A DNA stretch of 64,000 nt from Burkholderia sp. Bp8992 (lineage in GTDB: Bacteria > Pseudomonadota > Gammaproteobacteria > Burkholderiales > Burkholderiaceae): the NCBI RefSeq assembly GCF_003853705.1, contig NZ_QTQI01000005.1, positions 310,001 through 374,000 of the forward strand, given 5' to 3'. Shown here in pieces: positions 1 to 64,000 of this stretch. A model generated the notes under the pieces. The model saw nothing but the letters and a program-made list of their open reading frames with translations. It did no database searches and was not told where the DNA came from. The translations under genes were made by a program, and so were the position numbers. Numbering within the stretch: the first letter of the stretch is position 1; each line of letters begins with the position of its first letter.

Positions 1-83
1 CGGACGTCGGCCATATGCCGCAAATGGAGGCAGCGTCGGTCGTGAACGATGCGCTGCTGGAGAACATCCGTCGCGCCCGATAA
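1..83 (+). CDS. C-terminal end of an alpha/beta hydrolase (partial)
   Basis: An open frame enters from the left edge of the window and stops at TAA 81-83. The last 26 residues begin DVGHMPQMEAA, the usual ending of alpha/beta-fold hydrolases (including acyltransferase-like members), where the His of the GHMPQME motif is the catalytic-triad histidine. Everything upstream lies outside the window, so substrate and start cannot be given. It ends 77 bp before an SDR gene on the same strand and may be an earlier member of the same operon. Confidence 0.6.
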   Translation, partial: DVGHMPQMEAASVVNDALLENIRRAR

Positions 84-160
84 CCGCTCGTGCCGGGCGG
101 CGGGACGCCGATTCGGCGATGTGGAGCGGTTATCGGCGCAGTGATCTTGAGGAAACAGTC

Positions 161-916
161 ATGTCAGGACGTTTGACAGGCAAGCGGGTACTTCTGACCG
201 GCGGCGTTGCCAATATCGGTCTCGCCATTCTGGAGTCGTTCGTTGCCGAAGGTGCGACCGTGTCGGTCGTCGATATCGATGAGGTCAAGGGCCGCGCGCT
301 CGAATCCCGGTTCGGCGACAAGGTGCGTTTTTTTCGAACCGACATCTCGAGCGAAGACGAGATCAAGGCCGTCATCGAGAAGTCGTCGGAATGGATGCGC
401 GGCATCGACACGTTGTGTCTGAATGCCGGCGTCCAGCTCTCCGGGCGGATCGAGCAGTTCAGCACCGAGAGCTGGGACAAGGTCTTCGGGATCAACGTGC
501 GCGCCAACTTCATTTTCGCGCGCGAGTCGCTCCGTCACCTGAGAGCCGCGAAGAAGTCGTCGATCGTGATGATGTCGTCGCTCGCGGGCAAGCGCGGCGG
601 CACCGGCCTCGCATGCTACTCGGCGTCTAAGGCGGCCATCATTGGTCTGACGACCACGCTTGCAATCGAGCTCGCGCCGGACGGCGTGCGTGTCAATGCC
701 GTGTGTCCCGGCTGGATCGATACGCCGTTCAATCAACCGGTGATCGATTTCATGGGTGGCCGCGACAAGCAGGAGTCGGTGGTTCGGACGGCTATCCCCC
801 TCGGCCGACAGGCGACGCCGGACGAGGTCGCGCCGCTGTTTGTCTACCTCGCATCGGACGAGTCGTCTTACGTCACCGCGCAGGCAATCAATGTCGATGG
901 CGGCGCGTACAACTGA
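161..916 (+). CDS. SDR family NAD(P)-dependent oxidoreductase
   Basis: A 251-residue classical short-chain dehydrogenase, probably oxidising or reducing a secondary alcohol/ketone in the cytoplasm. The nucleotide-binding motif TGGVANIG is at residues 13-20, LNAG at 87-90, the catalytic Ser near 140 and the YxxxK pair at Tyr153/Lys157; the C-terminus reads INVDGGAYN as in this family. An in-frame ATG lies 42 nt further upstream, but the ATG at 161 is preferred because a gagga ribosome-binding site sits just in front and the glycine motif then falls at the usual place. Asp38/Asp40 after the second beta strand suggest NAD(H) rather than NADP(H). The next gene starts 27 bp downstream, so the two are probably co-transcribed. 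The substrate cannot be inferred. Confidence 0.88.
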   Translation: MSGRLTGKRVLLTGGVANIGLAILESFVAEGATVSVVDIDEVKGRALESRFGDKVRFFRTDISSEDEIKAVIEKSSEWMRGIDTLCLNAGVQLSGRIEQFSTESWDKVFGINVRANFIFARESLRHLRAAKKSSIVMMSSLAGKRGGTGLACYSASKAAIIGLTTTLAIELAPDGVRVNAVCPGWIDTPFNQPVIDFMGGRDKQESVVRTAIPLGRQATPDEVAPLFVYLASDESSYVTAQAINVDGGAYN

Positions 917-943
917 CTGCCGGACAGAATCGGGAAGAAGCCA

Positions 944-1357
944 ATGAGCAAGCAGATCACAAATGAAGCCGCACGGCGGGCGATCGAAGCGGGCGTCGCG
1001 AAGGCGAACGAACTGGCGCAGCGCTCGTCGTTGTCGATCGTGGATGCGGGCGGCCACCTTGTTGCGTTCACACGCGTGAACGACGCGGCGTTCGGCACGA
1101 TCGAAATTGCGCACAACAAGGCGTATACCGCCGCAGCACTGCGGTTCCCTACCGATTACTGGATGAATTTCGTTCAGCCCGGAGCCGAGCTCTACGGGCT
1201 CGAGCGCGCGGCGTCCCGCCCGCTGGTCGTGTTCGGCGGCGGCCTGCCGGTGAAGCACGGCGACGAGGTCATCGGTGGGGTAGGCGTGTCGGGTGGTCCG
1301 GAGGAAGCGGACGTGGCGATTGCGCGTGCGATGGTTGCTGCGCTCGGCGAGAACTGA
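944..1357 (+). CDS. GlcG/HbpS-like (DUF336) protein
   Basis: A 137-residue protein of the GlcG/HbpS family. The family fold is recognised from the N-terminal helix with A..AI.AG..KA.EL, the LSIVDAGGHLVAFTRVN segment, and the C-terminal GGLPVKHGDEVIGGVGVSGG stretch, which is the family signature. Members bind heme or cobalamin in some species, or occur as small accessory proteins in catabolic operons, often with unknown function. Here it sits between an SDR gene and a DUF1445 gene with gaps of about 26 bp, which implies operon membership. No export signal is visible, so it is probably cytoplasmic. The family call is firm; the role is not. Confidence 0.85.
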   Translation: MSKQITNEAARRAIEAGVAKANELAQRSSLSIVDAGGHLVAFTRVNDAAFGTIEIAHNKAYTAAALRFPTDYWMNFVQPGAELYGLERAASRPLVVFGGGLPVKHGDEVIGGVGVSGGPEEADVAIARAMVAALGEN

Positions 1358-1382
1358 ACATCTTCCTGCAAAGGTGCTTTCA

Positions 1383-2177
1383 ATGGAATCGACTGCAGGT
1401 ACGCGGACGATGTCGGCCGACCAGGTTCGGCTGCTGATTCGCGACGGCAAGCTGCGTGCGCCGACGACGGGATACGCCGATGGCTTCATGCAGGCAAATC
1501 TGGCAATTCTGCCGAAGATGTACGCAGATGATTTTCGCGAGTTTTGCCGAATCAACCCCAAGAGCTGTCCGCTGGTGGGAGTCGGGCAGCCCGGCAACCC
1601 GGGGCTGGACGGACTGGGCGCGATCGACATTCGGACCGATGTGCCCCGCTACCGCGTGTACCGGAACGGGGTTCACACCGATACGGTCGACGATCTGGTC
1701 GATCTGTGGCGTGACGATCTCGTGACGTTTGCGCTCGGTTGCTCGTTCTCGTTCGAGAGCGCGATTCTGCAGGCGGGAATCGACATTCGCCACATCAGTG
1801 CGAACCGGAACGTGCCGATGTACGTGACGAATATCCAGACGACGGCCGCGGGGCCGTTTCGCGGCCCGATGGTCGTGTCGATGCGTGCGTTCAAGCCCGC
1901 CGATGCGATCCAGGCGATCGTGCTGTCGGAACGGTTTCCGCTCGCGCACGGCGCACCGGTTCATATCGGCGACCCGGCGACCATCGGGATTCGCGACGTC
2001 ACCCGGCCGGAGTTCGGCGATCCGCCGGTGATCGAGGCCGGTGACATCCTCGGGTTCTGGGCCTGCGGGGTCACGCCGCAGATGGCACTTCAGGCGGCGA
2101 AACCGGTCTTTGCGATCACGCATGAACCGGGGTACATGCTCGTCACGGATTTGCCGGCGAATGCGGCGGCCGTTTGA
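1383..2177 (+). CDS. DUF1445 putative hydro-lyase (YcsI-like)
   Basis: A 264-residue member of the DUF1445 (YcsI, D-glutamate-cyclase-related putative hydro-lyase) family. Recognisable blocks are GYADGFMQANLAILP, the CPLVGVGQPGNP segment, the LVTFALGCSFSFESAI block and the C-terminal FWACGVTPQMALQ and ITHEPGYMLVTDL segments. The frame is open 90 nt upstream, but the ATG at 1383 starts 25 nt after the previous stop and gives the usual length. In Bacillus the ycsI homologue lies in the kip operon with ycsF (pxpA), kipI (pxpB) and kipA (pxpC); all three partners appear here within 3.7 kb, so it is probably part of the same lactam/oxoproline metabolism. The reaction catalysed by the family here is unproven. 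Confidence 0.85.
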   Translation: MESTAGTRTMSADQVRLLIRDGKLRAPTTGYADGFMQANLAILPKMYADDFREFCRINPKSCPLVGVGQPGNPGLDGLGAIDIRTDVPRYRVYRNGVHTDTVDDLVDLWRDDLVTFALGCSFSFESAILQAGIDIRHISANRNVPMYVTNIQTTAAGPFRGPMVVSMRAFKPADAIQAIVLSERFPLAHGAPVHIGDPATIGIRDVTRPEFGDPPVIEAGDILGFWACGVTPQMALQAAKPVFAITHEPGYMLVTDLPANAAAV

Positions 2178-2193
2178 GCCAGGAGTCGTTGCA

Positions 2194-2511
2194 ATGTTCG
2201 ATGCAGAAATCGCCGCGAAGCTGCTCAATCGCGGCACATCGCAGGCGTCGGACCAATGTGGCAGGCAATACCTTGACGTGTTGCGCGAGGGACAGCTCGA
2301 TTTTTCTCACCGAATCGAGCGTCTAGCCGTAGAGGGCGCCGGTTCCGAGGTTCCTCGCGAAATCGAATGGCTGACATTCGGCGACGGCTCCCGCGCGTTG
2401 CGCATTCGTACCGACGGTGCGCAAACGGGCTGGAGCGAATGGGTTTCGATTGCGAAATCCGGCGGCGCCGAATCGATAAAGAGTGCGAACAAATATATTG
2501 CGGCGCAATGA
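2194..2511 (+). CDS. hypothetical protein
   Basis: A 105-residue protein I do not recognise. The start at 2194 follows an AGGAG at 2181-2185 and lies 16 bp after the DUF1445 stop, so translation from here in an operon is likely. The sequence is soluble and mixed-charge, with no signal peptide or membrane segment; the middle contains EIEWLTFGDGSRALRIRTDG and a GWSEWVSIAKSGG segment that may form a small beta-rich domain. Its position between catabolic genes suggests an accessory role, but nothing in it permits a function. Confidence 0.6.
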   Translation: MFDAEIAAKLLNRGTSQASDQCGRQYLDVLREGQLDFSHRIERLAVEGAGSEVPREIEWLTFGDGSRALRIRTDGAQTGWSEWVSIAKSGGAESIKSANKYIAAQ

Positions 2512-2584
2512 TACGGCGAGGCTGTCTCAGCCTGCCCGCAATGGAAATTGACTGATTGGCGGGGAAGCTCGCCGGGAGACACCG

Positions 2585-3034
2585 ATGTCCGAGCATGGCG
2601 TCCGACTGGAATGGACGATCGAGCAGCACCACGAGCGGGAAGGGACCTATAGCCGGGACCACCGGGCGATCATCAGCCCGACGGTGACGATCCCTGTATC
2701 CGCGGCTCCCGACTATCTCGGGAACGAACGTCTGGCCGATCCGGAGCAGTTGCTCGTCAACGCGCTCGCGAGTTGCCACATGCTGTACTTCCTCGCGCTC
2801 TGCGAAGGAAGCGGGTATGCGGTCGCATCATACTCCGACGATGCAGTCGGGAAAGTCGAGAAAAGCGCGGACGGGTTTCACTGGGTATCCGAAATCGTGC
2901 TCAGGCCCCGCGTGACCTTCGCGTCCGAAAAGCAGCCGAACCAGGCGCAACTCGAGCGGCTGCATCACCGAGCGCACAAAGGGTGCTTCATCGCCAATTC
3001 GATCAAGTCGAAAGTGGAAATCGATCTCGGCTGA
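2585..3034 (+). CDS. OsmC family protein
   Basis: A 149-residue OsmC/Ohr-superfamily protein. The two redox cysteines of the family are present: Cys64 in LASCHMLYFLAL and Cys134 in HKGCFIANSIKSKVEI. In characterised members this pair reduces organic hydroperoxides in the cytoplasm using lipoylated partners or thiols. The N-terminal TYSRDHRAII.P and PDYLGNERLADPEQLLV segments also match the family. It lies in the same gene train, 73 bp after the small unknown protein, and may protect against peroxides produced by nearby oxidative steps; that role is inference. Confidence 0.85.
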   Translation: MSEHGVRLEWTIEQHHEREGTYSRDHRAIISPTVTIPVSAAPDYLGNERLADPEQLLVNALASCHMLYFLALCEGSGYAVASYSDDAVGKVEKSADGFHWVSEIVLRPRVTFASEKQPNQAQLERLHHRAHKGCFIANSIKSKVEIDLG

Positions 3035-3088
3035 TTTTTGACCGGGATCGGTTGCCAGCCGATCAACAAACGTAGTGAGGAAAGTGAG

Positions 3089-3385
3089 ATGAAGAAGGAA
3101 GGTCTGGTCGTGGTTGCAACCGTCGTTGCCCGATCCGGCAACGAAGACGTGCTGCGCGAAGCGTTGAAGGAGCTGGTGCCGTACGCAAGGACGGAGCCGG
3201 GGTTCATCCAATACGATCTTCACGAATCCGCGGATACACCGGGGCAGTTCGTCTTCTACGAAATCTGGGAAGACGAAGCCGCCCTCGAGACCCATTCGAA
3301 TACTGAGTTCGCGAAGGCGTTCGGCGCACGGGCGGGGCAATGGATCGAATCCGTCTCGCTCAGCAAGTTCCGGAAAATCGCGTGA
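3089..3385 (+). CDS. antibiotic biosynthesis monooxygenase (ABM) domain protein
   Basis: A 98-residue single ABM-domain protein (ferredoxin-like alpha+beta fold, usually a homodimer). The pattern VVVATVVARSGNED, then EPGFIQYDLHES, PGQFVFYEIWEDEAALETH and a final HSNTEFAKAF helix is typical of YgiN-like small quinol monooxygenases. The ATG at 3089 is chosen over an in-frame codon at 3038 because GTGAGGAAAG precedes it. Small ABM proteins act on quinol-like rings without a bound cofactor or simply protect against quinones. The operon context does not name the substrate. Confidence 0.8.
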   Translation: MKKEGLVVVATVVARSGNEDVLREALKELVPYARTEPGFIQYDLHESADTPGQFVFYEIWEDEAALETHSNTEFAKAFGARAGQWIESVSLSKFRKIA

Positions 3386-3450
3386 TCCGCGCACGAACGC
3401 CCGAGCGGCATCGCGTGTTCGTGCACTGAAGAAATCCTGTGGGCAGCGTC

Positions 3451-4236
3451 ATGGTAAGCATTGATTTGAACTGCGATCTCGGTGAGAGCTTCGGCGCCTG
3501 GCGGATGGGCGACGATGCGGCGATGCTCGACATCGTGACGAGCGCGAATGTTGCCTGCGGTTTTCATGCCGGCGATCCGGCGGGGATCTATACCGTGCTG
3601 CATGAAGCGGCACGGCGCGGCGTCGCCGTCGGCGCGCACGTCGGCTATCGCGATCTGGTGGGCTTCGGACGTCGCAACATGCAGCCATCCCACGCAGAAC
3701 TGACGGGCGACGTGATCTACCAGATCGGTGCGCTGCAGGGGCTTGCAAAGGCCGCGGGCACGTCGATTCGCTACGTGAAGCCTCACGGCGCGCTGTACAA
3801 CACGATCGCGCATGATACCTACCAGGCGGCGGCTGTCATCGACGCGATTCTGGCGATCGATCCGACGCTCGTGCTGATGGTGCTCGCCGGCGCACCTGTT
3901 GCTGATCAGGCGCGTGAAGCCGGCCTTGCTGTCGTCGGCGAGGCATTTGCCGACCGCGCGTACAACGTGGATGGAAGCCTCGTGAATCGCCGCGCGGAAG
4001 GGGCGGTCATTCACGATCCAGACGTCGTTGCGCGTCGCATGCTGCGGTTCGTGCAGGAGGGTGTCGTGACCGCGATCGACGGCACAGACATCACGATCGA
4101 CGCACAGTCGATCTGCATCCACGGAGACAACCCGTCGGCCGTTGCAACTGCTCGCTTGCTGCAAACGCAACTCGCCGCGCGCGGCGTCGCGCTTCGGCCA
4201 TTTGCCGGGGAGTGCAGGGGAGAGAACCGTGTCTGA
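3451..4236 (+). CDS. pxpA: 5-oxoprolinase subunit PxpA (LamB/YcsF family)
   Basis: A 261-residue LamB/YcsF protein, subunit A of the prokaryotic ATP-dependent 5-oxoprolinase that opens 5-oxo-L-proline to glutamate. The family N-terminus [14 protein letters not shown] begins at residue 3, followed by the [12 protein letters not shown] metal-site region, the [14 protein letters not shown] segment, the [11 protein letters not shown] motif and [10 protein letters not shown]. The ATG at 3451 is preferred over GTG 3439 because the family starts right at this motif. The stop overlaps the start of the PxpB-PxpC fusion by 8 nt, so the two are translationally coupled. Confidence 0.92.
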
Positions 4237-5833
4237 GCAGATGCGCATCCTTTCGGCCGGCTCTGCCGGCATGCTGGTCGAGCTCGAGAGTCTCGAAACG
4301 ACGCTGGCGCTTCTCGACCGGCTGCTCGCGAGCGAAGTGGACGGCGTCGACGAAGTCGTTCCGGGCGCGCGCACCGTGCTGGTTCGCTTCGACCCGGCTG
4401 TCATCGATCGCGCGGCGCTGATCGAGCGGCTCGGGCAGCTGGACGTGTCCGTTCGCCGGGAGCGCGGCGGGAGCATGTTCGATATCCCGGTTTCCTACGT
4501 CGGAGAGGATCTGGGCGCGGTTGCCGAACTGCTGGGATGGTCCGTGGCCGAGCTCGTCCAGCGACATCTGGATGCGGTCCACTCGGTCGCGTTTACCGGA
4601 TTTGCACCGGGGTTCGCGTATATGACCACCGACGATCCGGGATTCGACGTTCCCCGACGCAAGACGCCTCGAGTGCGCATCCCGGCGGGCTCGGTCGCGA
4701 TCGCGGGCAAATTCAGCGGGATCTATCCCTCGGATAGCCCCGGGGGGTGGCAGCTTCTCGGCACGACGCAGGTGCCTATGTGGGACGCGACGCGTCCGCG
4801 TGCGGCTTTGCTTGCACCCGGCGATCGGGTTCGTTTCCGCGATGCGAGCAAAGGTTCGGCCGTTCCGGTAGCGGGGTGGCCGGTGCGGGCGCCGACGCCG
4901 GTGCGCCAGGTTTCGGGCACCGGCATTCTGGTGACGCGTGCGGATCGCCCGGTGCTGTATCAGGACCTCGGGCGGCCCCGACAGGCTGACCAGGGTGTCT
5001 CCGTGTGCGGTGCCGTCGACAGCGCCGCGCTGCGGCTCGCGAACGCCTGTGTCGGCAATCCGGGCAGTCGCGCCGCGCTCGAAGTGATGTTCGGCGGCCT
5101 TTCGCTGGTGCCCGATCGCCCGGTGACCCTCGCAGTGACGGGGGCGCCGTGCCCGATTTCGATTCGCGATGCGAATGGCCGCGTGACGGTGATCCCTCAC
5201 TCGCGTCCTTTTGCCGTCGATGCGGGCGAGGAAGTCACGCTCGATATGCCCGGCCGCGGCATGCGGAGCTACGTCGCATTGCGCGGCGGGTTCGTCGTCG
5301 AGCGCACGCTGGGGTCTGCGTCGACCGATACGCTTTCGAGGATCGGCCCGGCGCCGATCGTTTGCGGCGATGTCCTGGTCCCGGCCGACGAGGCCGCTAC
5401 GTTCGTCCAGTCGGAGCTGCCGGCCGCGCGGCCGCTTCCGTGCGAAGGCGACGTAGTCGATGTCGACGTCGTCCCGGGGCCGCGCACCGACTGGTTCACC
5501 GACGAAAGCGTTGCACGGTTTTTGTCGCAGGAATGGCGCGTCACGCCCGAGTCGAGCCGCGTCGGCATGCGACTGTCGGGCGACCTGGTACTGGCGCGGC
5601 GCGACGACGCGGAGCTACCGTCGGAAGGCACGTTGTTCGGATCGATTCAGGTGCCGCACAGCGGTCAGCCGGTGGTGTTCCTGACCGATCACCCCGTCAC
5701 CGGCGGGTACCCGGTGATTGCCGTCGTCGCGGCCCATCATCTCGGCATGCTCGGGCAGATTCCGATAGGCGCCCGCATCCGTTTCAACCCGATATCCGCA
5801 TTCGATCCGCAAGTGAAGGAACTTGTTCGATGA
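4229..5833 (+). CDS. fused 5-oxoprolinase subunits PxpB-PxpC (KipI-KipA fusion)
   Basis: A 534-residue protein that joins the two usually separate subunits. Residues 1 to about 215 are PxpB/KipI (AHS1 domain): [11 protein letters not shown] at 122-132 and [14 protein letters not shown] at 161-174 are diagnostic. After a short linker around VRAPTPVRQ, residues about 230-534 are PxpC/KipA (AHS2 domain): YQDLGRP at 244-250, DSAALRLAN, and near the end [14 protein letters not shown] followed by [10 protein letters not shown]. The GTG at 4229 follows an AGGGGAGAG ribosome-binding site. The two domains together are homologous to the carboxyltransferase region of urea carboxylase. The gene overlaps pxpA upstream by 8 nt and the biotin carboxylase gene downstream by 4 nt (ATGA). 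The likely role is in ATP-dependent lactam opening; see the finding on a possible biotin-dependent reaction. Confidence 0.9.
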
Positions 5834-7542
5834 AGAAGCTGCTCATCGCCAATCGCGGCGAAATCGCCATTCGCGTCATTCGCGCCGCGCGCGACTACAA
5901 CGTGACATCGGTCGCAATCTACTCGGACGCGGATGCCGGTTCGCTGCATGCCGAACTGGCCGACGAAGCGTACGGGCTGGGTGCGGGCCGCCCGGCGGAG
6001 ACTTATCTCGACATCTCGAAGATTCTGGCGATCGCCCGTCGCGCCGGTGCCGACGCGGTCCACCCGGGCTACGGCTTCCTGTCCGAACGCGCGGAGTTCG
6101 CCCAGGCGGTCATCGATGCCGGACTGATCTGGGTCGGCCCGTCGCCGGAGGTCATCACCGCGCTCGGCGACAAGGTGCAGGCCCGGCGTATCGCATCGAA
6201 GGTCGGCGCGCCGCTGGTCAGGGGATCCGATGGGCCGTTGAACAGTGCGTCGGACGCGGTGGCCTTCGCACGGGAGGTGGGCTTGCCGCTGGCGATCAAG
6301 GCCGCGTTCGGGGGCGGAGGGCGCGGTATGAAGATCGTCCGACGCATCGAAGACGTCGCGGAGATGTTCGATTCGGCCGTCCGCGAGGCGACGGAGGCGT
6401 TCGGCCGGGGCGACTGCTACGCTGAACAGTTTCTCGACCGTCCGCGCCATATCGAGGCGCAGATCATGGCCGACCATCACGGCAACACCGTCGTGCTCGG
6501 CACGCGCGACTGTTCGCTGCAGCGCCGAAACCAGAAGCTCGTGGAAGAGGCTCCCGCGCCTTTCATCACCGACGAGCAGCGCGCGCGCATTCACGACGCG
6601 GCGCGAAGGATATGTGCCGAGGCCGGCTATACGGGGGCGGGCACGGTCGAGTTTCTGCTTTCTCAAGACGGGGTCATCTCGTTTCTCGAGGTGAACACGC
6701 GGTTGCAGGTCGAGCATCCGGTGACGGAGGAAACCACCGGTGTCGACATCGTGATCGAACAACTGCGCATCGCGGATGGCCTTCCTGTGTCGATTACGGC
6801 GACGCCGGAGCCCCGCGGTCATGCGATCGAATTCCGTATCAACGCGGAGGATCCGGGCCGAGGCTTCCTGCCGACACCAGGCGCGATCACGCGCTTTCGT
6901 CCGCCCGCGGGGGCCGGGGTGCGGCTCGACTCCGGGGTCGAATCCGGCTCGCAGATTCCTGGGCTGTACGACTCGCTGATGGCCAAGCTGATCATTACCG
7001 GCGATACGCGCCAACAAGCACTCGCGCGCGCCCGTCGCGCGCTCGCCGAATTCGATATCGAAGGCGTGGCGTCGGTGTTGCCTTTCCATCGGGCGGTGCT
7101 CGAGGACAAGCGCTTCACGGGCGACGATGGCTTCAAGGTTCATACCAACTGGATCGAAACGGAGTTCGGCGGGGTCGAGCCTTCCGGACGCGTCGCGCCG
7201 GCTGACGGAGGCCTGCTGCAGAGCTTCATCGAGATCGACGGAAAGCGTCACACGATCGGTTTGCCCGCGTCGCTGTTTGCGAACGTTGGTTCCTCGCGCG
7301 CATTCGACGACGCGGTGAAGGCGGAAACGGGTGCCGACATCGTGACCGCGCCGGTTCCCGGCACGCTGCAGAAATGGCTGGTGGAAGAAGGGGCGACTGT
7401 AGCGGAGGGCGATGCCGTTGCCATCATGGAAGCGATGAAGATGGAAATGCGTGTAGTCGCACCGAGAGGTGGGCGAATCCGGATCCAGGGGGAAGCCGGA
7501 TGTCCGGTCACGGCGGGCGAAAAGATCGCGGTTATCGAGTAA
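5830..7542 (+). CDS. biotin carboxylase with C-terminal biotinyl domain
   Basis: A 570-residue protein of the acetyl/propionyl-CoA carboxylase alpha-chain type. The N-terminal biotin-carboxylase domain begins [19 protein letters not shown], has the ATP-grasp glycine loop [13 protein letters not shown] near 155-167 and the [16 protein letters not shown] signature near 280-295. The C-terminal biotinyl domain carries EAMKMEM with the biotinylated Lys at 537. It would use ATP and bicarbonate to charge biotin. No gene for a CoA-type carboxyltransferase (beta subunit) lies anywhere in the window; instead the gene overlaps the PxpB-PxpC fusion by 4 nt. The family call is certain; the acceptor substrate is not. 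Confidence 0.92.
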
Positions 7543-7707
7543 GGAGCGAAGGAGACATTGAATCGAATTTGAGTTGTCGAGATGTAGAAGGTATACGTCA
7601 TGTGATTCGGAATCCTGAGTGACTGGCGAACAATCAAATTGATGTCGGAAGAGTCAAGGAATCGGCTGAGTGCGTCACGAGTACGACAGCCTTATTGGAG
7701 GAAAACC

Positions 7708-8874
7708 GTGAAAAAACTGAATGTCGCTCTGGTGGGCACTGGCTTCATGGGCAAGGCCCACTCCATCGCTACTGCCGTGGTGCCGATCCTGTTCGGCTCG
7801 CCGGTGGAAATCGAACGCAAGGTCGTGGTCGACATCGACGACGAACTCGCACGCAATGCAGCTGCGCAATATGGGTTCGCCGAGCACGCGACGGACTGGC
7901 GAGAAGTCGTGTCGCGCCCGGATATCGATATCGTCGACATCTGCACGCCGAACGACACGCACGCGGCGATCGCGATCGCCGCCGCGAAGGCGGGTAAGCA
8001 CGTGATGTGCGAGAAGCCGATGGCGATGACGGTAGCCGACGCGGAAGCCATGCATGCGGCCGCGAAGGAAACGGGCGTGGTCACGATGATTTCGTACAAC
8101 TACCGCCACACGCCGGCGCTGCAGATGGCCAAGCGGTTGATCGACGAAGGGCGTATCGGCGAGATCCTGACGTTCCGCGGCTACTACCTGCAGGACTGGG
8201 GCGCGGATCCGAGCACGCCGCTGTCGTGGCGCTTCAACAAGGAGAAGGCCGGTTCGGGCACGCTTGGCGATATCGGCACGCACGTCATCGATGCGGCGCG
8301 CCTGCTCGTCGGCGAGTTCGAATCGGTGAACTCGATCGTCAAGACCTTCATCGCCGAGCGGCCGCTGCCGGCTGGCCGTTTCTTCGGCCCGGCAGGTCAG
8401 GCATCGTCGGAAAAGGGCAAGGTCGACGTCGACGACATGGCCATGACGATGATCAAGTTCAGCAACGGCGTGTGCGGAACGATCGAAGTGACGCGCAATG
8501 CGTGGGGCCACCACAACCAGCTCGGCTTCGAAATCCACGGTACCCGTGGCTCGATTGCGTTCGACTATCAGCGCCTGAACGAACTGCGTGTGGCGTTCGC
8601 GGACGATCCGTCGGACGCGTTCGGCTTCCGCACGATCTACTCGGGCCCGCATCAACCGTTCGGCGACAAGCTGTGGCCGGTTGCCGGGATGGGGCAGGGC
8701 TACATCGATATCAAGTCGATCGAGTGGTACAACTTCCTGCAGGCCATCGCCGGGAACCAGCCTGCCGCGCCGAACTTCGAGGACGGTGTCCAGATCGAGC
8801 GCATCGCGGATGCGATCCTCGTGTCGGGGAAAAGCGGCGTGTGGGAACACATCCAGCAGCCGGCTCGCGGATAA
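7708..8874 (+). CDS. Gfo/Idh/MocA family oxidoreductase 1
   Basis: A 388-residue NAD(P)-dependent sugar/polyol dehydrogenase. The Rossmann motif VALVGTGFMGKAHS starts at residue 6, the family EKP motif is VMCEKPMAMT, and the C-terminal domain carries GTLGDIGTHVIDAARLL with the catalytic Asp/His pair. The GTG at 7708 is chosen because GGAGGA (7696-7701) sits six bases in front; the open frame upstream of it is not supported. A 165 bp gap separates it from the biotin carboxylase gene, so it may have its own promoter. First of five tandem members. The C-terminal half resembles sugar dehydrogenases with a WRF-N-KEKAGSG loop, but the substrate cannot be named. Confidence 0.88.
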   Translation: MKKLNVALVGTGFMGKAHSIATAVVPILFGSPVEIERKVVVDIDDELARNAAAQYGFAEHATDWREVVSRPDIDIVDICTPNDTHAAIAIAAAKAGKHVMCEKPMAMTVADAEAMHAAAKETGVVTMISYNYRHTPALQMAKRLIDEGRIGEILTFRGYYLQDWGADPSTPLSWRFNKEKAGSGTLGDIGTHVIDAARLLVGEFESVNSIVKTFIAERPLPAGRFFGPAGQASSEKGKVDVDDMAMTMIKFSNGVCGTIEVTRNAWGHHNQLGFEIHGTRGSIAFDYQRLNELRVAFADDPSDAFGFRTIYSGPHQPFGDKLWPVAGMGQGYIDIKSIEWYNFLQAIAGNQPAAPNFEDGVQIERIADAILVSGKSGVWEHIQQPARG

Positions 8875-9090
8875 CACGGCCGCCGCCTGAAGCCGTGCGG
8901 AGGCGGTGAGTTCCTCGGTGAGTGGCGAATCGGTAACGCGGCTCGTCGGTAATGGATCCGGCGAGCGCCTCCTCATCTGCGGTCAGCGTCGAAGCATCAC
9001 CGTCCCGGCGGCGAACTGCGATAGATCCGGATGCGGCCTCCACTACGGCCGCGTTCGAACGATAGCGTGTCAATAGATCGGAGGCAGGGG

Positions 9091-10071
9091 ATGACCTTGG
9101 CAATTGGGGTGATCGGTGTCGGCGTAATGGGATCGGAGCACGCGCGCATTCTGCGTGAAGAGACGTCGGGTGCGGAGTTGGTCGCGGTCTGCGATGCCGA
9201 TGAAGGGCGCGCGCGGACCGTGGCGGGCGGCTCGAGAGTCTATACGGACCCGCGGGAGCTGATTCGCTCCGAGCATGTCGACGCCATTCTCGTTGCCGCA
9301 CCGGACACGCTGCACGGCGACCTCGTACTGCAGTGCATCGAGGCCGACAAGCCGGTTCTATGCGAGAAGCCGCTGGCCAGTACGGCGGCCGAGGCACTTA
9401 AGGTCGTCGACGCGGAAATTGCGAAGGGCCGAAGGCTGGTCCAGGTCGGTTATATGCGTCGTTTCGACCAACCGTTCATCGAGATGAAGCGTGCTGTCCG
9501 GGAGGGCGACATCGGCGCACCGGTTGTCGTGCACAACGTCCACCGAAATCCCATCGCGCCGGACTGGTTCAACGGCCCGATGTCCATCACCAATGCGTTC
9601 GTTCACGAAATCGATGCAAGCCGCTGGTTGCTCGATTCCGAACCTGTTGGCGCACGTGTCTACAGTGCTGGAAACGGCGATCCGCTGGTCGTCGTGATGG
9701 AAATGGCCGACGGCGTAATCGTGTCATCGGAGGTGTTCATGAATTGCCAGTATGGCTATCACGTGCACGTACAGGTCGTAGGGCGAAACGGAACGATCGA
9801 GACTGCTCCGCTCGGATGTGTTGGCAGGAATGCCGACGGCTACGGCATGACGGCCTATGCAAGTAACTGGATCGACCGGTTCAGGCCGGCTTATGTGAAG
9901 CAGCTCAATGAGTGGGTCCGATCGATCGGAACCGGCATGTCTAGTGGTGGCGCACATGCCTGGGACGGCTATGTCACGACGTCCGTCGCGGAGCAGATCG
10001 TCGTGGCAATGGGCCGCGGAACGTCAGTGACGTTCGCGACGGAGCGTTACCGTCCGACGATGTACGCGTAG
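9091..10071 (+). CDS. Gfo/Idh/MocA family oxidoreductase 2
   Basis: A 326-residue member: IGVIGVGVMGSEHARIL at the N-terminus, LCEKPLAST as the EKP motif, VGYMRRFDQPFIEMK in the linker, and FVHEIDASRWLL as the substrate-site helix with His and Asp. The MRRFD segment is shared with inositol-dehydrogenase-like proteins. The ATG at 9091 is preceded by GGAGGCAGGGG. A 216 bp gap to the previous gene contains no convincing ORF; the next gene follows 49 bp later. Probably cytoplasmic oxidation of a cyclitol or sugar, judged only from family. Confidence 0.87.
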   Translation: MTLAIGVIGVGVMGSEHARILREETSGAELVAVCDADEGRARTVAGGSRVYTDPRELIRSEHVDAILVAAPDTLHGDLVLQCIEADKPVLCEKPLASTAAEALKVVDAEIAKGRRLVQVGYMRRFDQPFIEMKRAVREGDIGAPVVVHNVHRNPIAPDWFNGPMSITNAFVHEIDASRWLLDSEPVGARVYSAGNGDPLVVVMEMADGVIVSSEVFMNCQYGYHVHVQVVGRNGTIETAPLGCVGRNADGYGMTAYASNWIDRFRPAYVKQLNEWVRSIGTGMSSGGAHAWDGYVTTSVAEQIVVAMGRGTSVTFATERYRPTMYA

Positions 10072-10120
10072 TCGTACCGATCCACGGAAATGAAGCGGTT
10101 TATGCGACTCGGAAGGAAAA

Positions 10121-11113
10121 ATGATCAGAATCGGCATTCTCGGATGTGGGCGCATTGGTCAGGTTCATGCACTGGGTATCAAGCAGATTCCGTCGGCGAC
10201 GCTGGTCGCGGTTGCAGACGTCGACGAGCGTGCCGCGGGCATCTGCGCCGACCGATTCGGGGCTGACGCACGCACAGCATCGGAAATTCTCGACGGGAAG
10301 GACATCGATGCGGTTGTGATCGCGACACCGTCGTCGACGCATTTCGATCTCGTTCACGCGGCAGTGGTCGCGCGAAAGGCCATTTTTTGCGAGAAGCCCA
10401 TCGACCTGTCGTCGGCTCGGGTAAGAGCATGCATGGAAGCCGTCGAGAACGTGGGGGTGCCTTTCATGACGGCGTTCAACCAGCGGTTCGACCCGCACTT
10501 CGGCGAGTTGGCACGCCGGGTACACGAGGGTGAAATCGGCGATGTCGAGACCATCGCGATCACGTCTCGCGATCCGGCGCCGCCGCCGCTGTCGTATCTG
10601 AAGACGTCCGGTGGCCTCTTTCGCGACATGATGATTCACGATTTCGACCTCGCACGATTTCTGTTGCGGGAAGATCCGGTGCGTGTGTTCGCCACCGGAT
10701 CGGTGCTGGTCGAGCCGTCCATCGAGGAGGTGGACGACGTGGACACGGCGGCAGTGATCCTGACGACGAGGTCGGGGCGGCTCTGCCAGATTTCGAATTC
10801 GCGCCGCTCGACCTACGGCTATGACCAGCGAATCGAAGTTCATGGGTCGCGCGGCATGCTGCGAGTCAAGAACGTGCACGAGTCTCAGGTTGAGCGTGCC
10901 ACGGAATCCGGGTTTGCCATGCCGGTCGCGCAGCCGTTCTTTCTCGAGCGCTTCGGTGCCGCCTATCTTGCCGAAATGCGCTACTTCGTCGAAACCTTGT
11001 CGGCAGGAAAAATGCCGCAACCGGACGCCAGCGACGGCCTGAAGGCCCAGCTGATTGCCGACGCGGCCACGCTTTCGTGGCAGCGCGGGCAGCCGGTGGA
11101 CATCGCCGGTTGA
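10121..11113 (+). CDS. Gfo/Idh/MocA family oxidoreductase 3, inositol 2-dehydrogenase-like
   Basis: A 330-residue protein and the best match of the five to myo-inositol 2-dehydrogenase (IolG). It has IGILGCGRIGQVHALGI, FCEKPIDLS, FNQRFDPHFGEL, TSRDPAPPPLSYLK and GGLFRDMMIHDFDLARF; the last two blocks are characteristic of IolG, and the Asp/His of MIHDFD are the catalytic residues. It is preceded by a GGAAGGA site. No other iol catabolic gene (iolB, C, D, E) lies in the window, so the true substrate may be a different cyclitol or a keto-sugar. Confidence 0.88.
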   Translation: MIRIGILGCGRIGQVHALGIKQIPSATLVAVADVDERAAGICADRFGADARTASEILDGKDIDAVVIATPSSTHFDLVHAAVVARKAIFCEKPIDLSSARVRACMEAVENVGVPFMTAFNQRFDPHFGELARRVHEGEIGDVETIAITSRDPAPPPLSYLKTSGGLFRDMMIHDFDLARFLLREDPVRVFATGSVLVEPSIEEVDDVDTAAVILTTRSGRLCQISNSRRSTYGYDQRIEVHGSRGMLRVKNVHESQVERATESGFAMPVAQPFFLERFGAAYLAEMRYFVETLSAGKMPQPDASDGLKAQLIADAATLSWQRGQPVDIAG

Positions 11114-11173
11114 TCGACACGGCCGGCACGGGAAAACCGGCCGGTCGCCATTTCATACATATCGGGTGCTTCC

Positions 11174-12139
11174 ATGAAGATCGGTATCGTCGGCCTCGGC
11201 AACGTCGCAGAGCTACACGTGACGGCTCTCGCGGAAATGGATCCGCAGTTGTTTTGCGGCGGCTGGAGTCGGACTTACAGCAAGGCGCTGGCATTCGTCG
11301 ACCGGTTCGGTGGGCGCGCATACGAAACCGTTGACGAACTGCTAGGCGACAAGGCGGTCGACGCGGTTGTCGTGTGCACGAATGCCGCGTCGCACTTCGA
11401 CATGGCCAGGCGTGCGCTACTGGCAGGAAAACACGTACTGCTCGAGAAGCCGTTGTGCGAGCAGGCGGCGCAGATTTGCGAGCTTGCGGAGATCGCACGT
11501 TCGCAATCGAGGATCTGCATGCCTTCCCACAATTACGTCTATGCAGAGAGCATGCGGCGACTGCACGCCCATGTCGCTTCCGGGAAAATGGGACGGATCG
11601 TCAGTTTCTGGGCGATCTACAACAAGCGGCATGACGCATCGATTGGCGCGCGGGATCTCACGATGCGCGAGCTGATGGTGCATCACGCGTACTGCATGCT
11701 GTACTTCGTCGGCCGTCCGTCGTCGGTATTCGCGACCGGTTCGAATGTGCACTTCGACGATCCGAATGCCGACGACCAGTTGATGATCACCGCGGAATAT
11801 CCGGACGGAACGATTGCGAATCTGTGGGGAAGTTTTTCAGCTGACGATCGTAGTCGCGATCCCTGGTCCGTCTATTTCAAGATCATCGGTTCCGACGGAA
11901 GCGGTGTCATCCCTTGGGATGTAACGAAGTTCGGCGCCGCGAGACTTCCGTTCTGGGATGACGCGACCTACTGGGACAGCTTTCTTCAGGTCGAAAGCTT
12001 CTTCGTGAACGAGTGCGTCGCGAAAGGCACGGCTCCGTTGTCGACGCTCGACGACGCATTTGACGCGGCCGCCGTTCTGGACGCGGCACGCCGGTCTCTG
12101 CGCGAGCGGAGCGTTGTGCCGGTCATCTACGGCTCTTGA
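11174..12139 (+). CDS. Gfo/Idh/MocA family oxidoreductase 4
   Basis: A 321-residue member with KIGIVGLGNVAELHVTAL and LLEKPLCEQ. The substrate-site helix reads LMVHHAYCMLYFV, so the usual Asp is replaced within a His-His-Ala sequence; this is the most divergent active site of the five. NYVYAESMRRLHAHV and GSFSADDRSRDPWSVYFK further set it apart. It starts 60 bp after the IolG-like gene and ends 19 bp before the fifth member, so it is part of the same transcript. Product and substrate are unknown. Confidence 0.84.
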   Translation: MKIGIVGLGNVAELHVTALAEMDPQLFCGGWSRTYSKALAFVDRFGGRAYETVDELLGDKAVDAVVVCTNAASHFDMARRALLAGKHVLLEKPLCEQAAQICELAEIARSQSRICMPSHNYVYAESMRRLHAHVASGKMGRIVSFWAIYNKRHDASIGARDLTMRELMVHHAYCMLYFVGRPSSVFATGSNVHFDDPNADDQLMITAEYPDGTIANLWGSFSADDRSRDPWSVYFKIIGSDGSGVIPWDVTKFGAARLPFWDDATYWDSFLQVESFFVNECVAKGTAPLSTLDDAFDAAAVLDAARRSLRERSVVPVIYGS

Positions 12140-12158
12140 GCCACACAGAGGCGCAAAC

Positions 12159-13232
12159 ATGATCAGATACGCTGTTGTAGGCGCTGGATGGATAGCGCAA
12201 GAGGCGTTCATGCCGGCCGTTGCTCAGACCGGAAATTCGACGATCGGCGCGTTGGTCTCCGGAAATCCTGATGGGGCGCGGAAGCTCGCGAGATTCCATG
12301 GTGTCGACACGATCGTCGGGTATGACGACTACGAGCGGATGCTGAACAGCAATGTCGTCGATGCCGTCTATATCGCGGTACCCAACCCACTTCACGCCGA
12401 TTACGCGATTCGCGCGGCGAGGGCCGGCAAGCACGTATTGGTTGAGAAGCCGATGGCGACCAACGTCGCGGATGCCGAGGCGATGATTGTGGCAGCAGCC
12501 GAGGCCGGCGTGTTGTTGAGCACCTGTTACCGCTTGCATCACGAGGCAGGGACGATCGCGGCACTGGAAGCGATCCGGGAAGGCCGCATCGGTGATCCGA
12601 AGTACTTCAGCGGGATGTTCGGATTTCAGTCCGCGACGGGCAATCACCGGCTGGACAGCAGGAACTGGGGCGGCCCGCTTCAGGACATCGGGATTTACTG
12701 CGTCAACGCGGCGCGGCATGTCTTCTCCGACGAACCTGTCGATGCGTCGGCGATCACGACGCGCCGGCCCGGAGATCCTCGCTTCTCGGACATCGACGAC
12801 GCCATTGCTGTCACGTTGCGCTTCCCTCGCGATCGAATCGCGCAGTTCTATTGCAGTTTTGGCACGGCGTCGATCGATATGTACAGGGTGCTGGGAACCG
12901 ATGGGGACCTGACCATGGAGCCCGGTTTCAGGTTAGAAACGCCGACGCGAATGGTACTGAACACGAAGGATGCTTCGGAGACGATGCATTTCCGGCACTG
13001 CGATCACTTCGGCGGGTTGATTCAGCAGTTCTCCGAATGCATTGAGAAACGCAGCAAACCTGCGTCAAGTGTCGAAGAGGGCCTGGCTGACCTGAGGGCC
13101 TTGCTGGCGATCGAGGCGTCTGCTCGCACGGGAACGGTGGTGTCCGTCGAACCGACGCGTTTCAGCCGCAGAAACCTGACGCTCGATGATGTGCGCGCCG
13201 TACCGAGAACGGAGAAGCGGCTGCTGCTGTAG
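12159..13232 (+). CDS. Gfo/Idh/MocA family oxidoreductase 5, glucose-fructose-oxidoreductase-like
   Basis: A 357-residue member starting MIRYAVVGAGWIAQEAF, with LVEKPMATN, the YRLHHEAGTIAALE segment and GGPLQDIGIYCVNAARHVF. The Tyr in DIGIYC replaces the His found in inositol dehydrogenases; this DxGIYC signature belongs to the glucose-fructose oxidoreductase/xylose dehydrogenase branch, which often uses tightly held NADP. The ATG at 12159 follows the stop of the fourth gene by 19 bp. It lacks an export signal, unlike periplasmic GFOR. Last gene of the run; a 591 bp gap follows. Confidence 0.86.
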   Translation: MIRYAVVGAGWIAQEAFMPAVAQTGNSTIGALVSGNPDGARKLARFHGVDTIVGYDDYERMLNSNVVDAVYIAVPNPLHADYAIRAARAGKHVLVEKPMATNVADAEAMIVAAAEAGVLLSTCYRLHHEAGTIAALEAIREGRIGDPKYFSGMFGFQSATGNHRLDSRNWGGPLQDIGIYCVNAARHVFSDEPVDASAITTRRPGDPRFSDIDDAIAVTLRFPRDRIAQFYCSFGTASIDMYRVLGTDGDLTMEPGFRLETPTRMVLNTKDASETMHFRHCDHFGGLIQQFSECIEKRSKPASSVEEGLADLRALLAIEASARTGTVVSVEPTRFSRRNLTLDDVRAVPRTEKRLLL

Positions 13233-13823
13233 GCGTTCAAGTCGGGAGAACTTGCGCGACATGCTGCCCGAGGCTCGCTCGGCGAACCTCGAATTCCTGT
13301 CGCGGATGCAGATCCGTGGCGCGAGACTTAGTTGTAGCCGAGGATCGATACCGACCGGAGATCGGGCCGATCGGGAACATTCGCCGCGATGGAAGACATC
13401 GGTTCACGCAGAAGGGCGGTGTACGGAGAGACGTTACGCTGGTCCGTGGCGGATACGTTTCGATGGTTCGTGCGGGTTATCGGGGCAGCGCTGTGAAGGG
13501 CGGTGCCGAGAACTTTCCGTGGCGTCATGGGGCGAGGGTCCAGATATATCCGTCGTTTCGAGATTCGCGGTTTGCCGAATGGCTTTCGCACTCTACGTCG
13601 TAAAGAAGGAATGCGAATAAATAATAGGATCGGAAATGATCTTGAGCCAACGAGAAATTCCGCACACAGCTGTCAACATTTTCCTGACAAGCGGAGACGA
13701 ACGTAGCGATGTTCGACGCCAATGCGCTGTCTTCGCCGTGTTGACTAGAGAAGATCGACGGGCGCAGGCAGGTGTTCTGTGGTGTGTGACGGGACGAAAC
13801 CCCGCATCCTCGATGGTGAGGCA
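13233..13823. other. intergenic region without a convincing gene
   Basis: About 590 bp between the fifth oxidoreductase and the LysR gene. Several short open frames cross it, but none has a good ribosome-binding site, a recognisable domain or Burkholderia-like codon use, and the base composition falls near 13600-13640 (AATAAATAATAGGATCGG). It may contain decayed sequence and the LysR promoter. I see no clear terminator hairpin. Confidence 0.4.
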
Positions 13824-14756
13824 ATGAATACACGCTTCCTGGAGACGTTCGTGATGCTCGCGCAACAAGGCAGCTTCCGGGCTACGGCGCGTCTTCTTCA
13901 TACTTCGCCCGCGACGATATCGACACGTATCAAGGCTTTGGAAGACGAGTTGAGGACCGAGCTCGTCGATCGAACGGCGGCGGATTTTCGTCTCACCCTG
14001 TCTGGGCAGAGCTTGTTGACGCTGGCGATGAACGTGGTAGACGCGACCCGTGCGCTCAAGAAGGCAGCCGGTCTCGATCTCGCATTACGCGGACCGATAC
14101 GTTTCGGCGTGATAGACACGATCGTTCACAGCTGGCTTTCCTTGTATGTGACGCAGTTGAGGGAGCGCGTCCCGGGCTTGGTGGTCGAGCTGACCGTAGA
14201 TTCGAGCCCGGCGCTGAACAAGAAAATCTTGCAGGGCGAGCTCGACCTGGCTGTCTGCGCGGAGGTCGTTGGTAGCGACAAGGTCACGTCGAGCAGGATT
14301 GCAAGCTATCCGGTTCGATGGATTGTCAGCCGAGAGCTGCTTTCCGGTTCGGACATGGATCCGGTTCGCCTCGCCCTGGCGCGGCCGATACTGACATTCG
14401 GAAGGGGCACGACGTCGCACCTGGCGGTGGAACGCATCGTCCGAACACTGGCCGGTGGAGCCGGCATCCCGGACGAGGCGATACGCATAACCTGTGCCTC
14501 TTCGGTCGCTGCGATCGTGCAATTGGTGCGTGATGGATACGGTGTCGGGGCAGTCCCGCACCTGTTCGTGCATGACGAACTGGAGAACGGGCGAATCGCC
14601 GAGTTCGCGCTGGAGCCGCAGCCGCCGGCGATCGACGTGTCGTTGTGCATGCCGGTCAATGCATCACCGGCCGTCGTGGCGGCAGCCGACGCGGCCCGGG
14701 AGGTGTGCGCCACATACTGCCGAGGAAAACCCGAGACGCTGATCCGGGCGGCGTGA
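13824..14756 (+). CDS. LysR family transcriptional regulator
   Basis: A 310-residue LysR regulator. The winged helix-turn-helix occupies residues 1-60 (RFLETFVMLAQQGSFRATAR followed by SPATISTRIKALEDEL), and the effector-binding domain runs from about 90, beginning GPIRFGVIDTIVHSW. The ATG at 13824 places the HTH at the very N-terminus as in the family; the open frame 45 nt upstream is not needed. It is read in the same direction as the oxidoreductase genes and lies 591 bp after them, rather than divergently. It may regulate that operon or the following module; no T-N11-A box could be assigned. Confidence 0.88.
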   Translation: MNTRFLETFVMLAQQGSFRATARLLHTSPATISTRIKALEDELRTELVDRTAADFRLTLSGQSLLTLAMNVVDATRALKKAAGLDLALRGPIRFGVIDTIVHSWLSLYVTQLRERVPGLVVELTVDSSPALNKKILQGELDLAVCAEVVGSDKVTSSRIASYPVRWIVSRELLSGSDMDPVRLALARPILTFGRGTTSHLAVERIVRTLAGGAGIPDEAIRITCASSVAAIVQLVRDGYGVGAVPHLFVHDELENGRIAEFALEPQPPAIDVSLCMPVNASPAVVAAADAAREVCATYCRGKPETLIRAA

Positions 14757-15020
14757 CTGATCATCCCGATTGCGGTCGGTCCGGCAGGGGGGTACCGGTT
14801 GACTTTCGGAATATGGTCGCCGGCGGGTATATGACTTCCCTAATATGATCTGGCGGCGCGTTACGGTAGGCTGTCGCAGTAGGTATCAGATGTTAGTCTG
14901 GTGCGAATTTCATGCTCTCCGCTCGTGAGGCTTGCGGTTTCGGTGCTGGCGCACCTGTCGGGCCGCTGATTTCGGGCGATCAGCGCTCGCGCTCATCCCT
15001 ACCGGCAAAGAGAATTGGCG

Positions 15021-15725
15021 ATGTTAGTCGAAGTCAGCAAATTCAGAGAATCCCAGGAGTTCGCTCTTCAGACCGTTAACTTTGCGCGGTCGATGCTCAA
15101 CTGTTCGGCAGCCGTGTTCACATGGCTCGATTCGCACGACCAGCTATTGCCGCACACCCAGATGGGATGGCCCGAAGAGACCATCAAGGACTATTACACG
15201 GTATTCGCGTCGGCCGATCCGCTGAACGTCTATCGTCTGATCAAACAGCGTGCGACCGTAGTGACCCTCAAAGGGGCAAAGCGCGACGACCAGCACTCCA
15301 GTTGGTCGGATTACCAGCGGAAGTACGGGCTCGTGGACGAAGTCGGGTTCCTGTTCTGGGCGGGAGATACGCCACTAGCGTGCCTCTCCGTCATCAAGAA
15401 GCAAGGCGATAGCCCGTTCTCGACTCCCGAACCCTTCGGACAGATGTACGACTACATGCAGCACAGCTTCTCGATGCTTGCATCCGTCAAGAAGGTCCAG
15501 GCAGACCAGGCGCTGAGAAACGAGTATTTCCTGACGGAGCGGGAGCTTGCAGTCGCGTCCCTGATGACCGCCGGCCTGTCCAACAAGGATATCGCCGAGA
15601 CACTGGGCATCGAGCTTGCCACGGTCAAGTCACATGTCATTCGAATCCTGGGCAAGCTGGGCATCGAGAGCCGAACCCAGCTTGCGGCATTCTCCGCCGA
15701 CCTGGGCACATCGACAACGAAATAG
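15021..15725 (+). CDS. LuxR-type transcriptional regulator, paralogue A
   Basis: A 234-residue regulator. The C-terminal LuxR/GerE helix-turn-helix spans about 170-225 (TERELAVASLMTAGLSNKDI then TVKSHVIRILGKLGI). The N-terminal ~150 residues form a sensor domain with VFTWLDSHDQLLPHTQMGW, IKDYYTVFASADPLN, VVTLKGAK and VGFLFWAG blocks, PAS/GAF-like in length. The ATG at 15021 is preferred over a TTG two codons upstream. A second protein of the same build is encoded on the minus strand at 21841-22539; the two share most of these blocks. It is probably the regulator of the neighbouring catabolic genes. The inducer is unknown, and the key residues of acyl-homoserine-lactone receptors could not be recognised. 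Confidence 0.83.
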   Translation: MLVEVSKFRESQEFALQTVNFARSMLNCSAAVFTWLDSHDQLLPHTQMGWPEETIKDYYTVFASADPLNVYRLIKQRATVVTLKGAKRDDQHSSWSDYQRKYGLVDEVGFLFWAGDTPLACLSVIKKQGDSPFSTPEPFGQMYDYMQHSFSMLASVKKVQADQALRNEYFLTERELAVASLMTAGLSNKDIAETLGIELATVKSHVIRILGKLGIESRTQLAAFSADLGTSTTK

Positions 15726-16235
15726 CCTGAGTGCACCGGGGCGGTGCGTTCGTCCTCGCCGCCGGTTGCATAAATGGAAATTTTTCTCATCCTTTGGATG
15801 GACGAACGGCGTCTTGGCCATACATACAATGGTTTCAAGGCCGCCGGACATCATCCAGACGGTCGTAACGCTCGCAATGGTTCACGCCTGTTGCGGTGCC
15901 TGACAGCTCACTTCATCGATCACGATCTTCAACCTTGAGGATGGTGCGCGTTACACATGGCTTGAGCGGCGTCCGGCTGTCAATTCGCATAACGAATTAA
16001 CTTACGATGCGTGACGGATGTTTGCCGAGTGCCGGTTGATTGTGGACCGTATTCGGTCCAGTTCGCTGAATTGATAGAAATTCGTGATCTGCATTCATCG
16101 AGAATCACAATTGGACCTCGTCTAATTGGCGCAAGACGATGCATGCACGCGAATCCTGGAAACAGAAAGCGCACGATTCGCCGGCTCAGTGAGCAGCGCA
16201 CGTGCTGGTTAAAGTGAAGTCAAGGAGACGTTTCG
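15726..16235. other. intergenic region, probable promoter area
   Basis: 510 bp between the LuxR-type gene and the SDR gene. It is A/T-richer than its surroundings, particularly around 15975-16110, consistent with a promoter and regulator-binding region for the downstream SDR/hydrolase/porin genes. No credible ORF or hairpin terminator was found. Confidence 0.4.
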
Positions 16236-17009
16236 GTGAATGATTATTCCGGCCGCGTGGTTGTCGTAACCGGTGCTGGTTCCGGCATGGGGCGAGCAAT
16301 GGTTCGCGAGTTCGTTTCGAGAGGGGCGAACGTAGCCGCACTCGACATCAATCTCAAGAATGCCGTTGCCACTGTCGAAGCGTTGGCGAATCCGTCGATG
16401 GCGTACGCACATCAAGTGGACGTCAGCGACCCGCGTAGCGTCGAGGCCGCTGTCAAGGCGGTGATCGAGCGTTGGGGGCACATCGATCTTCTGTGCAATA
16501 ACGCCGGCATTCTGGATGGACACGCGACGGCTCACGAGGTGAGCGTCGAAGAGTGGGACCGCGTCATCGCCGTTAACCTCACGGGACCGTTCCTGATGTC
16601 CCGAGCGGTCATTCCGCAGATGTTGAAGCAAGGCAAAGGGGCGATCGTGAACACTTCGTCCACCTCGGGCTTCAGTGCTGCGGGCGGCGGGACTGCCTAC
16701 ACGGCGTCCAAACACGGTGTGATCGGTCTGACTCGACAACTCACGTTCGAATACGGCGCGCGTGGCATTCGCGTCAATACGATTTGCCCGGGCGCAACCG
16801 CAACCCCGCTGGCGATGTCGGAGCACACGACGGCGAATTCGCCTGATATGGAGGCGGCCCTTCAGAAATTCCCGGCCCGCCGCTGGTGTCAGCCGGAAGA
16901 AATTGCCAAGCTCGCCGCGTATCTGGGCGGCGACGATGCCGACTTCGTGCATGGCAGCGAGTACGTGATGGACGGCGGCTGGCTTGCTGCTGCCCGGGAT
17001 CCCTTCTGA
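16236..17009 (+). CDS. SDR family NAD(P)-dependent oxidoreductase
   Basis: A 257-residue classical SDR. TGAGSGMG is at 12-19, NNAG at 88-91, the catalytic Ser at 141/142 in NTSSTSG and Tyr155-Lys159 in YTASK; a PG motif follows at CPGATATP. The GTG at 16236 is supported by AAGGAG at 16222-16227. Asp37 after beta-2 suggests NAD. Likely oxidation of an alcohol to a ketone in the cytoplasm. The alpha/beta hydrolase gene follows after 78 bp and a porin after that, making a small uptake-and-processing module behind the LuxR-type regulator. Confidence 0.88.
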   Translation: MNDYSGRVVVVTGAGSGMGRAMVREFVSRGANVAALDINLKNAVATVEALANPSMAYAHQVDVSDPRSVEAAVKAVIERWGHIDLLCNNAGILDGHATAHEVSVEEWDRVIAVNLTGPFLMSRAVIPQMLKQGKGAIVNTSSTSGFSAAGGGTAYTASKHGVIGLTRQLTFEYGARGIRVNTICPGATATPLAMSEHTTANSPDMEAALQKFPARRWCQPEEIAKLAAYLGGDDADFVHGSEYVMDGGWLAAARDPF

Positions 17010-17087
17010 GCGGGCGTTTGGCTACACGCGTGGCGCGGCGCAGGTACCCGCGCCTGCACATGTCGGTGGAACAACAGGAGCTTGTGA

Positions 17088-17972
17088 ATGTTTTCGAATC
17101 GTGAATGGCCGGAGACCGGCATCGAAGGTTTCAAGCGAGGCTTTCAGACGGTTGATGGCGTGCGGATGCATTATGTGAGCGGCGGCAAGGCGGACGGCGA
17201 CGTGCTGGTTCTGATTTGCGGTTTCCCTCAAAGCTGGTATGCATGGCGCAAGGTTTTGCCTCTGCTGGGGCATCGGTACCGTGTTATTGCCCCGGATCTT
17301 CCCGGGCAAGGTGACTCAGATCGTCCCGCGGGTACGCTCGACACGGCTAAGGCCGCCAGGCTCCTTCGTGGCCTGGTCGAGAAACTCGGTGTCGATCGAC
17401 ATGCACTTGTCGTACACGACATCGGCGGATGGGTCGGTTATCCCTATGCGGCGATGAATGGCGACAAGGTCACCGGCCTCGCGATCCTCGACACGGGTAT
17501 CCCGGGCATCAGTCTTCCGGATACGCTGCCGTGGGCTTCCGACGTTGCGTGGCGGACGTGGCACGTCGCATTCCACAACATCCCGGATCTTCCCGAAGCG
17601 CTCTTGGCCGGTCGCGAGCACATCTATCTCGAGTGGTATTTGCAACGGAAGGCGGCAAATCCGCAGGTGTTCTCCCAAGCGGACTTCGAGGAATACCATC
17701 GCGTGTTCCTGACGAATGGCCTGAAAGGTGGCCTCGCTTACTACCGTGCTATCTCGGTGTCTGCCGAGCAGAATCGCGAATTGAGCGCGAAGGGCAAGCT
17801 CAAGATGCCGGTTCTCGCGGTCCGTGCAGATCAGGGATCAATGCCCGACCTGGTCCCGCAGCTGCAGCAGGTCGCGGCGGACGTTCGCGGCACGATGGTC
17901 GCTTCCGGACACTACATCCCCGAAGAGGCGCCCGAGGCGCTTGCAAAGGAACTCGAGAGTTTCTTCGGCTAG
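17088..17972 (+). CDS. alpha/beta hydrolase, haloacetate dehalogenase/epoxide hydrolase type
   Basis: A 294-residue cytoplasmic alpha/beta hydrolase. The nucleophile is Asp111 in VVHDIGGWVGYPYA, which puts it in the epoxide hydrolase/haloalkane and haloacetate dehalogenase branch rather than among serine esterases. The oxyanion segment CGFPQSWYAW is at 44-53, DLPGQGDSDRP at 70-80, and the catalytic His is His275 in SGHYIPEEAPEAL. The usual first residue of HGFP is Cys here (CGFPQSW), a small deviation. It would hydrolyse a C-halogen or epoxide bond, or possibly an ester; the substrate is not known. Co-directional with the SDR 78 bp upstream. Confidence 0.85.
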   Translation: MFSNREWPETGIEGFKRGFQTVDGVRMHYVSGGKADGDVLVLICGFPQSWYAWRKVLPLLGHRYRVIAPDLPGQGDSDRPAGTLDTAKAARLLRGLVEKLGVDRHALVVHDIGGWVGYPYAAMNGDKVTGLAILDTGIPGISLPDTLPWASDVAWRTWHVAFHNIPDLPEALLAGREHIYLEWYLQRKAANPQVFSQADFEEYHRVFLTNGLKGGLAYYRAISVSAEQNRELSAKGKLKMPVLAVRADQGSMPDLVPQLQQVAADVRGTMVASGHYIPEEAPEALAKELESFFG

Positions 17973-18219
17973 TACGCGCGGACAAGCAGGTGCCGCTTCT
18001 GACGATCTGGCCAGCGTCTGGAGAAGTTCGTCGCCCAGTTCGAACGGGTATGGAGCGCGCTGCATGCTGCCGAGCGATGTCAGTGCGTCGCGGGCGCTGC
18101 GCTCTGCCCGATGAGAGATTGTCGATCTTGAGATGGAAACGGCTGGCATCGACGAAATTCGATGGTTCATTTAATTAGTATTCCGAGTGAAATTAACTTT
18201 GGTGATTTTTGGGGGGGAA

Positions 18220-19344
18220 ATGAACAAGAAGATCATTGCAGTCGCCGCGCTGAGCTTCGTAGCTTACTCGCAAGCAAAGGCTCAAAGTTCCGTAACGCTC
18301 TATGGGATCATCGACACGGGTGTGGGCTATATACACAACAGCGGCGGGCAGAGTTCGCAAGTGAGGATGTTGCCCAGCAATCTTTCGGCTTCCCTGTGGG
18401 GATTGAAGGGAACGGAGGATCTGGGTGGCGGGCTCTCGGCCATCTTTACAGTAGAGAGCGGCTTTGACGGCACGAACGGCGCGCTTGCGACACCGGGCAA
18501 GTTGTTCAGCCGACAAGCGTTCGTGGGCATTTCGAGCCAGTACGGCACCCTGACGCTCGGTCGTCAGTACGATCCGCTGACGGATCTCGAACAGCAGTTG
18601 ACCGCTGATGTCTACAGCGGCTGGTTCGCTACGCCGGGTGACGTCGACAATTACGATTCGAGTGCTCGATTCAACAACGCCGTGAAATGGGTGAGTCCGT
18701 CGTGGGGCGGTGTTTCGGCCGAGGTCATGTATGCGCTCGGTGGCGTCGCCGGATCCACGGGGTCGGGGCAGACGTGGAGCGCAGCAGTTGGCTATCAAAG
18801 CACGTCGTTTAGCGTCGGCGGCGGCGTTCTCCACATCGACAACGGCAACGCAACGTTGGGCAATCGCGGCACCTCCTCGTCCGACTCGCTGTTCAATTCG
18901 CCGGTAAATGCGGCGTATGCGTCAGCCCGGTCGATCAATATCGCCCGGATCGGTGCCAATTACGTTGCGGGCCCGTTCACGGTGGGCGCGGCGTATGGCT
19001 ATGCCCAGTATTCGGCCGATTCGGCATCGACGTTCACGGGGTCGGAGAAGTATCACAACGGTTCTGTCTTTGCCCAGTATCAGGTGACGCCTGCGTTCCT
19101 GCTCATCGCCGGCTACAACTACACGCGCGCACTGGGGGATTCGTCTGCCAAGTACCACCAGGTGAATATCGGGGCCGACTACAGCTTGAGCAAGCGCACC
19201 GACGTCTATGCGCTCGCAGGGTATCAGCATGCAAGCGGGCAGAACGGGCAAGGCGCCGCCGAGGCTTCCATCGGGTCGTACGGAATTGCGGCGGGCAAAG
19301 GTACTCAGGAAGTTGTAGCCGTCGGCCTGCGGCACAAGTTCTGA
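18220..19344 (+). CDS. outer-membrane porin (Gram-negative porin family)
   Basis: A 374-residue OmpC-like porin of the Burkholderia/Neisseria type. The signal peptide covers residues 1-21 (cleavage after AKA, mature protein starting QSSVTLYGIIDTG), and beta-barrel strands with the TEDLGGGLSAIF, LFSRQAFVGISSQYG and LTLGRQYDPL blocks follow; the chain ends RHKF with the C-terminal Phe needed for barrel assembly. The ATG at 18220 is preceded by a long GGGGGGGAA run. It forms a general or substrate-induced diffusion pore, and its place between a catabolic hydrolase and an NCS1 permease suggests uptake of the same compound. Confidence 0.93.
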   Translation: MNKKIIAVAALSFVAYSQAKAQSSVTLYGIIDTGVGYIHNSGGQSSQVRMLPSNLSASLWGLKGTEDLGGGLSAIFTVESGFDGTNGALATPGKLFSRQAFVGISSQYGTLTLGRQYDPLTDLEQQLTADVYSGWFATPGDVDNYDSSARFNNAVKWVSPSWGGVSAEVMYALGGVAGSTGSGQTWSAAVGYQSTSFSVGGGVLHIDNGNATLGNRGTSSSDSLFNSPVNAAYASARSINIARIGANYVAGPFTVGAAYGYAQYSADSASTFTGSEKYHNGSVFAQYQVTPAFLLIAGYNYTRALGDSSAKYHQVNIGADYSLSKRTDVYALAGYQHASGQNGQGAAEASIGSYGIAAGKGTQEVVAVGLRHKF

Positions 19345-19358
19345 AGCAATCTGTATGA

Positions 19359-19408
19359 GGCGCCGCGGACCGATACGAGGGCGATTCCTTCGTGAGTTCC
19401 GTGGCGCC
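19359..19408 (+). terminator. possible stem-loop after the porin
   Basis: GGCGCCGCGG at 19359-19368 pairs with CCGTGGCGCC at 19399-19408 (ten pairs including one G-U), enclosing a 30 nt loop with some internal pairing. A weak pyrimidine tract follows but no proper T run, so it may be a 3'-end stabilising structure rather than an intrinsic terminator. Confidence 0.3.
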
Positions 19409-19450
19409 GCGTTGCTCCTTTCCCTGACATGAAGGTATTCGGATTTCTGT

Positions 19451-20779
19451 ATGCCGGCATCAACTCACTCCGATGACGATTACGCGTCCAGTCCGGTTCC
19501 TGAAGATGCAAGGACCGGTTGGCAGGGCATATTTTTCGCTACGTTAGGTATTGCGACCGCGCTTTTCTTTGCTCAGATTGCGTCGATCATTACCGTGAGG
19601 TTTGGCGTAGCGGCAGCGCTGATCGGACTGGCCTACGGATACTGCGTTTCGACATTCGTCGGTATGCTGCTCGTTCGTCGATCCATCCAGACAGGGTTTG
19701 GCATCAATATCTGGGCCAGAACCGTGCTCGGGTATCGTGGAGCGGGATTGTTCAGCCTGGCTTACGGAGTGGCCTGCCTCACTTACTTCGTCGCAGAAGC
19801 CAGCATCATGGGGGCTTCGTTGCAGGCTCTCTTTCCGGAAGCTCCTCATGCGTTGATATACATCTGCCTTGTCTTCGTCATGTTGCCGCTCGTGTGGTCG
19901 GGCATGAAGGTCCTTGCAAGATTCCAGACGATGAGTCTGGTGCTGTTCGTTGTGTTTGTTGTGTGGGCGATAAGAAACGCGCTTGATGTTCCCGTGGCTG
20001 GAGCTCCGCTCCCGGAGATTCGGCTTGCTGCAGACCCCTTCACCAGCCAGCTTGAAGTATTGGGCATCGTTAACGGCCTCGCCTTCATCATTGGTCTCGT
20101 GACGGCCGACTATGCAAGATTTGTGCGAAAACGAGAACTCCGAGCAGGGACCGTGTTTGTCGGCGCGTTGTTTCCTGCGTTCTGTTATGGGATCACCGGG
20201 ATCTTGGGGATCTGGTTCGCTATCCAGATGCGGGAAAGCAATCCTGGCGTCTATTTCGTTTCGTTGCTGGGTGCGGGGGGAATCATTTTCGCGTGTACGA
20301 CGCAGCTCAGAATCAATCTCGGGAACATCTACTCAGGCACCGTTGCCTTCGTCAACGCACTCGAGCATCTATTTGGCGTTTCCGTCAGCAGAAGAGTCGT
20401 TATCGTTGCTTTCTGCGCGGTTGCGGCCACTGTGCTGATTTCAGATGGTACGCACTTGCTCGCGAGTGCCCTGAACTATATTGGTATGTCCATGGCTTGC
20501 TTCGTCACGTTGCTTCTCGTCGATCAGTTCTGGGTTGGACGATCCCGAGATGTGCCCGATGTCGTGCCTCAAGTGATCAAGAACTGGCGATGGACGGGAT
20601 TGAGCTCATGCCTGATCGCAACCCTATGTGGAGTGTGCATCGGTAACGCATCGCTCTTCCCATCGTTGTACCAGTGGGCGACACCGGTGTCGGTGCTTGT
20701 CCAGGTGATCCTCTTTGTTGGTATCGAATCGTACTGCAATCGACGAAGGGAACTGTCGTCACATGCTGCCTCAAGTTAG
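19451..20779 (+). CDS. NCS1-type permease (cytosine/purine/uracil/allantoin family)
   Basis: A 442-residue inner-membrane transporter with about 12 hydrophobic segments between residues 25 and 430. It begins with a short polar N-terminus, and the first helices read GIFFATLGIATALFFAQIA and AALIGLAYGY, followed by FGINIWARTVLGYRGAGLF, which resembles the substrate-gate region of NCS1 symporters. GLVTADYARFVRK matches the NCS1 'ADYxRF' motif in helix 6. It probably imports a nucleobase-like or hydantoin-type compound with a cation. It starts 107 bp after the porin gene. Codon use is less GC-rich than its neighbours. Confidence 0.82.
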   Translation: MPASTHSDDDYASSPVPEDARTGWQGIFFATLGIATALFFAQIASIITVRFGVAAALIGLAYGYCVSTFVGMLLVRRSIQTGFGINIWARTVLGYRGAGLFSLAYGVACLTYFVAEASIMGASLQALFPEAPHALIYICLVFVMLPLVWSGMKVLARFQTMSLVLFVVFVVWAIRNALDVPVAGAPLPEIRLAADPFTSQLEVLGIVNGLAFIIGLVTADYARFVRKRELRAGTVFVGALFPAFCYGITGILGIWFAIQMRESNPGVYFVSLLGAGGIIFACTTQLRINLGNIYSGTVAFVNALEHLFGVSVSRRVVIVAFCAVAATVLISDGTHLLASALNYIGMSMACFVTLLLVDQFWVGRSRDVPDVVPQVIKNWRWTGLSSCLIATLCGVCIGNASLFPSLYQWATPVSVLVQVILFVGIESYCNRRRELSSHAASS

Positions 20780-20864
20780 AGGGGCCACGTGAGAAACGGA
20801 CCTGTTCTCTGGAGCGCTAGGCTACCTGACGCCAGCAAAGGTCACTTTCGAGGAAGGTTTGAGA

Positions 20865-21125
20865 ATGCGGAAGCGCTTTACGGACGAGCAAATCATCGGC
20901 TTCTTGAGAGAGGCCGAAGCTGGCGAGGCGGTCCAGTATCTGTGCAGGACGTACGGTTTCAGCGATACCTCCTTCTACTCCTGGCGGGCGAAGTTTGGTG
21001 GCAACGACGGCGTTGAATCGCAAAGGTTGAAGTACCTTGAGGGGGAGAATAATCGACTAAGGAAACTATTGGCGGAAGCCTTGGCCAAGCAAGGGGCATC
21101 GGGTATCGCTAGAGACGATGTGTAG
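20865..21125 (+). pseudogene. IS3-family transposase OrfA, isolated remnant
   Basis: 86 codons starting MRKRFTDEQIIGFLREAEAG, with a helix-turn-helix of the IS3-family OrfA type (LCRTYGFSDTSFYSWRAKFG) and a leucine-zipper segment (LKYLEGENNRLRKLLAEALA). The normal OrfA end and the whole of OrfB are missing; after residue about 80 the sequence runs into unrelated DNA. It is therefore a dead fragment of an IS407-like element. The insertion or its later deletion probably separated the NCS1 permease gene from what followed it. Confidence 0.8.
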
Positions 21126-21840
21126 ATCATCCACGTCGCCTGGGTCGTCGTCGTTCCGATGCCGTTGTGATTGGCGTCGAGCGATCCGGCGTTCGACTTG
21201 AACAGATCATGATCTTCACGCTTTGTCGATCGTAACCACCTCTGCGCTTCAATGTCGGGTTGGCGCGCAGACCTCAGTAGTGGACTCAACAGGGAACCGA
21301 GTCATGCGAAAGATATTCCTGCGATCGCTGCATAGCCGTCATTCGATTGACTCAGCAGAGGTCTCTGCTTGTCAGGCGGATTCCGATGCTGGTATACGTA
21401 ACATTGAGTCAGACCGAAACAGCCTGGTTACGTACTACAGCCTCGGACAAGTGGTTGCGCACCTGCGTTTCGACGCGCGGAATGGAGAGCAGAGTCCGGC
21501 CGAGCGTAGCCGAAAATAAAAAACCGGTCCAACGTCAGATCACGGCATGGAAGCGGCCACCGTCAAAGTACGCGGTGGAAACGCCACTGAACGTGCCAAG
21601 TCGGACCCGGTCTCCCGTCTGTACCTTTGACGAAGCTGTCGAAACCATAGCGTGTCAAGCTGATGGTATTGCGAAAGCTTGCAGGTTCAGCGTGCCGCGT
21701 GCCTTCGTATGGTGCCTGGAGCGGGGCGCAAGTCGTTTCGACGGCCTGGTTGATGTCAGAGTCGGTTCGCCCCGCCTCCAACTGAACCGCAATGGACCTC
21801 ACGCATCAGACTTCGCTGCCACGAGGCGGAACTGCAACGG
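21126..21840. other. non-coding or decayed region after the IS remnant
   Basis: 715 bp between the OrfA remnant and the second LuxR-type gene. Open frames of 79-252 codons cross it on both strands, but they overlap one another, lack ribosome-binding sites and resemble no family I know. GC content is lower than in flanking operons. I read it as scrambled sequence left by insertion and deletion. Confidence 0.4.
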
Positions 21841-22539
21841 TCAATCTGCGGTTATCGAGTGCAGAAATGAAGCGACTTGTGACCGCGTATTCAATCCGAG
21901 CTTTGCCAGCACCCTTCCCACGTGCGTTTTGACCGTCACCAGCTCGATCTGGCATTCGTGGCAAATCTCCTTGTTGGAAAGTCCACTCGCAATCAAATTG
22001 GCGATCGCTAGCTCGCGGGCTGTCAATAGATGGTGCTCGGTGAGTTTCCGATTGCGTCGATGGGTTTTTATCGAATCCAATCCGAGCAGGTTGAACTGGA
22101 TATAGCTGTGCATTTCCTGTAGTACGGATTCATTGTCGAGCGTTTTGTCGTGTCTGCCTTTTAGAACATTGAGAAAAGCGATGGCTCGGCTGTCCTGCCA
22201 AAAGACAAAAGCGGCCTCGTCCACGAACTCATACCGCGCCATAAAATGTGCGTATGGGATGTGGCAATCTCTAAATCTATTGTCTGCGATCTTTCTGAGA
22301 GTAACGACCGAAGATCTGTTTGATAAAAGAAAGTCGGGGGAGATCGGATCGAACTCTCTGAAGTCTCGGTAATAGTCGCGAATCATCACGTCGCCGAGGC
22401 CGTGTTCCGTGCACGGTGGAATCTTCTGGGTAGCGTCAATCCAGGTAAAGATTGCGGCAGACGATTCCAGAAGGGTTTGGGAAAACGCAATGGTCCGCTT
22501 GGCGAAGTCCTTGCAATCGTCGTTCAGGTGATATCGCAT
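21841..22539 (-). CDS. LuxR-type transcriptional regulator, paralogue B
   Basis: A 232-residue regulator of the same architecture as that at 15021-15725. The C-terminal HTH covers about 168-222 (TARELAIANLIASGLSNKEI then TVKTHVGRVLAKLGL). The sensor part repeats the same blocks: AIFTWIDATQKIPPCTEHGL, IRDYYRDFREFDPIS, SSVVTL and AAFVFWQDSRA. The start at 22539 gives the same N-terminal length as the paralogue. It is read away from the APC permease and P450 operon, the usual divergent arrangement for a regulator of that operon. Confidence 0.83.
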   Translation of the reverse strand: MRYHLNDDCKDFAKRTIAFSQTLLESSAAIFTWIDATQKIPPCTEHGLGDVMIRDYYRDFREFDPISPDFLLSNRSSVVTLRKIADNRFRDCHIPYAHFMARYEFVDEAAFVFWQDSRAIAFLNVLKGRHDKTLDNESVLQEMHSYIQFNLLGLDSIKTHRRNRKLTEHHLLTARELAIANLIASGLSNKEICHECQIELVTVKTHVGRVLAKLGLNTRSQVASFLHSITAD

Positions 22540-22960
22540 GGTTTATCCAAGTGGAATAGACAAAAGATCCTTTCCGAACCTGTCTGACGGAGGCTGGAAC
22601 GCTGGCGGCCTACGCGAAAAGGCTGCTAGCACGATGTTCAGCGATAGGAAGCAAGAACCGAACCAAGAAGACTGACAGGTCACACGCTCCCGTATACGGC
22701 GACGGTGGCGATGAATCTGACAGAGTGCCCGGGTGCCGTAGAGGTAGACGCACGATCTGGAAGCGCGTCGTTGCACGTTGCTCGTGCATGGCGCACCACG
22801 TGCGATCGGCGCTCCATCTTGAAGCAACGTATAGATACTTTCGGAGGATGCTGGCCAGAAATTCGCTGAATATAGTTCGGCTACCAAGTCAACGGGTTCT
22901 GCGGTACGCGCATCAAAGTGCGATACCGAGAGAACCGCGCACAGCAAAGAGGTGGCTCGA
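22540..22960. other. divergent regulatory region between LuxR-type gene and APC permease
   Basis: 421 bp separating two divergent genes. A 134-codon minus-strand frame lies inside but has no domain, is Cys/Ser/Arg-rich in the manner of a shadow frame and lacks a ribosome-binding site. The area most likely holds the promoters and regulator-binding sites for both directions. I could not fix a specific palindrome. Confidence 0.4.
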
Positions 22961-24460
22961 ATGAAGACAAGCGGTTACAGGGCGATTGCAGAGAAGGGAA
23001 ATAAACTTACCGGGAACATGGGCGCCTTTGGTCTTGCGCTGAGCGTTTTGGCTTTCTCGGCCCCTCTCACGACCGTATCGGGATATGTGCCGGTCGCGTT
23101 GATGTATGGCGGTGCAGCCAGCCCCACCATCTTCATCGCGACGATGGTTCTGCTGATGCTGTTCTCGCTAGGGTATCTGACACTCAACCATGCTGCGAAG
23201 CGACCGGGCGACTTCTACGCATTCATCACGCATGGCTTGGGCAAGAGTGCCGGGCTTGGAGCCGGATTGCTCGCCACGATTACGTACTTCATCATCCTGG
23301 CCGGCGTTCCGGCGTATTTTGGCGTTGCGTCCGCTGATCTGCAGCGGACGCTTACGGGATGGGCATTTCCCTGGTACTACTTTACGCTCGCATGTTGGCT
23401 TGCCATCGCGATTTTCGGATATCTGCACATCGAAGTATCCGCGAAATTCCTGACTTGGGTAATGGTCGCCGAAGTCATCGTTTGCATCGCGTTCTGCACT
23501 GGAGTTATTGGCAGCAATCCCCCAAGCGTCTTGCCGCCGAACGCCATTTTTTCCCCATCCGGATTGTTCAACGCGAACAGCCCGTTTGCCATGCTGTTTG
23601 CCGTCTCTTTCTTTATGGGGTTCGAGGCGACAGCATTGTTCCGTGATGAGGTGCGCGACCCGGATAGAACCATTCCGCGAGCAACTTATGGTGCAGTTAT
23701 CTTCATCGGTCTGTTGTATACGTTCTGCGCATATGCACTGATTCGCGTGTATGGACACGACGTAATCTCCGTCGCAACGCAATCGCCCGCCACCATGTTT
23801 CAGAATGCCTTCGACAAATTCGTCAGTGCGCGGATGCGCACGCCGGTTGCGATCCTGGTTTTGACCTCGGCGTTTGCATCCAGCTTGTCCATTCATAACG
23901 TGCTGACGCGTTATCTTCACAACCTCGGCATCGACGGTGCATTTCCGCAGTACCTGAGTGCGATCCATCCGAAGCATTTGTCACCGCACCGCTCGTCCAT
24001 CACGGTTTCGACGCTGACGCTGCTTGTTCTTCTGCCGTTCATCGTGACCGGGGCCCAACCGGAATTGCTTTACGGTCGACTGTCTGGCGTCGGTACCGCA
24101 GGAGGACTGATCCTTATGACCGTCGTGAATGTTTCATGTCTCGTCTGGTATTTCCGTGAGGGACGGTTCATCGGTGCAGGCGTTTTCAAGGCCTGCGTTG
24201 CGCCCGGCATCTCCGCAGTCCTGTTCGTTGCGCTCGTCGTCCTCGTTGGCAAGCACTTCGAGCTTCTCGTCGGCGGCGAAGCAGGCCAAAGCACGTGGAT
24301 GCTCTACAGCCTGTGCGCAGTGCAGATTTTCGGGATGGCATTGGCCGTTTATTTCAGGAAGGCCAAGCCGGAAGTGTTCCGGCGGTTGGGGCGCAATCCT
24401 GACGTCGAGCCGCGAGATGGTGGCACGGACGACGAGGCCGTTCTCGCCGCAACCCAATGA
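22961..24460 (+). CDS. APC superfamily amino-acid permease
   Basis: A 499-residue inner-membrane permease with about 12 transmembrane helices. The first helix contains GNMGAFGLALSVLAFSAPLTTVSGYVP-type sequence, where the glycine-rich unwound region of APC transporters is expected; FMGFEATALFRDEVRDPDRTIPRA is the conserved APC 'GFE...EvkdP.rtiPrA' loop after helix 6. The ATG at 22961 is chosen since AAAGAGGTGG lies just upstream; a GTG at 22952 is possible. It likely imports an amino acid or amine. It is followed 104 bp later by the reductase/flavodoxin/P450 genes and may supply or clear their substrate. Confidence 0.87.
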   Translation: MKTSGYRAIAEKGNKLTGNMGAFGLALSVLAFSAPLTTVSGYVPVALMYGGAASPTIFIATMVLLMLFSLGYLTLNHAAKRPGDFYAFITHGLGKSAGLGAGLLATITYFIILAGVPAYFGVASADLQRTLTGWAFPWYYFTLACWLAIAIFGYLHIEVSAKFLTWVMVAEVIVCIAFCTGVIGSNPPSVLPPNAIFSPSGLFNANSPFAMLFAVSFFMGFEATALFRDEVRDPDRTIPRATYGAVIFIGLLYTFCAYALIRVYGHDVISVATQSPATMFQNAFDKFVSARMRTPVAILVLTSAFASSLSIHNVLTRYLHNLGIDGAFPQYLSAIHPKHLSPHRSSITVSTLTLLVLLPFIVTGAQPELLYGRLSGVGTAGGLILMTVVNVSCLVWYFREGRFIGAGVFKACVAPGISAVLFVALVVLVGKHFELLVGGEAGQSTWMLYSLCAVQIFGMALAVYFRKAKPEVFRRLGRNPDVEPRDGGTDDEAVLAATQ

Positions 24461-24564
24461 CATATCCATGCTTCGGATGTGAATCTCGATAGCTTCGGCT
24501 TCAGTCGCGAAGCAACTCGGCATCCGATTCATCTCTGTTTCAAGAGACCAGTCCAGGTACGTTC

Positions 24565-25818
24565 ATGCGCATCATTAATCCATCCATTGCCGTTGTGGGA
24601 AGCGGACCGTCCGGGTGCTACCTGACTCAGTCGTTGATAAAGGTTTGGCCGGATTCTGCAGTGTCGGTGTTTGAATCGGAGCCGGTGCCATTCGGTCTGT
24701 TGCGTTACGGCATCGCGGCCGATCATCAGGGTTCGAAATCCGTGGCGATGCAGTTCGATCGTCTGTTTAGACGCGATGGGGTCAATTTTTTCGGGAATGT
24801 AACTATCGGAAAAGACCTGTCGTTTGAGCGATTGACAGAGAGTTTCGACATTGTGGCGCTCGCGACTGGTTTGGCAACGGATTCGGTTCTTCCGGTTCCA
24901 CAACACCCGAAAGCAAACGTCGTTGGGGCAGGCGAAATACTTAGGGCGCTGAACGGCTATCCCGAGCCTCGGTTGCCCCATAACAGAGGGCGATTTTGCT
25001 CCTTGGGTGAATCGTTGGCGATTGTCGGGCACGGGAACGTCGCCATAGACGTTGCCCGGTTGCTGGCCAAACGCATCGAGCAATTCGATAACTCCGATAT
25101 CGACGACGAGCGGCTATCTATGCTTCGCTCGAATCATCTCGAGCGGATTCATCTCGTCGGAAGATCCAGCGCAGGCGACGCGAAATTTGACCTTGCCATG
25201 CTGCGTGAACTCTGTGATCTGGGACATGTAAAGGTATCTGCATCGGGTCTTTCGGACGACGATCAGAGCGAAAAGGCACAAGTGCTGCGGAATGCCGCGA
25301 GGCGCATCGTATATGCCAAACCGCTGGTGGAAATTGTTTTCCACTTCGAATGTACGCCGGTGCAGGTCGACGCACTGCTGACGAAAAGCGTTTTGCGCGG
25401 ACACTCGAAAGCGGAAGGTATCGTGAGTTTTCACGTCGACACGATCGTTACTGCGATTGGTTTTACGAACGAGGTCGGCGATATCGGCGCGCGATGCGGG
25501 CCGTGGCGTGCGTTGAACGTATTCGAGGTCGGTTGGGCGAAGAACGGCGGAAAGGGCGGGGTTGCCGCGAATCGCAGAGACGCACAAGCCGTGGCCGCGC
25601 AAATCGTTGCGATGGTGCAAGACGGAGCGCTGCCGATCGGCCGGCCTGGACTGGCCGCGCTCGGAGACCAGTTTCCAGCCGATTTCGTGAATTACGCCGG
25701 CTGGCTGGAGGTGGACCGGTATGAACGGGATGCGGCGGGGCCGAACAGGCTCCGCAAGAAAATTGCAGATCGCAGGCGCCTGCTGGAAGTGGCAAGGCAG
25801 GTCGTGAGCATGGGGTAA
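24565..25818 (+). CDS. adrenodoxin/ferredoxin-NADP reductase-like flavoprotein
   Basis: A 417-residue FAD- and NADPH-binding protein of the adrenodoxin reductase/FprA type. The FAD Rossmann motif VVGSGPSGCYL spans 10-20, PFGLLRYGIAADHQGSK matches the family's conserved 'PyGLvRyGVAPDHp..K' block, and the second dinucleotide motif is VGHGNVAIDVARLLA near 154-168. VGWAKNGGKGGVAANRRDA near the end corresponds to the 'GW.krGP.GvI.tn..da' segment. It would pass electrons from NADPH to a small carrier. The flavodoxin gene follows after 24 bp and the P450 after another 10 bp, so the three form one electron-transfer chain. Confidence 0.9.
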   Translation: MRIINPSIAVVGSGPSGCYLTQSLIKVWPDSAVSVFESEPVPFGLLRYGIAADHQGSKSVAMQFDRLFRRDGVNFFGNVTIGKDLSFERLTESFDIVALATGLATDSVLPVPQHPKANVVGAGEILRALNGYPEPRLPHNRGRFCSLGESLAIVGHGNVAIDVARLLAKRIEQFDNSDIDDERLSMLRSNHLERIHLVGRSSAGDAKFDLAMLRELCDLGHVKVSASGLSDDDQSEKAQVLRNAARRIVYAKPLVEIVFHFECTPVQVDALLTKSVLRGHSKAEGIVSFHVDTIVTAIGFTNEVGDIGARCGPWRALNVFEVGWAKNGGKGGVAANRRDAQAVAAQIVAMVQDGALPIGRPGLAALGDQFPADFVNYAGWLEVDRYERDAAGPNRLRKKIADRRRLLEVARQVVSMG

Positions 25819-25842
25819 TCGTCTAAATATGAGCAAAAAGAA

Positions 25843-26298
25843 ATGAATGCATCAATTCTGATTCTGTTTGGCACGGAGAGCGGTAACGCAGAGATGGTTG
25901 CCGATGATATTGCGATGTGCTTCGCCGAGAAAGATATACCGAGCGTCGTCAAATCGATGGCGGATCAAGCAGTGGACGAACTGGAGGCTGTCAGTTTCGC
26001 GATCGTTGTTACTTCTACGTACGGCGAGGGCGATATGCCGGAGACGACCGAGCCGTTCTATCGCGCGCTCGTCGCGAAGCGTCCGGATCTGGCTTCGATG
26101 AGATTTGCCGCGTTTGGGCTCGGGGATTCCAGCTACGAGAATTACAACCGTGCAATCGATCTATTGACTGAGATGCTCGCTTCGTGCGGTGCCACGCAAA
26201 TTGGCGAAACGGGACGACACAATGCATCGAAAGGCATGCCTGCAAACCAGGTGGCGGTGGCATGGTCCCAAGGCATCCTTTCGATTTTGGGAAAATAA
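25843..26298 (+). CDS. flavodoxin
   Basis: A 151-residue FMN flavodoxin. The phosphate-binding loop FGTESGNAEMVA is at residues 9-20, TSTYGEGDMPETTEPFY covers the 50s-loop FMN contact, and FAAFGLGDSSYENY the 90s loop. These are long-chain/diflavin-reductase-like flavodoxin sequences rather than a 2Fe-2S ferredoxin. Its start lies 24 bp after the reductase stop and its stop 10 bp before the P450 start. It is the predicted electron carrier between the reductase and the P450. Confidence 0.92.
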   Translation: MNASILILFGTESGNAEMVADDIAMCFAEKDIPSVVKSMADQAVDELEAVSFAIVVTSTYGEGDMPETTEPFYRALVAKRPDLASMRFAAFGLGDSSYENYNRAIDLLTEMLASCGATQIGETGRHNASKGMPANQVAVAWSQGILSILGK

Positions 26299-26308
26299 GG
26301 TGGTTTCG

Positions 26309-27505
26309 ATGAAAAATCAAACGGGCGATTTCATGAACGATCCTTACCTTCCGTGGGCGGACCTCGCGTTTCGCGACAACCCGTATCCGTGGTATGAGCG
26401 ATTGCAACGCGAGGCACCGGTGTATCGGATTAGCGAACGTGAGTTCGTCGTCTCGAAGTATTCCGACTATGTGGAGTTTGCCAAGCATTCGGCGATGAGC
26501 ATGGAGGAGCCGAACTGGGTGAAACCCCATCCGTGGCACGTGTTCAAGGAAAGTGTGCTGTTCTACGACCCGCCACGGCAGACGCTATTGCGGCGGCACT
26601 TCAACAAGTGGTTCACGCCGAAGATGGTCGCGGAGTGGGCGAAGCATACAAAGGCGCTTGTGAGCGACGCGCTGGACAATATCGCGCAAGATGGCATTGT
26701 CGAGGCCCATCACACTATTTGTGTCGTACCCACTCACGTCACGATGTGCCGCATCTTCGACATACCGGAAGATGACATCGAAGGTGTGATAGAGAACGGG
26801 TTGCGTATTGTCATGGCTCAGTCTCCGGCTTCAACGAAGGCGCAGCTGGACGATGCGGTAGAGGGCTTCAAGTATCTGTTCGACCGGTGCAACGCGTTTG
26901 TTGCCGAGAAGCGCCGAAATCCTGGAAACGGTCTTGCGGACGCACTAATCGAGGCACAAGCGCGAGGCGAACTATCCGAGGCTGAAGTCGTCCAGGCCAT
27001 GGTCAATTTTTTCTTCTCCGGTGCACCTAATCCGGCTTACGTGCTCGCGTCGACGTTGGAGCATTTCACGCGCGAGCCTGAACTCTTCGACCTCTACAAA
27101 GCCGATCGCGAAAGCCGCCAGGCGATGATCAACGAATTCTTGCGTCTGTATCCGCCAGAGATGTCCTTCACTCGGTACAACAAAGCCGCGGTTACGATCA
27201 GAGGCACGGTGATCCCGGAAAATAGCGTCATTCGCTTCATGACTGCGGCAGTCAATCGGGATCCTGATGTGTTCGAGGATCCGAACACATTCGACCATAC
27301 TCGTTCGATGCGTGAAAGCCAGATGCTGTCGTTCGGCATCGGAACACACAGCTGCGCGGGGCAATTGATCAGCCGCGTCGAGATCGAGGTGATCTTGTCA
27401 GCCATAGCGGAACGCTATTCACGCGTGGAACTCGCCGGCTCTCCCGCGGTTCAGCACGACGATCGCATTCGCAACTATTTGACTTTGCCGTTGCGCTTTT
27501 CCTGA
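26309..27505 (+). CDS. cytochrome P450 with atypical I-helix
   Basis: A 398-residue soluble bacterial P450. The heme-binding loop FGIGTHSCAG has the thiolate Cys349, and the K-helix ExxR pair is Glu276/Arg279 (EFLR). The I-helix, normally (A/G)Gx(D/E)T, reads SGAPNP at 237-242: the conserved Thr is replaced by Asn241 and the preceding acid by Pro240. In P450cin (CYP176A) Asn242 takes the place of this Thr, and that enzyme is served by a flavodoxin (cindoxin), as this one seems to be. The ATG at 26309 is chosen because TAAGGTGG precedes it and NPYPWYERL falls at its usual N-terminal place. It would hydroxylate or demethylate an unknown small molecule. It is the third gene in a reductase-flavodoxin-P450 operon. 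Confidence 0.93.
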   Translation: MKNQTGDFMNDPYLPWADLAFRDNPYPWYERLQREAPVYRISEREFVVSKYSDYVEFAKHSAMSMEEPNWVKPHPWHVFKESVLFYDPPRQTLLRRHFNKWFTPKMVAEWAKHTKALVSDALDNIAQDGIVEAHHTICVVPTHVTMCRIFDIPEDDIEGVIENGLRIVMAQSPASTKAQLDDAVEGFKYLFDRCNAFVAEKRRNPGNGLADALIEAQARGELSEAEVVQAMVNFFFSGAPNPAYVLASTLEHFTREPELFDLYKADRESRQAMINEFLRLYPPEMSFTRYNKAAVTIRGTVIPENSVIRFMTAAVNRDPDVFEDPNTFDHTRSMRESQMLSFGIGTHSCAGQLISRVEIEVILSAIAERYSRVELAGSPAVQHDDRIRNYLTLPLRFS

Positions 27506-27704
27506 AGCGACCAAGGGCGCGAATCGGGGGATGCTCGCTGATCGGGTGTATTCCGGATTGGCGCTCGAGGAGCGTCTCGCGAGCAACAACTGCTCGGGGC
27601 GCTCCCTTCATTCCGCTATCGGCGACCAGCCCGGTGTCGTCATGCGCACGCTGTCGACCGTATCGTCCGTTGCTTCCATCATTCCTCATCCGCGCTCCGA
27701 TAGC

Positions 27705-28985
27705 ATGCCTTCCAATAGCTGCTCGTCCGGGAAGTTTCCCATCGATGTCCCAACCTCGCGACATCAATGGTTCGCCGTATTTGCCGTCGCGGTCAGCGCA
27801 TTTGCGTTCGTCACTTGCGAATTTCTACCGGTCGGCCTTCTGGCGCACATCGCTCTGGATCTGCATGTCACGTCCGGGACGGCGGGCCTGATGATGACCT
27901 TGCCCGGTGTGATGGCTGCCTTGGCCGCGCCGACCTCGGTGGTTGTTGCTGGAAAATGGGATCGCAGGTACATACTTTTGATATTAACCGGATTGCTGAC
28001 GTGCTCAAGCTTCGTCAGTGCGTACTCGACGAACTTCACGACGATGCTTGCCGGCAGGGCACTGTTGGGGATCGCATTGGGAGCGTTCTGGACGCTCGCG
28101 ACCGCGGCGGCGGGGCGCATGGTGCAAGCCCGGGATACTGCGCGTGCGATCGCATGCATCCTGGGAGGGGTTGCATCGGCTACTGTCATTGGTGTGCCGC
28201 TCGGGACACTGATCGCTACGCTCGCATCCTGGCGGGAATCGTTCATTGCGACCGGTGTCCTCGCAACGGTAGCGCTTTTTGCGCAGGTCGCCTTCGTGCC
28301 GAAGCTGACAGCTGAAACCACCGTGGGCATTCAGGACTTCATTTCGCTGCTGCGTCGGCCGCACGTACGTCTGAGCCTGATGATGGTGGGGTTCGTATTC
28401 GGCGCGCATTTTTCCACCTATACGTACCTGGAACCTCGTCTCGGAGAGGAATTTTCGGTATCGGAGATTTCAAGCCTGCTGATGCTGTTTGGTATTGTCG
28501 GCTTCGTGTCGAACGTGACGCTTTCGGCGGTGATGGATGGCCACGTGAAAGTCGCCACCGCGATCGCGACGGCTCTGCTGTTCTTCGCATTGTTGCTGAT
28601 GGTGGTACTGGATCACGCGCGAATCGGCGAGGCGGCAGCATTATCGCTCTGGGGCGTAGCGTTCGGTGCAATCCCGTTGTGCTTCAGCATCTGGACTCAG
28701 CACGATGCCGCTGACTGCCCCGAAGTCGGTTCGGCGCTCTTCATTTGCGTTGTTCAAGTCGCCATCGCGATCGGGTCCGCCGTGGGAGGGCTGATCGTCG
28801 ATCATATGGGCATACGAGCAGATTTCTCTATCGGGTGTATTTCCTCCGTGCTCGGGTTGGTGACCCTATGCACACTGAAGGCCCCATCGTGCGGGCAGCA
28901 GGCGTTTTCGCCTGCTACGGGTAGAACCGTAGTCGGCCAACACCCTGGCTCGTCACGCCGAAATCGCCCGCCAGTCTCTGAATAA
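27705..28985 (+). CDS. MFS transporter, DHA1-type exporter
   Basis: A major facilitator protein of about 426 residues with 12 predicted helices. The N-terminal WFAVFAVAVSAFAFVTCEFLP segment and GRALLGIALGAFWTLATAAA (motif C-like in helix 5) are typical of DHA1 exporters related to PurR-regulated/arabinose efflux proteins; AGKWDRRYILL is the motif A loop. The open frame reaches back to 27531, with another ATG at 27642; 27705 is chosen by family length, and no candidate has a convincing ribosome-binding site. It lies downstream of the P450 gene on the same strand and could export a product or toxic substrate. Confidence 0.82.
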   Translation: MPSNSCSSGKFPIDVPTSRHQWFAVFAVAVSAFAFVTCEFLPVGLLAHIALDLHVTSGTAGLMMTLPGVMAALAAPTSVVVAGKWDRRYILLILTGLLTCSSFVSAYSTNFTTMLAGRALLGIALGAFWTLATAAAGRMVQARDTARAIACILGGVASATVIGVPLGTLIATLASWRESFIATGVLATVALFAQVAFVPKLTAETTVGIQDFISLLRRPHVRLSLMMVGFVFGAHFSTYTYLEPRLGEEFSVSEISSLLMLFGIVGFVSNVTLSAVMDGHVKVATAIATALLFFALLLMVVLDHARIGEAAALSLWGVAFGAIPLCFSIWTQHDAADCPEVGSALFICVVQVAIAIGSAVGGLIVDHMGIRADFSIGCISSVLGLVTLCTLKAPSCGQQAFSPATGRTVVGQHPGSSRRNRPPVSE

Positions 28986-29399
28986 TCGCCATCCAATCCA
29001 ACGATTCGCCTAACCATTTCCCCCTTCAGATCGCGGTCTGGAGTTGATGGGATCGTGCGACATGGTGTCCCCATCGCAACCGGACATGACGTACTTGCCG
29101 CGATCGGGGAATACGAACTCGCCGCCATCTTGACCGTTATGAAAGTCATTGAGTCACGAACACGTGCAGCGTTGAAAGACCATCACGGTTTGAAGCGAAG
29201 CCTCGCTTCTCGGCCTTCGCCCCCCGGATGCTGATCGCTGACCCTTTGCAACTTCATTGACGTGCCACGTAGCGACCGCCGCAGCATGTGGAGTAGCTGC
29301 AGCTTCGACGTCGGCGTGCGTCTTCATGCTGCAGCGCACTCACGCGTAAACACGGAGTTTTGCGTCTTGCAAAGCCATGTAGAGTGTGCGCAAAGAATA
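28986..29399. other. intergenic region upstream of the second porin
   Basis: About 410 bp after the MFS gene with no supportable gene. Small frames on the minus strand (to 29149 and 29339) are low-complexity or shadow-like. The right-hand part becomes A/T-rich and leads into the twin operator-like sites at 29400-29445 that precede the porin. Confidence 0.4.
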
Positions 29400-29445
29400 T
29401 AAATATGCACAAAAAATCATCTTAGGCATTTCTTGTGCATATTGG
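29400..29445. promoter_or_regulatory. twin GntR-operator-like sites upstream of the porin
   Basis: Two copies of a 16-mer lie in opposite orientation: 29400-29415 (reverse complement TTTTTGTGCATATTTA) and 29430-29445 (TTCTTGTGCATATTGG). Their centres are 30 bp apart, about three helical turns, and 14 bases of the pair form a near-perfect inverted repeat. The same motif occurs at 36198 and 36891 and, more weakly, at 31398. The likely binder is the FadR-type regulator at 30673-31368. The porin ATG is at 29474. Confidence 0.6.
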
Positions 29446-29473
29446 CGACTACGTAAACGGTATGGAGGAGACG

Positions 29474-30592
29474 ATGGTGAAAAGGTGGGTCATTACGTCA
29501 ATTGCCTGCGCGATAGCGGGTCTGGGCCCGGTATCGTGTGCCTATGGGCAAAGCAGCGTGACGCTCTGGGGCTTGCTCGATGCTGGTGTGTCATACATCA
29601 GCAATACGTCGGGCCACCCTGCATGGCGGCTCGACGACGGCATCGCGTTGCCCAACCTGCTGGGATTTCGCGGGACCGAGGATCTCGGTGGCGGCACCCG
29701 CGCGGTGTTCCAGCTGGTAACGCAGTTCACGCTGCAGGGTAATCTGGTTGCTCAGAAGAGCAACGGGAGCGGTACCGGAACCGGGCTTTTCGCGCGCAAT
29801 GCATGGGTCGGCCTCGATAACACTCGCTTCGGCAAGCTCACGCTCGGACGCCAGTACGACTTCATGGTCGACACGCTGTTCGCCGATGTCGGGGCCGATA
29901 TGGCGATGTATGGCGGCGGATTCTACGGCTTCCGGGATGGCCCGTTTGCGAAGCTCGGCATTCCCGATTCTCCGCCGAACGAGGCGTTCGACTTCGACCG
30001 CATGAACGGCGACACGCCTCTTGGCAACGCGGTCAAGTACACGAGTCCGTTGCTGGGAGGATTCCGGTTCGGCGGAATGTACGCATTCGGTGGCGTGGCC
30101 GGGGATTTCCGCCAAAACAGCGCGGAAAGCTTCGGTGCCAGCTACAGTGCTGGCGCGTTTGCGTTCGGCGCGGCCTATACCGACGTGCGTTATGCGTCAT
30201 TGCTCGGCGACAGCATCAGGAACTACGGGCTCGGCGCGAAATATCGCGGCGACAAGTTGCTGCTGACGGCGCTGTTCACTGACACGCGCAACACGCACAA
30301 CGGCGCGGTTGTCAACGCGGCGGAGGTCGGCGCACTGTATCAGTTCACGCCGGCATTCTCGGCGAGCGTCGCCTACACCTACATGTGGGGGAACGAGGTT
30401 GTCGACCGCAATCACGCCCATCAGTGGGGGGCCGTTGCGAAGTACCATCTGTCGAAGCGGACGGCCGTCTATCTGCAATCGGGGTATCAGCTGACGAACG
30501 GGGGGGCGAATGCGTCGATCAACGGGACGTTCGGCCCGTCGAGCAGTCGCTCGCAGTTCATCGGCCGGATCGGCATGCAAACGATGTTCTGA
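29474..30592 (+). CDS. outer-membrane porin (Gram-negative porin family)
   Basis: A 372-residue OmpC-like porin. Residues 1-25 form a signal peptide (cleavage after AYG, mature QSSVTLWGLLDAG). The barrel blocks GTEDLGGGTRAVFQL, LFARNAWVGLDNTRFG and LTLGRQYDFMVD match the family, and it ends MQTMF with a terminal Phe. The ATG at 29474 is chosen over 29462 because GGAGG at 29465-29469 lies five bases in front. It differs considerably from the porin at 18220. The operator-like sites in its promoter link it to the 30-39 kb catabolic cluster, so it probably admits that cluster's substrate. Confidence 0.92.
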   Translation: MVKRWVITSIACAIAGLGPVSCAYGQSSVTLWGLLDAGVSYISNTSGHPAWRLDDGIALPNLLGFRGTEDLGGGTRAVFQLVTQFTLQGNLVAQKSNGSGTGTGLFARNAWVGLDNTRFGKLTLGRQYDFMVDTLFADVGADMAMYGGGFYGFRDGPFAKLGIPDSPPNEAFDFDRMNGDTPLGNAVKYTSPLLGGFRFGGMYAFGGVAGDFRQNSAESFGASYSAGAFAFGAAYTDVRYASLLGDSIRNYGLGAKYRGDKLLLTALFTDTRNTHNGAVVNAAEVGALYQFTPAFSASVAYTYMWGNEVVDRNHAHQWGAVAKYHLSKRTAVYLQSGYQLTNGGANASINGTFGPSSSRSQFIGRIGMQTMF

Positions 30593-30672
30593 TTGATCCG
30601 TGCGACGGCGGCGGGAGTCGTCGTCGCAATGGGGTGCATTCGCAGACGCAGTATCGGGGCACTGCGCGCGAC

Positions 30673-31368
30673 TTACTGCACAGAGGCCAATTGCTGTTCC
30701 AGTGCGGCGGCAACACGAGTCAACGTTCCTTCGATATGCTTGCGCAGCAATTTCGCTGCCTTGTCCTTTTCCCGTCCGATCGCCGCTTTCATCAGCGCCT
30801 CGTGTTCCGCTCCCTTGTGGCGTTCCTCCGTCCGATGGAGCGCCGAGTAGCGCCGATAGCGTTCGGCGCGGTCGAACAGCGATCCGACCATGTTCAGCAG
30901 CAGCGGGCTCGGCGTCGCGGACAGCAACGCCATATGGTAGGCGCGATGGCGCTCCGACCAGTCGTCGTCGAGGGCCACCGGGCCGGTCCCCATCCGCTTT
31001 TCGGCGAGGCTCAGCCGATGGAACGCCGTCAGCACGGCAACTTCCCAGTCGTCGTCGCCATGCTCGATGGAATCCATCAGCGCTTCGTGTTCAAGCAGGA
31101 TGCGCAGGCGCGTGATGTCCTTGAAGTCGTCGATACTGATCGGTGCGACCCAGAAGCCGCGATTCTCGGTCGCCTGCACGATTCCGTCCTGCGCGAGGCG
31201 GTTCAGTGCTTCGCGAATCGGTGAACTGCTGAGACCGTAGGTCTTCGACAGACTCTCGACTTTCAGGCGCGTGCCTGGCTCCAGTTCACACCGGATGATC
31301 GAGGTTTTCATCCGCGCGAAGGCAACATCGATGAGCGGGGCACCATTGGAGGCAGGTGTCGAATCCAT
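30673..31368 (-). CDS. GntR family regulator, FadR/FCD subfamily
   Basis: A 231-residue regulator. The winged HTH occupies about 20-80 (LEPGTRLKVESLSKTYGLSS then PIREALNRLAQDGIV), and the all-helical FCD effector domain about 90-220, with the metal-binding His/Asp pattern suggested by DDDWEVAVLTAFHRLS and EERHKGAEHEALMKAA. Members usually repress catabolic genes until an organic acid binds. It converges with the porin gene and is followed upstream by the monooxygenase operon. A motif-like sequence at 31398 in its own promoter suggests autoregulation. Confidence 0.9.
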   Translation of the reverse strand: MDSTPASNGAPLIDVAFARMKTSIIRCELEPGTRLKVESLSKTYGLSSSPIREALNRLAQDGIVQATENRGFWVAPISIDDFKDITRLRILLEHEALMDSIEHGDDDWEVAVLTAFHRLSLAEKRMGTGPVALDDDWSERHRAYHMALLSATPSPLLLNMVGSLFDRAERYRRYSALHRTEERHKGAEHEALMKAAIGREKDKAAKLLRKHIEGTLTRVAAALEQQLASVQ

Positions 31369-31397
31369 GGCGTGGCATTCCGGATTGTCAATGCGGT

Positions 31398-31413
31398 AAT
31401 TTTATGCGCAAAG
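31398..31413. promoter_or_regulatory. weak operator-like site upstream of the GntR gene
   Basis: AATTTTATGCGCAAAG at 31398-31413 matches the local motif TTTTTRTGCATAWWWR in its left half and centre but only partly in its right half. It lies 30 bp upstream of the regulator's start codon, where an autorepression site would be expected. Confidence 0.35.
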
Positions 31414-31453
31414 CTCACTTCTATGCAAGATTGAGTCGCAAGGCTCGTCGGAC

Positions 31454-31485
31454 AAAAAAAGCGCTCGGGCGAAGCACCGAGCGCT
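31454..31485 (-). terminator. Rho-independent terminator of the monooxygenase operon
   Basis: AGCGCTCGG (31460-31468) and CCGAGCGCT (31477-31485) form a perfect nine-pair stem with an eight-base loop. On the minus strand the stem is followed by seven T residues (the A run at 31454-31460). It begins nine bases after the stop codon of the MhpA-like gene and so ends the four-gene minus-strand operon. Confidence 0.85.
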
Positions 31486-31493
31486 GAGGGCTG

Positions 31494-33128
31494 TTACATG
31501 ATGCGGGTTCCGGACCAAAGGCTCGTTGCCGGCGCGTCAAGTGCTTGCGAGCCGTTGGTCGCCAGCGCGCCCACGAGCTCGTCGAGCAGCGCAAGCGCCG
31601 CATGCGGCTCACGGCAACCACCGTACACATAGTGATCGGGGCGGGCGAGAACCACACGGCAATCGTGTTGCGCCATCCAGCCGGTCAGCACGCCACTGAC
31701 GTCCTGATACGTATCCGGCGAGGCATCGGGCGCGAGCGCGTCGGGCCCGATCGAGACGAACCGGATCGCCGGGTACTGCAGGCGATCGCATGCCAGCCGA
31801 AGTTGCGCGACGGTCGCGGCATCAGTACGTGCGTCCACCGCGAGCCGGAAGGTCGCGCCGGTCACGTCGTCGAGCAGGCGCTCGTCGCCGGTGAATGTCC
31901 GCACGCGTGGTTGCGGAAACAGCAGCCCGCGTGGCCCGTCGCTCGAAGCGGACAGAAAGCCGTCGCTCAACCCCGGGATCAACGATTGCCGGACCATTCC
32001 CTGCGGATTGGCGGCCATCTCCGCATGCAAGCGCTCGTCGCGCGCGCTGGCCGCGACCGGATCGCGTTCACAGATCAGCTTGCCCAGTCCCTTCGTCACG
32101 AGTGTCGTGCGCTTGACGTGCGGCAACCGTTCAGCCTGGTAACTGTCGAGCAGTGCCGTACCGGCCTTGCCACGCGTAACCATCGCGAGCTTCCACACGA
32201 GATTGGACGCATCCCGGATGCCTTGACACATTCCCTGCGCGAGGAACGGCGGTGTCATGTGCGCTGCGTCACCGAGGAAGAAGATCCGCCCGGCTCGCCA
32301 GCGGCGCAGCACGAGCGCGTGAAACCGGTAGGCGGATGCACGCCATATCTCGTATTCGTCGTCGGCGAGCCAGCGCGAAATCAGTTTTTTCACGAACTCG
32401 GGCCGGCAGGCCTCGGCAGGCGTCTCGTCCGCGTTGATCATGAACTCCCAGCGGCGGCAGCGGCCGGGGCCGACGACGAACGTCGACGGGCGCGCGATCT
32501 CGCAATACTGCACGTTGGTTGCCGGCAGGCGCTCGCCGGCGCCGTCCTTGAGCATCACGTCGACGACGAGCCACGGCTCGTCGAAGTCCAGATCCTCCAT
32601 GTTCAGGCCGAGCCGCGTACGGATCGGGCTCGTTCCTCCATCGCAGGCCAGCACATGGCCCGCGGTGAACGTGCGTTGCTCGCCCGACGCCAGCGAGATC
32701 GTCACGGATGCGGCATCGTCGTGCGATTCGACCGCGGTCGCTTCCGCACCGAGCTCGACTCTGACCGACGGGTAGCCGGCGAGATTGTCGCGCAGGATCC
32801 CTTCGATTTGCGGCTGCATGAACACGTAGTTCGGTGCCCAGCCGAGCTGGTATGGCGGGGCTGCCGCGTCGATGCGGCGAATCACCCGCGTGTCGGTCGT
32901 CCGGTATTCGGACGGGCGGTACGGCATCACGTATTGCGCGATCCTGTCTGCGATCCCGAGGTTGGCCAGGATCCGCATGATTTCCTGGTCGAATCCCATT
33001 GCCCGCGGCTTGTCGTAGACAGTAGGCGACTTGTCGACGACCAGCGTGCGCAGGCCGGCCTGACCGGCCAGGTTGGCGGCGACTGCACCGACCGGGCCGA
33101 GACCGACAATGATCAAATCGAAGTCCAC
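31494..33128 (-). CDS. FAD-dependent aromatic monooxygenase (MhpA/PheA-like)
   Basis: A 544-residue class A flavoprotein hydroxylase. The FAD fingerprint IIVGLGPVGAVAANLAGQAG is at the N-terminus, the DG motif is CDGGTSPIRTRLGL and the GD motif FFLGDAAHMTPPFLAQGMCQG with QGIRDASNLVWKL after it. A thioredoxin-like C-terminal domain is present, as in MhpA-type phenol hydroxylases. The start is a GTG at 33128 behind ATGGAGGAGAT; the longer frame upstream lacks support. It would hydroxylate a phenolic acid ortho or para to the existing OH using NAD(P)H and O2. Last gene of an operon with FAH, VOC and ALDH genes, followed by a terminator. Confidence 0.9.
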   Translation of the reverse strand: MDFDLIIVGLGPVGAVAANLAGQAGLRTLVVDKSPTVYDKPRAMGFDQEIMRILANLGIADRIAQYVMPYRPSEYRTTDTRVIRRIDAAAPPYQLGWAPNYVFMQPQIEGILRDNLAGYPSVRVELGAEATAVESHDDAASVTISLASGEQRTFTAGHVLACDGGTSPIRTRLGLNMEDLDFDEPWLVVDVMLKDGAGERLPATNVQYCEIARPSTFVVGPGRCRRWEFMINADETPAEACRPEFVKKLISRWLADDEYEIWRASAYRFHALVLRRWRAGRIFFLGDAAHMTPPFLAQGMCQGIRDASNLVWKLAMVTRGKAGTALLDSYQAERLPHVKRTTLVTKGLGKLICERDPVAASARDERLHAEMAANPQGMVRQSLIPGLSDGFLSASSDGPRGLLFPQPRVRTFTGDERLLDDVTGATFRLAVDARTDAATVAQLRLACDRLQYPAIRFVSIGPDALAPDASPDTYQDVSGVLTGWMAQHDCRVVLARPDHYVYGGCREPHAALALLDELVGALATNGSQALDAPATSLWSGTRIM

Positions 33129-33218
33129 ATCTCCTCCATGTTCATATTCGTTCCGCCAGAGCCGACTACGTTCGCCCGGCGGTGCGGGCGGGTCCACCGG
33201 ACCGTCGCCCGACTGATC

Positions 33219-34652
33219 TCAGTATGCCTTCGTGTAGGCGGTCTTGACGGTCGTGAAGAATTCGGCGGCGTATCGGCCTTGCTCGCGTGGGCCGTAGCTC
33301 GACGACTTCGTGCCACCGAACGGCACGTGATAGTCGACGCCCGCGGTGGGCACGTTGACCATCACCATCCCGCTGCGCATGTGTTGCCTGAAATGCGCCG
33401 CATGTTTCAGAGACGTCGTACAGATGCCGGCTGACAATCCGAACTCGCTGTCGTTCGCGATCTCCAGCGCCTCGTCGTAATCCTTTGCCGGGATAGCGCA
33501 CGCGATCGGGCCGAAGATCTCCTCGCGCGCGACGCGCATTGTTGGTGCCGCATCGGAGAACAGCGCTGGCGTCAGAAAATGGCCTCGTGTGCTGCGGACG
33601 ACGGTTGTACCGCCGCAGGTCAGCGTCGCCCCTTCATTCCTGCCGATTTCCACGTACGCTTCATCCAGTCGCAGTTGCTCGCTGTCGACAACGGGTCCGA
33701 TTTGCGTGTCGGCGTCGAGCGCATGCCCGATGCGGAGTTGCCCGAGCGCCTCCGCAACACGGTTGACGAAGCGCGTGTAAATGCCTTTCTGCACGATGAA
33801 ACGGGATGATGCGGTGCAGCGCTGCCCGGTCGAGTAATATGCACCCTGTATCGCACAGTCGACGGCGACGTCGAGGTCCGCGTCGTCCAGGACGACGAGC
33901 GGATTCTTGCCGCCCATCTCGAGCTGCATCCGCTTGAACTGGCGCGCGCCCTGCAGCACCAGGTTCCGCCCGGTATCGACCGATCCGGTGAACGAGATTG
34001 CGTGGATCTTCGGCGAGGTGACCATCGCGTTGCCGACGACACTGCCGCGCCCCATCACGAGATTGAATGTGCCGGGCGGAATGCCGCTGCGGTGGATGAT
34101 GTCCGCGAGCGCCCACGCCGATCCCGGCACGAGGTCGGCCGGCTTGAAGACGACGCTGTTGCCGTGCGCGAGTGCCGGCGCGATCTTCCACGCCGGAATG
34201 GCCATCGGGAAATTCCACGGCGCGATGATACCGACGACACCGACCGGCTCGCGCGTGATACTGACGTCGACGAGCGGCCTGACCGACGGCAGGTATTCGC
34301 CGCCCGAGCGCACCGCTTCGGCGGCGTGGAACTTGAATATATGCCCGGCACGCGCGACTTCGGCAATGCCCTCGGGAAGCGTCTTGCCTTCTTCACGCGA
34401 TAGCAGTGTACCGAGCTCGGCTTGCCGCGAGAGCAATTCGTTGCCGATCGTATCGAGTGCATTCGCTCTGGCCTGGATGCCGCTGTCCCGCCAGCCGCGC
34501 TGAGCGTTGCACGCGGCGTCGATTGCCTCGTGTGCCTGTTCGGCATCCGCGTACGCGTACTCGCCGATCACGTCGTCGAGATCGGACGGATTGATGTTGC
34601 GGCGTGAAGTGGCGCCGGTGCGCCACGACCCGCCGATCAGATTGCACTTCAT
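33219..34652 (-). CDS. aldehyde dehydrogenase family protein
   Basis: A 477-residue NAD(P)-dependent aldehyde dehydrogenase. PWNFP is at 145-149, the general base Glu245 in LEMGGKNP, the nucleophile Cys279 in GQRCTASSR, and EEIFGPIACAIP near 380. The sequence is close in type to alpha-ketoglutaric semialdehyde dehydrogenases (AYYSTGQRCTASSR and the ending FGGTKSSSYGPREQG), but this does not fix the substrate. It probably oxidises a semialdehyde formed by ring cleavage or by the alcohol dehydrogenase at 37007. It lies 77 bp from the VOC gene and 90 bp from the monooxygenase gene in the same operon. Confidence 0.92.
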   Translation of the reverse strand: MKCNLIGGSWRTGATSRRNINPSDLDDVIGEYAYADAEQAHEAIDAACNAQRGWRDSGIQARANALDTIGNELLSRQAELGTLLSREEGKTLPEGIAEVARAGHIFKFHAAEAVRSGGEYLPSVRPLVDVSITREPVGVVGIIAPWNFPMAIPAWKIAPALAHGNSVVFKPADLVPGSAWALADIIHRSGIPPGTFNLVMGRGSVVGNAMVTSPKIHAISFTGSVDTGRNLVLQGARQFKRMQLEMGGKNPLVVLDDADLDVAVDCAIQGAYYSTGQRCTASSRFIVQKGIYTRFVNRVAEALGQLRIGHALDADTQIGPVVDSEQLRLDEAYVEIGRNEGATLTCGGTTVVRSTRGHFLTPALFSDAAPTMRVAREEIFGPIACAIPAKDYDEALEIANDSEFGLSAGICTTSLKHAAHFRQHMRSGMVMVNVPTAGVDYHVPFGGTKSSSYGPREQGRYAAEFFTTVKTAYTKAY

Positions 34653-34729
34653 GACCGGTAGTCTCCCCTATGTTCGCAGGGTGGCGTCCGCCTGCGGTCG
34701 AACGCGGCGGACGCTGCGGATTGGTATGT

Positions 34730-35293
34730 CTATTCGTCGAAAGCGGTGCGCTGGGCGGCGATGCGTTCGCGCATCGCCGCGATCCACGCGTTGCGCGTCA
34801 GGAAGCCGGGCCGGCGTTGGCACATCGCTTCCGTTCGTCTAAGCACTTCGGCGCTCGGCAGATCGAGATCGAGCGGCTCGCGACAAGGCTGCGCGGTAAA
34901 GAACGGGCTGTCGACGTAGAGTTCGATAGGATTGCCTTCCGGATCCTTGAAATAGATCGACCACGCGTTGCCGTGATCGACCTGCTCGATACCGGCGACG
35001 CCCACGCACTTCGCACGCTGGTAGTACGTCCGCAGGTCGTCCAGCGAATCGAGCAGGAACGAAAGCTGGTTCACTGGGTTGAAGGGGAGGTCGGTGGGCT
35101 TTCCATCGAACAACACGAGCTGGTGATGGATTTCCGGATCCTGCGTCATGAAGTACAGATTGTGTCCGGTCGACGCGACACCCTTGTCGCTAATCACGAA
35201 CCCGAGCACCTTGCGGTAATAGTCGACCATCCTGTCGAGGTCGCTGCAGAAGATTCCGCAGTGGGTGAACTGAATTTTCGGCAATGCTGCCAT
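34730..35293 (-). CDS. VOC family ring-cleavage-type dioxygenase
   Basis: A 187-residue vicinal-oxygen-chelate protein. Two beta-alpha-beta-beta-beta modules are visible; candidate metal ligands are His11 (FTHCGIF), His56/57 (EIHHQLVLFDG) and Glu124 (NPIELYVDSP), the pattern of type I extradiol dioxygenases and glyoxalase relatives. The segment WSIYFKDPEGNPIELYVDSP is the classical extradiol-type C-terminal motif. A single VOC domain pair makes it shorter than BphC (about 290 residues). The start at 35293 follows AGGAGA; the longer frame begins inside the FAH gene. Together with an MhpA-like hydroxylase and an FAH hydrolase it would complete hydroxylation, ring opening and C-C hydrolysis. Confidence 0.87.
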   Translation of the reverse strand: MAALPKIQFTHCGIFCSDLDRMVDYYRKVLGFVISDKGVASTGHNLYFMTQDPEIHHQLVLFDGKPTDLPFNPVNQLSFLLDSLDDLRTYYQRAKCVGVAGIEQVDHGNAWSIYFKDPEGNPIELYVDSPFFTAQPCREPLDLDLPSAEVLRRTEAMCQRRPGFLTRNAWIAAMRERIAAQRTAFDE

Positions 35294-35321
35294 GATCGTC
35301 TCCTGATTGTTCGAGTATCGC

Positions 35322-36170
35322 TCACGCTTCGTTGGCAACGGGGTTCGACAGTGTGCCGACACCCGGAATCACGACGTCGAACGTGTCACCGGGCTTCAGG
35401 AACACCGGTGGCTGCCGCTTGAAGCCGATCCCGCTCGGGGTGCCGGTCGCGAGGATGTCGCCCGGCTGCCAGTCGAGCGCCTGCGATACGTACGCGATCA
35501 GGGCCGGAATGTCGAAGGCGAGCTCGGACAGCTTGCCGATCTGCATCTGTTCACCATTCAACAGACCGTGGACCGAGAGTTCGCGATAGTCCGGAATTTC
35601 GTCGGCCGTGACGAGCCACGGGCCGAGCGCGCCGGTGCCGCGGAAATTCTTGCCCATCCCGTACTGGTGCGTATGGAACTGCCAATCACGGATGCTGGCA
35701 TCGTTGAAGCACGTATAGCCGGCTACGTGGCTCATCGCGTCTTTCGGTGCGATATGCGATCCGCCGCGGCCGATCACGACCGCGAGTTCGGCCTCGAAGT
35801 CGAAGTTGTCCGATACGGTCGGGCGAATCAGTGGCGCCCCATGCGGCAACAGAGTTTCCGCGTAACGATGGAAGATAACCGGGTACTTACCGACCGTACG
35901 GCCGGCCTCGGCAGCATGTGCAACGTAGTTGATGCCGACACAGATGATCTTGTTCGGGCGTGGAATGACCGGCTCGAGCTCGACATCGGCCAACGGGAAA
36001 TCCGCGGCCGCGGCGACGAGCCGGCGTGCTTCCTCCAGCGCCGCGTCATCCGCGAGCAGCGATGCGAGATCGGACATCGCGGGCAAGCGCGACGCGAGAT
36101 CGACGATCCCTTCTTCCTTGATTGCACCGAAAGCGGCCTTGCCGGCCCGGCGATACGACACGAGTTTCAT
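35322..36170 (-). CDS. fumarylacetoacetate hydrolase family protein
   Basis: A 282-residue FAH-superfamily hydrolase/isomerase. PNKIICVGINYVAHAAE is the family core entry, FDFEAELAVVIGRGGSHI carries the metal-binding Glu residues, GYTCFNDASIRDWQ the Asp, and LATGTPSGIGFKR closes the active site. Such enzymes hydrolyse acylpyruvates or isomerise ring-fission products in a Mg2+-dependent manner. The ATG at 36170 lies behind GGAGGAGCA; the frame extends seven codons further but without a better start. It is the first gene of the minus-strand operon (FAH, VOC, ALDH, monooxygenase), with the operator-like site 36198-36213 in its promoter. Confidence 0.93.
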   Translation of the reverse strand: MKLVSYRRAGKAAFGAIKEEGIVDLASRLPAMSDLASLLADDAALEEARRLVAAAADFPLADVELEPVIPRPNKIICVGINYVAHAAEAGRTVGKYPVIFHRYAETLLPHGAPLIRPTVSDNFDFEAELAVVIGRGGSHIAPKDAMSHVAGYTCFNDASIRDWQFHTHQYGMGKNFRGTGALGPWLVTADEIPDYRELSVHGLLNGEQMQIGKLSELAFDIPALIAYVSQALDWQPGDILATGTPSGIGFKRQPPVFLKPGDTFDVVIPGVGTLSNPVANEA

Positions 36171-36197
36171 TGCTCCTCCATTTGGGCGCAAAACATG

Positions 36198-36230
36198 TTT
36201 TTGTGCATATTACATCGGAATGGATATAAT
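36198..36230. promoter_or_regulatory. operator-like site and promoter between FAH and PF06684 genes
   Basis: TTTTTGTGCATATTAC at 36198-36213 matches the motif seen at 29400, 29430 and 36891. On the plus strand TTGTGC (36201-36206) and TATAAT (36225-36230) are spaced 18 bp and can serve as -35 and -10 for the PF06684 gene starting at 36291. The operator would then cover the -35 element, consistent with repression. The site is also 28 bp upstream of the FAH start on the other strand, so one binding event could control both arms. Confidence 0.6.
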
Positions 36231-36290
36231 GCAAGCACGGGAGCACAAACTGGCTCCCGGCGATCCGAACAATTTCCGTGGAGTAGAAAG

Positions 36291-36872
36291 ATGCCGCTGA
36301 TCAATGTCAGAAAGATCAAGCTCGACCTGGAGGAGGTCTGGCACGAAGGGGGAGAGCGCGTGAGCGAGCCGCTGCGGGTTGCGGTCGCGACAGCCATCGT
36401 CGCGAATCCGTATGCGGGGCGGTACGAGTCCGACCTGTTGCCGTTCATGCAAGCGCTGCGCGAACTCGGGCATGACCTGTCGTCGCGCGCCGTGGCGCTG
36501 CTCGGCGGCGCGGAGAACGTCCAGGCGTACGGAAAGGGCGCGATCGTCGGCGAGGATGGCGAACTCGAGCATGGTGCCGTATGGCACGAAGCCGGTGGCT
36601 GGGCGATGCGGGAATCGCTGGGCCAGCCGAAAGCAATGGTGCCGTCGGCCAAGACGATCGGCGGCGTTGGTACGCGCCTGATGGTACCGCTGGGCCATAT
36701 TCAGGCGTCTTATGTCCGCAGTCACTATGGCACGTGCGAGGTGACCGTCTGGGATGGCCCGCGCCGCAACGAGATCGCGTTCGCACTCGCGATGGCGACG
36801 GGCGGGCGTGTGCATGCGCGGCTGGGCGGCCTCGCGGCGACGGACGTCAAGGGTCTCGACGGCCTGCGATGA
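36291..36872 (+). CDS. amino acid synthesis family protein (PF06684)
   Basis: A 193-residue protein of the PF06684 (AA_synth, DUF1185) family. Recognisable blocks are RKIKLDLEEVWHEGG at the N-terminus, VAVATAIVANPYAGRYESDL, GKGAIVGEDGELEHGAVWHEAGGWAMRE and GHIQASYVRSHYG. The name comes from old annotation; the activity is not established, though members recur in operons for degrading heterocycles and aromatic acids. The ATG at 36291 follows GTGGAGTAGAAAG. It is divergent from the FAH operon and upstream of the alcohol dehydrogenase gene, and shares the operator-like promoter. Confidence 0.83.
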   Translation: MPLINVRKIKLDLEEVWHEGGERVSEPLRVAVATAIVANPYAGRYESDLLPFMQALRELGHDLSSRAVALLGGAENVQAYGKGAIVGEDGELEHGAVWHEAGGWAMRESLGQPKAMVPSAKTIGGVGTRLMVPLGHIQASYVRSHYGTCEVTVWDGPRRNEIAFALAMATGGRVHARLGGLAATDVKGLDGLR

Positions 36873-36890
36873 AGTTCAGGCGGAATTTGT

Positions 36891-36908
36891 ATTTTTATGC
36901 ATAAAAAT
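36891..36908. promoter_or_regulatory. perfect 18 bp operator-like palindrome upstream of the alcohol dehydrogenase
   Basis: ATTTTTATGCATAAAAAT is a perfect inverted repeat centred between 36899 and 36900, 98 bp upstream of the ADH start. It is the most symmetrical copy of the cluster's motif and so probably the strongest site for the FadR-type regulator at 30673-31368. It starts 19 bp after the stop codon of the PF06684 gene. Confidence 0.65.
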
Positions 36909-37006
36909 TGATATCATGCATTTAGCCTGGCTTGAGTCGCAGACAGATGACCGGGCCGGTGAATGTGTGTTGTGAATACACCAAGAGTGACGGACAGGAG
37001 ACAGAC

Positions 37007-38116
37007 ATGACGAAGATGATGCGAGCAGCACGGATGCACGATGTCGGCGCACCGATGGTGGTGGAGGATATTCCGGTGCCGTCGCCGCGGCCGACCGACG
37101 TGCTGGTGAGAGTCAAGGCATGCGGCATCGTGCCCAACCTCGGCAACGTGCTGAGCAACTGGCAGAAATGGTTTCCCCACCTGCCGCTTCCCCGGCTGCC
37201 GGCGATTTTCGGTCTCGACGCGACGGGTGTGATCGAGGAGGTCGGCAGTCAGGTCCATGCATTCAACGTGGGGGACCGCGTCTACGTGAATCCGGCGCGC
37301 TATTGCGGCGGTTGCCGCGCGTGCCGCTCGGGTGATACCACGGCCTGTCCGTACTACACATTCAATGGCTATTTCGGGTTCAGCCAGCGATCGCAGGCCA
37401 TCTTCGACGACTATCCGTACGGCGGGCTGTGCGAGTTCATGACCGCGCCGCAATACAGCCTGGTCAAGATACCCGACAACCTGAGCCATGAGACCGCAGC
37501 GCGCTTCGGCTATCTTGGCACCGCCTATCGTGCGCTGAAGAAGGCGGAAGTCGGGCCGAGCAGCACGATCCTGATCAACGGCATCAGCGGGACGCTCGGT
37601 ATTGGGGTTGCACTGTTCGGGCTCGCACTTGGCGCGCGGAAGATTCTCGGTACCGCACGCAACAAAGAGTTGCTTCAGCGCGTGAAGGCGATTGCGCCGG
37701 ATCGCATCGAGATTCTGGCGCTCGATGACGAGCCGGTCGACGCATGGGCGGCGCGCATCACGCGCGGGGAAGGTGTCGATGCGGTGATTGATGCGCTCGG
37801 ACCGGGCGCACCGCATACGACGCTGCAAGAATCGCTTAAGACGCTGCGCCGTGGCGGCCATCTCGTCAATATCGGCGCGGTTGCCGGCGACGTGCCGGTC
37901 AATCTTCACTACATGATGGACAATGACCAGCGCCTGAGCGGCTCCGCCTGGTTCACAGCCGGGCAAGGACAGGAAATGGCGGACATGGTCGAATCCGGCG
38001 TCGTCGATCTGTCGGTCTTCGAACACTGCACGTTCAAGCTGGAGGACATCAATATCGCGCTGGGCGGGATCGAGAATCGCAACGGCGGCTTCAGCAACTA
38101 CGTGATCTGTCCGTAA
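37007..38116 (+). CDS. zinc-dependent alcohol dehydrogenase (MDR family)
   Basis: A 369-residue medium-chain dehydrogenase. The structural zinc loop is CGGCRACRSGDTTAC with four Cys, the catalytic-zinc region lies at KACGIVPNLG, and the nucleotide fold is around LINGISGTLGIGVALFGLALG. The catalytic Cys-Gly is followed by IVPN rather than the usual 'CGICGSD' or 'CGVCHTD', so the second-shell residues differ from standard members. The ATG at 37007 is supported by CAGGAGA. It probably oxidises an alcohol side chain or reduces an aldehyde of the same pathway. The cupin gene follows after 80 bp. Confidence 0.87.
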   Translation: MTKMMRAARMHDVGAPMVVEDIPVPSPRPTDVLVRVKACGIVPNLGNVLSNWQKWFPHLPLPRLPAIFGLDATGVIEEVGSQVHAFNVGDRVYVNPARYCGGCRACRSGDTTACPYYTFNGYFGFSQRSQAIFDDYPYGGLCEFMTAPQYSLVKIPDNLSHETAARFGYLGTAYRALKKAEVGPSSTILINGISGTLGIGVALFGLALGARKILGTARNKELLQRVKAIAPDRIEILALDDEPVDAWAARITRGEGVDAVIDALGPGAPHTTLQESLKTLRRGGHLVNIGAVAGDVPVNLHYMMDNDQRLSGSAWFTAGQGQEMADMVESGVVDLSVFEHCTFKLEDINIALGGIENRNGGFSNYVICP

Positions 38117-38196
38117 CGCACATCGGCGACACTTCTGCGTCACATCGGCGCCGGGGTGTCGTCGGCCGAAAGCGTTTCTTTTCAGCGAGGCAACTC

Positions 38197-38733
38197 ATGC
38201 ACATTCGACGCGTGGTGACCGGCCGTGATCCGCACGGCCGGTCCGTCGTGGTTTCCGATGGTCCGACACCCCGAACTGTCCTGTTCGACTCCATTCCCGG
38301 GCATGCATTCGCACAGGTATGGACAACTGCGGCATCTCCGTCGCTGGCAACGGCGGCCGATCCGACGATCGGAAAAGACACCCTGATTCCGCCGGCCGGC
38401 GCGACCAGTCTCCTGGTGGTAACCTTTCCGCCGGATCAGGTCATGGCGGCCCCGCAGTTTGATCCCGCAGCGGCGGCAAACGAATGTGTCGCGCGCATGC
38501 CGGATCTCGCAGCGACGTTCGAGCCCGACCATCCAGGCGTGCATGCGACCGTAACGGTCGACTATGCGATCGTGCTGTCGGGCGAGATCTGGCTGGAACT
38601 CGATGACCGGCAGGCGACGCGGCTCGGGCCGATGGATGTCGTCGTACAGAACGGCACGCGCCATGCATGGCGCAACAACGGGAACAGCCCGGCGATCGTG
38701 GCGTTCTTCATGGTCGGTGCGACGCGCACGTGA
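38197..38733 (+). CDS. cupin domain-containing protein
   Basis: A 178-residue single-cupin protein. The C-terminal half carries VDYAIVLSGEIWLELDD and VVVQNGTRHAWRNNGNSPAIVAFF, the two cupin motifs with the metal-binding Glu and His. The first motif begins with Asp-Tyr instead of two His, as in a group of proteins associated with aromatic catabolism. It could be an enzyme or a small-molecule-binding accessory protein. It lies 80 bp after the ADH gene and 44 bp before the RutE-like gene. Confidence 0.82.
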   Translation: MHIRRVVTGRDPHGRSVVVSDGPTPRTVLFDSIPGHAFAQVWTTAASPSLATAADPTIGKDTLIPPAGATSLLVVTFPPDQVMAAPQFDPAAAANECVARMPDLAATFEPDHPGVHATVTVDYAIVLSGEIWLELDDRQATRLGPMDVVVQNGTRHAWRNNGNSPAIVAFFMVGATRT

Positions 38734-38777
38734 TACGCGCGCATGGCCTTTCGATGGTCGATCTGGAGGAAAACGGA

Positions 38778-39371
38778 ATGAGCGAGCCGCTCGATACCCG
38801 CGCGCGCCAGCAGCTATTTACCGACGCACGCAGCCAGAACGCGTGGTTGGACCGAGCGGTGCCCGATGCGGTGCTGCGTGACCTGTACGAACTGACCCGA
38901 TGGGGCCCGACGAGCATGAACTGCTCGCCAATGCGCGTCGTGTTCGTCCGGTCGCTGCCGGCGCGCGAAAAGTTGTTGTCGGCTGTTTTTACGGGGAACG
39001 TCGAGAAAGTGCGTACCGCGCCGGTCGTTGCGATCATTGCGCAGGATGTGGCGTTCTACACGCAGCTCGACAAGCTGTTTCCGCATCGGCCGGGTGCAGG
39101 GAAGATGTTCATCGAGCAACCGGAGCTGGCGCGAGATACATGCTTTCGCAACAGCTCGCTGCAGGGTGGCTATTTCATCATGGCGGCGCGCACGCTCGGT
39201 CTCGACTGCGGGCCGCTCTCGGGGTTCGACGCGACCAGGGTCGATCAGTTGTTCTTCGACGGTATGGCACTGCGCGTGAACTTTCTTTGCTGCCTCGGGT
39301 ATGGCGATCCGGACGGCCTGTTTCCCCGCAGCCCGCGGCTCGGTTTCGACGACGCTTGCGAGGTACTGTAG
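38778..39371 (+). CDS. nitroreductase-fold reductase, malonic semialdehyde reductase RutE-like
   Basis: A 197-residue FMN-dependent nitroreductase-family protein of the RutE/HadB type. FTDARSQNAWLDRAVPDAVL, YELTRWGPTSMNCSPMRVVFV and GLDCGPLSGFDATRVDQLFF match RutE, which reduces malonic semialdehyde to 3-hydroxypropionate at the end of the pyrimidine Rut pathway. The ATG at 38778 follows TGGAGGAAAA. No other rut gene is in the window, so here it may detoxify another reactive semialdehyde or ketoacid. It ends the plus-strand arm of the cluster. Confidence 0.86.
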   Translation: MSEPLDTRARQQLFTDARSQNAWLDRAVPDAVLRDLYELTRWGPTSMNCSPMRVVFVRSLPAREKLLSAVFTGNVEKVRTAPVVAIIAQDVAFYTQLDKLFPHRPGAGKMFIEQPELARDTCFRNSSLQGGYFIMAARTLGLDCGPLSGFDATRVDQLFFDGMALRVNFLCCLGYGDPDGLFPRSPRLGFDDACEVL

Positions 39372-39459
39372 GTTATAGGCGCGGCGACGGAGCCAGTCCG
39401 CCGCCCATACGCTTCAGCTGACGCGCACACTTGCGAAACGCCGTTTCGATCAGATGCAG

Positions 39460-40410
39460 TCACTGTGCGGGCCGGTGATGCCGCGCACCGCGTGATTGAG
39501 CCATGTGCGCAATGTTCTCGTTGTATCGTCGCGCTTCGCCGCTCAGCCATTCCCGAAACGCAGCCAGCGTCGAGCTTTCCGCTTTGGCTTCCGGGTAGAT
39601 CAGGAAGTACGCATTCCCGGTCGGATGTTCGTAGCGACCGACCTGAACCAGCGTCCCTCGCGATAGTTCGTCTTCGACGAGCAGTCGAGGAATCAGTGCG
39701 ATTCCGATTCCGCTCGATGCCGCTTCGGCAAGCATCGAGAACAGTTCATAACGCGGTCCGGACAGGTCGCCTTCCATTTCGAGTCCTTGCGCCGCGAACC
39801 ATTCGCGCCATGCGTACGGTCGCGTACTTTGCTGCAGCAACCGATAGCGCCGCCAGTCCGCCCGGGTCGGCTGGATGCGCGACGAGACCAGCTTCGGGCT
39901 GGCGACCGCGATCACGCTTTCCTGCATCAGCAAATCGCCGGCCGTACCGGGCCAGGGCGCGAGGCCTGCGTGGAGCGACGCGTCGAATCCAGTCGCATCG
40001 AACATGAACGGACGCGGCATGGCGGTCAGATTGACGGTGATGTCCGGATGCGTATCGATGAACGCCGGCATGCGCGGCAGCAGCCAACGGGTTGCGAAGG
40101 TCGGCACGGCCGCGAGCTCCAGGGTACCGCCTTTGCCGCCCGTCGCCATCATCTCCAGTGCGTCGTATTCGATCTGATCGAGTCTTGATGCCACACGGCG
40201 GCTGTAAGCCGCACCGGCTCCGGTCAGTGTCACGCCGCGGCGGGTGCGCCGAAACAGCTTCACGCCAAGAAATGCCTCGAGCACACCGATCTGACGACAG
40301 ATCGCACTTTGCGTGACGGCGAGCTCGTCCGCCGCTTTCGTGAAGCTCTGGTGGCGAGCGGCGGACTCGAATGCGGACAAGGCAGTTGTGGAGGGGATTG
40401 TGCGGCGCAT
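39460..40410 (-). CDS. LysR family transcriptional regulator of the glutaryl-CoA dehydrogenase operon
   Basis: A 316-residue LysR regulator. The winged HTH (STTALSAFESAARHQSFTKA, then VTQSAICRQIGVLEAFLG) covers residues 5-65 and the effector domain begins near 95 (GTLELAAVPTFATRWLLPRM). It resembles GcvA-type LysR proteins and is divergent from gcdH, the arrangement of GcdR regulators in beta- and gammaproteobacteria. The start at 40410 places the HTH at the N-terminus; the 27 extra codons upstream are unlikely. A small palindrome at 40471-40483 lies in the shared promoter. Confidence 0.88.
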   Translation of the reverse strand: MRRTIPSTTALSAFESAARHQSFTKAADELAVTQSAICRQIGVLEAFLGVKLFRRTRRGVTLTGAGAAYSRRVASRLDQIEYDALEMMATGGKGGTLELAAVPTFATRWLLPRMPAFIDTHPDITVNLTAMPRPFMFDATGFDASLHAGLAPWPGTAGDLLMQESVIAVASPKLVSSRIQPTRADWRRYRLLQQSTRPYAWREWFAAQGLEMEGDLSGPRYELFSMLAEAASSGIGIALIPRLLVEDELSRGTLVQVGRYEHPTGNAYFLIYPEAKAESSTLAAFREWLSGEARRYNENIAHMAQSRGARHHRPAQ

Positions 40411-40470
40411 GATGCGTGTCCAGGTGAATAGTGAGATCGACGAGTGAGATTTTTGCACATGTTGGTGCGA

Positions 40471-40483
40471 ACAAATCGTTTGT
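40471..40483. promoter_or_regulatory. ACAAA-N3-TTTGT palindrome between LysR and gcdH
   Basis: ACAAATCGTTTGT has perfect five-base arms around TCG and lies in the 130 bp divergent region, immediately next to a good -35 element TTGACA (40485-40490) for gcdH. It is a candidate LysR half-site; no convincing -10 at 17 bp spacing was found, so activator dependence is plausible. Confidence 0.4.
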
Positions 40484-40540
40484 TTTGACAATACGTGGCG
40501 AATAAAGTTGGCGTAACACCTTCACGCGGGCGATCAACAA

Positions 40541-41728
40541 ATGACTAATGCACACAAATTGATTTCGTTTCAATGGGACGACCCGCTGCTGATGGACCAG
40601 CAGCTTGGCGAGGACGAACGCATGGTGCGCGATTCCGCGCACGCGTACTGTCAGGAGCGGCTGACACCGCGCGTTCTGGATGCGTTTCGTCGCGAGGAGA
40701 CCGATCGGGCGATCTTTCGCGAATTGGGCGAGCTCGGCCTGCTCGGCATCACGATTCCGGACACCTATGGCGGCGCGGGTAGCAACTACGTCAGCTATGG
40801 CCTCGTCGCGCGCGAGGTCGAACGTGTGGATTCCGGCTATCGCTCGATGATGAGCGTGCAATCGTCTCTCGTGATGGTGCCGATCCATGCATTCGGTCAT
40901 GAAGCGACTCGCCAGAAATACTTGCCCAAGCTGGCATCGGGGGAACTGGTCGGCTGCTTCGGCCTGACCGAGCCGAATCACGGTTCCGATCCGGGCGGCA
41001 TGGCGGCGCGCGCGCGGAAGGTCGACGGCGGCTATCGCCTGACGGGCAGCAAGATGTGGATCACGAACAGCCCGATCGCGGACGTTTTCGTCGTATGGGC
41101 GAAGGACGACGAGGGCGCGATTCGCGGCTTCGTGTTGGAGAAGGGCTGGAAGGGTTTGTCGGCACCAGCGATTCACGGCAAGGTCGGGCTGCGTGCGTCG
41201 GTCACCGGCGAGATCGTGATGGACGACGTATTCTGCCCTGAGGAGAACGCGTTTCCGGACGTCCGCGGTCTCAAGGGGCCGTTCACATGCCTGAACAGCG
41301 CACGCTACGGTATCGCATGGGGCGCGCTCGGCGCAGCTGAGGATTGCTGGCATCGCGCGCGCCAGTACGTGCTCGATCGCAAGCAGTTCGGCAGGCCGCT
41401 CGCAGCGAACCAGCTTGTCCAGAAGAAGCTTGCCGACATGCAGACCGAGATCACGCTCGGCCTGCAAGGCTGCCTGAGGCTCGGCCGGATGAAGGACGAA
41501 GGCACGGCAGCCGTCGAGATCACGTCGATCATGAAGCGGAACTCATGCGGCAAGGCGCTCGACATTGCGCGGGTCGCGCGGGACATGCTGGGCGGAAACG
41601 GGATCAGTGACGAATTCGGCATCGCACGGCACCTTGTGAATCTCGAGGTCGTGAACACGTATGAGGGTACGCACGACATCCATGCGCTGATCCTCGGCCG
41701 GGCGATCACCGGCATTGCCGCATTCTGA
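40541..41728 (+). CDS. gcdH: glutaryl-CoA dehydrogenase
   Basis: A 395-residue acyl-CoA dehydrogenase specific for glutaryl-CoA, which it oxidises and decarboxylates to crotonyl-CoA. The catalytic base is Glu375 in [20 protein letters not shown], the family's hallmark for this enzyme; [25 protein letters not shown] and [20 protein letters not shown] match the FAD and CoA sites. [15 protein letters not shown] matches the substrate-carboxylate region. It is the central step of lysine, hydroxylysine and tryptophan breakdown. The CoA-transferase gene starts six bp after its stop, so the two are co-translated, and a LysR gene is divergent. Confidence 0.96.
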
Positions 41729-41734
41729 GCCGCC

Positions 41735-42973
41735 ATGGAAACGATCGCACAGCAAGGCGCATTGGCCGGCCTCCGCGTACTCGATCTGTCGCGGGTGCTG
41801 GCCGGGCCGTGGGCCGGCCAACTTCTCGCCGATCTCGGCGCGGATGTCGTCAAGATCGAGCGTCCAGGGACGGGTGATGACACGCGGGCGTGGGGCCCGC
41901 CGTGGCTGCTCGACGCAGACGGGCAGTCGACGGGCGAATCGGCGTACTACCTGAGCGCCAATCGCAACAAACGCTCGATCGCGGTCGATCTGAGCCGGCC
42001 GGACGGACAGTCGCTGGTTCGGCAACTCTCGCAGCAGGCCGATATCGTGCTCGAGAATTTCAAGGCCGGTGGCCTTGCGCAGTACGGGCTGGATTACGCG
42101 ACGCTCAGCGCCGGGAACCCGCGCCTGATCTACTGCTCGATTACCGGGTTCGGGCAGACGGGCCCGTATGCGTCACGTGCTGGTTACGACTTCCTGATAC
42201 AAGGGATGGGCGGCCTGATGAGCGTGACGGGGCGCGCCGACGGCACGGAAGGTGCCGGCCCGGTGAAGGTCGGCGTCGCGCTGACCGACGTGATGACGGG
42301 GTTGTATGCGACGGTTGCCGTGCTGGCCGCTGTTGCCCATCGTGAGCGCACGGGGCGTGGACAACACATCGACCTGGCGCTGCTCGACGTGCAGATCGCC
42401 GCGCTCGCGAACCAGGCGGCCAATTACCTGGTCGGTGGCATCGTGCCGCACCGGATGGGGAATGCGCATCCGAACATCGTGCCCTACCAGGATTTTCCGA
42501 CTTTCGATGGCCACATGATCATCGCTGTTGGCAATGACGGTCAGTTCGCCAGCCTGTGTCGGGTGCTCGGTCAGCCGCAATGGGCGAGCGATTCGCGTTT
42601 CGCGACAAATCCTTTACGCGTACGGCATCGCGACGAACTGGTTGCGCTGATTGGCGCGGTGACCACATGCCGGTCGACCGACGAGTGGGTCATCGCGATG
42701 GAGGAGGCGGGCGTGCCGTGCGGGCCGATTAATGGGCTTGATCGGGTTTTCGCGGACGAACAGGTCAAGGCGCGCGGCATTCGCATCGAGATGCCGCATG
42801 CATCGGCCGGCAGCGTGCCGCTCGTGGCGAACCCGATCCGAATGTCCGATTCGCCAGTCCAGTATCTTCGCCCGCCGCCGCGGCTCGGCGAACAGACCGA
42901 CGAGATCCTGGGTGCATGGCTGGGGCTGAGCCACGACGAGATCGACGCATTGCACGAGCGAAAAATCATCTGA
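41735..42973 (+). CDS. class III CoA transferase (CaiB/BaiF), probable succinyl-CoA:glutarate CoA-transferase
   Basis: A 412-residue family III CoA transferase. LAGLRVLDLSRVLAGPWAGQLLADLGADVVKIERP is the family N-terminus, ANRNKRSIAVDLSRPDG the next block, and the catalytic Asp is in GYDFLIQGMGGLMSVTG. HPNIVPYQDFPTFDGHMIIAVGNDGQF and the C-terminal domain are typical. Six base pairs behind gcdH, the likely job is to activate glutarate to glutaryl-CoA using succinyl-CoA, as human SUGCT does; that role is inferred from context, the family from sequence. Confidence 0.9.
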   Translation: METIAQQGALAGLRVLDLSRVLAGPWAGQLLADLGADVVKIERPGTGDDTRAWGPPWLLDADGQSTGESAYYLSANRNKRSIAVDLSRPDGQSLVRQLSQQADIVLENFKAGGLAQYGLDYATLSAGNPRLIYCSITGFGQTGPYASRAGYDFLIQGMGGLMSVTGRADGTEGAGPVKVGVALTDVMTGLYATVAVLAAVAHRERTGRGQHIDLALLDVQIAALANQAANYLVGGIVPHRMGNAHPNIVPYQDFPTFDGHMIIAVGNDGQFASLCRVLGQPQWASDSRFATNPLRVRHRDELVALIGAVTTCRSTDEWVIAMEEAGVPCGPINGLDRVFADEQVKARGIRIEMPHASAGSVPLVANPIRMSDSPVQYLRPPPRLGEQTDEILGAWLGLSHDEIDALHERKII

Positions 42974-42977
42974 CATC

Positions 42978-43244
42978 ATGATTTCGATCCATGACCCATC
43001 ATCGGGCTGGAAGGCAATCTGCGAGGCCCGGATGGCCGCCGCTGCTACTGCGAACGCCGACGACGCGTCGGTGTGGAGATGGTTTGCGGCGATGCTCGAA
43101 GAGCGGCGTATCCGCTGGCGCTTCATGTTCAATGCGTGGGTCGTCCATGTCGATCGGAAGGAGGTCGCGATCGAATCCAGTTTCTATGAGGCGATCAGGT
43201 CCGCCAAGTGCGAGTCGGAACAACTTGGCCTTGGCGCACTTTAG
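42978..43244 (+). CDS. small hypothetical protein
   Basis: An 88-residue protein starting four bp after the CoA-transferase stop. The second half reads RIRWRFMFNAWVVHVDRKEVA followed by a helix SFYEAIRSAKCESE; the 'NAWVVHVD...VA....F..A...AK..SE' layout resembles small Burkholderia proteins of unknown function. No signal peptide or membrane segment. It may be expressed from the gcdH transcript. I do not know its role. Confidence 0.5.
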   Translation: MISIHDPSSGWKAICEARMAAAATANADDASVWRWFAAMLEERRIRWRFMFNAWVVHVDRKEVAIESSFYEAIRSAKCESEQLGLGAL

Positions 43245-43698
43245 CGTTACTTGACCTAAGTCTGACATTATCGTTAGTTGGGTCGACGGATACCTGTCGC
43301 GATGAGGACCGCGCGCGAGACGAATCGCGGGTCAGGGGGCCAGGTGCACCGAACTCGCGGCCAACGCGAGGTTCGTCCGACGGTTCGTCGGGGATCTGAT
43401 TTTCGAATCTGTAGTGTGCGTCCATTCGGCGCAGCGCTTCTTCAATCACCGCATTTGGACCTGCGGCGTGCTGACCATAGATTTTGCGTTTCGCCGATAC
43501 GTTTCGACAAAGTGAGCGTGATCGGCAGTCGGTGATCGGAGCCTCACGCAATGCGACACGGCGGCATCAAGGCGCCCACGAGCTTGTCGTCGATGCCAAT
43601 CGACAAGCCGTCGTACTCCGCGGCTGAGGGCGAGCATGGGGTTGACATCGGCGAATTCGAGCTCCGGTTTTGTATGAAAGGCTATCTCCGGGATCGGG
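43245..43698. other. intergenic region between the gcdH and glcF gene sets
   Basis: About 450 bp between two converging gene sets. Overlapping short frames on both strands do not resemble a family. A minus-strand frame near 43446-43637 has a stretch vaguely like the C-terminus of a sugar epimerase, but it is too short and ends in a shadow-like tail. I see no terminator hairpin with a T run. Confidence 0.35.
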
Positions 43699-44919
43699 TC
43701 AGTTGATCAGTCGGTTGTCGACGAGCTCGATCCAGTGGCGCACGGGCGTGCGGCCTGCGCCGTTGAGGTGAGTCTGGCAGCCGATGTTGGCCGTGACAAT
43801 CAGGTCCGGCCGTGCGGCTTCGAGCGCGTCGAGCTTGTTGTCGCGCAGTTTCGTCGCGAGTTCGGGTTGCGTCAGCGAATAGGTGCCGGCCGAGCCGCAG
43901 CACAGGTGCCCGTCGGCGACATTCGTCAGGTCGAAGCCGAGCCGCGTCAGGATGCTTTCCACCGCGCCACCGAGCCGCTGCGCGTGCTGCAGCGTGCACG
44001 GGCAGTGCACCGCGACACGGCGCTGCGTCGCATCGGCCAGCGTGTCGAGCGGTTCGGCCGCGATCACTTCCGCGAGGTCGCGCGCGAGCGCGCTGACGCG
44101 CCGCGCCTTGTCCGCATAGACGGGGTCGGAGCGCAGCAGGTCGCCGTATTCCTTCACGAACGCGCCGCAGCCGCTCGCCGTCAGCACGATCGCTTCCGCG
44201 CCGGCCTCGATCGCCGGCCACCACGCATCGATGTTGCGGCGCGCGCGGGCAAGGCCCGCGTCCTGCGCGTTCAGGTGATATTCGGTCGCGCCGCAGCAGC
44301 CGGCTTCGCGTGCCGGCGTGATGCTGATGCCGAGCCGGTCGAGCACGCGCGCGGCCGCCGCGTTGGTGTTCGGCGACAGCGACGGCTGCACGCAGCCTTC
44401 GAGCATCAGCACGCGCCGCGCATGACGCACGGCCGGACGCGGCGCGGCCGCGGGGACGGCGGCCGGGATCTTGTCCTGCAGCGCGCCGGGCAGCAGCGGA
44501 CGTAGCGCGCGGCCGGCCTTCAGCAGCGCGGCGAACGTCGCCGGCCGCGGCACGGCGTGACGCAGGCCCGCGCGCAGCAGGCGTTCGCGCGCCGGCCGCC
44601 GCGCGCGCTTCTCGGCTTCCGCGCGGCCGATGTCGAGCAGCGTGTGATAGCGCACGCCGGACGGGCAGGTCGTCTCGCAATTGCGGCAGGTCAGGCAACG
44701 GTCGAGATGCTGCTGCGTGGTCTCGCCGCACGGCTCGCCTTCGAGCATTTGCTTGATCAGGTAGATGCGGCCGCGCGGCCCGTCGAGCTCGTTGCCGAGC
44801 ACTTGATAGGTCGGGCAGGTCGCATTGCAGAAGCCGCAGTGCACGCATGCGCGCAGGATCGCTTCCGCTTCGTCGGCCCGGTCGAGGGCCTTGCTGGCTT
44901 CGCTGAGATTGGTTTGCAT
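43699..44919 (-). CDS. glcF: glycolate oxidase iron-sulfur subunit GlcF
   Basis: A 406-residue iron-sulfur subunit. Two 4Fe-4S motifs, CVHCGFCNATCP (Cys25, 28, 31, 35) and CLTCRNCETTCP (Cys75, 78, 81, 85), are followed by two CCG repeats (GCCGATEYH and HLCCGSAGTYS) that bind the heterodisulfide-reductase-like cofactor. It accepts electrons from GlcD/GlcE and passes them to the membrane quinone pool. It is the last gene of glcDEF, 24 bp after glcE. The C-terminus ends in PVRHWIELVDNRL. Confidence 0.95.
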   Translation of the reverse strand: MQTNLSEASKALDRADEAEAILRACVHCGFCNATCPTYQVLGNELDGPRGRIYLIKQMLEGEPCGETTQQHLDRCLTCRNCETTCPSGVRYHTLLDIGRAEAEKRARRPARERLLRAGLRHAVPRPATFAALLKAGRALRPLLPGALQDKIPAAVPAAAPRPAVRHARRVLMLEGCVQPSLSPNTNAAAARVLDRLGISITPAREAGCCGATEYHLNAQDAGLARARRNIDAWWPAIEAGAEAIVLTASGCGAFVKEYGDLLRSDPVYADKARRVSALARDLAEVIAAEPLDTLADATQRRVAVHCPCTLQHAQRLGGAVESILTRLGFDLTNVADGHLCCGSAGTYSLTQPELATKLRDNKLDALEAARPDLIVTANIGCQTHLNGAGRTPVRHWIELVDNRLIN

Positions 44920-44943
44920 CGGTGGTTCGAAGTCGGGTTGGCG

Positions 44944-46032
44944 TCAGACGTCCGCGTACACGCGGCCGGGATTGAAGATCGCATGCGGATCGAGTTGCGC
45001 CTTCAGCTGCCGGTGCACGTGCAGCAGCGCAGGCGGCAGCGGCTGGAACGGCTCGGGCGTCGTGCCGGGCGTGAAGCAGGCTGCGTGGCCGCCCCACTGC
45101 GCGGCGAACCGCTGCACCTCGGCCGGGGCGGCGTCGCTTTTCAGCCAGCGCTGTGCGCCGCCCCAGTCGACGAGCTGCGCGCCGGCGAGTGCATCGAGCG
45201 GCGTGGCCGCGGGCACCGAGACGCGCCACAGCGGGCGCGGATCGTCGAAGAACGGCAGCGACAGGTCGCGCAGCCGCGCCCAGAAGCCATCGTCGCGATC
45301 GTCCATGCGTTCGCCGCCGATCGTGTCGCGCGCGGCCTTTACCGAGCCCTCGCCGCCTTCGAGCCGCACGCGCAGCACGCCGTCCGCGTGGCACGCGCCC
45401 GCGAGCGGCAGCCCCGCGCGACGCCATCCGGCGACGCGCTGCACGGCTTCGCTCGCCGTGAGCGGCAATGCGAGATCGCCGGTCGCGCGCGGCTTCGGCA
45501 GCACCTTCAGCGACACCTCCGTCACGACGCCGAGGCAGCCGAAACTGCCCGCGAGCAGTCGCGACACGTCGTAGCCCGCGACGTTCTTCATCACCTCGCC
45601 GCCGAAGCGCAGGTGTTTCGCATGGCCGGTGATCACGCGGCAGCCGAGCACGAAGTCGCGCACCGCGCCGGCCCACGGGCGGCGCGGGCCCGACAGCGCG
45701 GCCGCGAACATGCCGCCGACCGTGGCCGCGCCGCCGAACCTCGGCGGCTCGCACGGCAGCATCTGGCCGGCGGCGTCGAGCATCGCTTCGAGTTCGGCGA
45801 GCGGCGTGCCCGCGCGCGCGGTGATCACGAGTTCGGTCGGGTCGTATGCAACGATGCCGCGGTGCGTGCGCACGTCGAGCGTGCGGCCTTCGACCGCGCG
45901 GCCGACGAACGCCTTCGTGCCCGCGCCGCGAATGTGCAGCGGCTGGCGATCGTGGATCGCGGCGTCGACCTGCGCGACGAGCGCCGCGCTGTCGTCGATC
46001 GATTCGATTTCGATTGCGCGTTCGCGTCGCAT
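44944..46032 (-). CDS. glcE: glycolate oxidase FAD-binding subunit GlcE
   Basis: A 362-residue subunit with an FAD_binding_4 domain: PLHIRGAGTKAFVG, GIVAYDPTELVITARAGTPL and CEPPRFGGAATVGGMFA, then GEVMKNVAGYDVSRLLAGSFG. The C-terminus FNPGRVYADV is usual for GlcE. It pairs with GlcD in oxidising glycolate to glyoxylate. Its ATG overlaps the glcD stop by one base, so the two are translationally coupled. Confidence 0.95.
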   Translation of the reverse strand: MRRERAIEIESIDDSAALVAQVDAAIHDRQPLHIRGAGTKAFVGRAVEGRTLDVRTHRGIVAYDPTELVITARAGTPLAELEAMLDAAGQMLPCEPPRFGGAATVGGMFAAALSGPRRPWAGAVRDFVLGCRVITGHAKHLRFGGEVMKNVAGYDVSRLLAGSFGCLGVVTEVSLKVLPKPRATGDLALPLTASEAVQRVAGWRRAGLPLAGACHADGVLRVRLEGGEGSVKAARDTIGGERMDDRDDGFWARLRDLSLPFFDDPRPLWRVSVPAATPLDALAGAQLVDWGGAQRWLKSDAAPAEVQRFAAQWGGHAACFTPGTTPEPFQPLPPALLHVHRQLKAQLDPHAIFNPGRVYADV

Positions 46033-47531
46033 CAGAAGCGCTCCAGTTCGGGAAACGGCAGCTTGCCGTGATGGACGTGCATCGCGCCGAATTCGGCGCA
46101 GCGGTGCAGCGTCGGAATGTTCTTGCCGGGATTGAGCAGGCGTTGCGGATCGAACGCGGCCTTCACCGCGTGGAAGAACGTGATTTCGTCGGCGTTGAAC
46201 TGCACGCACATCTGGTTGATCTTCTCGCGCCCGACGCCGTGTTCGCCGGTGATGCTGCCGCCGACGGCGACGCACAGCTCGAGGATCTTGCCGCCGAGCG
46301 CCTCCGCGCGGTCGAGCTCGCCGGGCCGGTTCGCATCGAACAGGATCAGCGGATGCATGTTGCCGTCGCCCGCATGGAACACGTTCGCGACCGGCAGCGC
46401 GTATTCGGCGGACAGCGCCGCGATCCCTTCGAGCACGCGCGGCAGCTCGCGGCGCGGGATCGTGCCGTCCATGCAGTAGTAATCGGGCGACATGCGGCCG
46501 ACCGCCGGGAACGCGTTCTTGCGGCCGGCCCAGAAGCGCTGACGCTCCGCTTCGTCGCGTGCGACGCGGATCTCCGATGCGCCGGCGTCGCGCAGCAGCG
46601 CGGCGACGCGTTCGGCGTCTTCTTCGACATCGGTCGCCGCGCCGTCGAGTTCGCACAGCAGGATCGCCTGCGCGTCGACCGGGTAGCCCGCGTGGATGAA
46701 GTCCTCGGCCGCTCGGATCGCGAGGTTGTCCATCATCTCGAGTCCGCCGGGAATCACGCCCGCGCCGATGATTCGCGCAACCGCCCCGCCCGCTTCGGCG
46801 ACGTCGTCGAAGCTTGCCATCAGCACCTTCACGCTCGGCGGTTTCGGCAGCAGCTTCACGGTCACTTCGGTGACGATGCCGAGCATCCCTTCGGAGCCGG
46901 TGAACAGCGCGAGCAGGTCGAAGCCCGGTGCGTCGAGCGCATCGGCGCCGAGCGTGAGCGTGTCGCCGTCGATCGTCAGGATCTCGACCTTCAGGATGTT
47001 GTGCACCGTGAGCCCGTATTTCAGGCAGTGCACGCCGCCGGCGTTCTCGGCGACGTTGCCGCCGATCGAACAGGCGATCTGCGAAGACGGATCGGGCGCG
47101 TAGTAGAGGCCGTGCGGCGCGGCCGCCTGCGAGATCGCGAGGTTGCGCACACCGGGCTGTACGCGTGCGATGCCCGCATCGGGGTCGATGTCGAGAATCC
47201 GGTTGAACTTCGCCATCACGAGCAGGATGCCTTTTTCGAGCGGCATCGCGCCGCCCGACAGCCCCGTGCCGGCGCCGCGCGCGACGACCGGCACGCCGTG
47301 CGCGGCCGCGACACGCAGCACCGCGCGCACCTGGTCGACCGTGTCGGGCAGCACGACCGCGAGCGGTACCGTGCGGTACGCGGCGAGGCCGTCGCATTCG
47401 AACGGCTTGAGCGCCTCGCGTTCGTGCAGCACGTCGAGGCCGGGCGCCGCCGCGTCGAGCGCGGCGACGAGCGTGTCGCGGCCGACGGTCGCCAGCGGGC
47501 CGTCGATCCGTTCGTCGTAGATGAAACTCAT
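46032..47531 (-). CDS. glcD: glycolate oxidase subunit GlcD
   Basis: A 499-residue FAD-linked oxidase, the catalytic subunit of glycolate oxidase. The FAD site includes VVARGAGTGLSGGAMPLEKG and PGVRNLAISQAAAPHGLYYA, then SIGGNVAENAGGVHCLKYG; the C-terminal domain has FHAGDGNMHPLILFD with the metal-binding His residues and GSITGEHGVGREK. Length and order match the family exactly. It is the first gene of glcDEF, read divergently from glcC, with an operator-like site 98 bp upstream of its start. Confidence 0.96.
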   Translation of the reverse strand: MSFIYDERIDGPLATVGRDTLVAALDAAAPGLDVLHEREALKPFECDGLAAYRTVPLAVVLPDTVDQVRAVLRVAAAHGVPVVARGAGTGLSGGAMPLEKGILLVMAKFNRILDIDPDAGIARVQPGVRNLAISQAAAPHGLYYAPDPSSQIACSIGGNVAENAGGVHCLKYGLTVHNILKVEILTIDGDTLTLGADALDAPGFDLLALFTGSEGMLGIVTEVTVKLLPKPPSVKVLMASFDDVAEAGGAVARIIGAGVIPGGLEMMDNLAIRAAEDFIHAGYPVDAQAILLCELDGAATDVEEDAERVAALLRDAGASEIRVARDEAERQRFWAGRKNAFPAVGRMSPDYYCMDGTIPRRELPRVLEGIAALSAEYALPVANVFHAGDGNMHPLILFDANRPGELDRAEALGGKILELCVAVGGSITGEHGVGREKINQMCVQFNADEITFFHAVKAAFDPQRLLNPGKNIPTLHRCAEFGAMHVHHGKLPFPELERF

Positions 47532-47628
47532 TGGTCTGTCTCCACCATGCGGGTGGCCGCGCCATGCGCGACACGCCGGAAGGGGGATTCTTGGCGGGCG
47601 GCGCGAGCGTGTCCAGACGTCTTCCAGG

Positions 47629-47747
47629 TGGTCATACCAGTTTTTGATAGAGCCCTTGTACGGTGCTGGATCGAGATCGTGAAGTTCCAATATGAACAAG
47701 GCTTTGTGCGAAAATCACCGATATCCGTCCAAAGTGGTCATACCAGT
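47629..47747. promoter_or_regulatory. two identical GlcC-type operators in the glcD-glcC intergenic region
   Basis: TGGTCATACCAGT occurs at 47629-47641 and again at 47735-47747, 106 bp apart in the same orientation. Each contains the palindrome TGGT-N3-ACCA typical of the FadR/PdhR/LldR/GlcC group. The left copy is 98 bp from the glcD start, the right copy touches the glcC start codon. Such a pair suggests looping or dual control: autorepression of glcC and regulation of glcDEF. Confidence 0.8.
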
Positions 47748-48518
47748 ATGGGAATGCAGGATCGAGAAGGGCCGGCGCGGCGTGTGGCCGACGTCGTCGC
47801 CGAGCGGATCGAGCAACTGATCGTCGACGGCGTGCTGAAGGCCGGGCAGGCGCTGCCGTCCGAACGGCGGCTGACCGAGAAGCTCGGCGTGTCGCGCACG
47901 GCCGTGCGCGAAGGAATGAAGCTGCTGCACGCGCGCGGGATCATCGACACGACGCACGGCAAGGGCTCGTTCGTCGCGAGCCTGACCCCGCAACGCGAGA
48001 TCACGCCGATGATGCACCTGCTCGGCTCGCAGCCGCGCACGCTGTACGACCTGTTCGAGGTGCGCGGGATGCTCGAGGCCGAGGCCGCGCGGCTCGCCGC
48101 GTTGCGCGGCACGCCGGCCGATTTCATCCTGATCCGGCGCCGCTACGAGGAAATGACGGCAGCCGACGCGCAGGATCTCGATCCCGCCGCGCGCGCGAAG
48201 CTCGATCACGCGTTTCATCTCGCGATCTGCGAGGCGTCGCACAACCCCGTGCTCGTCAACACGCTGCAATCGCTGACCGACCTGCTGCTCAGTTCGGTGT
48301 TCGCGTCGGTGAACAACCTTTATCACCGCGAGCCGCTGAAGAAGCAGATCGATCGCCAGCATGCGCGGCTCTACAACGCGGTCACGGGGCGGTTGCCCGA
48401 TCAGGCGCGCAAGGCCGCGAGCGAACATATCCGCCAGTGCGTCGAGTATCTGCGCGAGATCGAGCAGGAGGAACAGCGGCTCGTGCGCTCGACGTTGCGG
48501 CTCGAAGGGTGGACTTGA
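47748..48518 (+). CDS. glcC: GntR family regulator GlcC (FCD subfamily)
   Basis: A 256-residue FadR-type regulator. The HTH covers about 15-80 (LPSERRLTEKLGVSRTAVRE then LLHARGIIDTTHGKGSFVAS), and the FCD domain 95-245, including RTLYDLFEVRGMLEAEAARLA. It senses glycolate or a related acid and controls the divergent glcDEF genes. ATG codons at 47748 and 47754 are both possible; the first is used here. The right-hand operator ends at the start codon, so the protein probably represses its own synthesis. Confidence 0.9.
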   Translation: MGMQDREGPARRVADVVAERIEQLIVDGVLKAGQALPSERRLTEKLGVSRTAVREGMKLLHARGIIDTTHGKGSFVASLTPQREITPMMHLLGSQPRTLYDLFEVRGMLEAEAARLAALRGTPADFILIRRRYEEMTAADAQDLDPAARAKLDHAFHLAICEASHNPVLVNTLQSLTDLLLSSVFASVNNLYHREPLKKQIDRQHARLYNAVTGRLPDQARKAASEHIRQCVEYLREIEQEEQRLVRSTLRLEGWT

Positions 48519-48521
48519 GCA

Positions 48522-48932
48522 GTGCAGGGGCGTTCGCTCGATGATGTGTGCATCAGGCGCGTGCTGCTGGCATCGCGCGTGGGCTCGCTCGGCACGGCCG
48601 TTACGCTGATCGCGATTGCGAGCCTGTTCGCGTTCATGGCGCCGCAGGCGTGCTGGTCGCTGCTGCAGGAAATCGTGCCGCGCGAACGCGTCGGCTCGGC
48701 GGGCGGGTTCGTTCACCTGCTTGCGAATCTCGCGGGCATCTTGTCGCCGAGCGTAACCGGCTGGCTCGTCCAGTATGGGGGCGGCTATTCGAGTGCATTC
48801 GTGCTCGCGGGCGCGTCGGCGCTCGCCGGTGCGGTAATCCTGACGTTCGCGGTGCGCGCGAGGGCCGTTTCGCAGATGCGTGGGCTGCCCGACGAAGTAC
48901 TCCGTTCAATTGGCAACGCCGGAGTGAGTTGA
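48522..48932 (+). pseudogene. C-terminal fragment of an MFS transporter
   Basis: 136 codons with clear MFS features only in the second half of the protein: ASLFAFMAPQACWSLLQEIV, PRERVGSAGGFVHLLANLAG, ILSPSVTGWLVQYGGGYSSA and a last hydrophobic helix SALAGAVILTFAVRA. These correspond to helices 10-12 of an anion:cation symporter-type carrier. The first ten helices are missing, and the fragment begins three bp after glcC. A glycolate or sugar-acid transporter gene was probably here and has been lost. Confidence 0.75.
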
Positions 48933-48972
48933 CGTCATCTCCCGGCGCGAGAATGAATTGGTGATCCAAGCT

Positions 48973-49953
48973 TTATGGCGTTGGAAAGAGGGCCGCTGCG
49001 TTTACGATAGTCTTCGGCATTCTGTCTTCCTCGATCGTATGGATTGAGACTTGCTGTCGCTCCTTGACAAGCTTCTCGAGAAATGCGTCCATTTCATTTA
49101 GGCTGTCGATCATCGGCGTGCCGGCGATAATGTGGTCACCTTGAGGATAATCCACGAACCATTTTGGGTAATCAGGACCTGGGAACTTGCGGAAATATGC
49201 AAGTGGGCCGTAGCCGGAGAACGGGCCTTCGATCTCGTCATACGTAACAAGCTGATCCTTGGCCCCATGAAAGAACATAATCGGGGCTGGTTTGTGCTTG
49301 AACGTGAGTGGTGTATTCGCCTTCAGCCAAAATGCGCCTGCCATCGAAATTACTCCGGCATATCTAAAGTTGGCCGGTAGATGCACTCTAGCCAGTTCGG
49401 TTTCGTTGGCAACATTGTATTCGGCAACCAGAGAATTCGTGGCACCGGAACTGCCGCCCATGAGGATAATTTGATCTTTGTCGATATTCCAATCGTCTGC
49501 ATGCTTGAGTACGAATGATGTGGCATCGAACAGATCCTCCACGCTCCACTGAATAGCACGAAGGTACATCTCCGTGCCGTTAGTAGGGGTTATCTCATTT
49601 CTTTCCTTGGCAATCTTGATGCCCAGTCGGTAATCCAATGCGATCACGTCATAGCCCAATGACGTGAAATGTTCAAGGCCGGCTGTAAAGCCCTCATCGT
49701 TGCGCGCCCCCCCTTCCCACCCGCCGCCATAGGAGAAGATTATGACCGCGCGCTTGCCAGTTATTTTGACAGAGCCATCTACGAGACGATCTAGGTGCAG
49801 TTTTTGGTCATCCTTGGTGGCATAAAGATAGGTTGTCCTCTGCACTGTGGAGTGCGAGGCGGCGATCTGTGCTTGCGTCGCGTTGGTTTGCCCGCGGGTG
49901 GACGCGGTTGCAAAGAGCGCGACGATGGCTGTGGTCCAAATAAGACGTTTCAT
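48973..49953 (-). CDS. secreted alpha/beta hydrolase (esterase/acetylesterase-like)
   Basis: A 326-residue hydrolase with a signal peptide at residues 1 to about 21 (MKRLIWTTAIVALFATAST), so probably periplasmic or exported. The oxyanion segment is YGGGWEGG at 75-82, the nucleophile Ser168 in MGGSSGATN, and a GDH motif lies near the C-terminus (QGDHIIAGTP). YGGGW recalls the HGGG of hormone-sensitive-lipase-like esterases. GC content is clearly lower than in glc genes nearby, which suggests transfer from another lineage. The substrate is unknown. Confidence 0.8.
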   Translation of the reverse strand: MKRLIWTTAIVALFATASTRGQTNATQAQIAASHSTVQRTTYLYATKDDQKLHLDRLVDGSVKITGKRAVIIFSYGGGWEGGARNDEGFTAGLEHFTSLGYDVIALDYRLGIKIAKERNEITPTNGTEMYLRAIQWSVEDLFDATSFVLKHADDWNIDKDQIILMGGSSGATNSLVAEYNVANETELARVHLPANFRYAGVISMAGAFWLKANTPLTFKHKPAPIMFFHGAKDQLVTYDEIEGPFSGYGPLAYFRKFPGPDYPKWFVDYPQGDHIIAGTPMIDSLNEMDAFLEKLVKERQQVSIHTIEEDRMPKTIVNAAALFPTP

Positions 49954-50259
49954 CCGTGTTCCTAGGCTAGGTTGGTGGTACGTTTCATGTTATCCCTCGC
50001 ACGTATATCGTCCGCTCGATGGTTCATGTCGCCTATTCAGGTCAAAGACTAGAACTCAGTAGACGTAGGAGGCGACCGCTCACGACGAAGCGGAAAGCTG
50101 TCGGATCTTCGGCGGATTACATGCCCCCTGTGATGGCGCGAACAGAGAATCCATAGGCATTCCGTGATAATCCGCTTTGGGGGCGCGACTATCATCTAGT
50201 AATCGCCGAGTCGCAGCAAATATGCGTACTCAGGATCTTGCATCTATTCCTCAAGATCA
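49954..50259. other. intergenic region upstream of the esterase gene
   Basis: About 300 bp with lower GC than the chromosome average, containing the esterase promoter and the 3' flank of the small antitoxin-like gene. No credible gene or hairpin was seen. Confidence 0.35.
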
Positions 50260-50607
50260 TTATGCCGATCCGAGGCATTTCGTGACTTTAGCTTCGTCCA
50301 GAGGATACTTGGCCACCGCCTCCAGCCCGCCTGCTTCTCGTTGGCTTTGAAATGTCTGCAGTAACTTCAGCACATAGTCACCATTGCCTGTTGCTACCAA
50401 TTCCAATGCAGTTTTGTGACTGAGGGCCGCTAACGGCGCTTGCGTAATCCACTTGAACACCGCATTGCGGTCAGGTTCAATCTCGTACGCGGAGGTTGCA
50501 ATTTGCCGGACAATGCCGTTCGCCATAGTGCCAGCCGCCCCGGTAGGTTCGACCGGGTCTGCGGCGGCGCTCTCGGCTGCTAGTTGCCGCATATCGTTAA
50601 GCACCAA
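50260..50607 (-). CDS. small protein, possible MbcA/ParS/Xre-type C-terminal domain
   Basis: A 110-115 residue protein. The centre reads FKWITQAPLAALSHKTALEL followed by VATGNGDYVLKLLQTF, similar in layout to the toxin-binding C-terminal domain of MbcA/ParS antitoxins ('W+..P.paL.g+tPlelL.tgdg..vl.LL'). No DNA-binding N-terminus and no RES-domain toxin are next to it, so a complete toxin-antitoxin pair is not present. The start is uncertain: TTG at 50607 or ATG at 50592. The lipoprotein gene lies immediately upstream on the same strand, so they may share a transcript. The likeness is weak. Confidence 0.45.
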   Translation of the reverse strand: MVLNDMRQLAAESAAADPVEPTGAAGTMANGIVRQIATSAYEIEPDRNAVFKWITQAPLAALSHKTALELVATGNGDYVLKLLQTFQSQREAGGLEAVAKYPLDEAKVTKCLGSA

Positions 50608-50612
50608 ATCGA

Positions 50613-50837
50613 TTAATAATGGCGGTCGCGACCAGAAGTGGCAACTCCTACAGTGGCACCGGCGGCCGCGCCTAGCGCGGCCCCCTGCGCCAGATCCCCT
50701 CCCGTCAGGGCGCTGATGGCCGCTCCACCGGCTGCGCCGATAAGCGCGCCCCTAGCACCCGAGCGAGCTGTGTGAGGATCAACCACGCACCCTGCAAGCA
50801 ATGTGGCTACAGTCATAGCGATGAGCGTTTTCTTCAT
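50613..50837 (-). CDS. small glycine-zipper lipoprotein
   Basis: A 74-residue lipoprotein. The lipobox LLAGC places the acylated Cys at residue 17 after a signal sequence MKKTLIAMTVA. Mature sequence has GARGALIGAAGGAAISALTG and QGAALGAAAGATVGVATSG, glycine-zipper repeats as in YMGG/OmpA-like or SlyB-related small proteins. It probably sits in the outer membrane or periplasm. The longer frame starting 36 nt upstream is less likely. It is divergent from the DUF2975 gene across a strong dyad. Confidence 0.75.
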   Translation of the reverse strand: MKKTLIAMTVATLLAGCVVDPHTARSGARGALIGAAGGAAISALTGGDLAQGAALGAAAGATVGVATSGRDRHY

Positions 50838-50878
50838 GTGTTCCTCAATGAGTTGAGTGGCACGGTCGGCCACTCGAG

Positions 50879-50916
50879 TTAATGATAAACGATAATATGA
50901 TATCGCTTATCATTAA
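50879..50916. promoter_or_regulatory. 38 bp A/T-rich dyad between lipoprotein and DUF2975 genes
   Basis: TTAATGATAA (50879-50888) and TTATCATTAA (50907-50916) are perfect inverted repeats. Inside them CGATA (50890-50894) and TATCG (50901-50905) pair as well, around ATATGA, leaving one mismatched pair. The GATAAT-like repeats recall a Fur box, but a site for the nearby Cro/CI-type HTH protein is equally possible. It lies in the divergent promoter region. Confidence 0.5.
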
Positions 50917-50996
50917 ATTTCAAGAGAAAATTGTGTGACAGATGGTTACGGGAAAGGGTTCCATGTGATGATTGCGTCTTTCAAGGAGGCGGGCAG

Positions 50997-51569
50997 GTGG
51001 AAGGCAAAATGAAAGGTCGGACGACAGAGAGGGGCGTCTGGTACCACTCAAATCTCAGGCAGATCACGTGGATGTTCAGCGCATGGGCGGCGTACTCGAT
51101 AACTTTTCAGCCTGTACAGGCAGCGCTCGGCCTTGCCAATTCGACATGGAAGATTGGCGGCGGCCCAGGGATCCCGTACCTCCACTTTCCTGCGTTGACG
51201 TTGGCAATCCTGATCGGCTCATGCCTGGCCAAACTGGCTGTCATCATCGTGGTTTATAAGGCACTGCGACTGATCTTCGGCAACGCTGGGCAGAACAACA
51301 AGTTGTTGTCGCTTCGGAACGCCAGTGCGCTCCGGCGAGTTGGGCGTTTATTGCTCATATTTTCGGCACTTGACCTACTGACCTTCCCTGTGGCGTACCT
51401 GTCTTTGGCACTACTGGATCCAAGAGTACAGTTCGAGGTCTCAGTCTTTTTGTTTTTAGCTCTCGTGATACCGCCTGACAAACTAGTACTTGCGGGCTTG
51501 GCACTTGGTAGCGCAGAGGTGTTGAAAAGAGGCGCAACCTTGGACGAAGAAGCCAACCTGACAATTTGA
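50997..51569 (+). CDS. DUF2975 family membrane protein
   Basis: A 190-residue inner-membrane protein with four hydrophobic segments: around ITWMFSAWAAYSITF, LTLAILIGSCLAKLAVIIVV, LLLIFSALDLLTFPVAYLSL and VSVFLFLALVIPPDKLVLAG. The block LRRVGRLLLIFSALDLLT and the conserved last part VLKRGATLDEEANLTI, leading straight into an HTH gene, identify the DUF2975 family. The GTG at 50997 follows AAGGAGG at 50983-50989; ATG 51009 is the alternative. DUF2975 proteins are encoded with a small HTH regulator in Bacillus (yoaS-yozG) and in many bacteria. Their function is unknown. Confidence 0.8.
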   Translation: MEGKMKGRTTERGVWYHSNLRQITWMFSAWAAYSITFQPVQAALGLANSTWKIGGGPGIPYLHFPALTLAILIGSCLAKLAVIIVVYKALRLIFGNAGQNNKLLSLRNASALRRVGRLLLIFSALDLLTFPVAYLSLALLDPRVQFEVSVFLFLALVIPPDKLVLAGLALGSAEVLKRGATLDEEANLTI

Positions 51570-51571
51570 AT

Positions 51572-51790
51572 ATGGCCATAATTGTCAACCTTGATGTCAT
51601 GCTGGCGCGACGTAAGATGAGCTTGACCGAGCTTTCTGAGATTGTCGAGATAAGCCTTCCGAACCTGTCCGTGCTTAAGACGGGCAAGGCTCGCGCAATC
51701 CGCTTTTCTACCATGGAAGCACTTTGCGAGGCCCTTTCTTGTCAGCCGGGGGATTTGCTCGAATACGTGGCAGACGGCAAACCCGATTGA
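51572..51790 (+). CDS. Cro/CI-type helix-turn-helix regulator (YozG-like)
   Basis: A 72-residue single-domain HTH protein. IVNLDVMLARRKMSLTELSE, ISLPNLSVLKTGKARAIRFS and MEALCEALSCQPGDLLEYV form the five helices of a Cro/CI domain of the YozG type. It starts two bp after the DUF2975 stop and so is co-translated. The pair is a conserved two-gene unit. It probably binds the dyad upstream of DUF2975 and regulates the pair. Confidence 0.88.
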   Translation: MAIIVNLDVMLARRKMSLTELSEIVEISLPNLSVLKTGKARAIRFSTMEALCEALSCQPGDLLEYVADGKPD

Positions 51791-51847
51791 GTGCCTAGCG
51801 TTTGGCTGTATTTGGCCCATCATCGACGTTTATCCAGTGGGATTCCG

Positions 51848-52038
51848 CGTTAGGTGAGCCGCCCGTGGAAATCACCACGCGAGCGCATGGCGAGCACTAC
51901 GAACTCGTGGTGCGAGACCACGGGCCCGGCGTATCCGAGCCCGATCTCGACCGCGTGCTGCATCCGTTTGTCCGGCTCGATCCCGCTCGCGGCGGCACCT
52001 CGCGCAGCGGCTTGGGCCTGGCCATCGTTCAGCATTGA
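51848..52038 (+). pseudogene. histidine-kinase HATPase fragment (EnvZ-like)
   Basis: About 63 codons from the ATP-binding domain of a sensor kinase: GEPPVEITTRAHGEHYELVV, the G1 box RDHGPGVSEPDLDRVLHPF and the G2 box SRSGLGLAIVQH. The dimerisation domain and N box are missing upstream, and the G3 part downstream is lost after HXX. The sequence just before (about 51800-51850) is no longer kinase-like. It is a dead fragment between the HTH gene and the GntR gene, which marks the end of a rearranged stretch. Confidence 0.72.
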
Positions 52039-52134
52039 AGGCGGCAGGGATGTCACGGGCAAAGCAGATACCGAGTAGATCTACCTTCTGCTTCGGCGTG
52101 TCACCGTGGACGGCACTTTCATCCGCCCGCCAGT

Positions 52135-52866
52135 TCAACTCTCTGACCGTTTCAGCCTCATGGAAACGGAGAATCGTTCTGCCGGGTGAATGCTGATCGA
52201 TATTTCGAACGCAACGCCCATCGAATCGATATAGCGCCGCACGATTTCAAGCGCGGCTGTTCCCGCCGGGATCTGCAGTCTCGCAGCCGTCTCCGGCGAG
52301 ACGTTCACCGCCTGTACGTTTTGCTCGATCTCGGCAACGCATCGTCCGTAACGGGCCTCGATCAATGAACTGATCAGCGTGTCCGGCTCGTTGCGGATCG
52401 TCTCCACGATTTCCGCATAGCTCGGATCAATATAAACGTCCGTCCAGCCAATCGGCGGACGCGAAGTATCGCGTTCGACACGCAGGCTCGAAATGCGCAG
52501 CCAGCGCGCACCTTCGTCGCTCTTCAGGACCTTCGCGAGCTTGCCGTCAGCGACAAGCTCCTCGACCGTCTGCACCACGCGCAGATTCTCGGAACCGAAC
52601 TGGACGAGATCCTCGATCGAAGCAAGAGACGGCCGGAAGTCGTTTTTCGGTTGCATCGATTCGACACGCGTCCCCGCGTTCTTGCGGCGCGACACGAAGC
52701 CGAGTTGCTGCAGCTCGTGCAGCGCCGCGCGAATCGTGTGCCGGCTCGTCTTGTACAGATCGCGCAATTCGAGCTCGGTCGGCAAGTACGAGCCGACGGG
52801 AAAGCGGCCCGACGCGATGCCTTCGGTCAGGTCGCGCGCGATCTCGGCGAAATGGGGTCTGTTCAT
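52135..52866 (-). CDS. GntR family regulator, HutC/UTRA subfamily
   Basis: A 243-residue regulator. The winged HTH covers residues 5-70 (GRFPVGSYLPTELELRDLYK then TSRHTIRAALHELQQLGFVS), and the UTRA effector domain 85-235, ending DSMGVAFEISISIHPAERFS. Members are usually repressors released by the substrate of the operon they control. It is divergent from the lyase/symporter genes, and twin palindromes occupy the space between. The likely effector is the acid transported and cleaved by those proteins. Confidence 0.92.
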   Translation of the reverse strand: MNRPHFAEIARDLTEGIASGRFPVGSYLPTELELRDLYKTSRHTIRAALHELQQLGFVSRRKNAGTRVESMQPKNDFRPSLASIEDLVQFGSENLRVVQTVEELVADGKLAKVLKSDEGARWLRISSLRVERDTSRPPIGWTDVYIDPSYAEIVETIRNEPDTLISSLIEARYGRCVAEIEQNVQAVNVSPETAARLQIPAGTAALEIVRRYIDSMGVAFEISISIHPAERFSVSMRLKRSES

Positions 52867-52921
52867 TTTCTCTGCATGTCAGTCGTCGCTGACAGTTTAA
52901 GGGTAAACATCGCTGGATCGA

Positions 52922-52961
52922 TATGTCCGGACATAATAATCTTCCATATGTCCGGACATAT
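52922..52961. promoter_or_regulatory. twin palindromic operators of the UTRA regulator
   Basis: TATGTCCGGACATA (52922-52935) and ATATGTCCGGACATAT (52946-52961) are perfect palindromes with the same core TGTCCGGACA. Their centres are 25 bp apart. They lie 56 bp from the GntR start and 60 bp from the lyase start, exactly where a repressor would control both directions. Confidence 0.85.
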
Positions 52962-53020
52962 CGAGGCGCTCGATTTTGAAGGTCCGATGTCATTCCCCGT
53001 TTCCGTTTCCCGAGGTCGCC

Positions 53021-54391
53021 ATGCCAAGCCGCACCATCCCTGTCTCCAGCACCGTCGTCGATTCGATTCTGTTTCGAGATGCCTTCGGCACCGCGAAGAT
53101 GCGTGCGCTGTTTTCCGATCATTCACTCGTGCAGCGCTACATCGACGTCGAAGTCGCGCTCGCGAAGGCCGAGGCGCGCGTCGGCGTGATTCCGGCCGAA
53201 GCGGCCGACGTGATTGCACGGGAAGCGAGCATCGAGCGCATCGATTTCGATCACATGCGCGAGGAGACGGACATCGTCGGCTATCCGATCCTGCCGCTTG
53301 TGCACCAGCTTGTCGCGATGTGCGGCGACGCGGGCCGCTACGTGCATTGGGGTGCCACGACGCAGGACATAATGGACACCGCGGTGGCCCTGCAAGTACG
53401 CGATGCGCTGGACTCGATCGACGCCGATATCCGCGAATTGCGCGGCATTCTCGCCGACCTCGCGCGCACGCACCGCGACACCGCGATGGCAGGCCGCACC
53501 CATCTTCAGCAGGCGCTGCCGGTCACGTTCGGCTACAAGGCCGCAATCTGGCTCGCGATGTTCGACCGGCATCAGCAGCGGCTCGCGGAGCTGCGCGCAC
53601 GCGTCGCGGTCGTCGAGTTCGCGGGCGCGGCCGGCACGCTGGCGTCGCTCGGCGACAAGGGTTTCGAAGTCCAGAAGGCGCTTGCGGAAGAACTGAAGCT
53701 CGGTGTGCCCGCGACGACGTGGCACGTCGCGCGCGATGGCTTCGCCGAAGCAGTGAACCTGCTTGCGCTGGTCACGGGCTCGCTCGGCAAGATCGCGCTC
53801 GACATCATGATCATGGCGTCGAACGAGTTCGCGGAAGTGTACGAACCGTTCGTCAAGGGGCGCGGCGCAAGCAGCACGATGCCGCAAAAGCGCAATCCGA
53901 TCTCGAGCGAGCTGATGCTGGCGGCGGCGAAAGCTGTGCGGCAGCACGCGGGCCTGATGGTCGACGCGATGATCCAGGATTTCGAGCGTGCGACGGGTCC
54001 GTGGCATGCGGAATGGATCGCGATTCCCGAGAGCTTCATCCTGACATCCGGCGCGCTGCATCAGGCGAAGTTTGCGCTCGGCGGGCTGATTGTCGATGCG
54101 GCGCGGATGAAGCAGAACCTCGGCATCAGCAAGGGGCTGATCGTCGCCGAAGCCGCGATGATGCAGATGGCGCCGTTTACCGGGCGCCAGCAGGCGCACG
54201 ACATCGTGTATGACGCATGCCGCACGGTCAACGAGAAGGGCGGCACGCTCGCCGAAGCGCTGGCTGCACTGCCCGAGGTGACGCGGCACTTCGATCGCGA
54301 CGCGATCGAACGCATGACGGATCCGGTCAACTACCTGGGCCTCGCGCCGCAGATGGTCGATCGGGCGATCGCACTGTCCCGCGAAATCTGA
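53021..54391 (+). CDS. fumarase/aspartase-superfamily lyase (adenylosuccinate lyase/PcaB-like)
   Basis: A 456-residue lyase. The superfamily signature SSTMPQKRNP is at 284-293; WGATTQDIMDTA and GRTHLQQALPVTFG carry the other conserved active-site blocks. Overall it resembles 3-carboxy-cis,cis-muconate cycloisomerase and class-II adenylosuccinate lyases rather than fumarase. It may cleave a substituted succinate (C-N or C-O bond) to fumarate or cycloisomerise a muconate. A C4-dicarboxylate/amino-acid symporter 26 bp downstream and a UTRA repressor upstream favour catabolism of an N- or O-substituted succinate taken up from outside; that is inference. The ATG at 53021 is used; the frame is open 45 nt further but lacks a site. 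Confidence 0.85.
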   Translation: MPSRTIPVSSTVVDSILFRDAFGTAKMRALFSDHSLVQRYIDVEVALAKAEARVGVIPAEAADVIAREASIERIDFDHMREETDIVGYPILPLVHQLVAMCGDAGRYVHWGATTQDIMDTAVALQVRDALDSIDADIRELRGILADLARTHRDTAMAGRTHLQQALPVTFGYKAAIWLAMFDRHQQRLAELRARVAVVEFAGAAGTLASLGDKGFEVQKALAEELKLGVPATTWHVARDGFAEAVNLLALVTGSLGKIALDIMIMASNEFAEVYEPFVKGRGASSTMPQKRNPISSELMLAAAKAVRQHAGLMVDAMIQDFERATGPWHAEWIAIPESFILTSGALHQAKFALGGLIVDAARMKQNLGISKGLIVAEAAMMQMAPFTGRQQAHDIVYDACRTVNEKGGTLAEALAALPEVTRHFDRDAIERMTDPVNYLGLAPQMVDRAIALSREI

Positions 54392-54417
54392 GCGGACGTC
54401 GGGGAGGAGACACCATC

Positions 54418-55824
54418 ATGAATCACGCACAGACCTCGCGCGACGAACCGGTCGCGCCGGCGCCGAAGCGCCCGTGGCATCGCAAGCTCGGCATGCAGGT
54501 GCTCGCGTCGCTGGTGCTCGGCATCGTTGCCGGGCTGCTGTTTCCTAAATTCGGCACGCAGATGAAGATTCTCGGCGACGTTTTTCTCGCGCTGATCAAG
54601 GCCGGCGTCGCGCCGCTCGTGTTCCTGACGATCGTGCATGGCATTGCTTCCGCCGGCGACGTGAAGAGCGCGGGGCGGGTCGGCTGGCGTGCGATCGTCT
54701 ACTTTGAAGTCGTGTCGACGATCGCGCTGGCGTTCGGCCTGTTCGCCGGCAACCTGCTGCAGACCGGGCAGGGTATGACGTCCGTGGCGGTCGGCAAGGT
54801 ACCGGTCGCCGCGGCAAAGGCGGCGCCGCAAGGATTTACCGAATTCGTGATGCATCTCGTGCCGGACAACTTCATCGGCGCGTTCGCGAAGGGCGAACTG
54901 CTGCAGGTGGTCGTGCTCGCGGTGATGGTCGGCATCGGCATTCTTGCGATTCCCGAAGGGCGCCGCACGCGAATCAACGACGGGCTCGACCAGATTTCGG
55001 AGGTCCTGTTCTCGTTCATCAATCTCGTGATGAAGCTTGCCCCGCTCGGCACCTTCGGCGCGATCGCGTTCGCGGTTGGCAGCAACGGGACAGCCGTGCT
55101 GGTCGCGCTCGCGCAACTCGTGCTCAGCTTCTACGCGGTCGTGGTGCTGTTCATCGTCGTCGTGATGGGCGTCGTCGCGAAGCTGGCCGGCTTCAGCATG
55201 TGGCGCTTCATGCGCTACATCAAGGACGAGATCCTGATCGTGCTCGGCACCGCGTCGTCGGAAAGCGCGTTGCCGCGCCTGCTGATCAAACTCGAGCGAC
55301 TTGGCTGCGCAAAGCAGACGGTCGGTCTCGTGCTGCCGACCGGCTATGCGTTCAATCTCGACGGGACGTCTATCTTCATGGCGATGGGCGTGATGTTCAT
55401 CGCGCACGCGTACAACGTGCCGCTCACGTTCGAGCATCAGATGGGGATCCTGCTGCTGATGCTGTTGACGTCGAAAGGTGCCGCGACGGTATCGGGCGGA
55501 TCGTTCGTTGTGTTCGCGGCGACGGTGACATCGACGGGGCTGCTGCCGGTGGAAGGGCTCGCGCTGATTTTTGGCGTCTACCGGTTCATGTCGATGGCGA
55601 TCGCCACGTGCAATACGATCGGCAACAGCCTGGCCACGGTCGTCGTTGCGAAATGGTCTGGTACGTTCGACGAGACGGTCGCCCAGCGCCACCTTTACCC
55701 GGAACGTTATCCGGCAACAGCGCGTGCCGATGCGAAGCTCGACGATGGCAACCTGCTGCCCGAAGATTCCGGCGACGCGAATCCGCATCCGCACGGGACC
55801 CGGCTTAAGCGCGGCGGTCTGTAG
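54418..55824 (+). CDS. dicarboxylate/amino acid:cation symporter (DAACS family)
   Basis: A 468-residue inner-membrane symporter of the DctA/GltP family. LGMQVLASLVLGIVAGLLFP is helix 1, GDVFLALIKAGVAPLVFLTI the next block, LGTASSESALPRLLIKLERLGC is the serine-rich HP1 motif, and GYAFNLDGTSIFMAMGVMFI with the helix 7/8 NMDGT-type motif (NLDGT) defines the family. It couples uptake of C4-dicarboxylates or acidic amino acids to H+ or Na+. The ATG at 54418 follows GGGGAGGAGA. It is expressed with the lyase gene. Confidence 0.93.
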   Translation: MNHAQTSRDEPVAPAPKRPWHRKLGMQVLASLVLGIVAGLLFPKFGTQMKILGDVFLALIKAGVAPLVFLTIVHGIASAGDVKSAGRVGWRAIVYFEVVSTIALAFGLFAGNLLQTGQGMTSVAVGKVPVAAAKAAPQGFTEFVMHLVPDNFIGAFAKGELLQVVVLAVMVGIGILAIPEGRRTRINDGLDQISEVLFSFINLVMKLAPLGTFGAIAFAVGSNGTAVLVALAQLVLSFYAVVVLFIVVVMGVVAKLAGFSMWRFMRYIKDEILIVLGTASSESALPRLLIKLERLGCAKQTVGLVLPTGYAFNLDGTSIFMAMGVMFIAHAYNVPLTFEHQMGILLLMLLTSKGAATVSGGSFVVFAATVTSTGLLPVEGLALIFGVYRFMSMAIATCNTIGNSLATVVVAKWSGTFDETVAQRHLYPERYPATARADAKLDDGNLLPEDSGDANPHPHGTRLKRGGL

Positions 55825-56037
55825 CATCGATTCTGGGCGAACGGGCGCATCGGTTCTACGTATTCGTGGTCGAGTCGATGTTCTCGCCGGATGCAGCGTT
55901 CGATATCGCTATCCACATTGATTGGACGGTTCGCTTTTCCTCGCGGTGACACAATCCGGAGCTAAGGTGGCCGTTTGAGAATTTTCGGCAACTATCCGCT
56001 TCGGGTCGATCACGGCCTTTGATGAAGTAGCAATCTC

Positions 56038-56072
56038 AGACCTGATCTCAAGCTGGCTGAGAGATCAGGTCT
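56038..56072. terminator. strong hairpin after the symporter gene
   Basis: AGACCTGATCTC (56038-56049) and GAGATCAGGTCT (56061-56072) form a perfect twelve-pair stem around an 11-base loop. It lies between the symporter gene and the IS66 remnant. TTGATTT follows on the plus strand, so it may terminate the lyase/symporter transcript; alternatively it belongs to the decayed element. There is no clean T run. Confidence 0.5.
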
Positions 56073-56083
56073 TGATTTACGCG

Positions 56084-56659
56084 TCAGATGGTCGCCTTGG
56101 GCGGAGTGGCTGGCGTCAGTTTGTCAGCCATGCTCCAGGGTAACAGTTCGTCAACGCGAGTGGCGACGCGATCAGCAATGTAGGTCAGGACGTATTCCAG
56201 ATAGGCGCGCGGGTTTACGCCGTTGAGCTTGCACGTCCCAAGCAGGCCGTACATCGCGGCAGCCCGCTCGCATCCGCTGTCGGAGCCGACGAACAGGAAG
56301 TTTTTCCTCCCAAGGCTCACGCAGCGCAGAGCGTTCTCGGCCAGCGAGTTGCTGATCTCGGCTCGCCCGGCTCGCAGAACAACGTCAGAGCGTTCCGGTG
56401 ATTCAGCGAGCACTGGATCGCGCCGGGCAGTTCCGATTTGTGCGACAGCGTTGCGAGCTTTCCCCCGGATTCTTGCTTCGCTGGCCTCCCGGCGGCGGCT
56501 TGCTTTTCTCTGCCGCATGTGCTGTTGTTCATCGGTCGGCTTGCCACGGATGTCGGCTTCGATGCTGTAGGGCTCGCCGATCATTTCGAGCGGCCTCTTG
56601 GTCTCGTCCGACGGCGTGCTAGCGTGGACCTCGTAGTATTTTCTCCGCGCGCGTGCCTT
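56084..56659 (-). pseudogene. IS66-family transposase (TnpC) remnant, frameshifted
   Basis: The minus strand carries the last third of an IS66 transposase. Reading from 56659: KARARRKYYEVHASTPSDET, then IGEPYSIEADIRGKPTDEQQ in one frame; a second frame within 56317-56547 carries LATLSHKSELPGAIQCSLNH; the first frame resumes with AEISNSLAENALRCVSLGRK, FLFVGSDSGCERAAAMYGLL and a normal C-terminus LEYVLTYIADRVATRVDELL. At least two frameshifts and loss of the N-terminal two thirds make it inactive. Confidence 0.85.
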
Positions 56660-56682
56660 ATGCTGAGCTCGGCATAAGGCAC
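56653..56682. repeat. 30 bp near-perfect dyad
   Basis: GTGCCTTATGC (56653-56663) and GCATAAGGCAC (56672-56682) are perfect inverted arms around TGAGCTCG; the inner GAGCTC is itself symmetrical, so 14 of 15 base pairs of the whole 30-mer match. A half-copy TTATGCCGAG recurs at 56701-56710. It starts exactly where homology to the IS66 transposase ends, so it could be an element end or a recombinase target. Confidence 0.6.
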
Positions 56683-56937
56683 ATTATCCCGAGTTGCGTT
56701 TTATGCCGAGTCCGATGGCGTCGCTGTTGCGCGATCAGCCGTCACGCTTCACTGATCACGACATAAATCTCGGGAGTCAGAGAGAGTTAAGAAACGCCAG
56801 AAGATTCGGTGTGGGCTTCCAAGACGTCGTTTTGGCGGACTGAATCCCTGCATGCTGCCAGAACGTTTCCAGCGCATCACGTTTCATCTGCAGGTTGGTT
56901 GCAACGTAGCGTGGACCGGCCAGAGTTTCATAAACAC

Positions 56938-57174
56938 TCACGAGCCGTTTAGCGCGTAGCGCCGCTCAAACTCAACCGGTGAAAGATCGCCGGCGGAACC
57001 ATGCCGACGAACCGGGTTATAAAACATTTCGATGTAATCGAACAGGTCCGAGGTCGCAGTCGCCCGACTCGGATAGATGCGCCGCTTGATTCGCTCCTTT
57101 TTTAGGGCGCTGAAGAAGCTCTCGGCCACGGCATTGTCGTGGCAATTACCGCGCCGACTCATGCTTGGCACCAT
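56938..57174 (-). pseudogene. IS3-family OrfB C-terminal fragment
   Basis: 78 codons carrying only the end of an IS3-type integrase catalytic domain: MSRRGNCHDNAVAESFFSAL with the last DDE glutamate, KKERIKRRIYPSRATATSDL, and the C-terminal FDYIEMFYNPVRRHGSAGDL. The first 200 or so residues, with the other two catalytic acids, are missing. It abuts an OrfA remnant on the same strand (overlap 29 bp), so one internal deletion has fused the two ends of an IS3 element. Confidence 0.85.
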
Positions 57175-57418
57175 ATGGTGCGCCTTCAGGAATGACTGCC
57201 ATGCGCTTGAGCTCGGCCTTCAGTCGCCGAACCTCGGCGCTCTGATCCAGCTCCGCGTGCCGCACGACGTCGGGCCTGCCGAACTTCAGTTTCCATGCGT
57301 AAAGGCGGTGGGTCGTGATGCCCAAACGCTGGGCCACCTCTGTCACCGAATGACCTCGTTCGGTTACCTGTTTGACTGCCTCGATCTTGAACTCATCCGT
57401 GTACCGCTTGCCGCTCAT
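57146..57418 (-). pseudogene. IS3-family OrfA remnant
   Basis: About 90 codons from ATG 57418: MSGKRYTDEFKIEAVKQVTE, the HTH HSVTEVAQRLGITTHRLYAW and part of the leucine zipper (AEVRRLKAELKRMAVIPEGA). The reading frame then runs across the deletion junction into the OrfB remnant region in another frame. It differs in sequence from the OrfA at 20865, so two different IS3 subgroups have visited this replicon. Confidence 0.8.
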
Positions 57419-57766
57419 GCTGACCTCCTCGGTTGCCATAAATTATGGCTCGAAGATGTCTACGAAAGGCTGGCCGGTCCACTCGTCGGATCGCATCGCA
57501 CGCCTGCATCGTGACGGCTTGTAGGGAGCGCCCCGCACGTAATCAAGCCCGTGAGGGCAACTTTGGGGGGCATTTGGGCGCGAAACTGCTCGGCGTTCCT
57601 TTGCCATCGGGGCATTGCGGCCGATATGGGATTGCAGCTGAGCCGAATATGGGTAGGATTGTGGGTAGGAGGCTATCTGCGACTGCGGGAGTCTTACCTG
57701 GCGGGTCTCCGCGAGCGCTGGTTGCAGTCTGCTGCCTTCCGCCATTCAAGGGTTTCGCGGCATAGT
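57419..57766. other. region right of the IS3 remnant without a recognisable gene
   Basis: About 350 bp of mixed sequence. Short frames on the minus strand contain no domain. It contains nothing I can support, apart from possibly leftover mobile-element DNA. Confidence 0.35.
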
Positions 57767-57819
57767 TGCCCCGGCTCAGTGCCTTGCGGGTCGCAAAGGA
57801 ACCGGGGCACGGCCTTTTT
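57767..57819 (+). terminator. hairpin with T run, terminator-like on the plus strand
   Basis: TGCCCCGG (57767-57774) pairs with CCGGGGCA (57802-57809), and CCTTGCG with CGCAAAGG adds an inner helix with one bulge; CGGCCTTTTT follows with T57815-57819. The T run fits rightward transcription, yet the gene to the right (Lrp) reads leftward, so it may mark the end of a lost element gene or block read-through from the IS remnants. Confidence 0.5.
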
Positions 57820-57847
57820 CTGCCGGACGCCGCAGCGGCGTGCGCGA

Positions 57848-58315
57848 TCAAAGCGGAAGCACGGAAGTCTGCTTGATCTTCTGCATTGGAATCTCGGTCT
57901 TCACGCTCTGCACGCCTTCGATCCGGGTCAAGTGGTCGATCTGGAGTTTCCGATAGGCGTCGATGTCGGTGGTCACGACACGCAGCAGGCAATCGCAATC
58001 GCCCGCCATCAAGTGGCACTCGAGAACCTGCGGAAGACGTTGAACCGCCTCCGTGAAACGGTCGACGGTTGTCGCGTCCTGGCTCGTCAGCCAGATGCGG
58101 ACGAAGACGGTCAACCCCGCACCGATCTTCGATGCGTCGAGCAGCGCCGCGTAGCGCTCGATGACACCAGCCTGTTCCAGCTGCTTGACTCGACGCAGGC
58201 ACGGTGACGGCGACAAGCCCACCTTCTGCGCCAGTTCCACGTTCTGGATTCGCCCATCTTCCTGGAGCACTCTCAGAATGCGACGGTCCATTTCGTCCAG
58301 CTCGATCACGGCCAT
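57848..58315 (-). CDS. Lrp/AsnC family transcriptional regulator
   Basis: A 155-residue Lrp-type regulator. The AsnC-type HTH is at 8-55 (MDRRILRVLQEDGRIQNVEL then VGLSPSPCLRRVKQLEQAGV), and the RAM effector domain covers about 70-150 with LECHLMAGDCDCLLRVVTTD. Such proteins respond to branched-chain amino acids or related compounds. It is divergent from the aminotransferase gene, which is very likely its target. The final residues KIKQTSVLPL follow the family's C-terminal end. Confidence 0.93.
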   Translation of the reverse strand: MAVIELDEMDRRILRVLQEDGRIQNVELAQKVGLSPSPCLRRVKQLEQAGVIERYAALLDASKIGAGLTVFVRIWLTSQDATTVDRFTEAVQRLPQVLECHLMAGDCDCLLRVVTTDIDAYRKLQIDHLTRIEGVQSVKTEIPMQKIKQTSVLPL

Positions 58316-58489
58316 TGATCCTACCTATTCGGTCGAGGCACGCAGTGCCTGAATGTTCGATTTTTGAAGCATGGAATTGCCAAATCGTGCCCATATTAAG
58401 TCGAACACACAACCTGAAACTATTTTTTCTACGATAAATTTTTGCCCGTAGCAGCCGGGGCGGTCCCGCTGCCGATCAAGGGGCAAGAG

Positions 58490-59590
58490 ATGAGCACCGA
58501 TTCCGTCCAGCACTTCGAATTCGAACAAAATCCTCACCCCGTCGCGGCGGACGAGCGTGTCGCGCTGCTCGACAATCCCGGTTTCGGCCGTGTCTTCACG
58601 GATCACATGGTGACGATCCGGTACTCGGCGGAACAAGGGTGGCATCACGCCAAAATCGGGCCGCGCGAAGCGTTCCGGTTCGATCCGGCGACGCTCGTGC
58701 TGCATTACGCGCAGGAAATTTTCGAGGGCTTGAAAGCCTACCGGTTGCCGGACGGCGGCGCGGCGCTATTCCGTCCCGATGCAAATGCGCGGCGTTTTCG
58801 CCATTCGGCCGAGCGACTCTCGATGGCGCCGTTGCCGGAGGCGATGTTCGTCGAATCGGTACGTGCGCTGGTCCGGGCCGATCGCGACTGGATTCCGGCG
58901 TTCGACGGCGCGGCGCTGTATTTGCGTCCGTTCATGATCGCGACGGAGGCGGTGCTCGGCGTGAAGCCGTCGCCGGAATACCTGTACTGCGTGATCGCGA
59001 CGCCGGTCGGCGCGTACTTCAAAAGCGGCGCGTCGGCGGGGGTGACGCTGTGGGTATCGGAGCAGTACACGCGGGCGGCGCCGGGCGGCACGGGCGACGC
59101 GAAATGCGGCGGCAACTATGCGGCGAGCCTGGCTGCGCAGGCGGAGGCGATCCGCGAAGGCTGCGAGCAGGTGGTGTTTCTCGATGCGGTCGAACGCCGC
59201 TGGATCGAGGAACTGGGGGGAATGAACGTGTTCTTCGTGTTCGACGACGGGTCGATCCAGACGCCGCCGCTGAACGGGACGATTCTGCCGGGCATCACGC
59301 GCGCGTCGTTGATCACGCTGGCCCGCGATCTGAATTACACGGTGCGGGAGGAGGGCTACACGATCGAGCAGTGGCAGGCGGACGCGCGCAGCGGTCGGCT
59401 GGTCGAGGCGTTCGCGTGCGGCACGGCGGCGGCCGTGACGGCGATCGGCCGCGTGAAGGGCCGTGCGTACGACTTCACGATCGGCGAAGGTGGCGCGGGG
59501 CCGGTCACGTCGCGCCTGAAGGCGGCGCTGCTCGATATCCAGAATGGGCGTGCAGCCGATCATCACGGCTGGGTGGACCGCGTGTTTTGA
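58490..59590 (+). CDS. ilvE: branched-chain amino acid aminotransferase
   Basis: A 366-residue fold-type IV PLP enzyme that transfers the amino group between leucine, isoleucine or valine and 2-oxoglutarate. The PLP Lys is Lys205 in GDAKCGGNYAASLAAQ; FDPATLVLHYAQEIFEGLKAYR and FLDAVERRWIEELGGMNVFF are family blocks, as is PPLNGTILPGITRASLITLA for the phosphate site. The length matches class II bacterial BCATs (about 360). The ATG at 58490 follows GGGGCAAGAG. The adjacent Lrp-type gene is read divergently and probably regulates it. Confidence 0.94.
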   Translation: MSTDSVQHFEFEQNPHPVAADERVALLDNPGFGRVFTDHMVTIRYSAEQGWHHAKIGPREAFRFDPATLVLHYAQEIFEGLKAYRLPDGGAALFRPDANARRFRHSAERLSMAPLPEAMFVESVRALVRADRDWIPAFDGAALYLRPFMIATEAVLGVKPSPEYLYCVIATPVGAYFKSGASAGVTLWVSEQYTRAAPGGTGDAKCGGNYAASLAAQAEAIREGCEQVVFLDAVERRWIEELGGMNVFFVFDDGSIQTPPLNGTILPGITRASLITLARDLNYTVREEGYTIEQWQADARSGRLVEAFACGTAAAVTAIGRVKGRAYDFTIGEGGAGPVTSRLKAALLDIQNGRAADHHGWVDRVF

Positions 59591-59637
59591 GTTCGGCTCG
59601 GCGGCCATCACGACTCGCGATGGCCGTCATGGAAGCC

Positions 59638-59657
59638 GCGGCCGGCATGCCGGCCGC
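59638..59657. repeat. perfect 20 bp GC palindrome between ilvE and FUSC genes
   Basis: A perfect inverted repeat with arms GCGGCCGGCA and TGCCGGCCGC, without a loop, lies 48 bp after the ilvE stop and 36 bp before the FUSC start. It can form a strong stem with a minimal loop but lacks a T run. A role as transcription pause or protein site is possible. Confidence 0.6.
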
Positions 59658-59692
59658 GAAGCAGCTGCGCTGCCTCTTGGAATTCTTCGATC

Positions 59693-61654
59693 ATGTCAGC
59701 TGTTTCGTTGTCACGCGCTGTTGACCGCCTGTTCATTGTCGACCCCGGTCTCCATCGGCTGCTGGGCGGTGCGCGCGCCGCGCTGGCGAGCTTGCTTGCC
59801 GGCGCGCTCGGCATCGCATCGGCGCTCCATCTCGGTTTTGCGATCACCACCGGCGCCGTCGGAATACTTTTCGCCATGATCGCACCACTGTTCCTGCGCG
59901 ATGCTCACCGGCCGGATTGGTATGAATCGCTTGCATGGCAGTACGGCGTCGCATGCGCAAGCTTTGCGGGAGCCGCAGTCGTGAGCGCGTGGCCTGCCGT
60001 CGGCAAGGCGGGTTTCGTGATCGTCCTTTTCTGTTCGATGCTGTGCCAAACCCGGGGGCCGCGCACGATCGGATGTGCGTTCCTGGCGATCGCCCTGTAC
60101 TACCTCGGTCTTTATCTGCATCCGACCGCGCTACAGGTCGACCGCATGCTGGCGATGTCGATCGCAGGGCCGGCGAGCGTCGTGCTGGTCTGCCGGATGC
60201 TGTTGCCGACGCATGCGGCGCACACGCCCCGGCTCATCGCGCGTTCGGTATCACTGCAAGCGGCATGCATCGCACGAAGCGACGTGTCGGACGCTGGCGC
60301 ATTGGATGCGATGGCGCATTTGCTGGCGTTGAACGAAGCCGCCATCGCACTCGAGAATCACACGTCGAGCATCGCTGATGGCGACGCGCATGCGTTGCAC
60401 ACCACGCTCGTCGCATTGGAGATGGCGGCGGCCCGGCGCGTGCTGAACCACGATCGGAGCGCCGCTGCCGACACTGCACTACGCTTCGCGATCGCTCGCT
60501 TCGATACTGTCGCCGATGTAGTGGCGGCGCGCATGGCCGCCACGCGTACGACGACGATGCCGGAGCGCACGCGTGCGGTTCCGTGGGGCGCCGGCTGGCG
60601 CACGCTTGCATGGTTGCCGGCGATCCGCGCCGCGGCGGCTGCGTTCGCCGCCATGTTGATCGGCGAGGCGCTGTCGTCCGAGCGATGGATGTGGGCGGTG
60701 CTGAGCACGTTCGTCGTGTTCTTTGGCACGTATTCGTGTGCGGACACGATCTATCGCGGCGCGCAACGCATCGCCGGTACGCTTGCCGGCGCGCTCGCGA
60801 GCGTACTTGTCGTGAGCGCCGCCTCTCATGCGAATGCACTCGTGGTCATCGTAATGGGCGTTTGTGTGTTTGCCTGGGCATACCACATCCTGCACGCGTA
60901 TGGGCGCGGCGTATTCTTTCTGACGGTGCTGATCGGCGTCGTCTACGCGCAACTGGGGTTCGAGATCGGCGCGCTTGCGGAACTGCGTATCGGCGAGGTG
61001 TTGATCGGCTGCGCGGTTTCGCTCGCGGCGGCGCTGCTGGTGATGCCGCTGGCGGCGTCGCGCCACATCGCGACGCGCTCGCACAGCTTGTTGGCTGCGC
61101 TGCGCGAACTCGTGCACGAACGCGTCGACGGCACGCGGCCGGGGGCGGCGCAGACGCGCGTCGCCGATCGCCGTTTTCACGACCTGCGCATGGCTATCAG
61201 GCCGCTGGCCGCGTGGCGCATGCTCCGTGTATCCAGCGATGCCCGACGGTTGTTGGACGCGCTTCTATACTGCTGGCTGTATGGCCGAATCGTGGCGACA
61301 CGCCTGCCTGTTGACGGCGGTGGGCCGGTTGTCGCATTCGAGCGGCATGCGCGCGTAGCCATCGTTACGCGAATCGATGCATTGATGAGCGATCTGGATC
61401 CCGGCCGCTCGATGCGAGTCGATACGGCTGCGAACGTGGGGCACGGAACGCTCGCGATATCCGGTGATCATCCGTTACCACCCGATCGGGAACTGGCTCG
61501 GCTCGGCGCGAAACTGGCCGAACTCAGCCAGGCGTTTGAGGACGCGCTATTCGGAAAGATACGGGCGAGGAACGGTGGCGAAGATAACTGCGGCGCTCGC
61601 AGCACTCCCCCCTGGAGTGCTGGAACGCATGCGGGTTCGACGGCAACCGACTGA
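59693..61654 (+). CDS. FUSC family inner-membrane protein (YccC/AaeB-like)
   Basis: A 653-residue membrane protein with the fusaric-acid-resistance fold: two blocks of about five to six helices each (residues about 15-165 and 320-460), separated by a soluble region. LLGGARAALASLLAGALG and WRTLAWLPAIRAAAAAFAAM open the two repeats; SSERWMWAVLSTFVVFFGTY and GAQRIAGTLAGALASVLVV match the FUSC motif in the second. Relatives export aromatic carboxylic acids together with membrane-fusion and outer-membrane partners, none of which are encoded here. Its start lies 102 bp after ilvE. Confidence 0.85.
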   Translation: MSAVSLSRAVDRLFIVDPGLHRLLGGARAALASLLAGALGIASALHLGFAITTGAVGILFAMIAPLFLRDAHRPDWYESLAWQYGVACASFAGAAVVSAWPAVGKAGFVIVLFCSMLCQTRGPRTIGCAFLAIALYYLGLYLHPTALQVDRMLAMSIAGPASVVLVCRMLLPTHAAHTPRLIARSVSLQAACIARSDVSDAGALDAMAHLLALNEAAIALENHTSSIADGDAHALHTTLVALEMAAARRVLNHDRSAAADTALRFAIARFDTVADVVAARMAATRTTTMPERTRAVPWGAGWRTLAWLPAIRAAAAAFAAMLIGEALSSERWMWAVLSTFVVFFGTYSCADTIYRGAQRIAGTLAGALASVLVVSAASHANALVVIVMGVCVFAWAYHILHAYGRGVFFLTVLIGVVYAQLGFEIGALAELRIGEVLIGCAVSLAAALLVMPLAASRHIATRSHSLLAALRELVHERVDGTRPGAAQTRVADRRFHDLRMAIRPLAAWRMLRVSSDARRLLDALLYCWLYGRIVATRLPVDGGGPVVAFERHARVAIVTRIDALMSDLDPGRSMRVDTAANVGHGTLAISGDHPLPPDRELARLGAKLAELSQAFEDALFGKIRARNGGEDNCGARSTPPWSAGTHAGSTATD

Positions 61655-61764
61655 TCTCGCCGCGGTGGGCTATCGACCCGCTGCCGTCAGCGGAACCCGC
61701 TATCTACCGATCGTTCAGGCCGGCTGTCCGCATGCCGCCAGAAGCAGGTGCGCTGTCGCGTGTT

Positions 61765-63822
61765 CTATGAGTGCTTGCCGTTATCTTGCAGGACGTCCCG
61801 CGCAGCGCGAACGACCGCATCTACCGTGATGTCGAATTTTTTGTAGACGTCCTTGATTTTTCCCGATTCGCCGAAGCCGCGCATGCCGACAAATCGACCT
61901 TTCGGCCCGATGTATCGCTCCCATCCCAGTTCGACCGCGGCCTCGACCGCGACTCTCGCAGGAGATGCGCCCAGCACGGCCTCCTGATAATCGCGTGGCT
62001 GCTCCTCGAAGAGCAGGCGGCACGGCATCGATACGACGGTCGTCGGCACACCTTCGTTTTGCAGGATGTGGCGAGCCTGGACAGCGAGGTGAACCTCCGA
62101 GCCTGTCGCGAGCAGAGTGAGTCGGCGCGGTCCGCCATCGGCCTCCCGCAAGATGTAGGCGCCACGCGCAGACTTGTTTTCGTTGCCGGGTTCGTTGCGC
62201 ACGAGCGGCACCGGCTGTCGCGACAATGCGAGGAGCGCAGCCCTGCGGGGCTGCTCGAGAATCAATTCCCAGCACTCTGCCGTTTCGATTGGATCGGCCG
62301 GCCGATAGACGGCCAGCTGCGGAATAGCCCGAAGTGCCGCGAGATGTTCAACGGGCTGATGAGTCGGGCCGTCTTCTCCGAGGCCGATCGAATCGTGCGT
62401 CATCACAAAGACGGATCGCACGCGCATCATCGCGCTTAACCGGATCGCCGGGCGGCAGTAGTCCGAAAAACAAAGGAAGGTGCCGCCGTACGGAATCAGG
62501 CCTCCATGAAGTGCAATGCCGTTCATTGCCGCTGCCATGCCATGCTCGCGGACGCCATAATGGAGATACGAACCGTTGAACCGGCCAGGCTCGATCGCGA
62601 TTTGATTCTTCGTCTTCGTATTGTTGGACACCGTAAGATCCGCCGAGCCGCCGAGCAATTCCGGAATCGCGTCAAAGAGACGATCAAGCACTTCACCGCT
62701 GGCCTTGCGGGTAGCCATTTCACTGCCACTGGCAAGAAAGGCCTGCCGCGCCGCGGCAATGGCCTGCTTCCAGTCATCCGGAAGCTTTCCCGCATTGCGC
62801 CGCTCGAATTCGGTACGCAGTGCCTGCGGCGCCCGGCGGACCCGCTCATCCCAGGCGAGTCGCGTCTCGCGGCCGCGCGCCCCGATCTCCCGCCATGCAT
62901 TCAGCAGGTCATCCGGAATTTCAAACGCCGGTGAATGCCAGTCGAGGATCTGTCGTGCGCCGGCGATTTCATCCTCGCCCGGCGCATCGCTATGTGCTTT
63001 CTCGGTCCCGGCCTTCGTCGGAAAGCCGAACCCGATGATCGTCCTGCATGCGATCAAGGTCGGTCTGTCATCCGTTGTCCGCGCGGTCTCGATAGCGCGC
63101 CGTATCGCGTCGGTGTCGTGACCGTCGATCTCCAGGACTCGCCATCCAGCCGAGTGAAAGCGCTCGATCTCGTTGTCCGAGACTGCGAGCCTGGTGGCAC
63201 CGTCGATAGAAATCGAATTGTTGTCCCAAAATGCAATCAGTCTGCCCAACCGGAGGTGGCCGGCCAAGGAAATGGCCTCGTGGCTGATGCCCTCCATCAG
63301 GCAACCGTCACCGAGAAATACGTACGTGTAGTGATCGACGAGATCGTCACCGAAGTGCGCATTCATGATGCGCTCGGCCAACGCCATTCCGACGGATTCC
63401 GCGATGCCTTGGCCGAGGGGGCCGGTCGTCAGTTCGATTCCATCGGCGTGCGAGTACTCCGGATGACCTGGCGTCTTGCTGCCGACTTGCCGGAATCGCT
63501 TGAGCTCGTCCAGGGTCATGTCGGAATAGCCCGTCAGATAGAGGAGGCTATAGAGCAGCATCGACGCGTGTCCGTTGGAAAGTATCAGCCGGTCTCGATC
63601 GATCCAGTGGGGGGCCGATGCATCGAATTGCATGAACTCCTTAAACAGCACCGTCGCGACGTCAGCCAACCCCATTGGCGCACCCGGATGGCCACTGTTG
63701 GCTTTCTGCACTGCGTCCATTGTAAGGAAGCGGATACAGTTCGCCAGCGCGCGAAGATGGGGATCTCGTGGAGGCGGCACGGCTTTTGTGGCCGCCCGGG
63801 AATTTGCGGTGGGATCACTCAT
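61765..63822 (-). CDS. tkt: transketolase
   Basis: A 685-residue transketolase moving two-carbon units between sugar phosphates in the pentose-phosphate or Calvin cycle. LTMDAVQKANSGHPGAPMGL is the substrate-phosphate/TPP block, FLGDGCLMEGISHEAISLAG and WDNNSISIDG the TPP-Mg motif (GDG..N), and VMTHDSIGLGEDGPTHQPVE the second-domain signature. GVREHGMAAAMNGIALHGG carries the catalytic Glu. It is somewhat divergent from the usual housekeeping sequence, compatible with a secondary-replicon copy. Its ATG overlaps the stop of an upstream gene by 4 nt. Confidence 0.95.
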   Translation of the reverse strand: MSDPTANSRAATKAVPPPRDPHLRALANCIRFLTMDAVQKANSGHPGAPMGLADVATVLFKEFMQFDASAPHWIDRDRLILSNGHASMLLYSLLYLTGYSDMTLDELKRFRQVGSKTPGHPEYSHADGIELTTGPLGQGIAESVGMALAERIMNAHFGDDLVDHYTYVFLGDGCLMEGISHEAISLAGHLRLGRLIAFWDNNSISIDGATRLAVSDNEIERFHSAGWRVLEIDGHDTDAIRRAIETARTTDDRPTLIACRTIIGFGFPTKAGTEKAHSDAPGEDEIAGARQILDWHSPAFEIPDDLLNAWREIGARGRETRLAWDERVRRAPQALRTEFERRNAGKLPDDWKQAIAAARQAFLASGSEMATRKASGEVLDRLFDAIPELLGGSADLTVSNNTKTKNQIAIEPGRFNGSYLHYGVREHGMAAAMNGIALHGGLIPYGGTFLCFSDYCRPAIRLSAMMRVRSVFVMTHDSIGLGEDGPTHQPVEHLAALRAIPQLAVYRPADPIETAECWELILEQPRRAALLALSRQPVPLVRNEPGNENKSARGAYILREADGGPRRLTLLATGSEVHLAVQARHILQNEGVPTTVVSMPCRLLFEEQPRDYQEAVLGASPARVAVEAAVELGWERYIGPKGRFVGMRGFGESGKIKDVYKKFDITVDAVVRAARDVLQDNGKHS

Positions 63823-64000
63823 CGGTTCTCCTGTTTTGGCCTGGAAAGATCAGGCCACCGCGCAATATCCATACCTTCTCCGGCGCGACCGGCACGTCCG
63901 GTGACGTCGGGTGACAACCCCGACCGTCGATCGAAAACGACGACGCGACCGCAGTCGACGACATCCGCAGCGATAACGGCAAGCCGCTGCGCGGTAACGT
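63819..64000 (-). CDS. C-terminal end of an unidentified gene coupled to transketolase (partial)
   Basis: A minus-strand frame runs in from the right edge and stops at TGA 63821-63819, overlapping the transketolase start by 4 nt (ATGA). The 60 visible residues include QRLAVIAADVVDCGRVVVFD and end DIARWPDLSRPKQENR. The clean overlap argues for a real, translationally coupled gene. I do not recognise the product; a sugar-phosphate enzyme would fit the partner, but the sequence does not show this. Confidence 0.45.
   Translation of the reverse strand, partial: VTAQRLAVIAADVVDCGRVVVFDRRSGLSPDVTGRAGRAGEGMDIARWPDLSRPKQENR

Follow-up and report, generated by a model that had tools for sequence, protein, structure and literature searches.

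Gene content and setting of the P450 locus

Within the window, the whole 64,000-nucleotide stretch of DNA analysed here, three adjoining plus-strand genes encode a flavoprotein reductase, an FMN flavodoxin and a cytochrome P450, with gaps of 24 bp between reductase and flavodoxin and 10 bp between flavodoxin and P450. Two transporter genes and a regulator gene surround them, and the features to which we refer are as follows:

21515..29324, no strand: apparent accessory cassette between two homology breaks, defined against two different Burkholderia genomes
21841..22539, minus strand: LuxR-type regulator in divergent orientation to the permease (Pfam GerE, 7e-14)
22952..24460, plus strand: APC-superfamily permease, proposed importer (Pfam AA_permease_2, 1e-29)
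24565..25818, plus strand: XplB/adrenodoxin-reductase-like FAD flavoprotein, 417 aa (phmmer, adrenodoxin reductase, 1e-36)
25843..26298, plus strand: FMN flavodoxin, electron carrier, 151 aa (Pfam Flavodoxin_1, 3e-27)
26309..27505, plus strand: XplA-like cytochrome P450, 398 aa, ATG start (Pfam p450, 4e-28)
27017..27034, plus strand: I-helix SGAPNP (residues 237-242); acid position Pro240, alcohol position Asn241
27158..27160, plus strand: codon of Glu284 in SRS-5 (Glu in 39/40 clade versus 0/66 outgroup P450s)
27353..27355, plus strand: codon of the heme-ligand Cys349
27531..28985, plus strand: MFS transporter, DHA1-type by best matches, proposed exporter (Pfam MFS_1, 6e-35)

Open reading frames, Pfam and phmmer confirm the complete reductase-flavodoxin-P450 chain described in a first-pass annotation of this DNA, and Pfam likewise bears out the APC permease upstream, the MFS protein downstream and the divergent LuxR-type regulator. 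For the reductase, FprA is the second phmmer match (6e-36), and the score against Pfam Pyr_redox_2 (24.9 bits) is slightly below the gathering score of 26.1. The MFS protein draws 13 NCBIfam matches, all under their own cut-offs, the permease has no solved relative at 0.001, and the ExxR motif of the P450 begins at Glu276. The N-terminal part of the regulator is without any Pfam match; for this protein, weak matches to two CARF models (5e-5, 5e-4) were also seen. That a flavodoxin and not a ferredoxin serves this P450, as first proposed, agrees with a search of positions 18001-34000 of the window, where two P450 ferredoxins of Streptomyces used as queries found no counterpart (E up to 1e-5). 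PADLOC returned no match for the reductase, the flavodoxin or the P450, and an anti-phage role was dropped on that ground. Across 22400-29000, promoter-like sites number 4 (shuffles: 3.4, sd 2.2) and terminator-like sites 3 (shuffles: 7.0, sd 2.9), counts that give no basis on which to build.

The module was initially described as self-contained, and its flanks support that description: homology to one Burkholderia genome (G024) stops at 21514, and homology to another (G016) starts at 29325. Its G+C content (56.8% for 22952-28985) is below that of 1-19000 plus 30001-64000 (62.4%), with values also low (55-61%) at 15000-22000, outside the module; given the homology breaks and the low G+C, the module looks like an accessory cassette. 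Among 61 relatives searched, 37 of them from its own genus, the P450 was found at 1e-40 only in Burkholderia sp. MS389, the nearest genome compared, which carries the same cassette (P450 99%, permease 99% and MFS protein 96% identical). Copies in viral contigs were considered and rejected: of 26 pattern-matched stretches, two encode P450s, both distant (26-28% identity).

Kinship with XplA and XplB

The P450 belongs to the XplA clade. Among the best 60 of 308 PDB matches, its closest solved relative is XplA (2e-114; CYP177A1), the enzyme with which Rhodococcus and Gordonia break down the explosive RDX, and the AlphaFold model of the P450 (mean pLDDT 91.1) fits onto the heme domain of XplA with 390 residues aligned at 1.5 A. 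Further members came from a plasmid tblastn search (164 records at 1e-25, with 11 at 36% identity or more among the 40 matches listed), from 84,980 scanned species genomes (11 loci at 36% identity or more among the best 80 matches) and from family searches, in which positives including seed genomes were 12/401, 2/398, 1/246, 3/245, 4/297, 1/149 and 1/76; in several of these searches, scoring covered the 4 to 7 candidates that a first look had put forward in each genome, and the counts are lower bounds. The resulting clade set holds 40 distinct P450s, the window's included, and 35 loci, three of which (L133-L135) come from a single genome; the outgroup holds 69 loci, of which 66 gave a P450 frame for motif counts and 10 entered the tree. 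Short or repeat stretches of loci counted under other ids were dropped (L001, L019, L090-L115), L116 was also left out, and the locus counts are without the flank matches L143-L166 and without plasmid matches H2 and H5-H8, which are further XplA and Klebsiella/Enterobacter copies.

In a tree computed after removal of six motif columns, a 100/100 branch separates the 40 clade P450s from the 10 outgroup rows, and a nested 100/100 clade of 32 rows unites XplA with nine Asp-type and 22 Asn-type rows. Among the 22 Asn-type rows (support 80/81), the window P450 lies on a branch of 13 rows (93/90) that includes members from a Klebsiella plasmid, Sinorhizobium, Sphingobium and Poseidonocella and three actinobacterial members.

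The likeness to XplA/XplB extends to the redox partners. The reductase adjoins flavodoxin and P450 in identical order; identity to the window proteins is 44-45% for the P450 and 35% for the reductase, and the window flavodoxin shares 52% identity, across 139 aa, with the flavodoxin domain that Gordonia XplA carries. More widely, the reductase is 35-48% identical to those of related modules, MS389 set aside. The systems differ in that XplA has its flavodoxin fused to the P450, whereas in the window a gene of its own, ending in a stop, encodes the 151-aa flavodoxin and the P450 bears no N-terminal fusion; moreover, a search up to 8 kb from the Gordonia XplA copy yielded no APC permease, whereas one adjoins the window operon. 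Because the flavodoxin gene is separate, the window system is an unfused relative and not XplA itself; judged by sequence, it is an unfused variant of the known XplA/XplB type. No paper in the open-access literature searched had a title about this operon or about unfused homologues of XplA.

The first-pass annotation had proposed searching genomes for the same three-gene set, and the set is indeed conserved. Within 8 kb of the P450, a reductase occurs at 22/35 clade loci, a flavodoxin at 23/35 (12 lack one) and an APC permease at 26/35 (nine lack one), each against 0/69 outgroup loci of like length, although the gene-set and neighbour-gene queries were derived from clade loci and the counts therefore favour the clade. 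Some members depart from this pattern. The I helix reads VGHLD in the Streptomyces P450s most similar to SscaCYP of Streptomyces scabiei (8q5j; PDB name CYP107B1), and five of their six loci carry a ferredoxin gene beside the P450 where the window has a flavodoxin; the sixth locus, the short contig L017, gave none. An alpha-proteobacterial Sphingobium member has no flavodoxin adjoining its P450, and in S. chiapasense the flavodoxin lies ~9 kb from the nearer P450. These alpha-proteobacterial and Streptomyces members, without a nearby flavodoxin, count against the favoured reading given below.

Sixteen of the 23 flavodoxins are separate and seven are fused to the P450, namely those of Gordonia XplA, R. 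erythropolis R138, Arthrobacter S41 and one of its family, and Mycobacterium AT1 and two of its family; across six genomes of the AT1 family, the permease stands between flavodoxin and P450, with the reductase first. A single origin for all seven fusions, a set chosen after a first tree had been inspected, is rejected by the P450 tree (p-AU 1.7e-7) and by the reductase tree (p 5e-4) and is not rejected by the short flavodoxin tree (p 0.10). By the P450 and reductase trees, then, such fusions arose at least twice. An annotated succinate-semialdehyde dehydrogenase adjoins the R138 fusion.

Reductase, flavodoxin, P450, MFS protein and APC permease occur together, as in the window, on a Klebsiella grimontii plasmid (L004) and on the chromosome of G692 (L127), a genome from a family that looks like Enterobacteriaceae. 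The permeases of these modules are 59% and 58% identical to the window's over 468 aa, and their unfused P450s are 42% identical to the window's, with SGSPNP in place of SGAPNP in the I helix. They differ from the window module in their MFS proteins, which are only 26% (Klebsiella) and 30% (G692) identical to the window's over 354 and 247 aa, and L004 has an annotated TetR where the window has LuxR. P450 and flavodoxin matches also lie on additional Klebsiella and Enterobacter plasmids, and a megablast search of complete E. coli genomes with the Klebsiella module gave no match.

These arrangements bear on whether the cassette might serve in detoxification, the P450 altering a toxic natural product, the MFS pump expelling it and the APC protein working as an exchanger. 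We judge such a role distinctly unlikely: an amino-acid-type permease kept at 26/35 loci would be odd for detoxification, and the Klebsiella and G692 MFS proteins share little identity with the window's, even though a regulator and an MFS protein are present, the distribution is patchy (1/61 relatives) and no further catabolic gene was seen in the window cassette or beside the K. grimontii plasmid module.

Active-site residues

A MAFFT alignment of the 40 clade and 66 outgroup P450s sets S-G-A-P-N-P on A-G-x-E-T-T in an ungapped block, establishing the Pro240/Asn241 register that had been read from the window alone; in the AlphaFold model, the I helix is interrupted at residue 239 (helices 224-238 and 240-255). 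The absence of both acid and alcohol is likewise upheld, and other enzymes share it: none of the 40 clade members, the window's (Pro240-Asn241) included, has the pair, whereas the outgroup has Glu or Asp at the acid position in 63/66 and Thr or Ser at the alcohol position in 58/66. Clade members carry Pro (15), Met (10), Leu (8) or His (7) at the former and Asn (22), Asp (17) or, in XplA, Ala (1) at the latter, a column for which the tree requires two changes. At position 237, every one of the 22 Asn rows carries Ser (20) or Thr (2), against Val or Leu in the remaining 18; placed on the tree, this co-variation of 237 and 241 is one branch and not many independent events.

Five residues past the ExxR arginine, at a site that we take to be Val295 in P450cam numbering, stands Glu284, conserved as Glu in 39/40 clade members, replaced by Gln in XplA and found in 0/66 outgroup P450s; by that numbering, Glu284 would face the heme. 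By an offset of 154 from the superposition, the XplA residue is Gln438. XplA has Met-Ala where the window P450 has Pro-Asn and Gln438 where it has Glu284, and where at least 35 of the 39 other members agree, XplA departs at two positions only, 284 and 47, the latter a mild Val-to-Leu change. A cationic substrate would suit a carboxylate in SRS-5; RDX, the known substrate of XplA, is neutral, a saturated six-membered nitrogen ring.

The pair, absent in XplA as in the window P450, is also missing from kin not known to meet RDX; the XplA-specific features in this comparison are Ala395 and Gln438: two active-site positions distinguish XplA from 39 relatives, and the clade suggests that the acid-alcohol pair was lost before RDX. 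This pattern bears on a reading in which the window P450 is an XplA-like reductase, pair loss permitting electron transfer, even under air, to a compound bearing a nitro, N-nitroso or N-oxide group. XplA is the closest characterised relative, and a review describes XplA as acting reductively and also lacking the pair, links the loss with aerobic reductive denitration and regards it as apparently essential for that reaction (PMC8081977). Yet the pair is absent throughout the clade while only XplA has Ala at 241 (the 39 others have Asn or Asp) and only XplA has Gln at 284 (the 39 others have Glu), and the C1 and lactamase-like neighbours of some relatives, described below, fit oxidation beside nitrogen; we consider this reading unlikely. 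The earlier proposal that proton delivery differs from the standard scheme is plausible, a reductive reaction as in XplA being the alternative.

P450cin oxidises cineole, and the first-pass annotation had taken P450cin as its comparator. The choice was not supported, XplA being the nearest solved relative: P450cin/CYP176 is unnamed among the best 60 of 308 PDB sequence matches and absent from the best 50 entries of the structure comparison, and the sequence match to XplA and the acid position speak against P450cin as nearest kin. A terpenoid hydroxylase acting like P450cin with cindoxin seems to us very improbable. The top solved relative of the flavodoxin in a PDB search is indeed cindoxin (4oxx, 3e-26), and P450cin of Citrobacter likewise has separate flavodoxin and reductase genes in its operon, according to PMC9405906. 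The proposed parallel between the two Asn residues stands in so far as P450cin, by the account in PMC8398027, has Asn instead of Thr, as at Asn241 here; it fails in that the same account describes Asn242 as steering substrate and not as a functional replacement of Thr, and that P450cin retains its acid, to go by the title of a D241N study cited in PMC9366932. P450cin has acid then Asn, whereas the window P450 has Pro240 at the acid position. The P450 appears much closer to XplA, and an APC permease and Glu284 would be ill-suited to a neutral monoterpene.

Neighbour genes and a proposed reaction

Neighbour genes were counted in untrimmed stretches averaging 17.5 kb for clade and 16.1 kb for outgroup loci. 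A glutamine-synthetase-like gene occurs at 12/35 clade versus 2/69 outgroup loci, in three lineages (five Streptomyces, six Mycobacterium AT1 family, one Gordonia XplA plasmid), and aminomethyltransferase, formyl-THF deformylase, FolD or formaldehyde genes at 8/35 versus 1/69, with six near-copy Streptomyces loci accounting for 6 of the 8 loci with C1 genes and for 5 of the 12 with a glutamine-synthetase-like gene, so that the clade loci are not independent. On the Gordonia plasmid, the glutamine-synthetase-like domain lies in the same open frame as the XplB-like reductase. Hydantoinase A/B genes are present at 3/35 clade versus 0/69 outgroup loci, in genomes that carry a second clade P450 too; for the A subunit at one of these (L129), the top model is caprolactamase alpha, at 529.6 bits and below the cut-off of 1000. 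Aldehyde dehydrogenases are mildly enriched (11/35 versus 4/69), a weak sign.

Taken with the conserved active-site glutamate and the amino-acid-type permease, these neighbours suggest small amines or cyclic nitrogen compounds, oxidised beside nitrogen, as substrates; the clade sequences suggest that its P450s normally act on small nitrogen-containing compounds, with XplA the odd one out. Genes for a lactamase, a glutamine synthetase or C1 metabolism are absent from the window cassette, so for the window P450 the substrate class is borrowed from relatives and the step is one that we infer. That XplA, the best-studied of the close relatives, is reductive counts against amine oxidation.

On balance, we think it somewhat probable that the window encodes an unfused XplA/XplB-type P450 system oxidising a small amine or cyclic nitrogen compound beside nitrogen. 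In such a system, the APC permease would import the compound, electrons would pass from NAD(P)H through the FAD reductase and the FMN flavodoxin to the heme, and the P450 would oxidise the substrate beside nitrogen by hydroxylation or dealkylation, the product then being used or expelled by the MFS pump. Given the clade-wide loss of the acid-alcohol pair, we propose that oxygen activation relies on a shifted set of residues, in which Glu284 in SRS-5 could act as substrate anchor and/or acid, and Asn241 with Ser237, one helical turn apart, could form a polar relay.

On the origin of XplA and the natural role of its kin, one tentative answer, possible but doubtful, is that across the clade the catalytic acid moved from the I helix to SRS-5 (Glu284), with the Asn branch placing a hydroxyl one turn upstream (Ser237 with Asn241), that the substrates are small amines, and that XplA would be derived, having lost the polar residue at 241 and Glu284 to become a reductive RDX enzyme. 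For redox work, the clade supplies unfused natural partners.

A C-helix residue particular to two Burkholderia P450s

The P450 of the cassette carries Gln91 (codon 26579–26581), a residue common to it and to its counterpart in Burkholderia sp. MS389, at a position where all 38 other members of the XplA-like clade and all 66 outgroup P450s have His. This C-helix His contacts a heme propionate in P450s generally.

Flanks of the cassette

Features adjoining the cassette include:

20862–21122, HTH_Tnp_1 transposase fragment
31494–33197, minus strand, FAD_binding_3 monooxygenase
33219–34652, minus strand, aldehyde dehydrogenase

The transposase fragment, presumably an IS3-type OrfA, has relatives in several copies in other Burkholderia. 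The monooxygenase and aldehyde dehydrogenase genes are accompanied by a GntR regulator and a porin, and these four seem to form a catabolic unit separate from the cassette.

P450s and redox partners in relatives

Several genomes hold at least two clade P450s at no great distance (loci L124, L129, L133/L134, L002 and L011): in three, an Asp-type P450 is paired with one of SAAHNP type, and in Sinorhizobium and Poseidonocella a TPNA-type P450 with one of SGxHNP type.

On the plasmids of Nitratireductor (L139) and Paracoccus (L140), FAD oxidoreductase–flavodoxin pairs adjoin an aspartate dehydrogenase, a thiamine-diphosphate-binding protein and an aldehyde dehydrogenase; the gene-table entries listed include no P450 within 6 kb of either pair, and the flavodoxin there perhaps serves another enzyme.

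Sinorhizobium chiapasense plasmid pB (L136, L002) bears two clade P450s within a long catabolic cluster, in which a flavodoxin adjoins an FAD-dependent oxidoreductase; a second FAD oxidoreductase, a Rid hydrolase, APC permeases, a MOSC protein and an S-(hydroxymethyl)glutathione dehydrogenase are also present.

On Gordonia plasmid pGKT2, a single open frame (L003:8846–11431), of which the reductase part alone is among the gene-table entries listed, joins a glutamine-synthetase domain to an XplB-like reductase.
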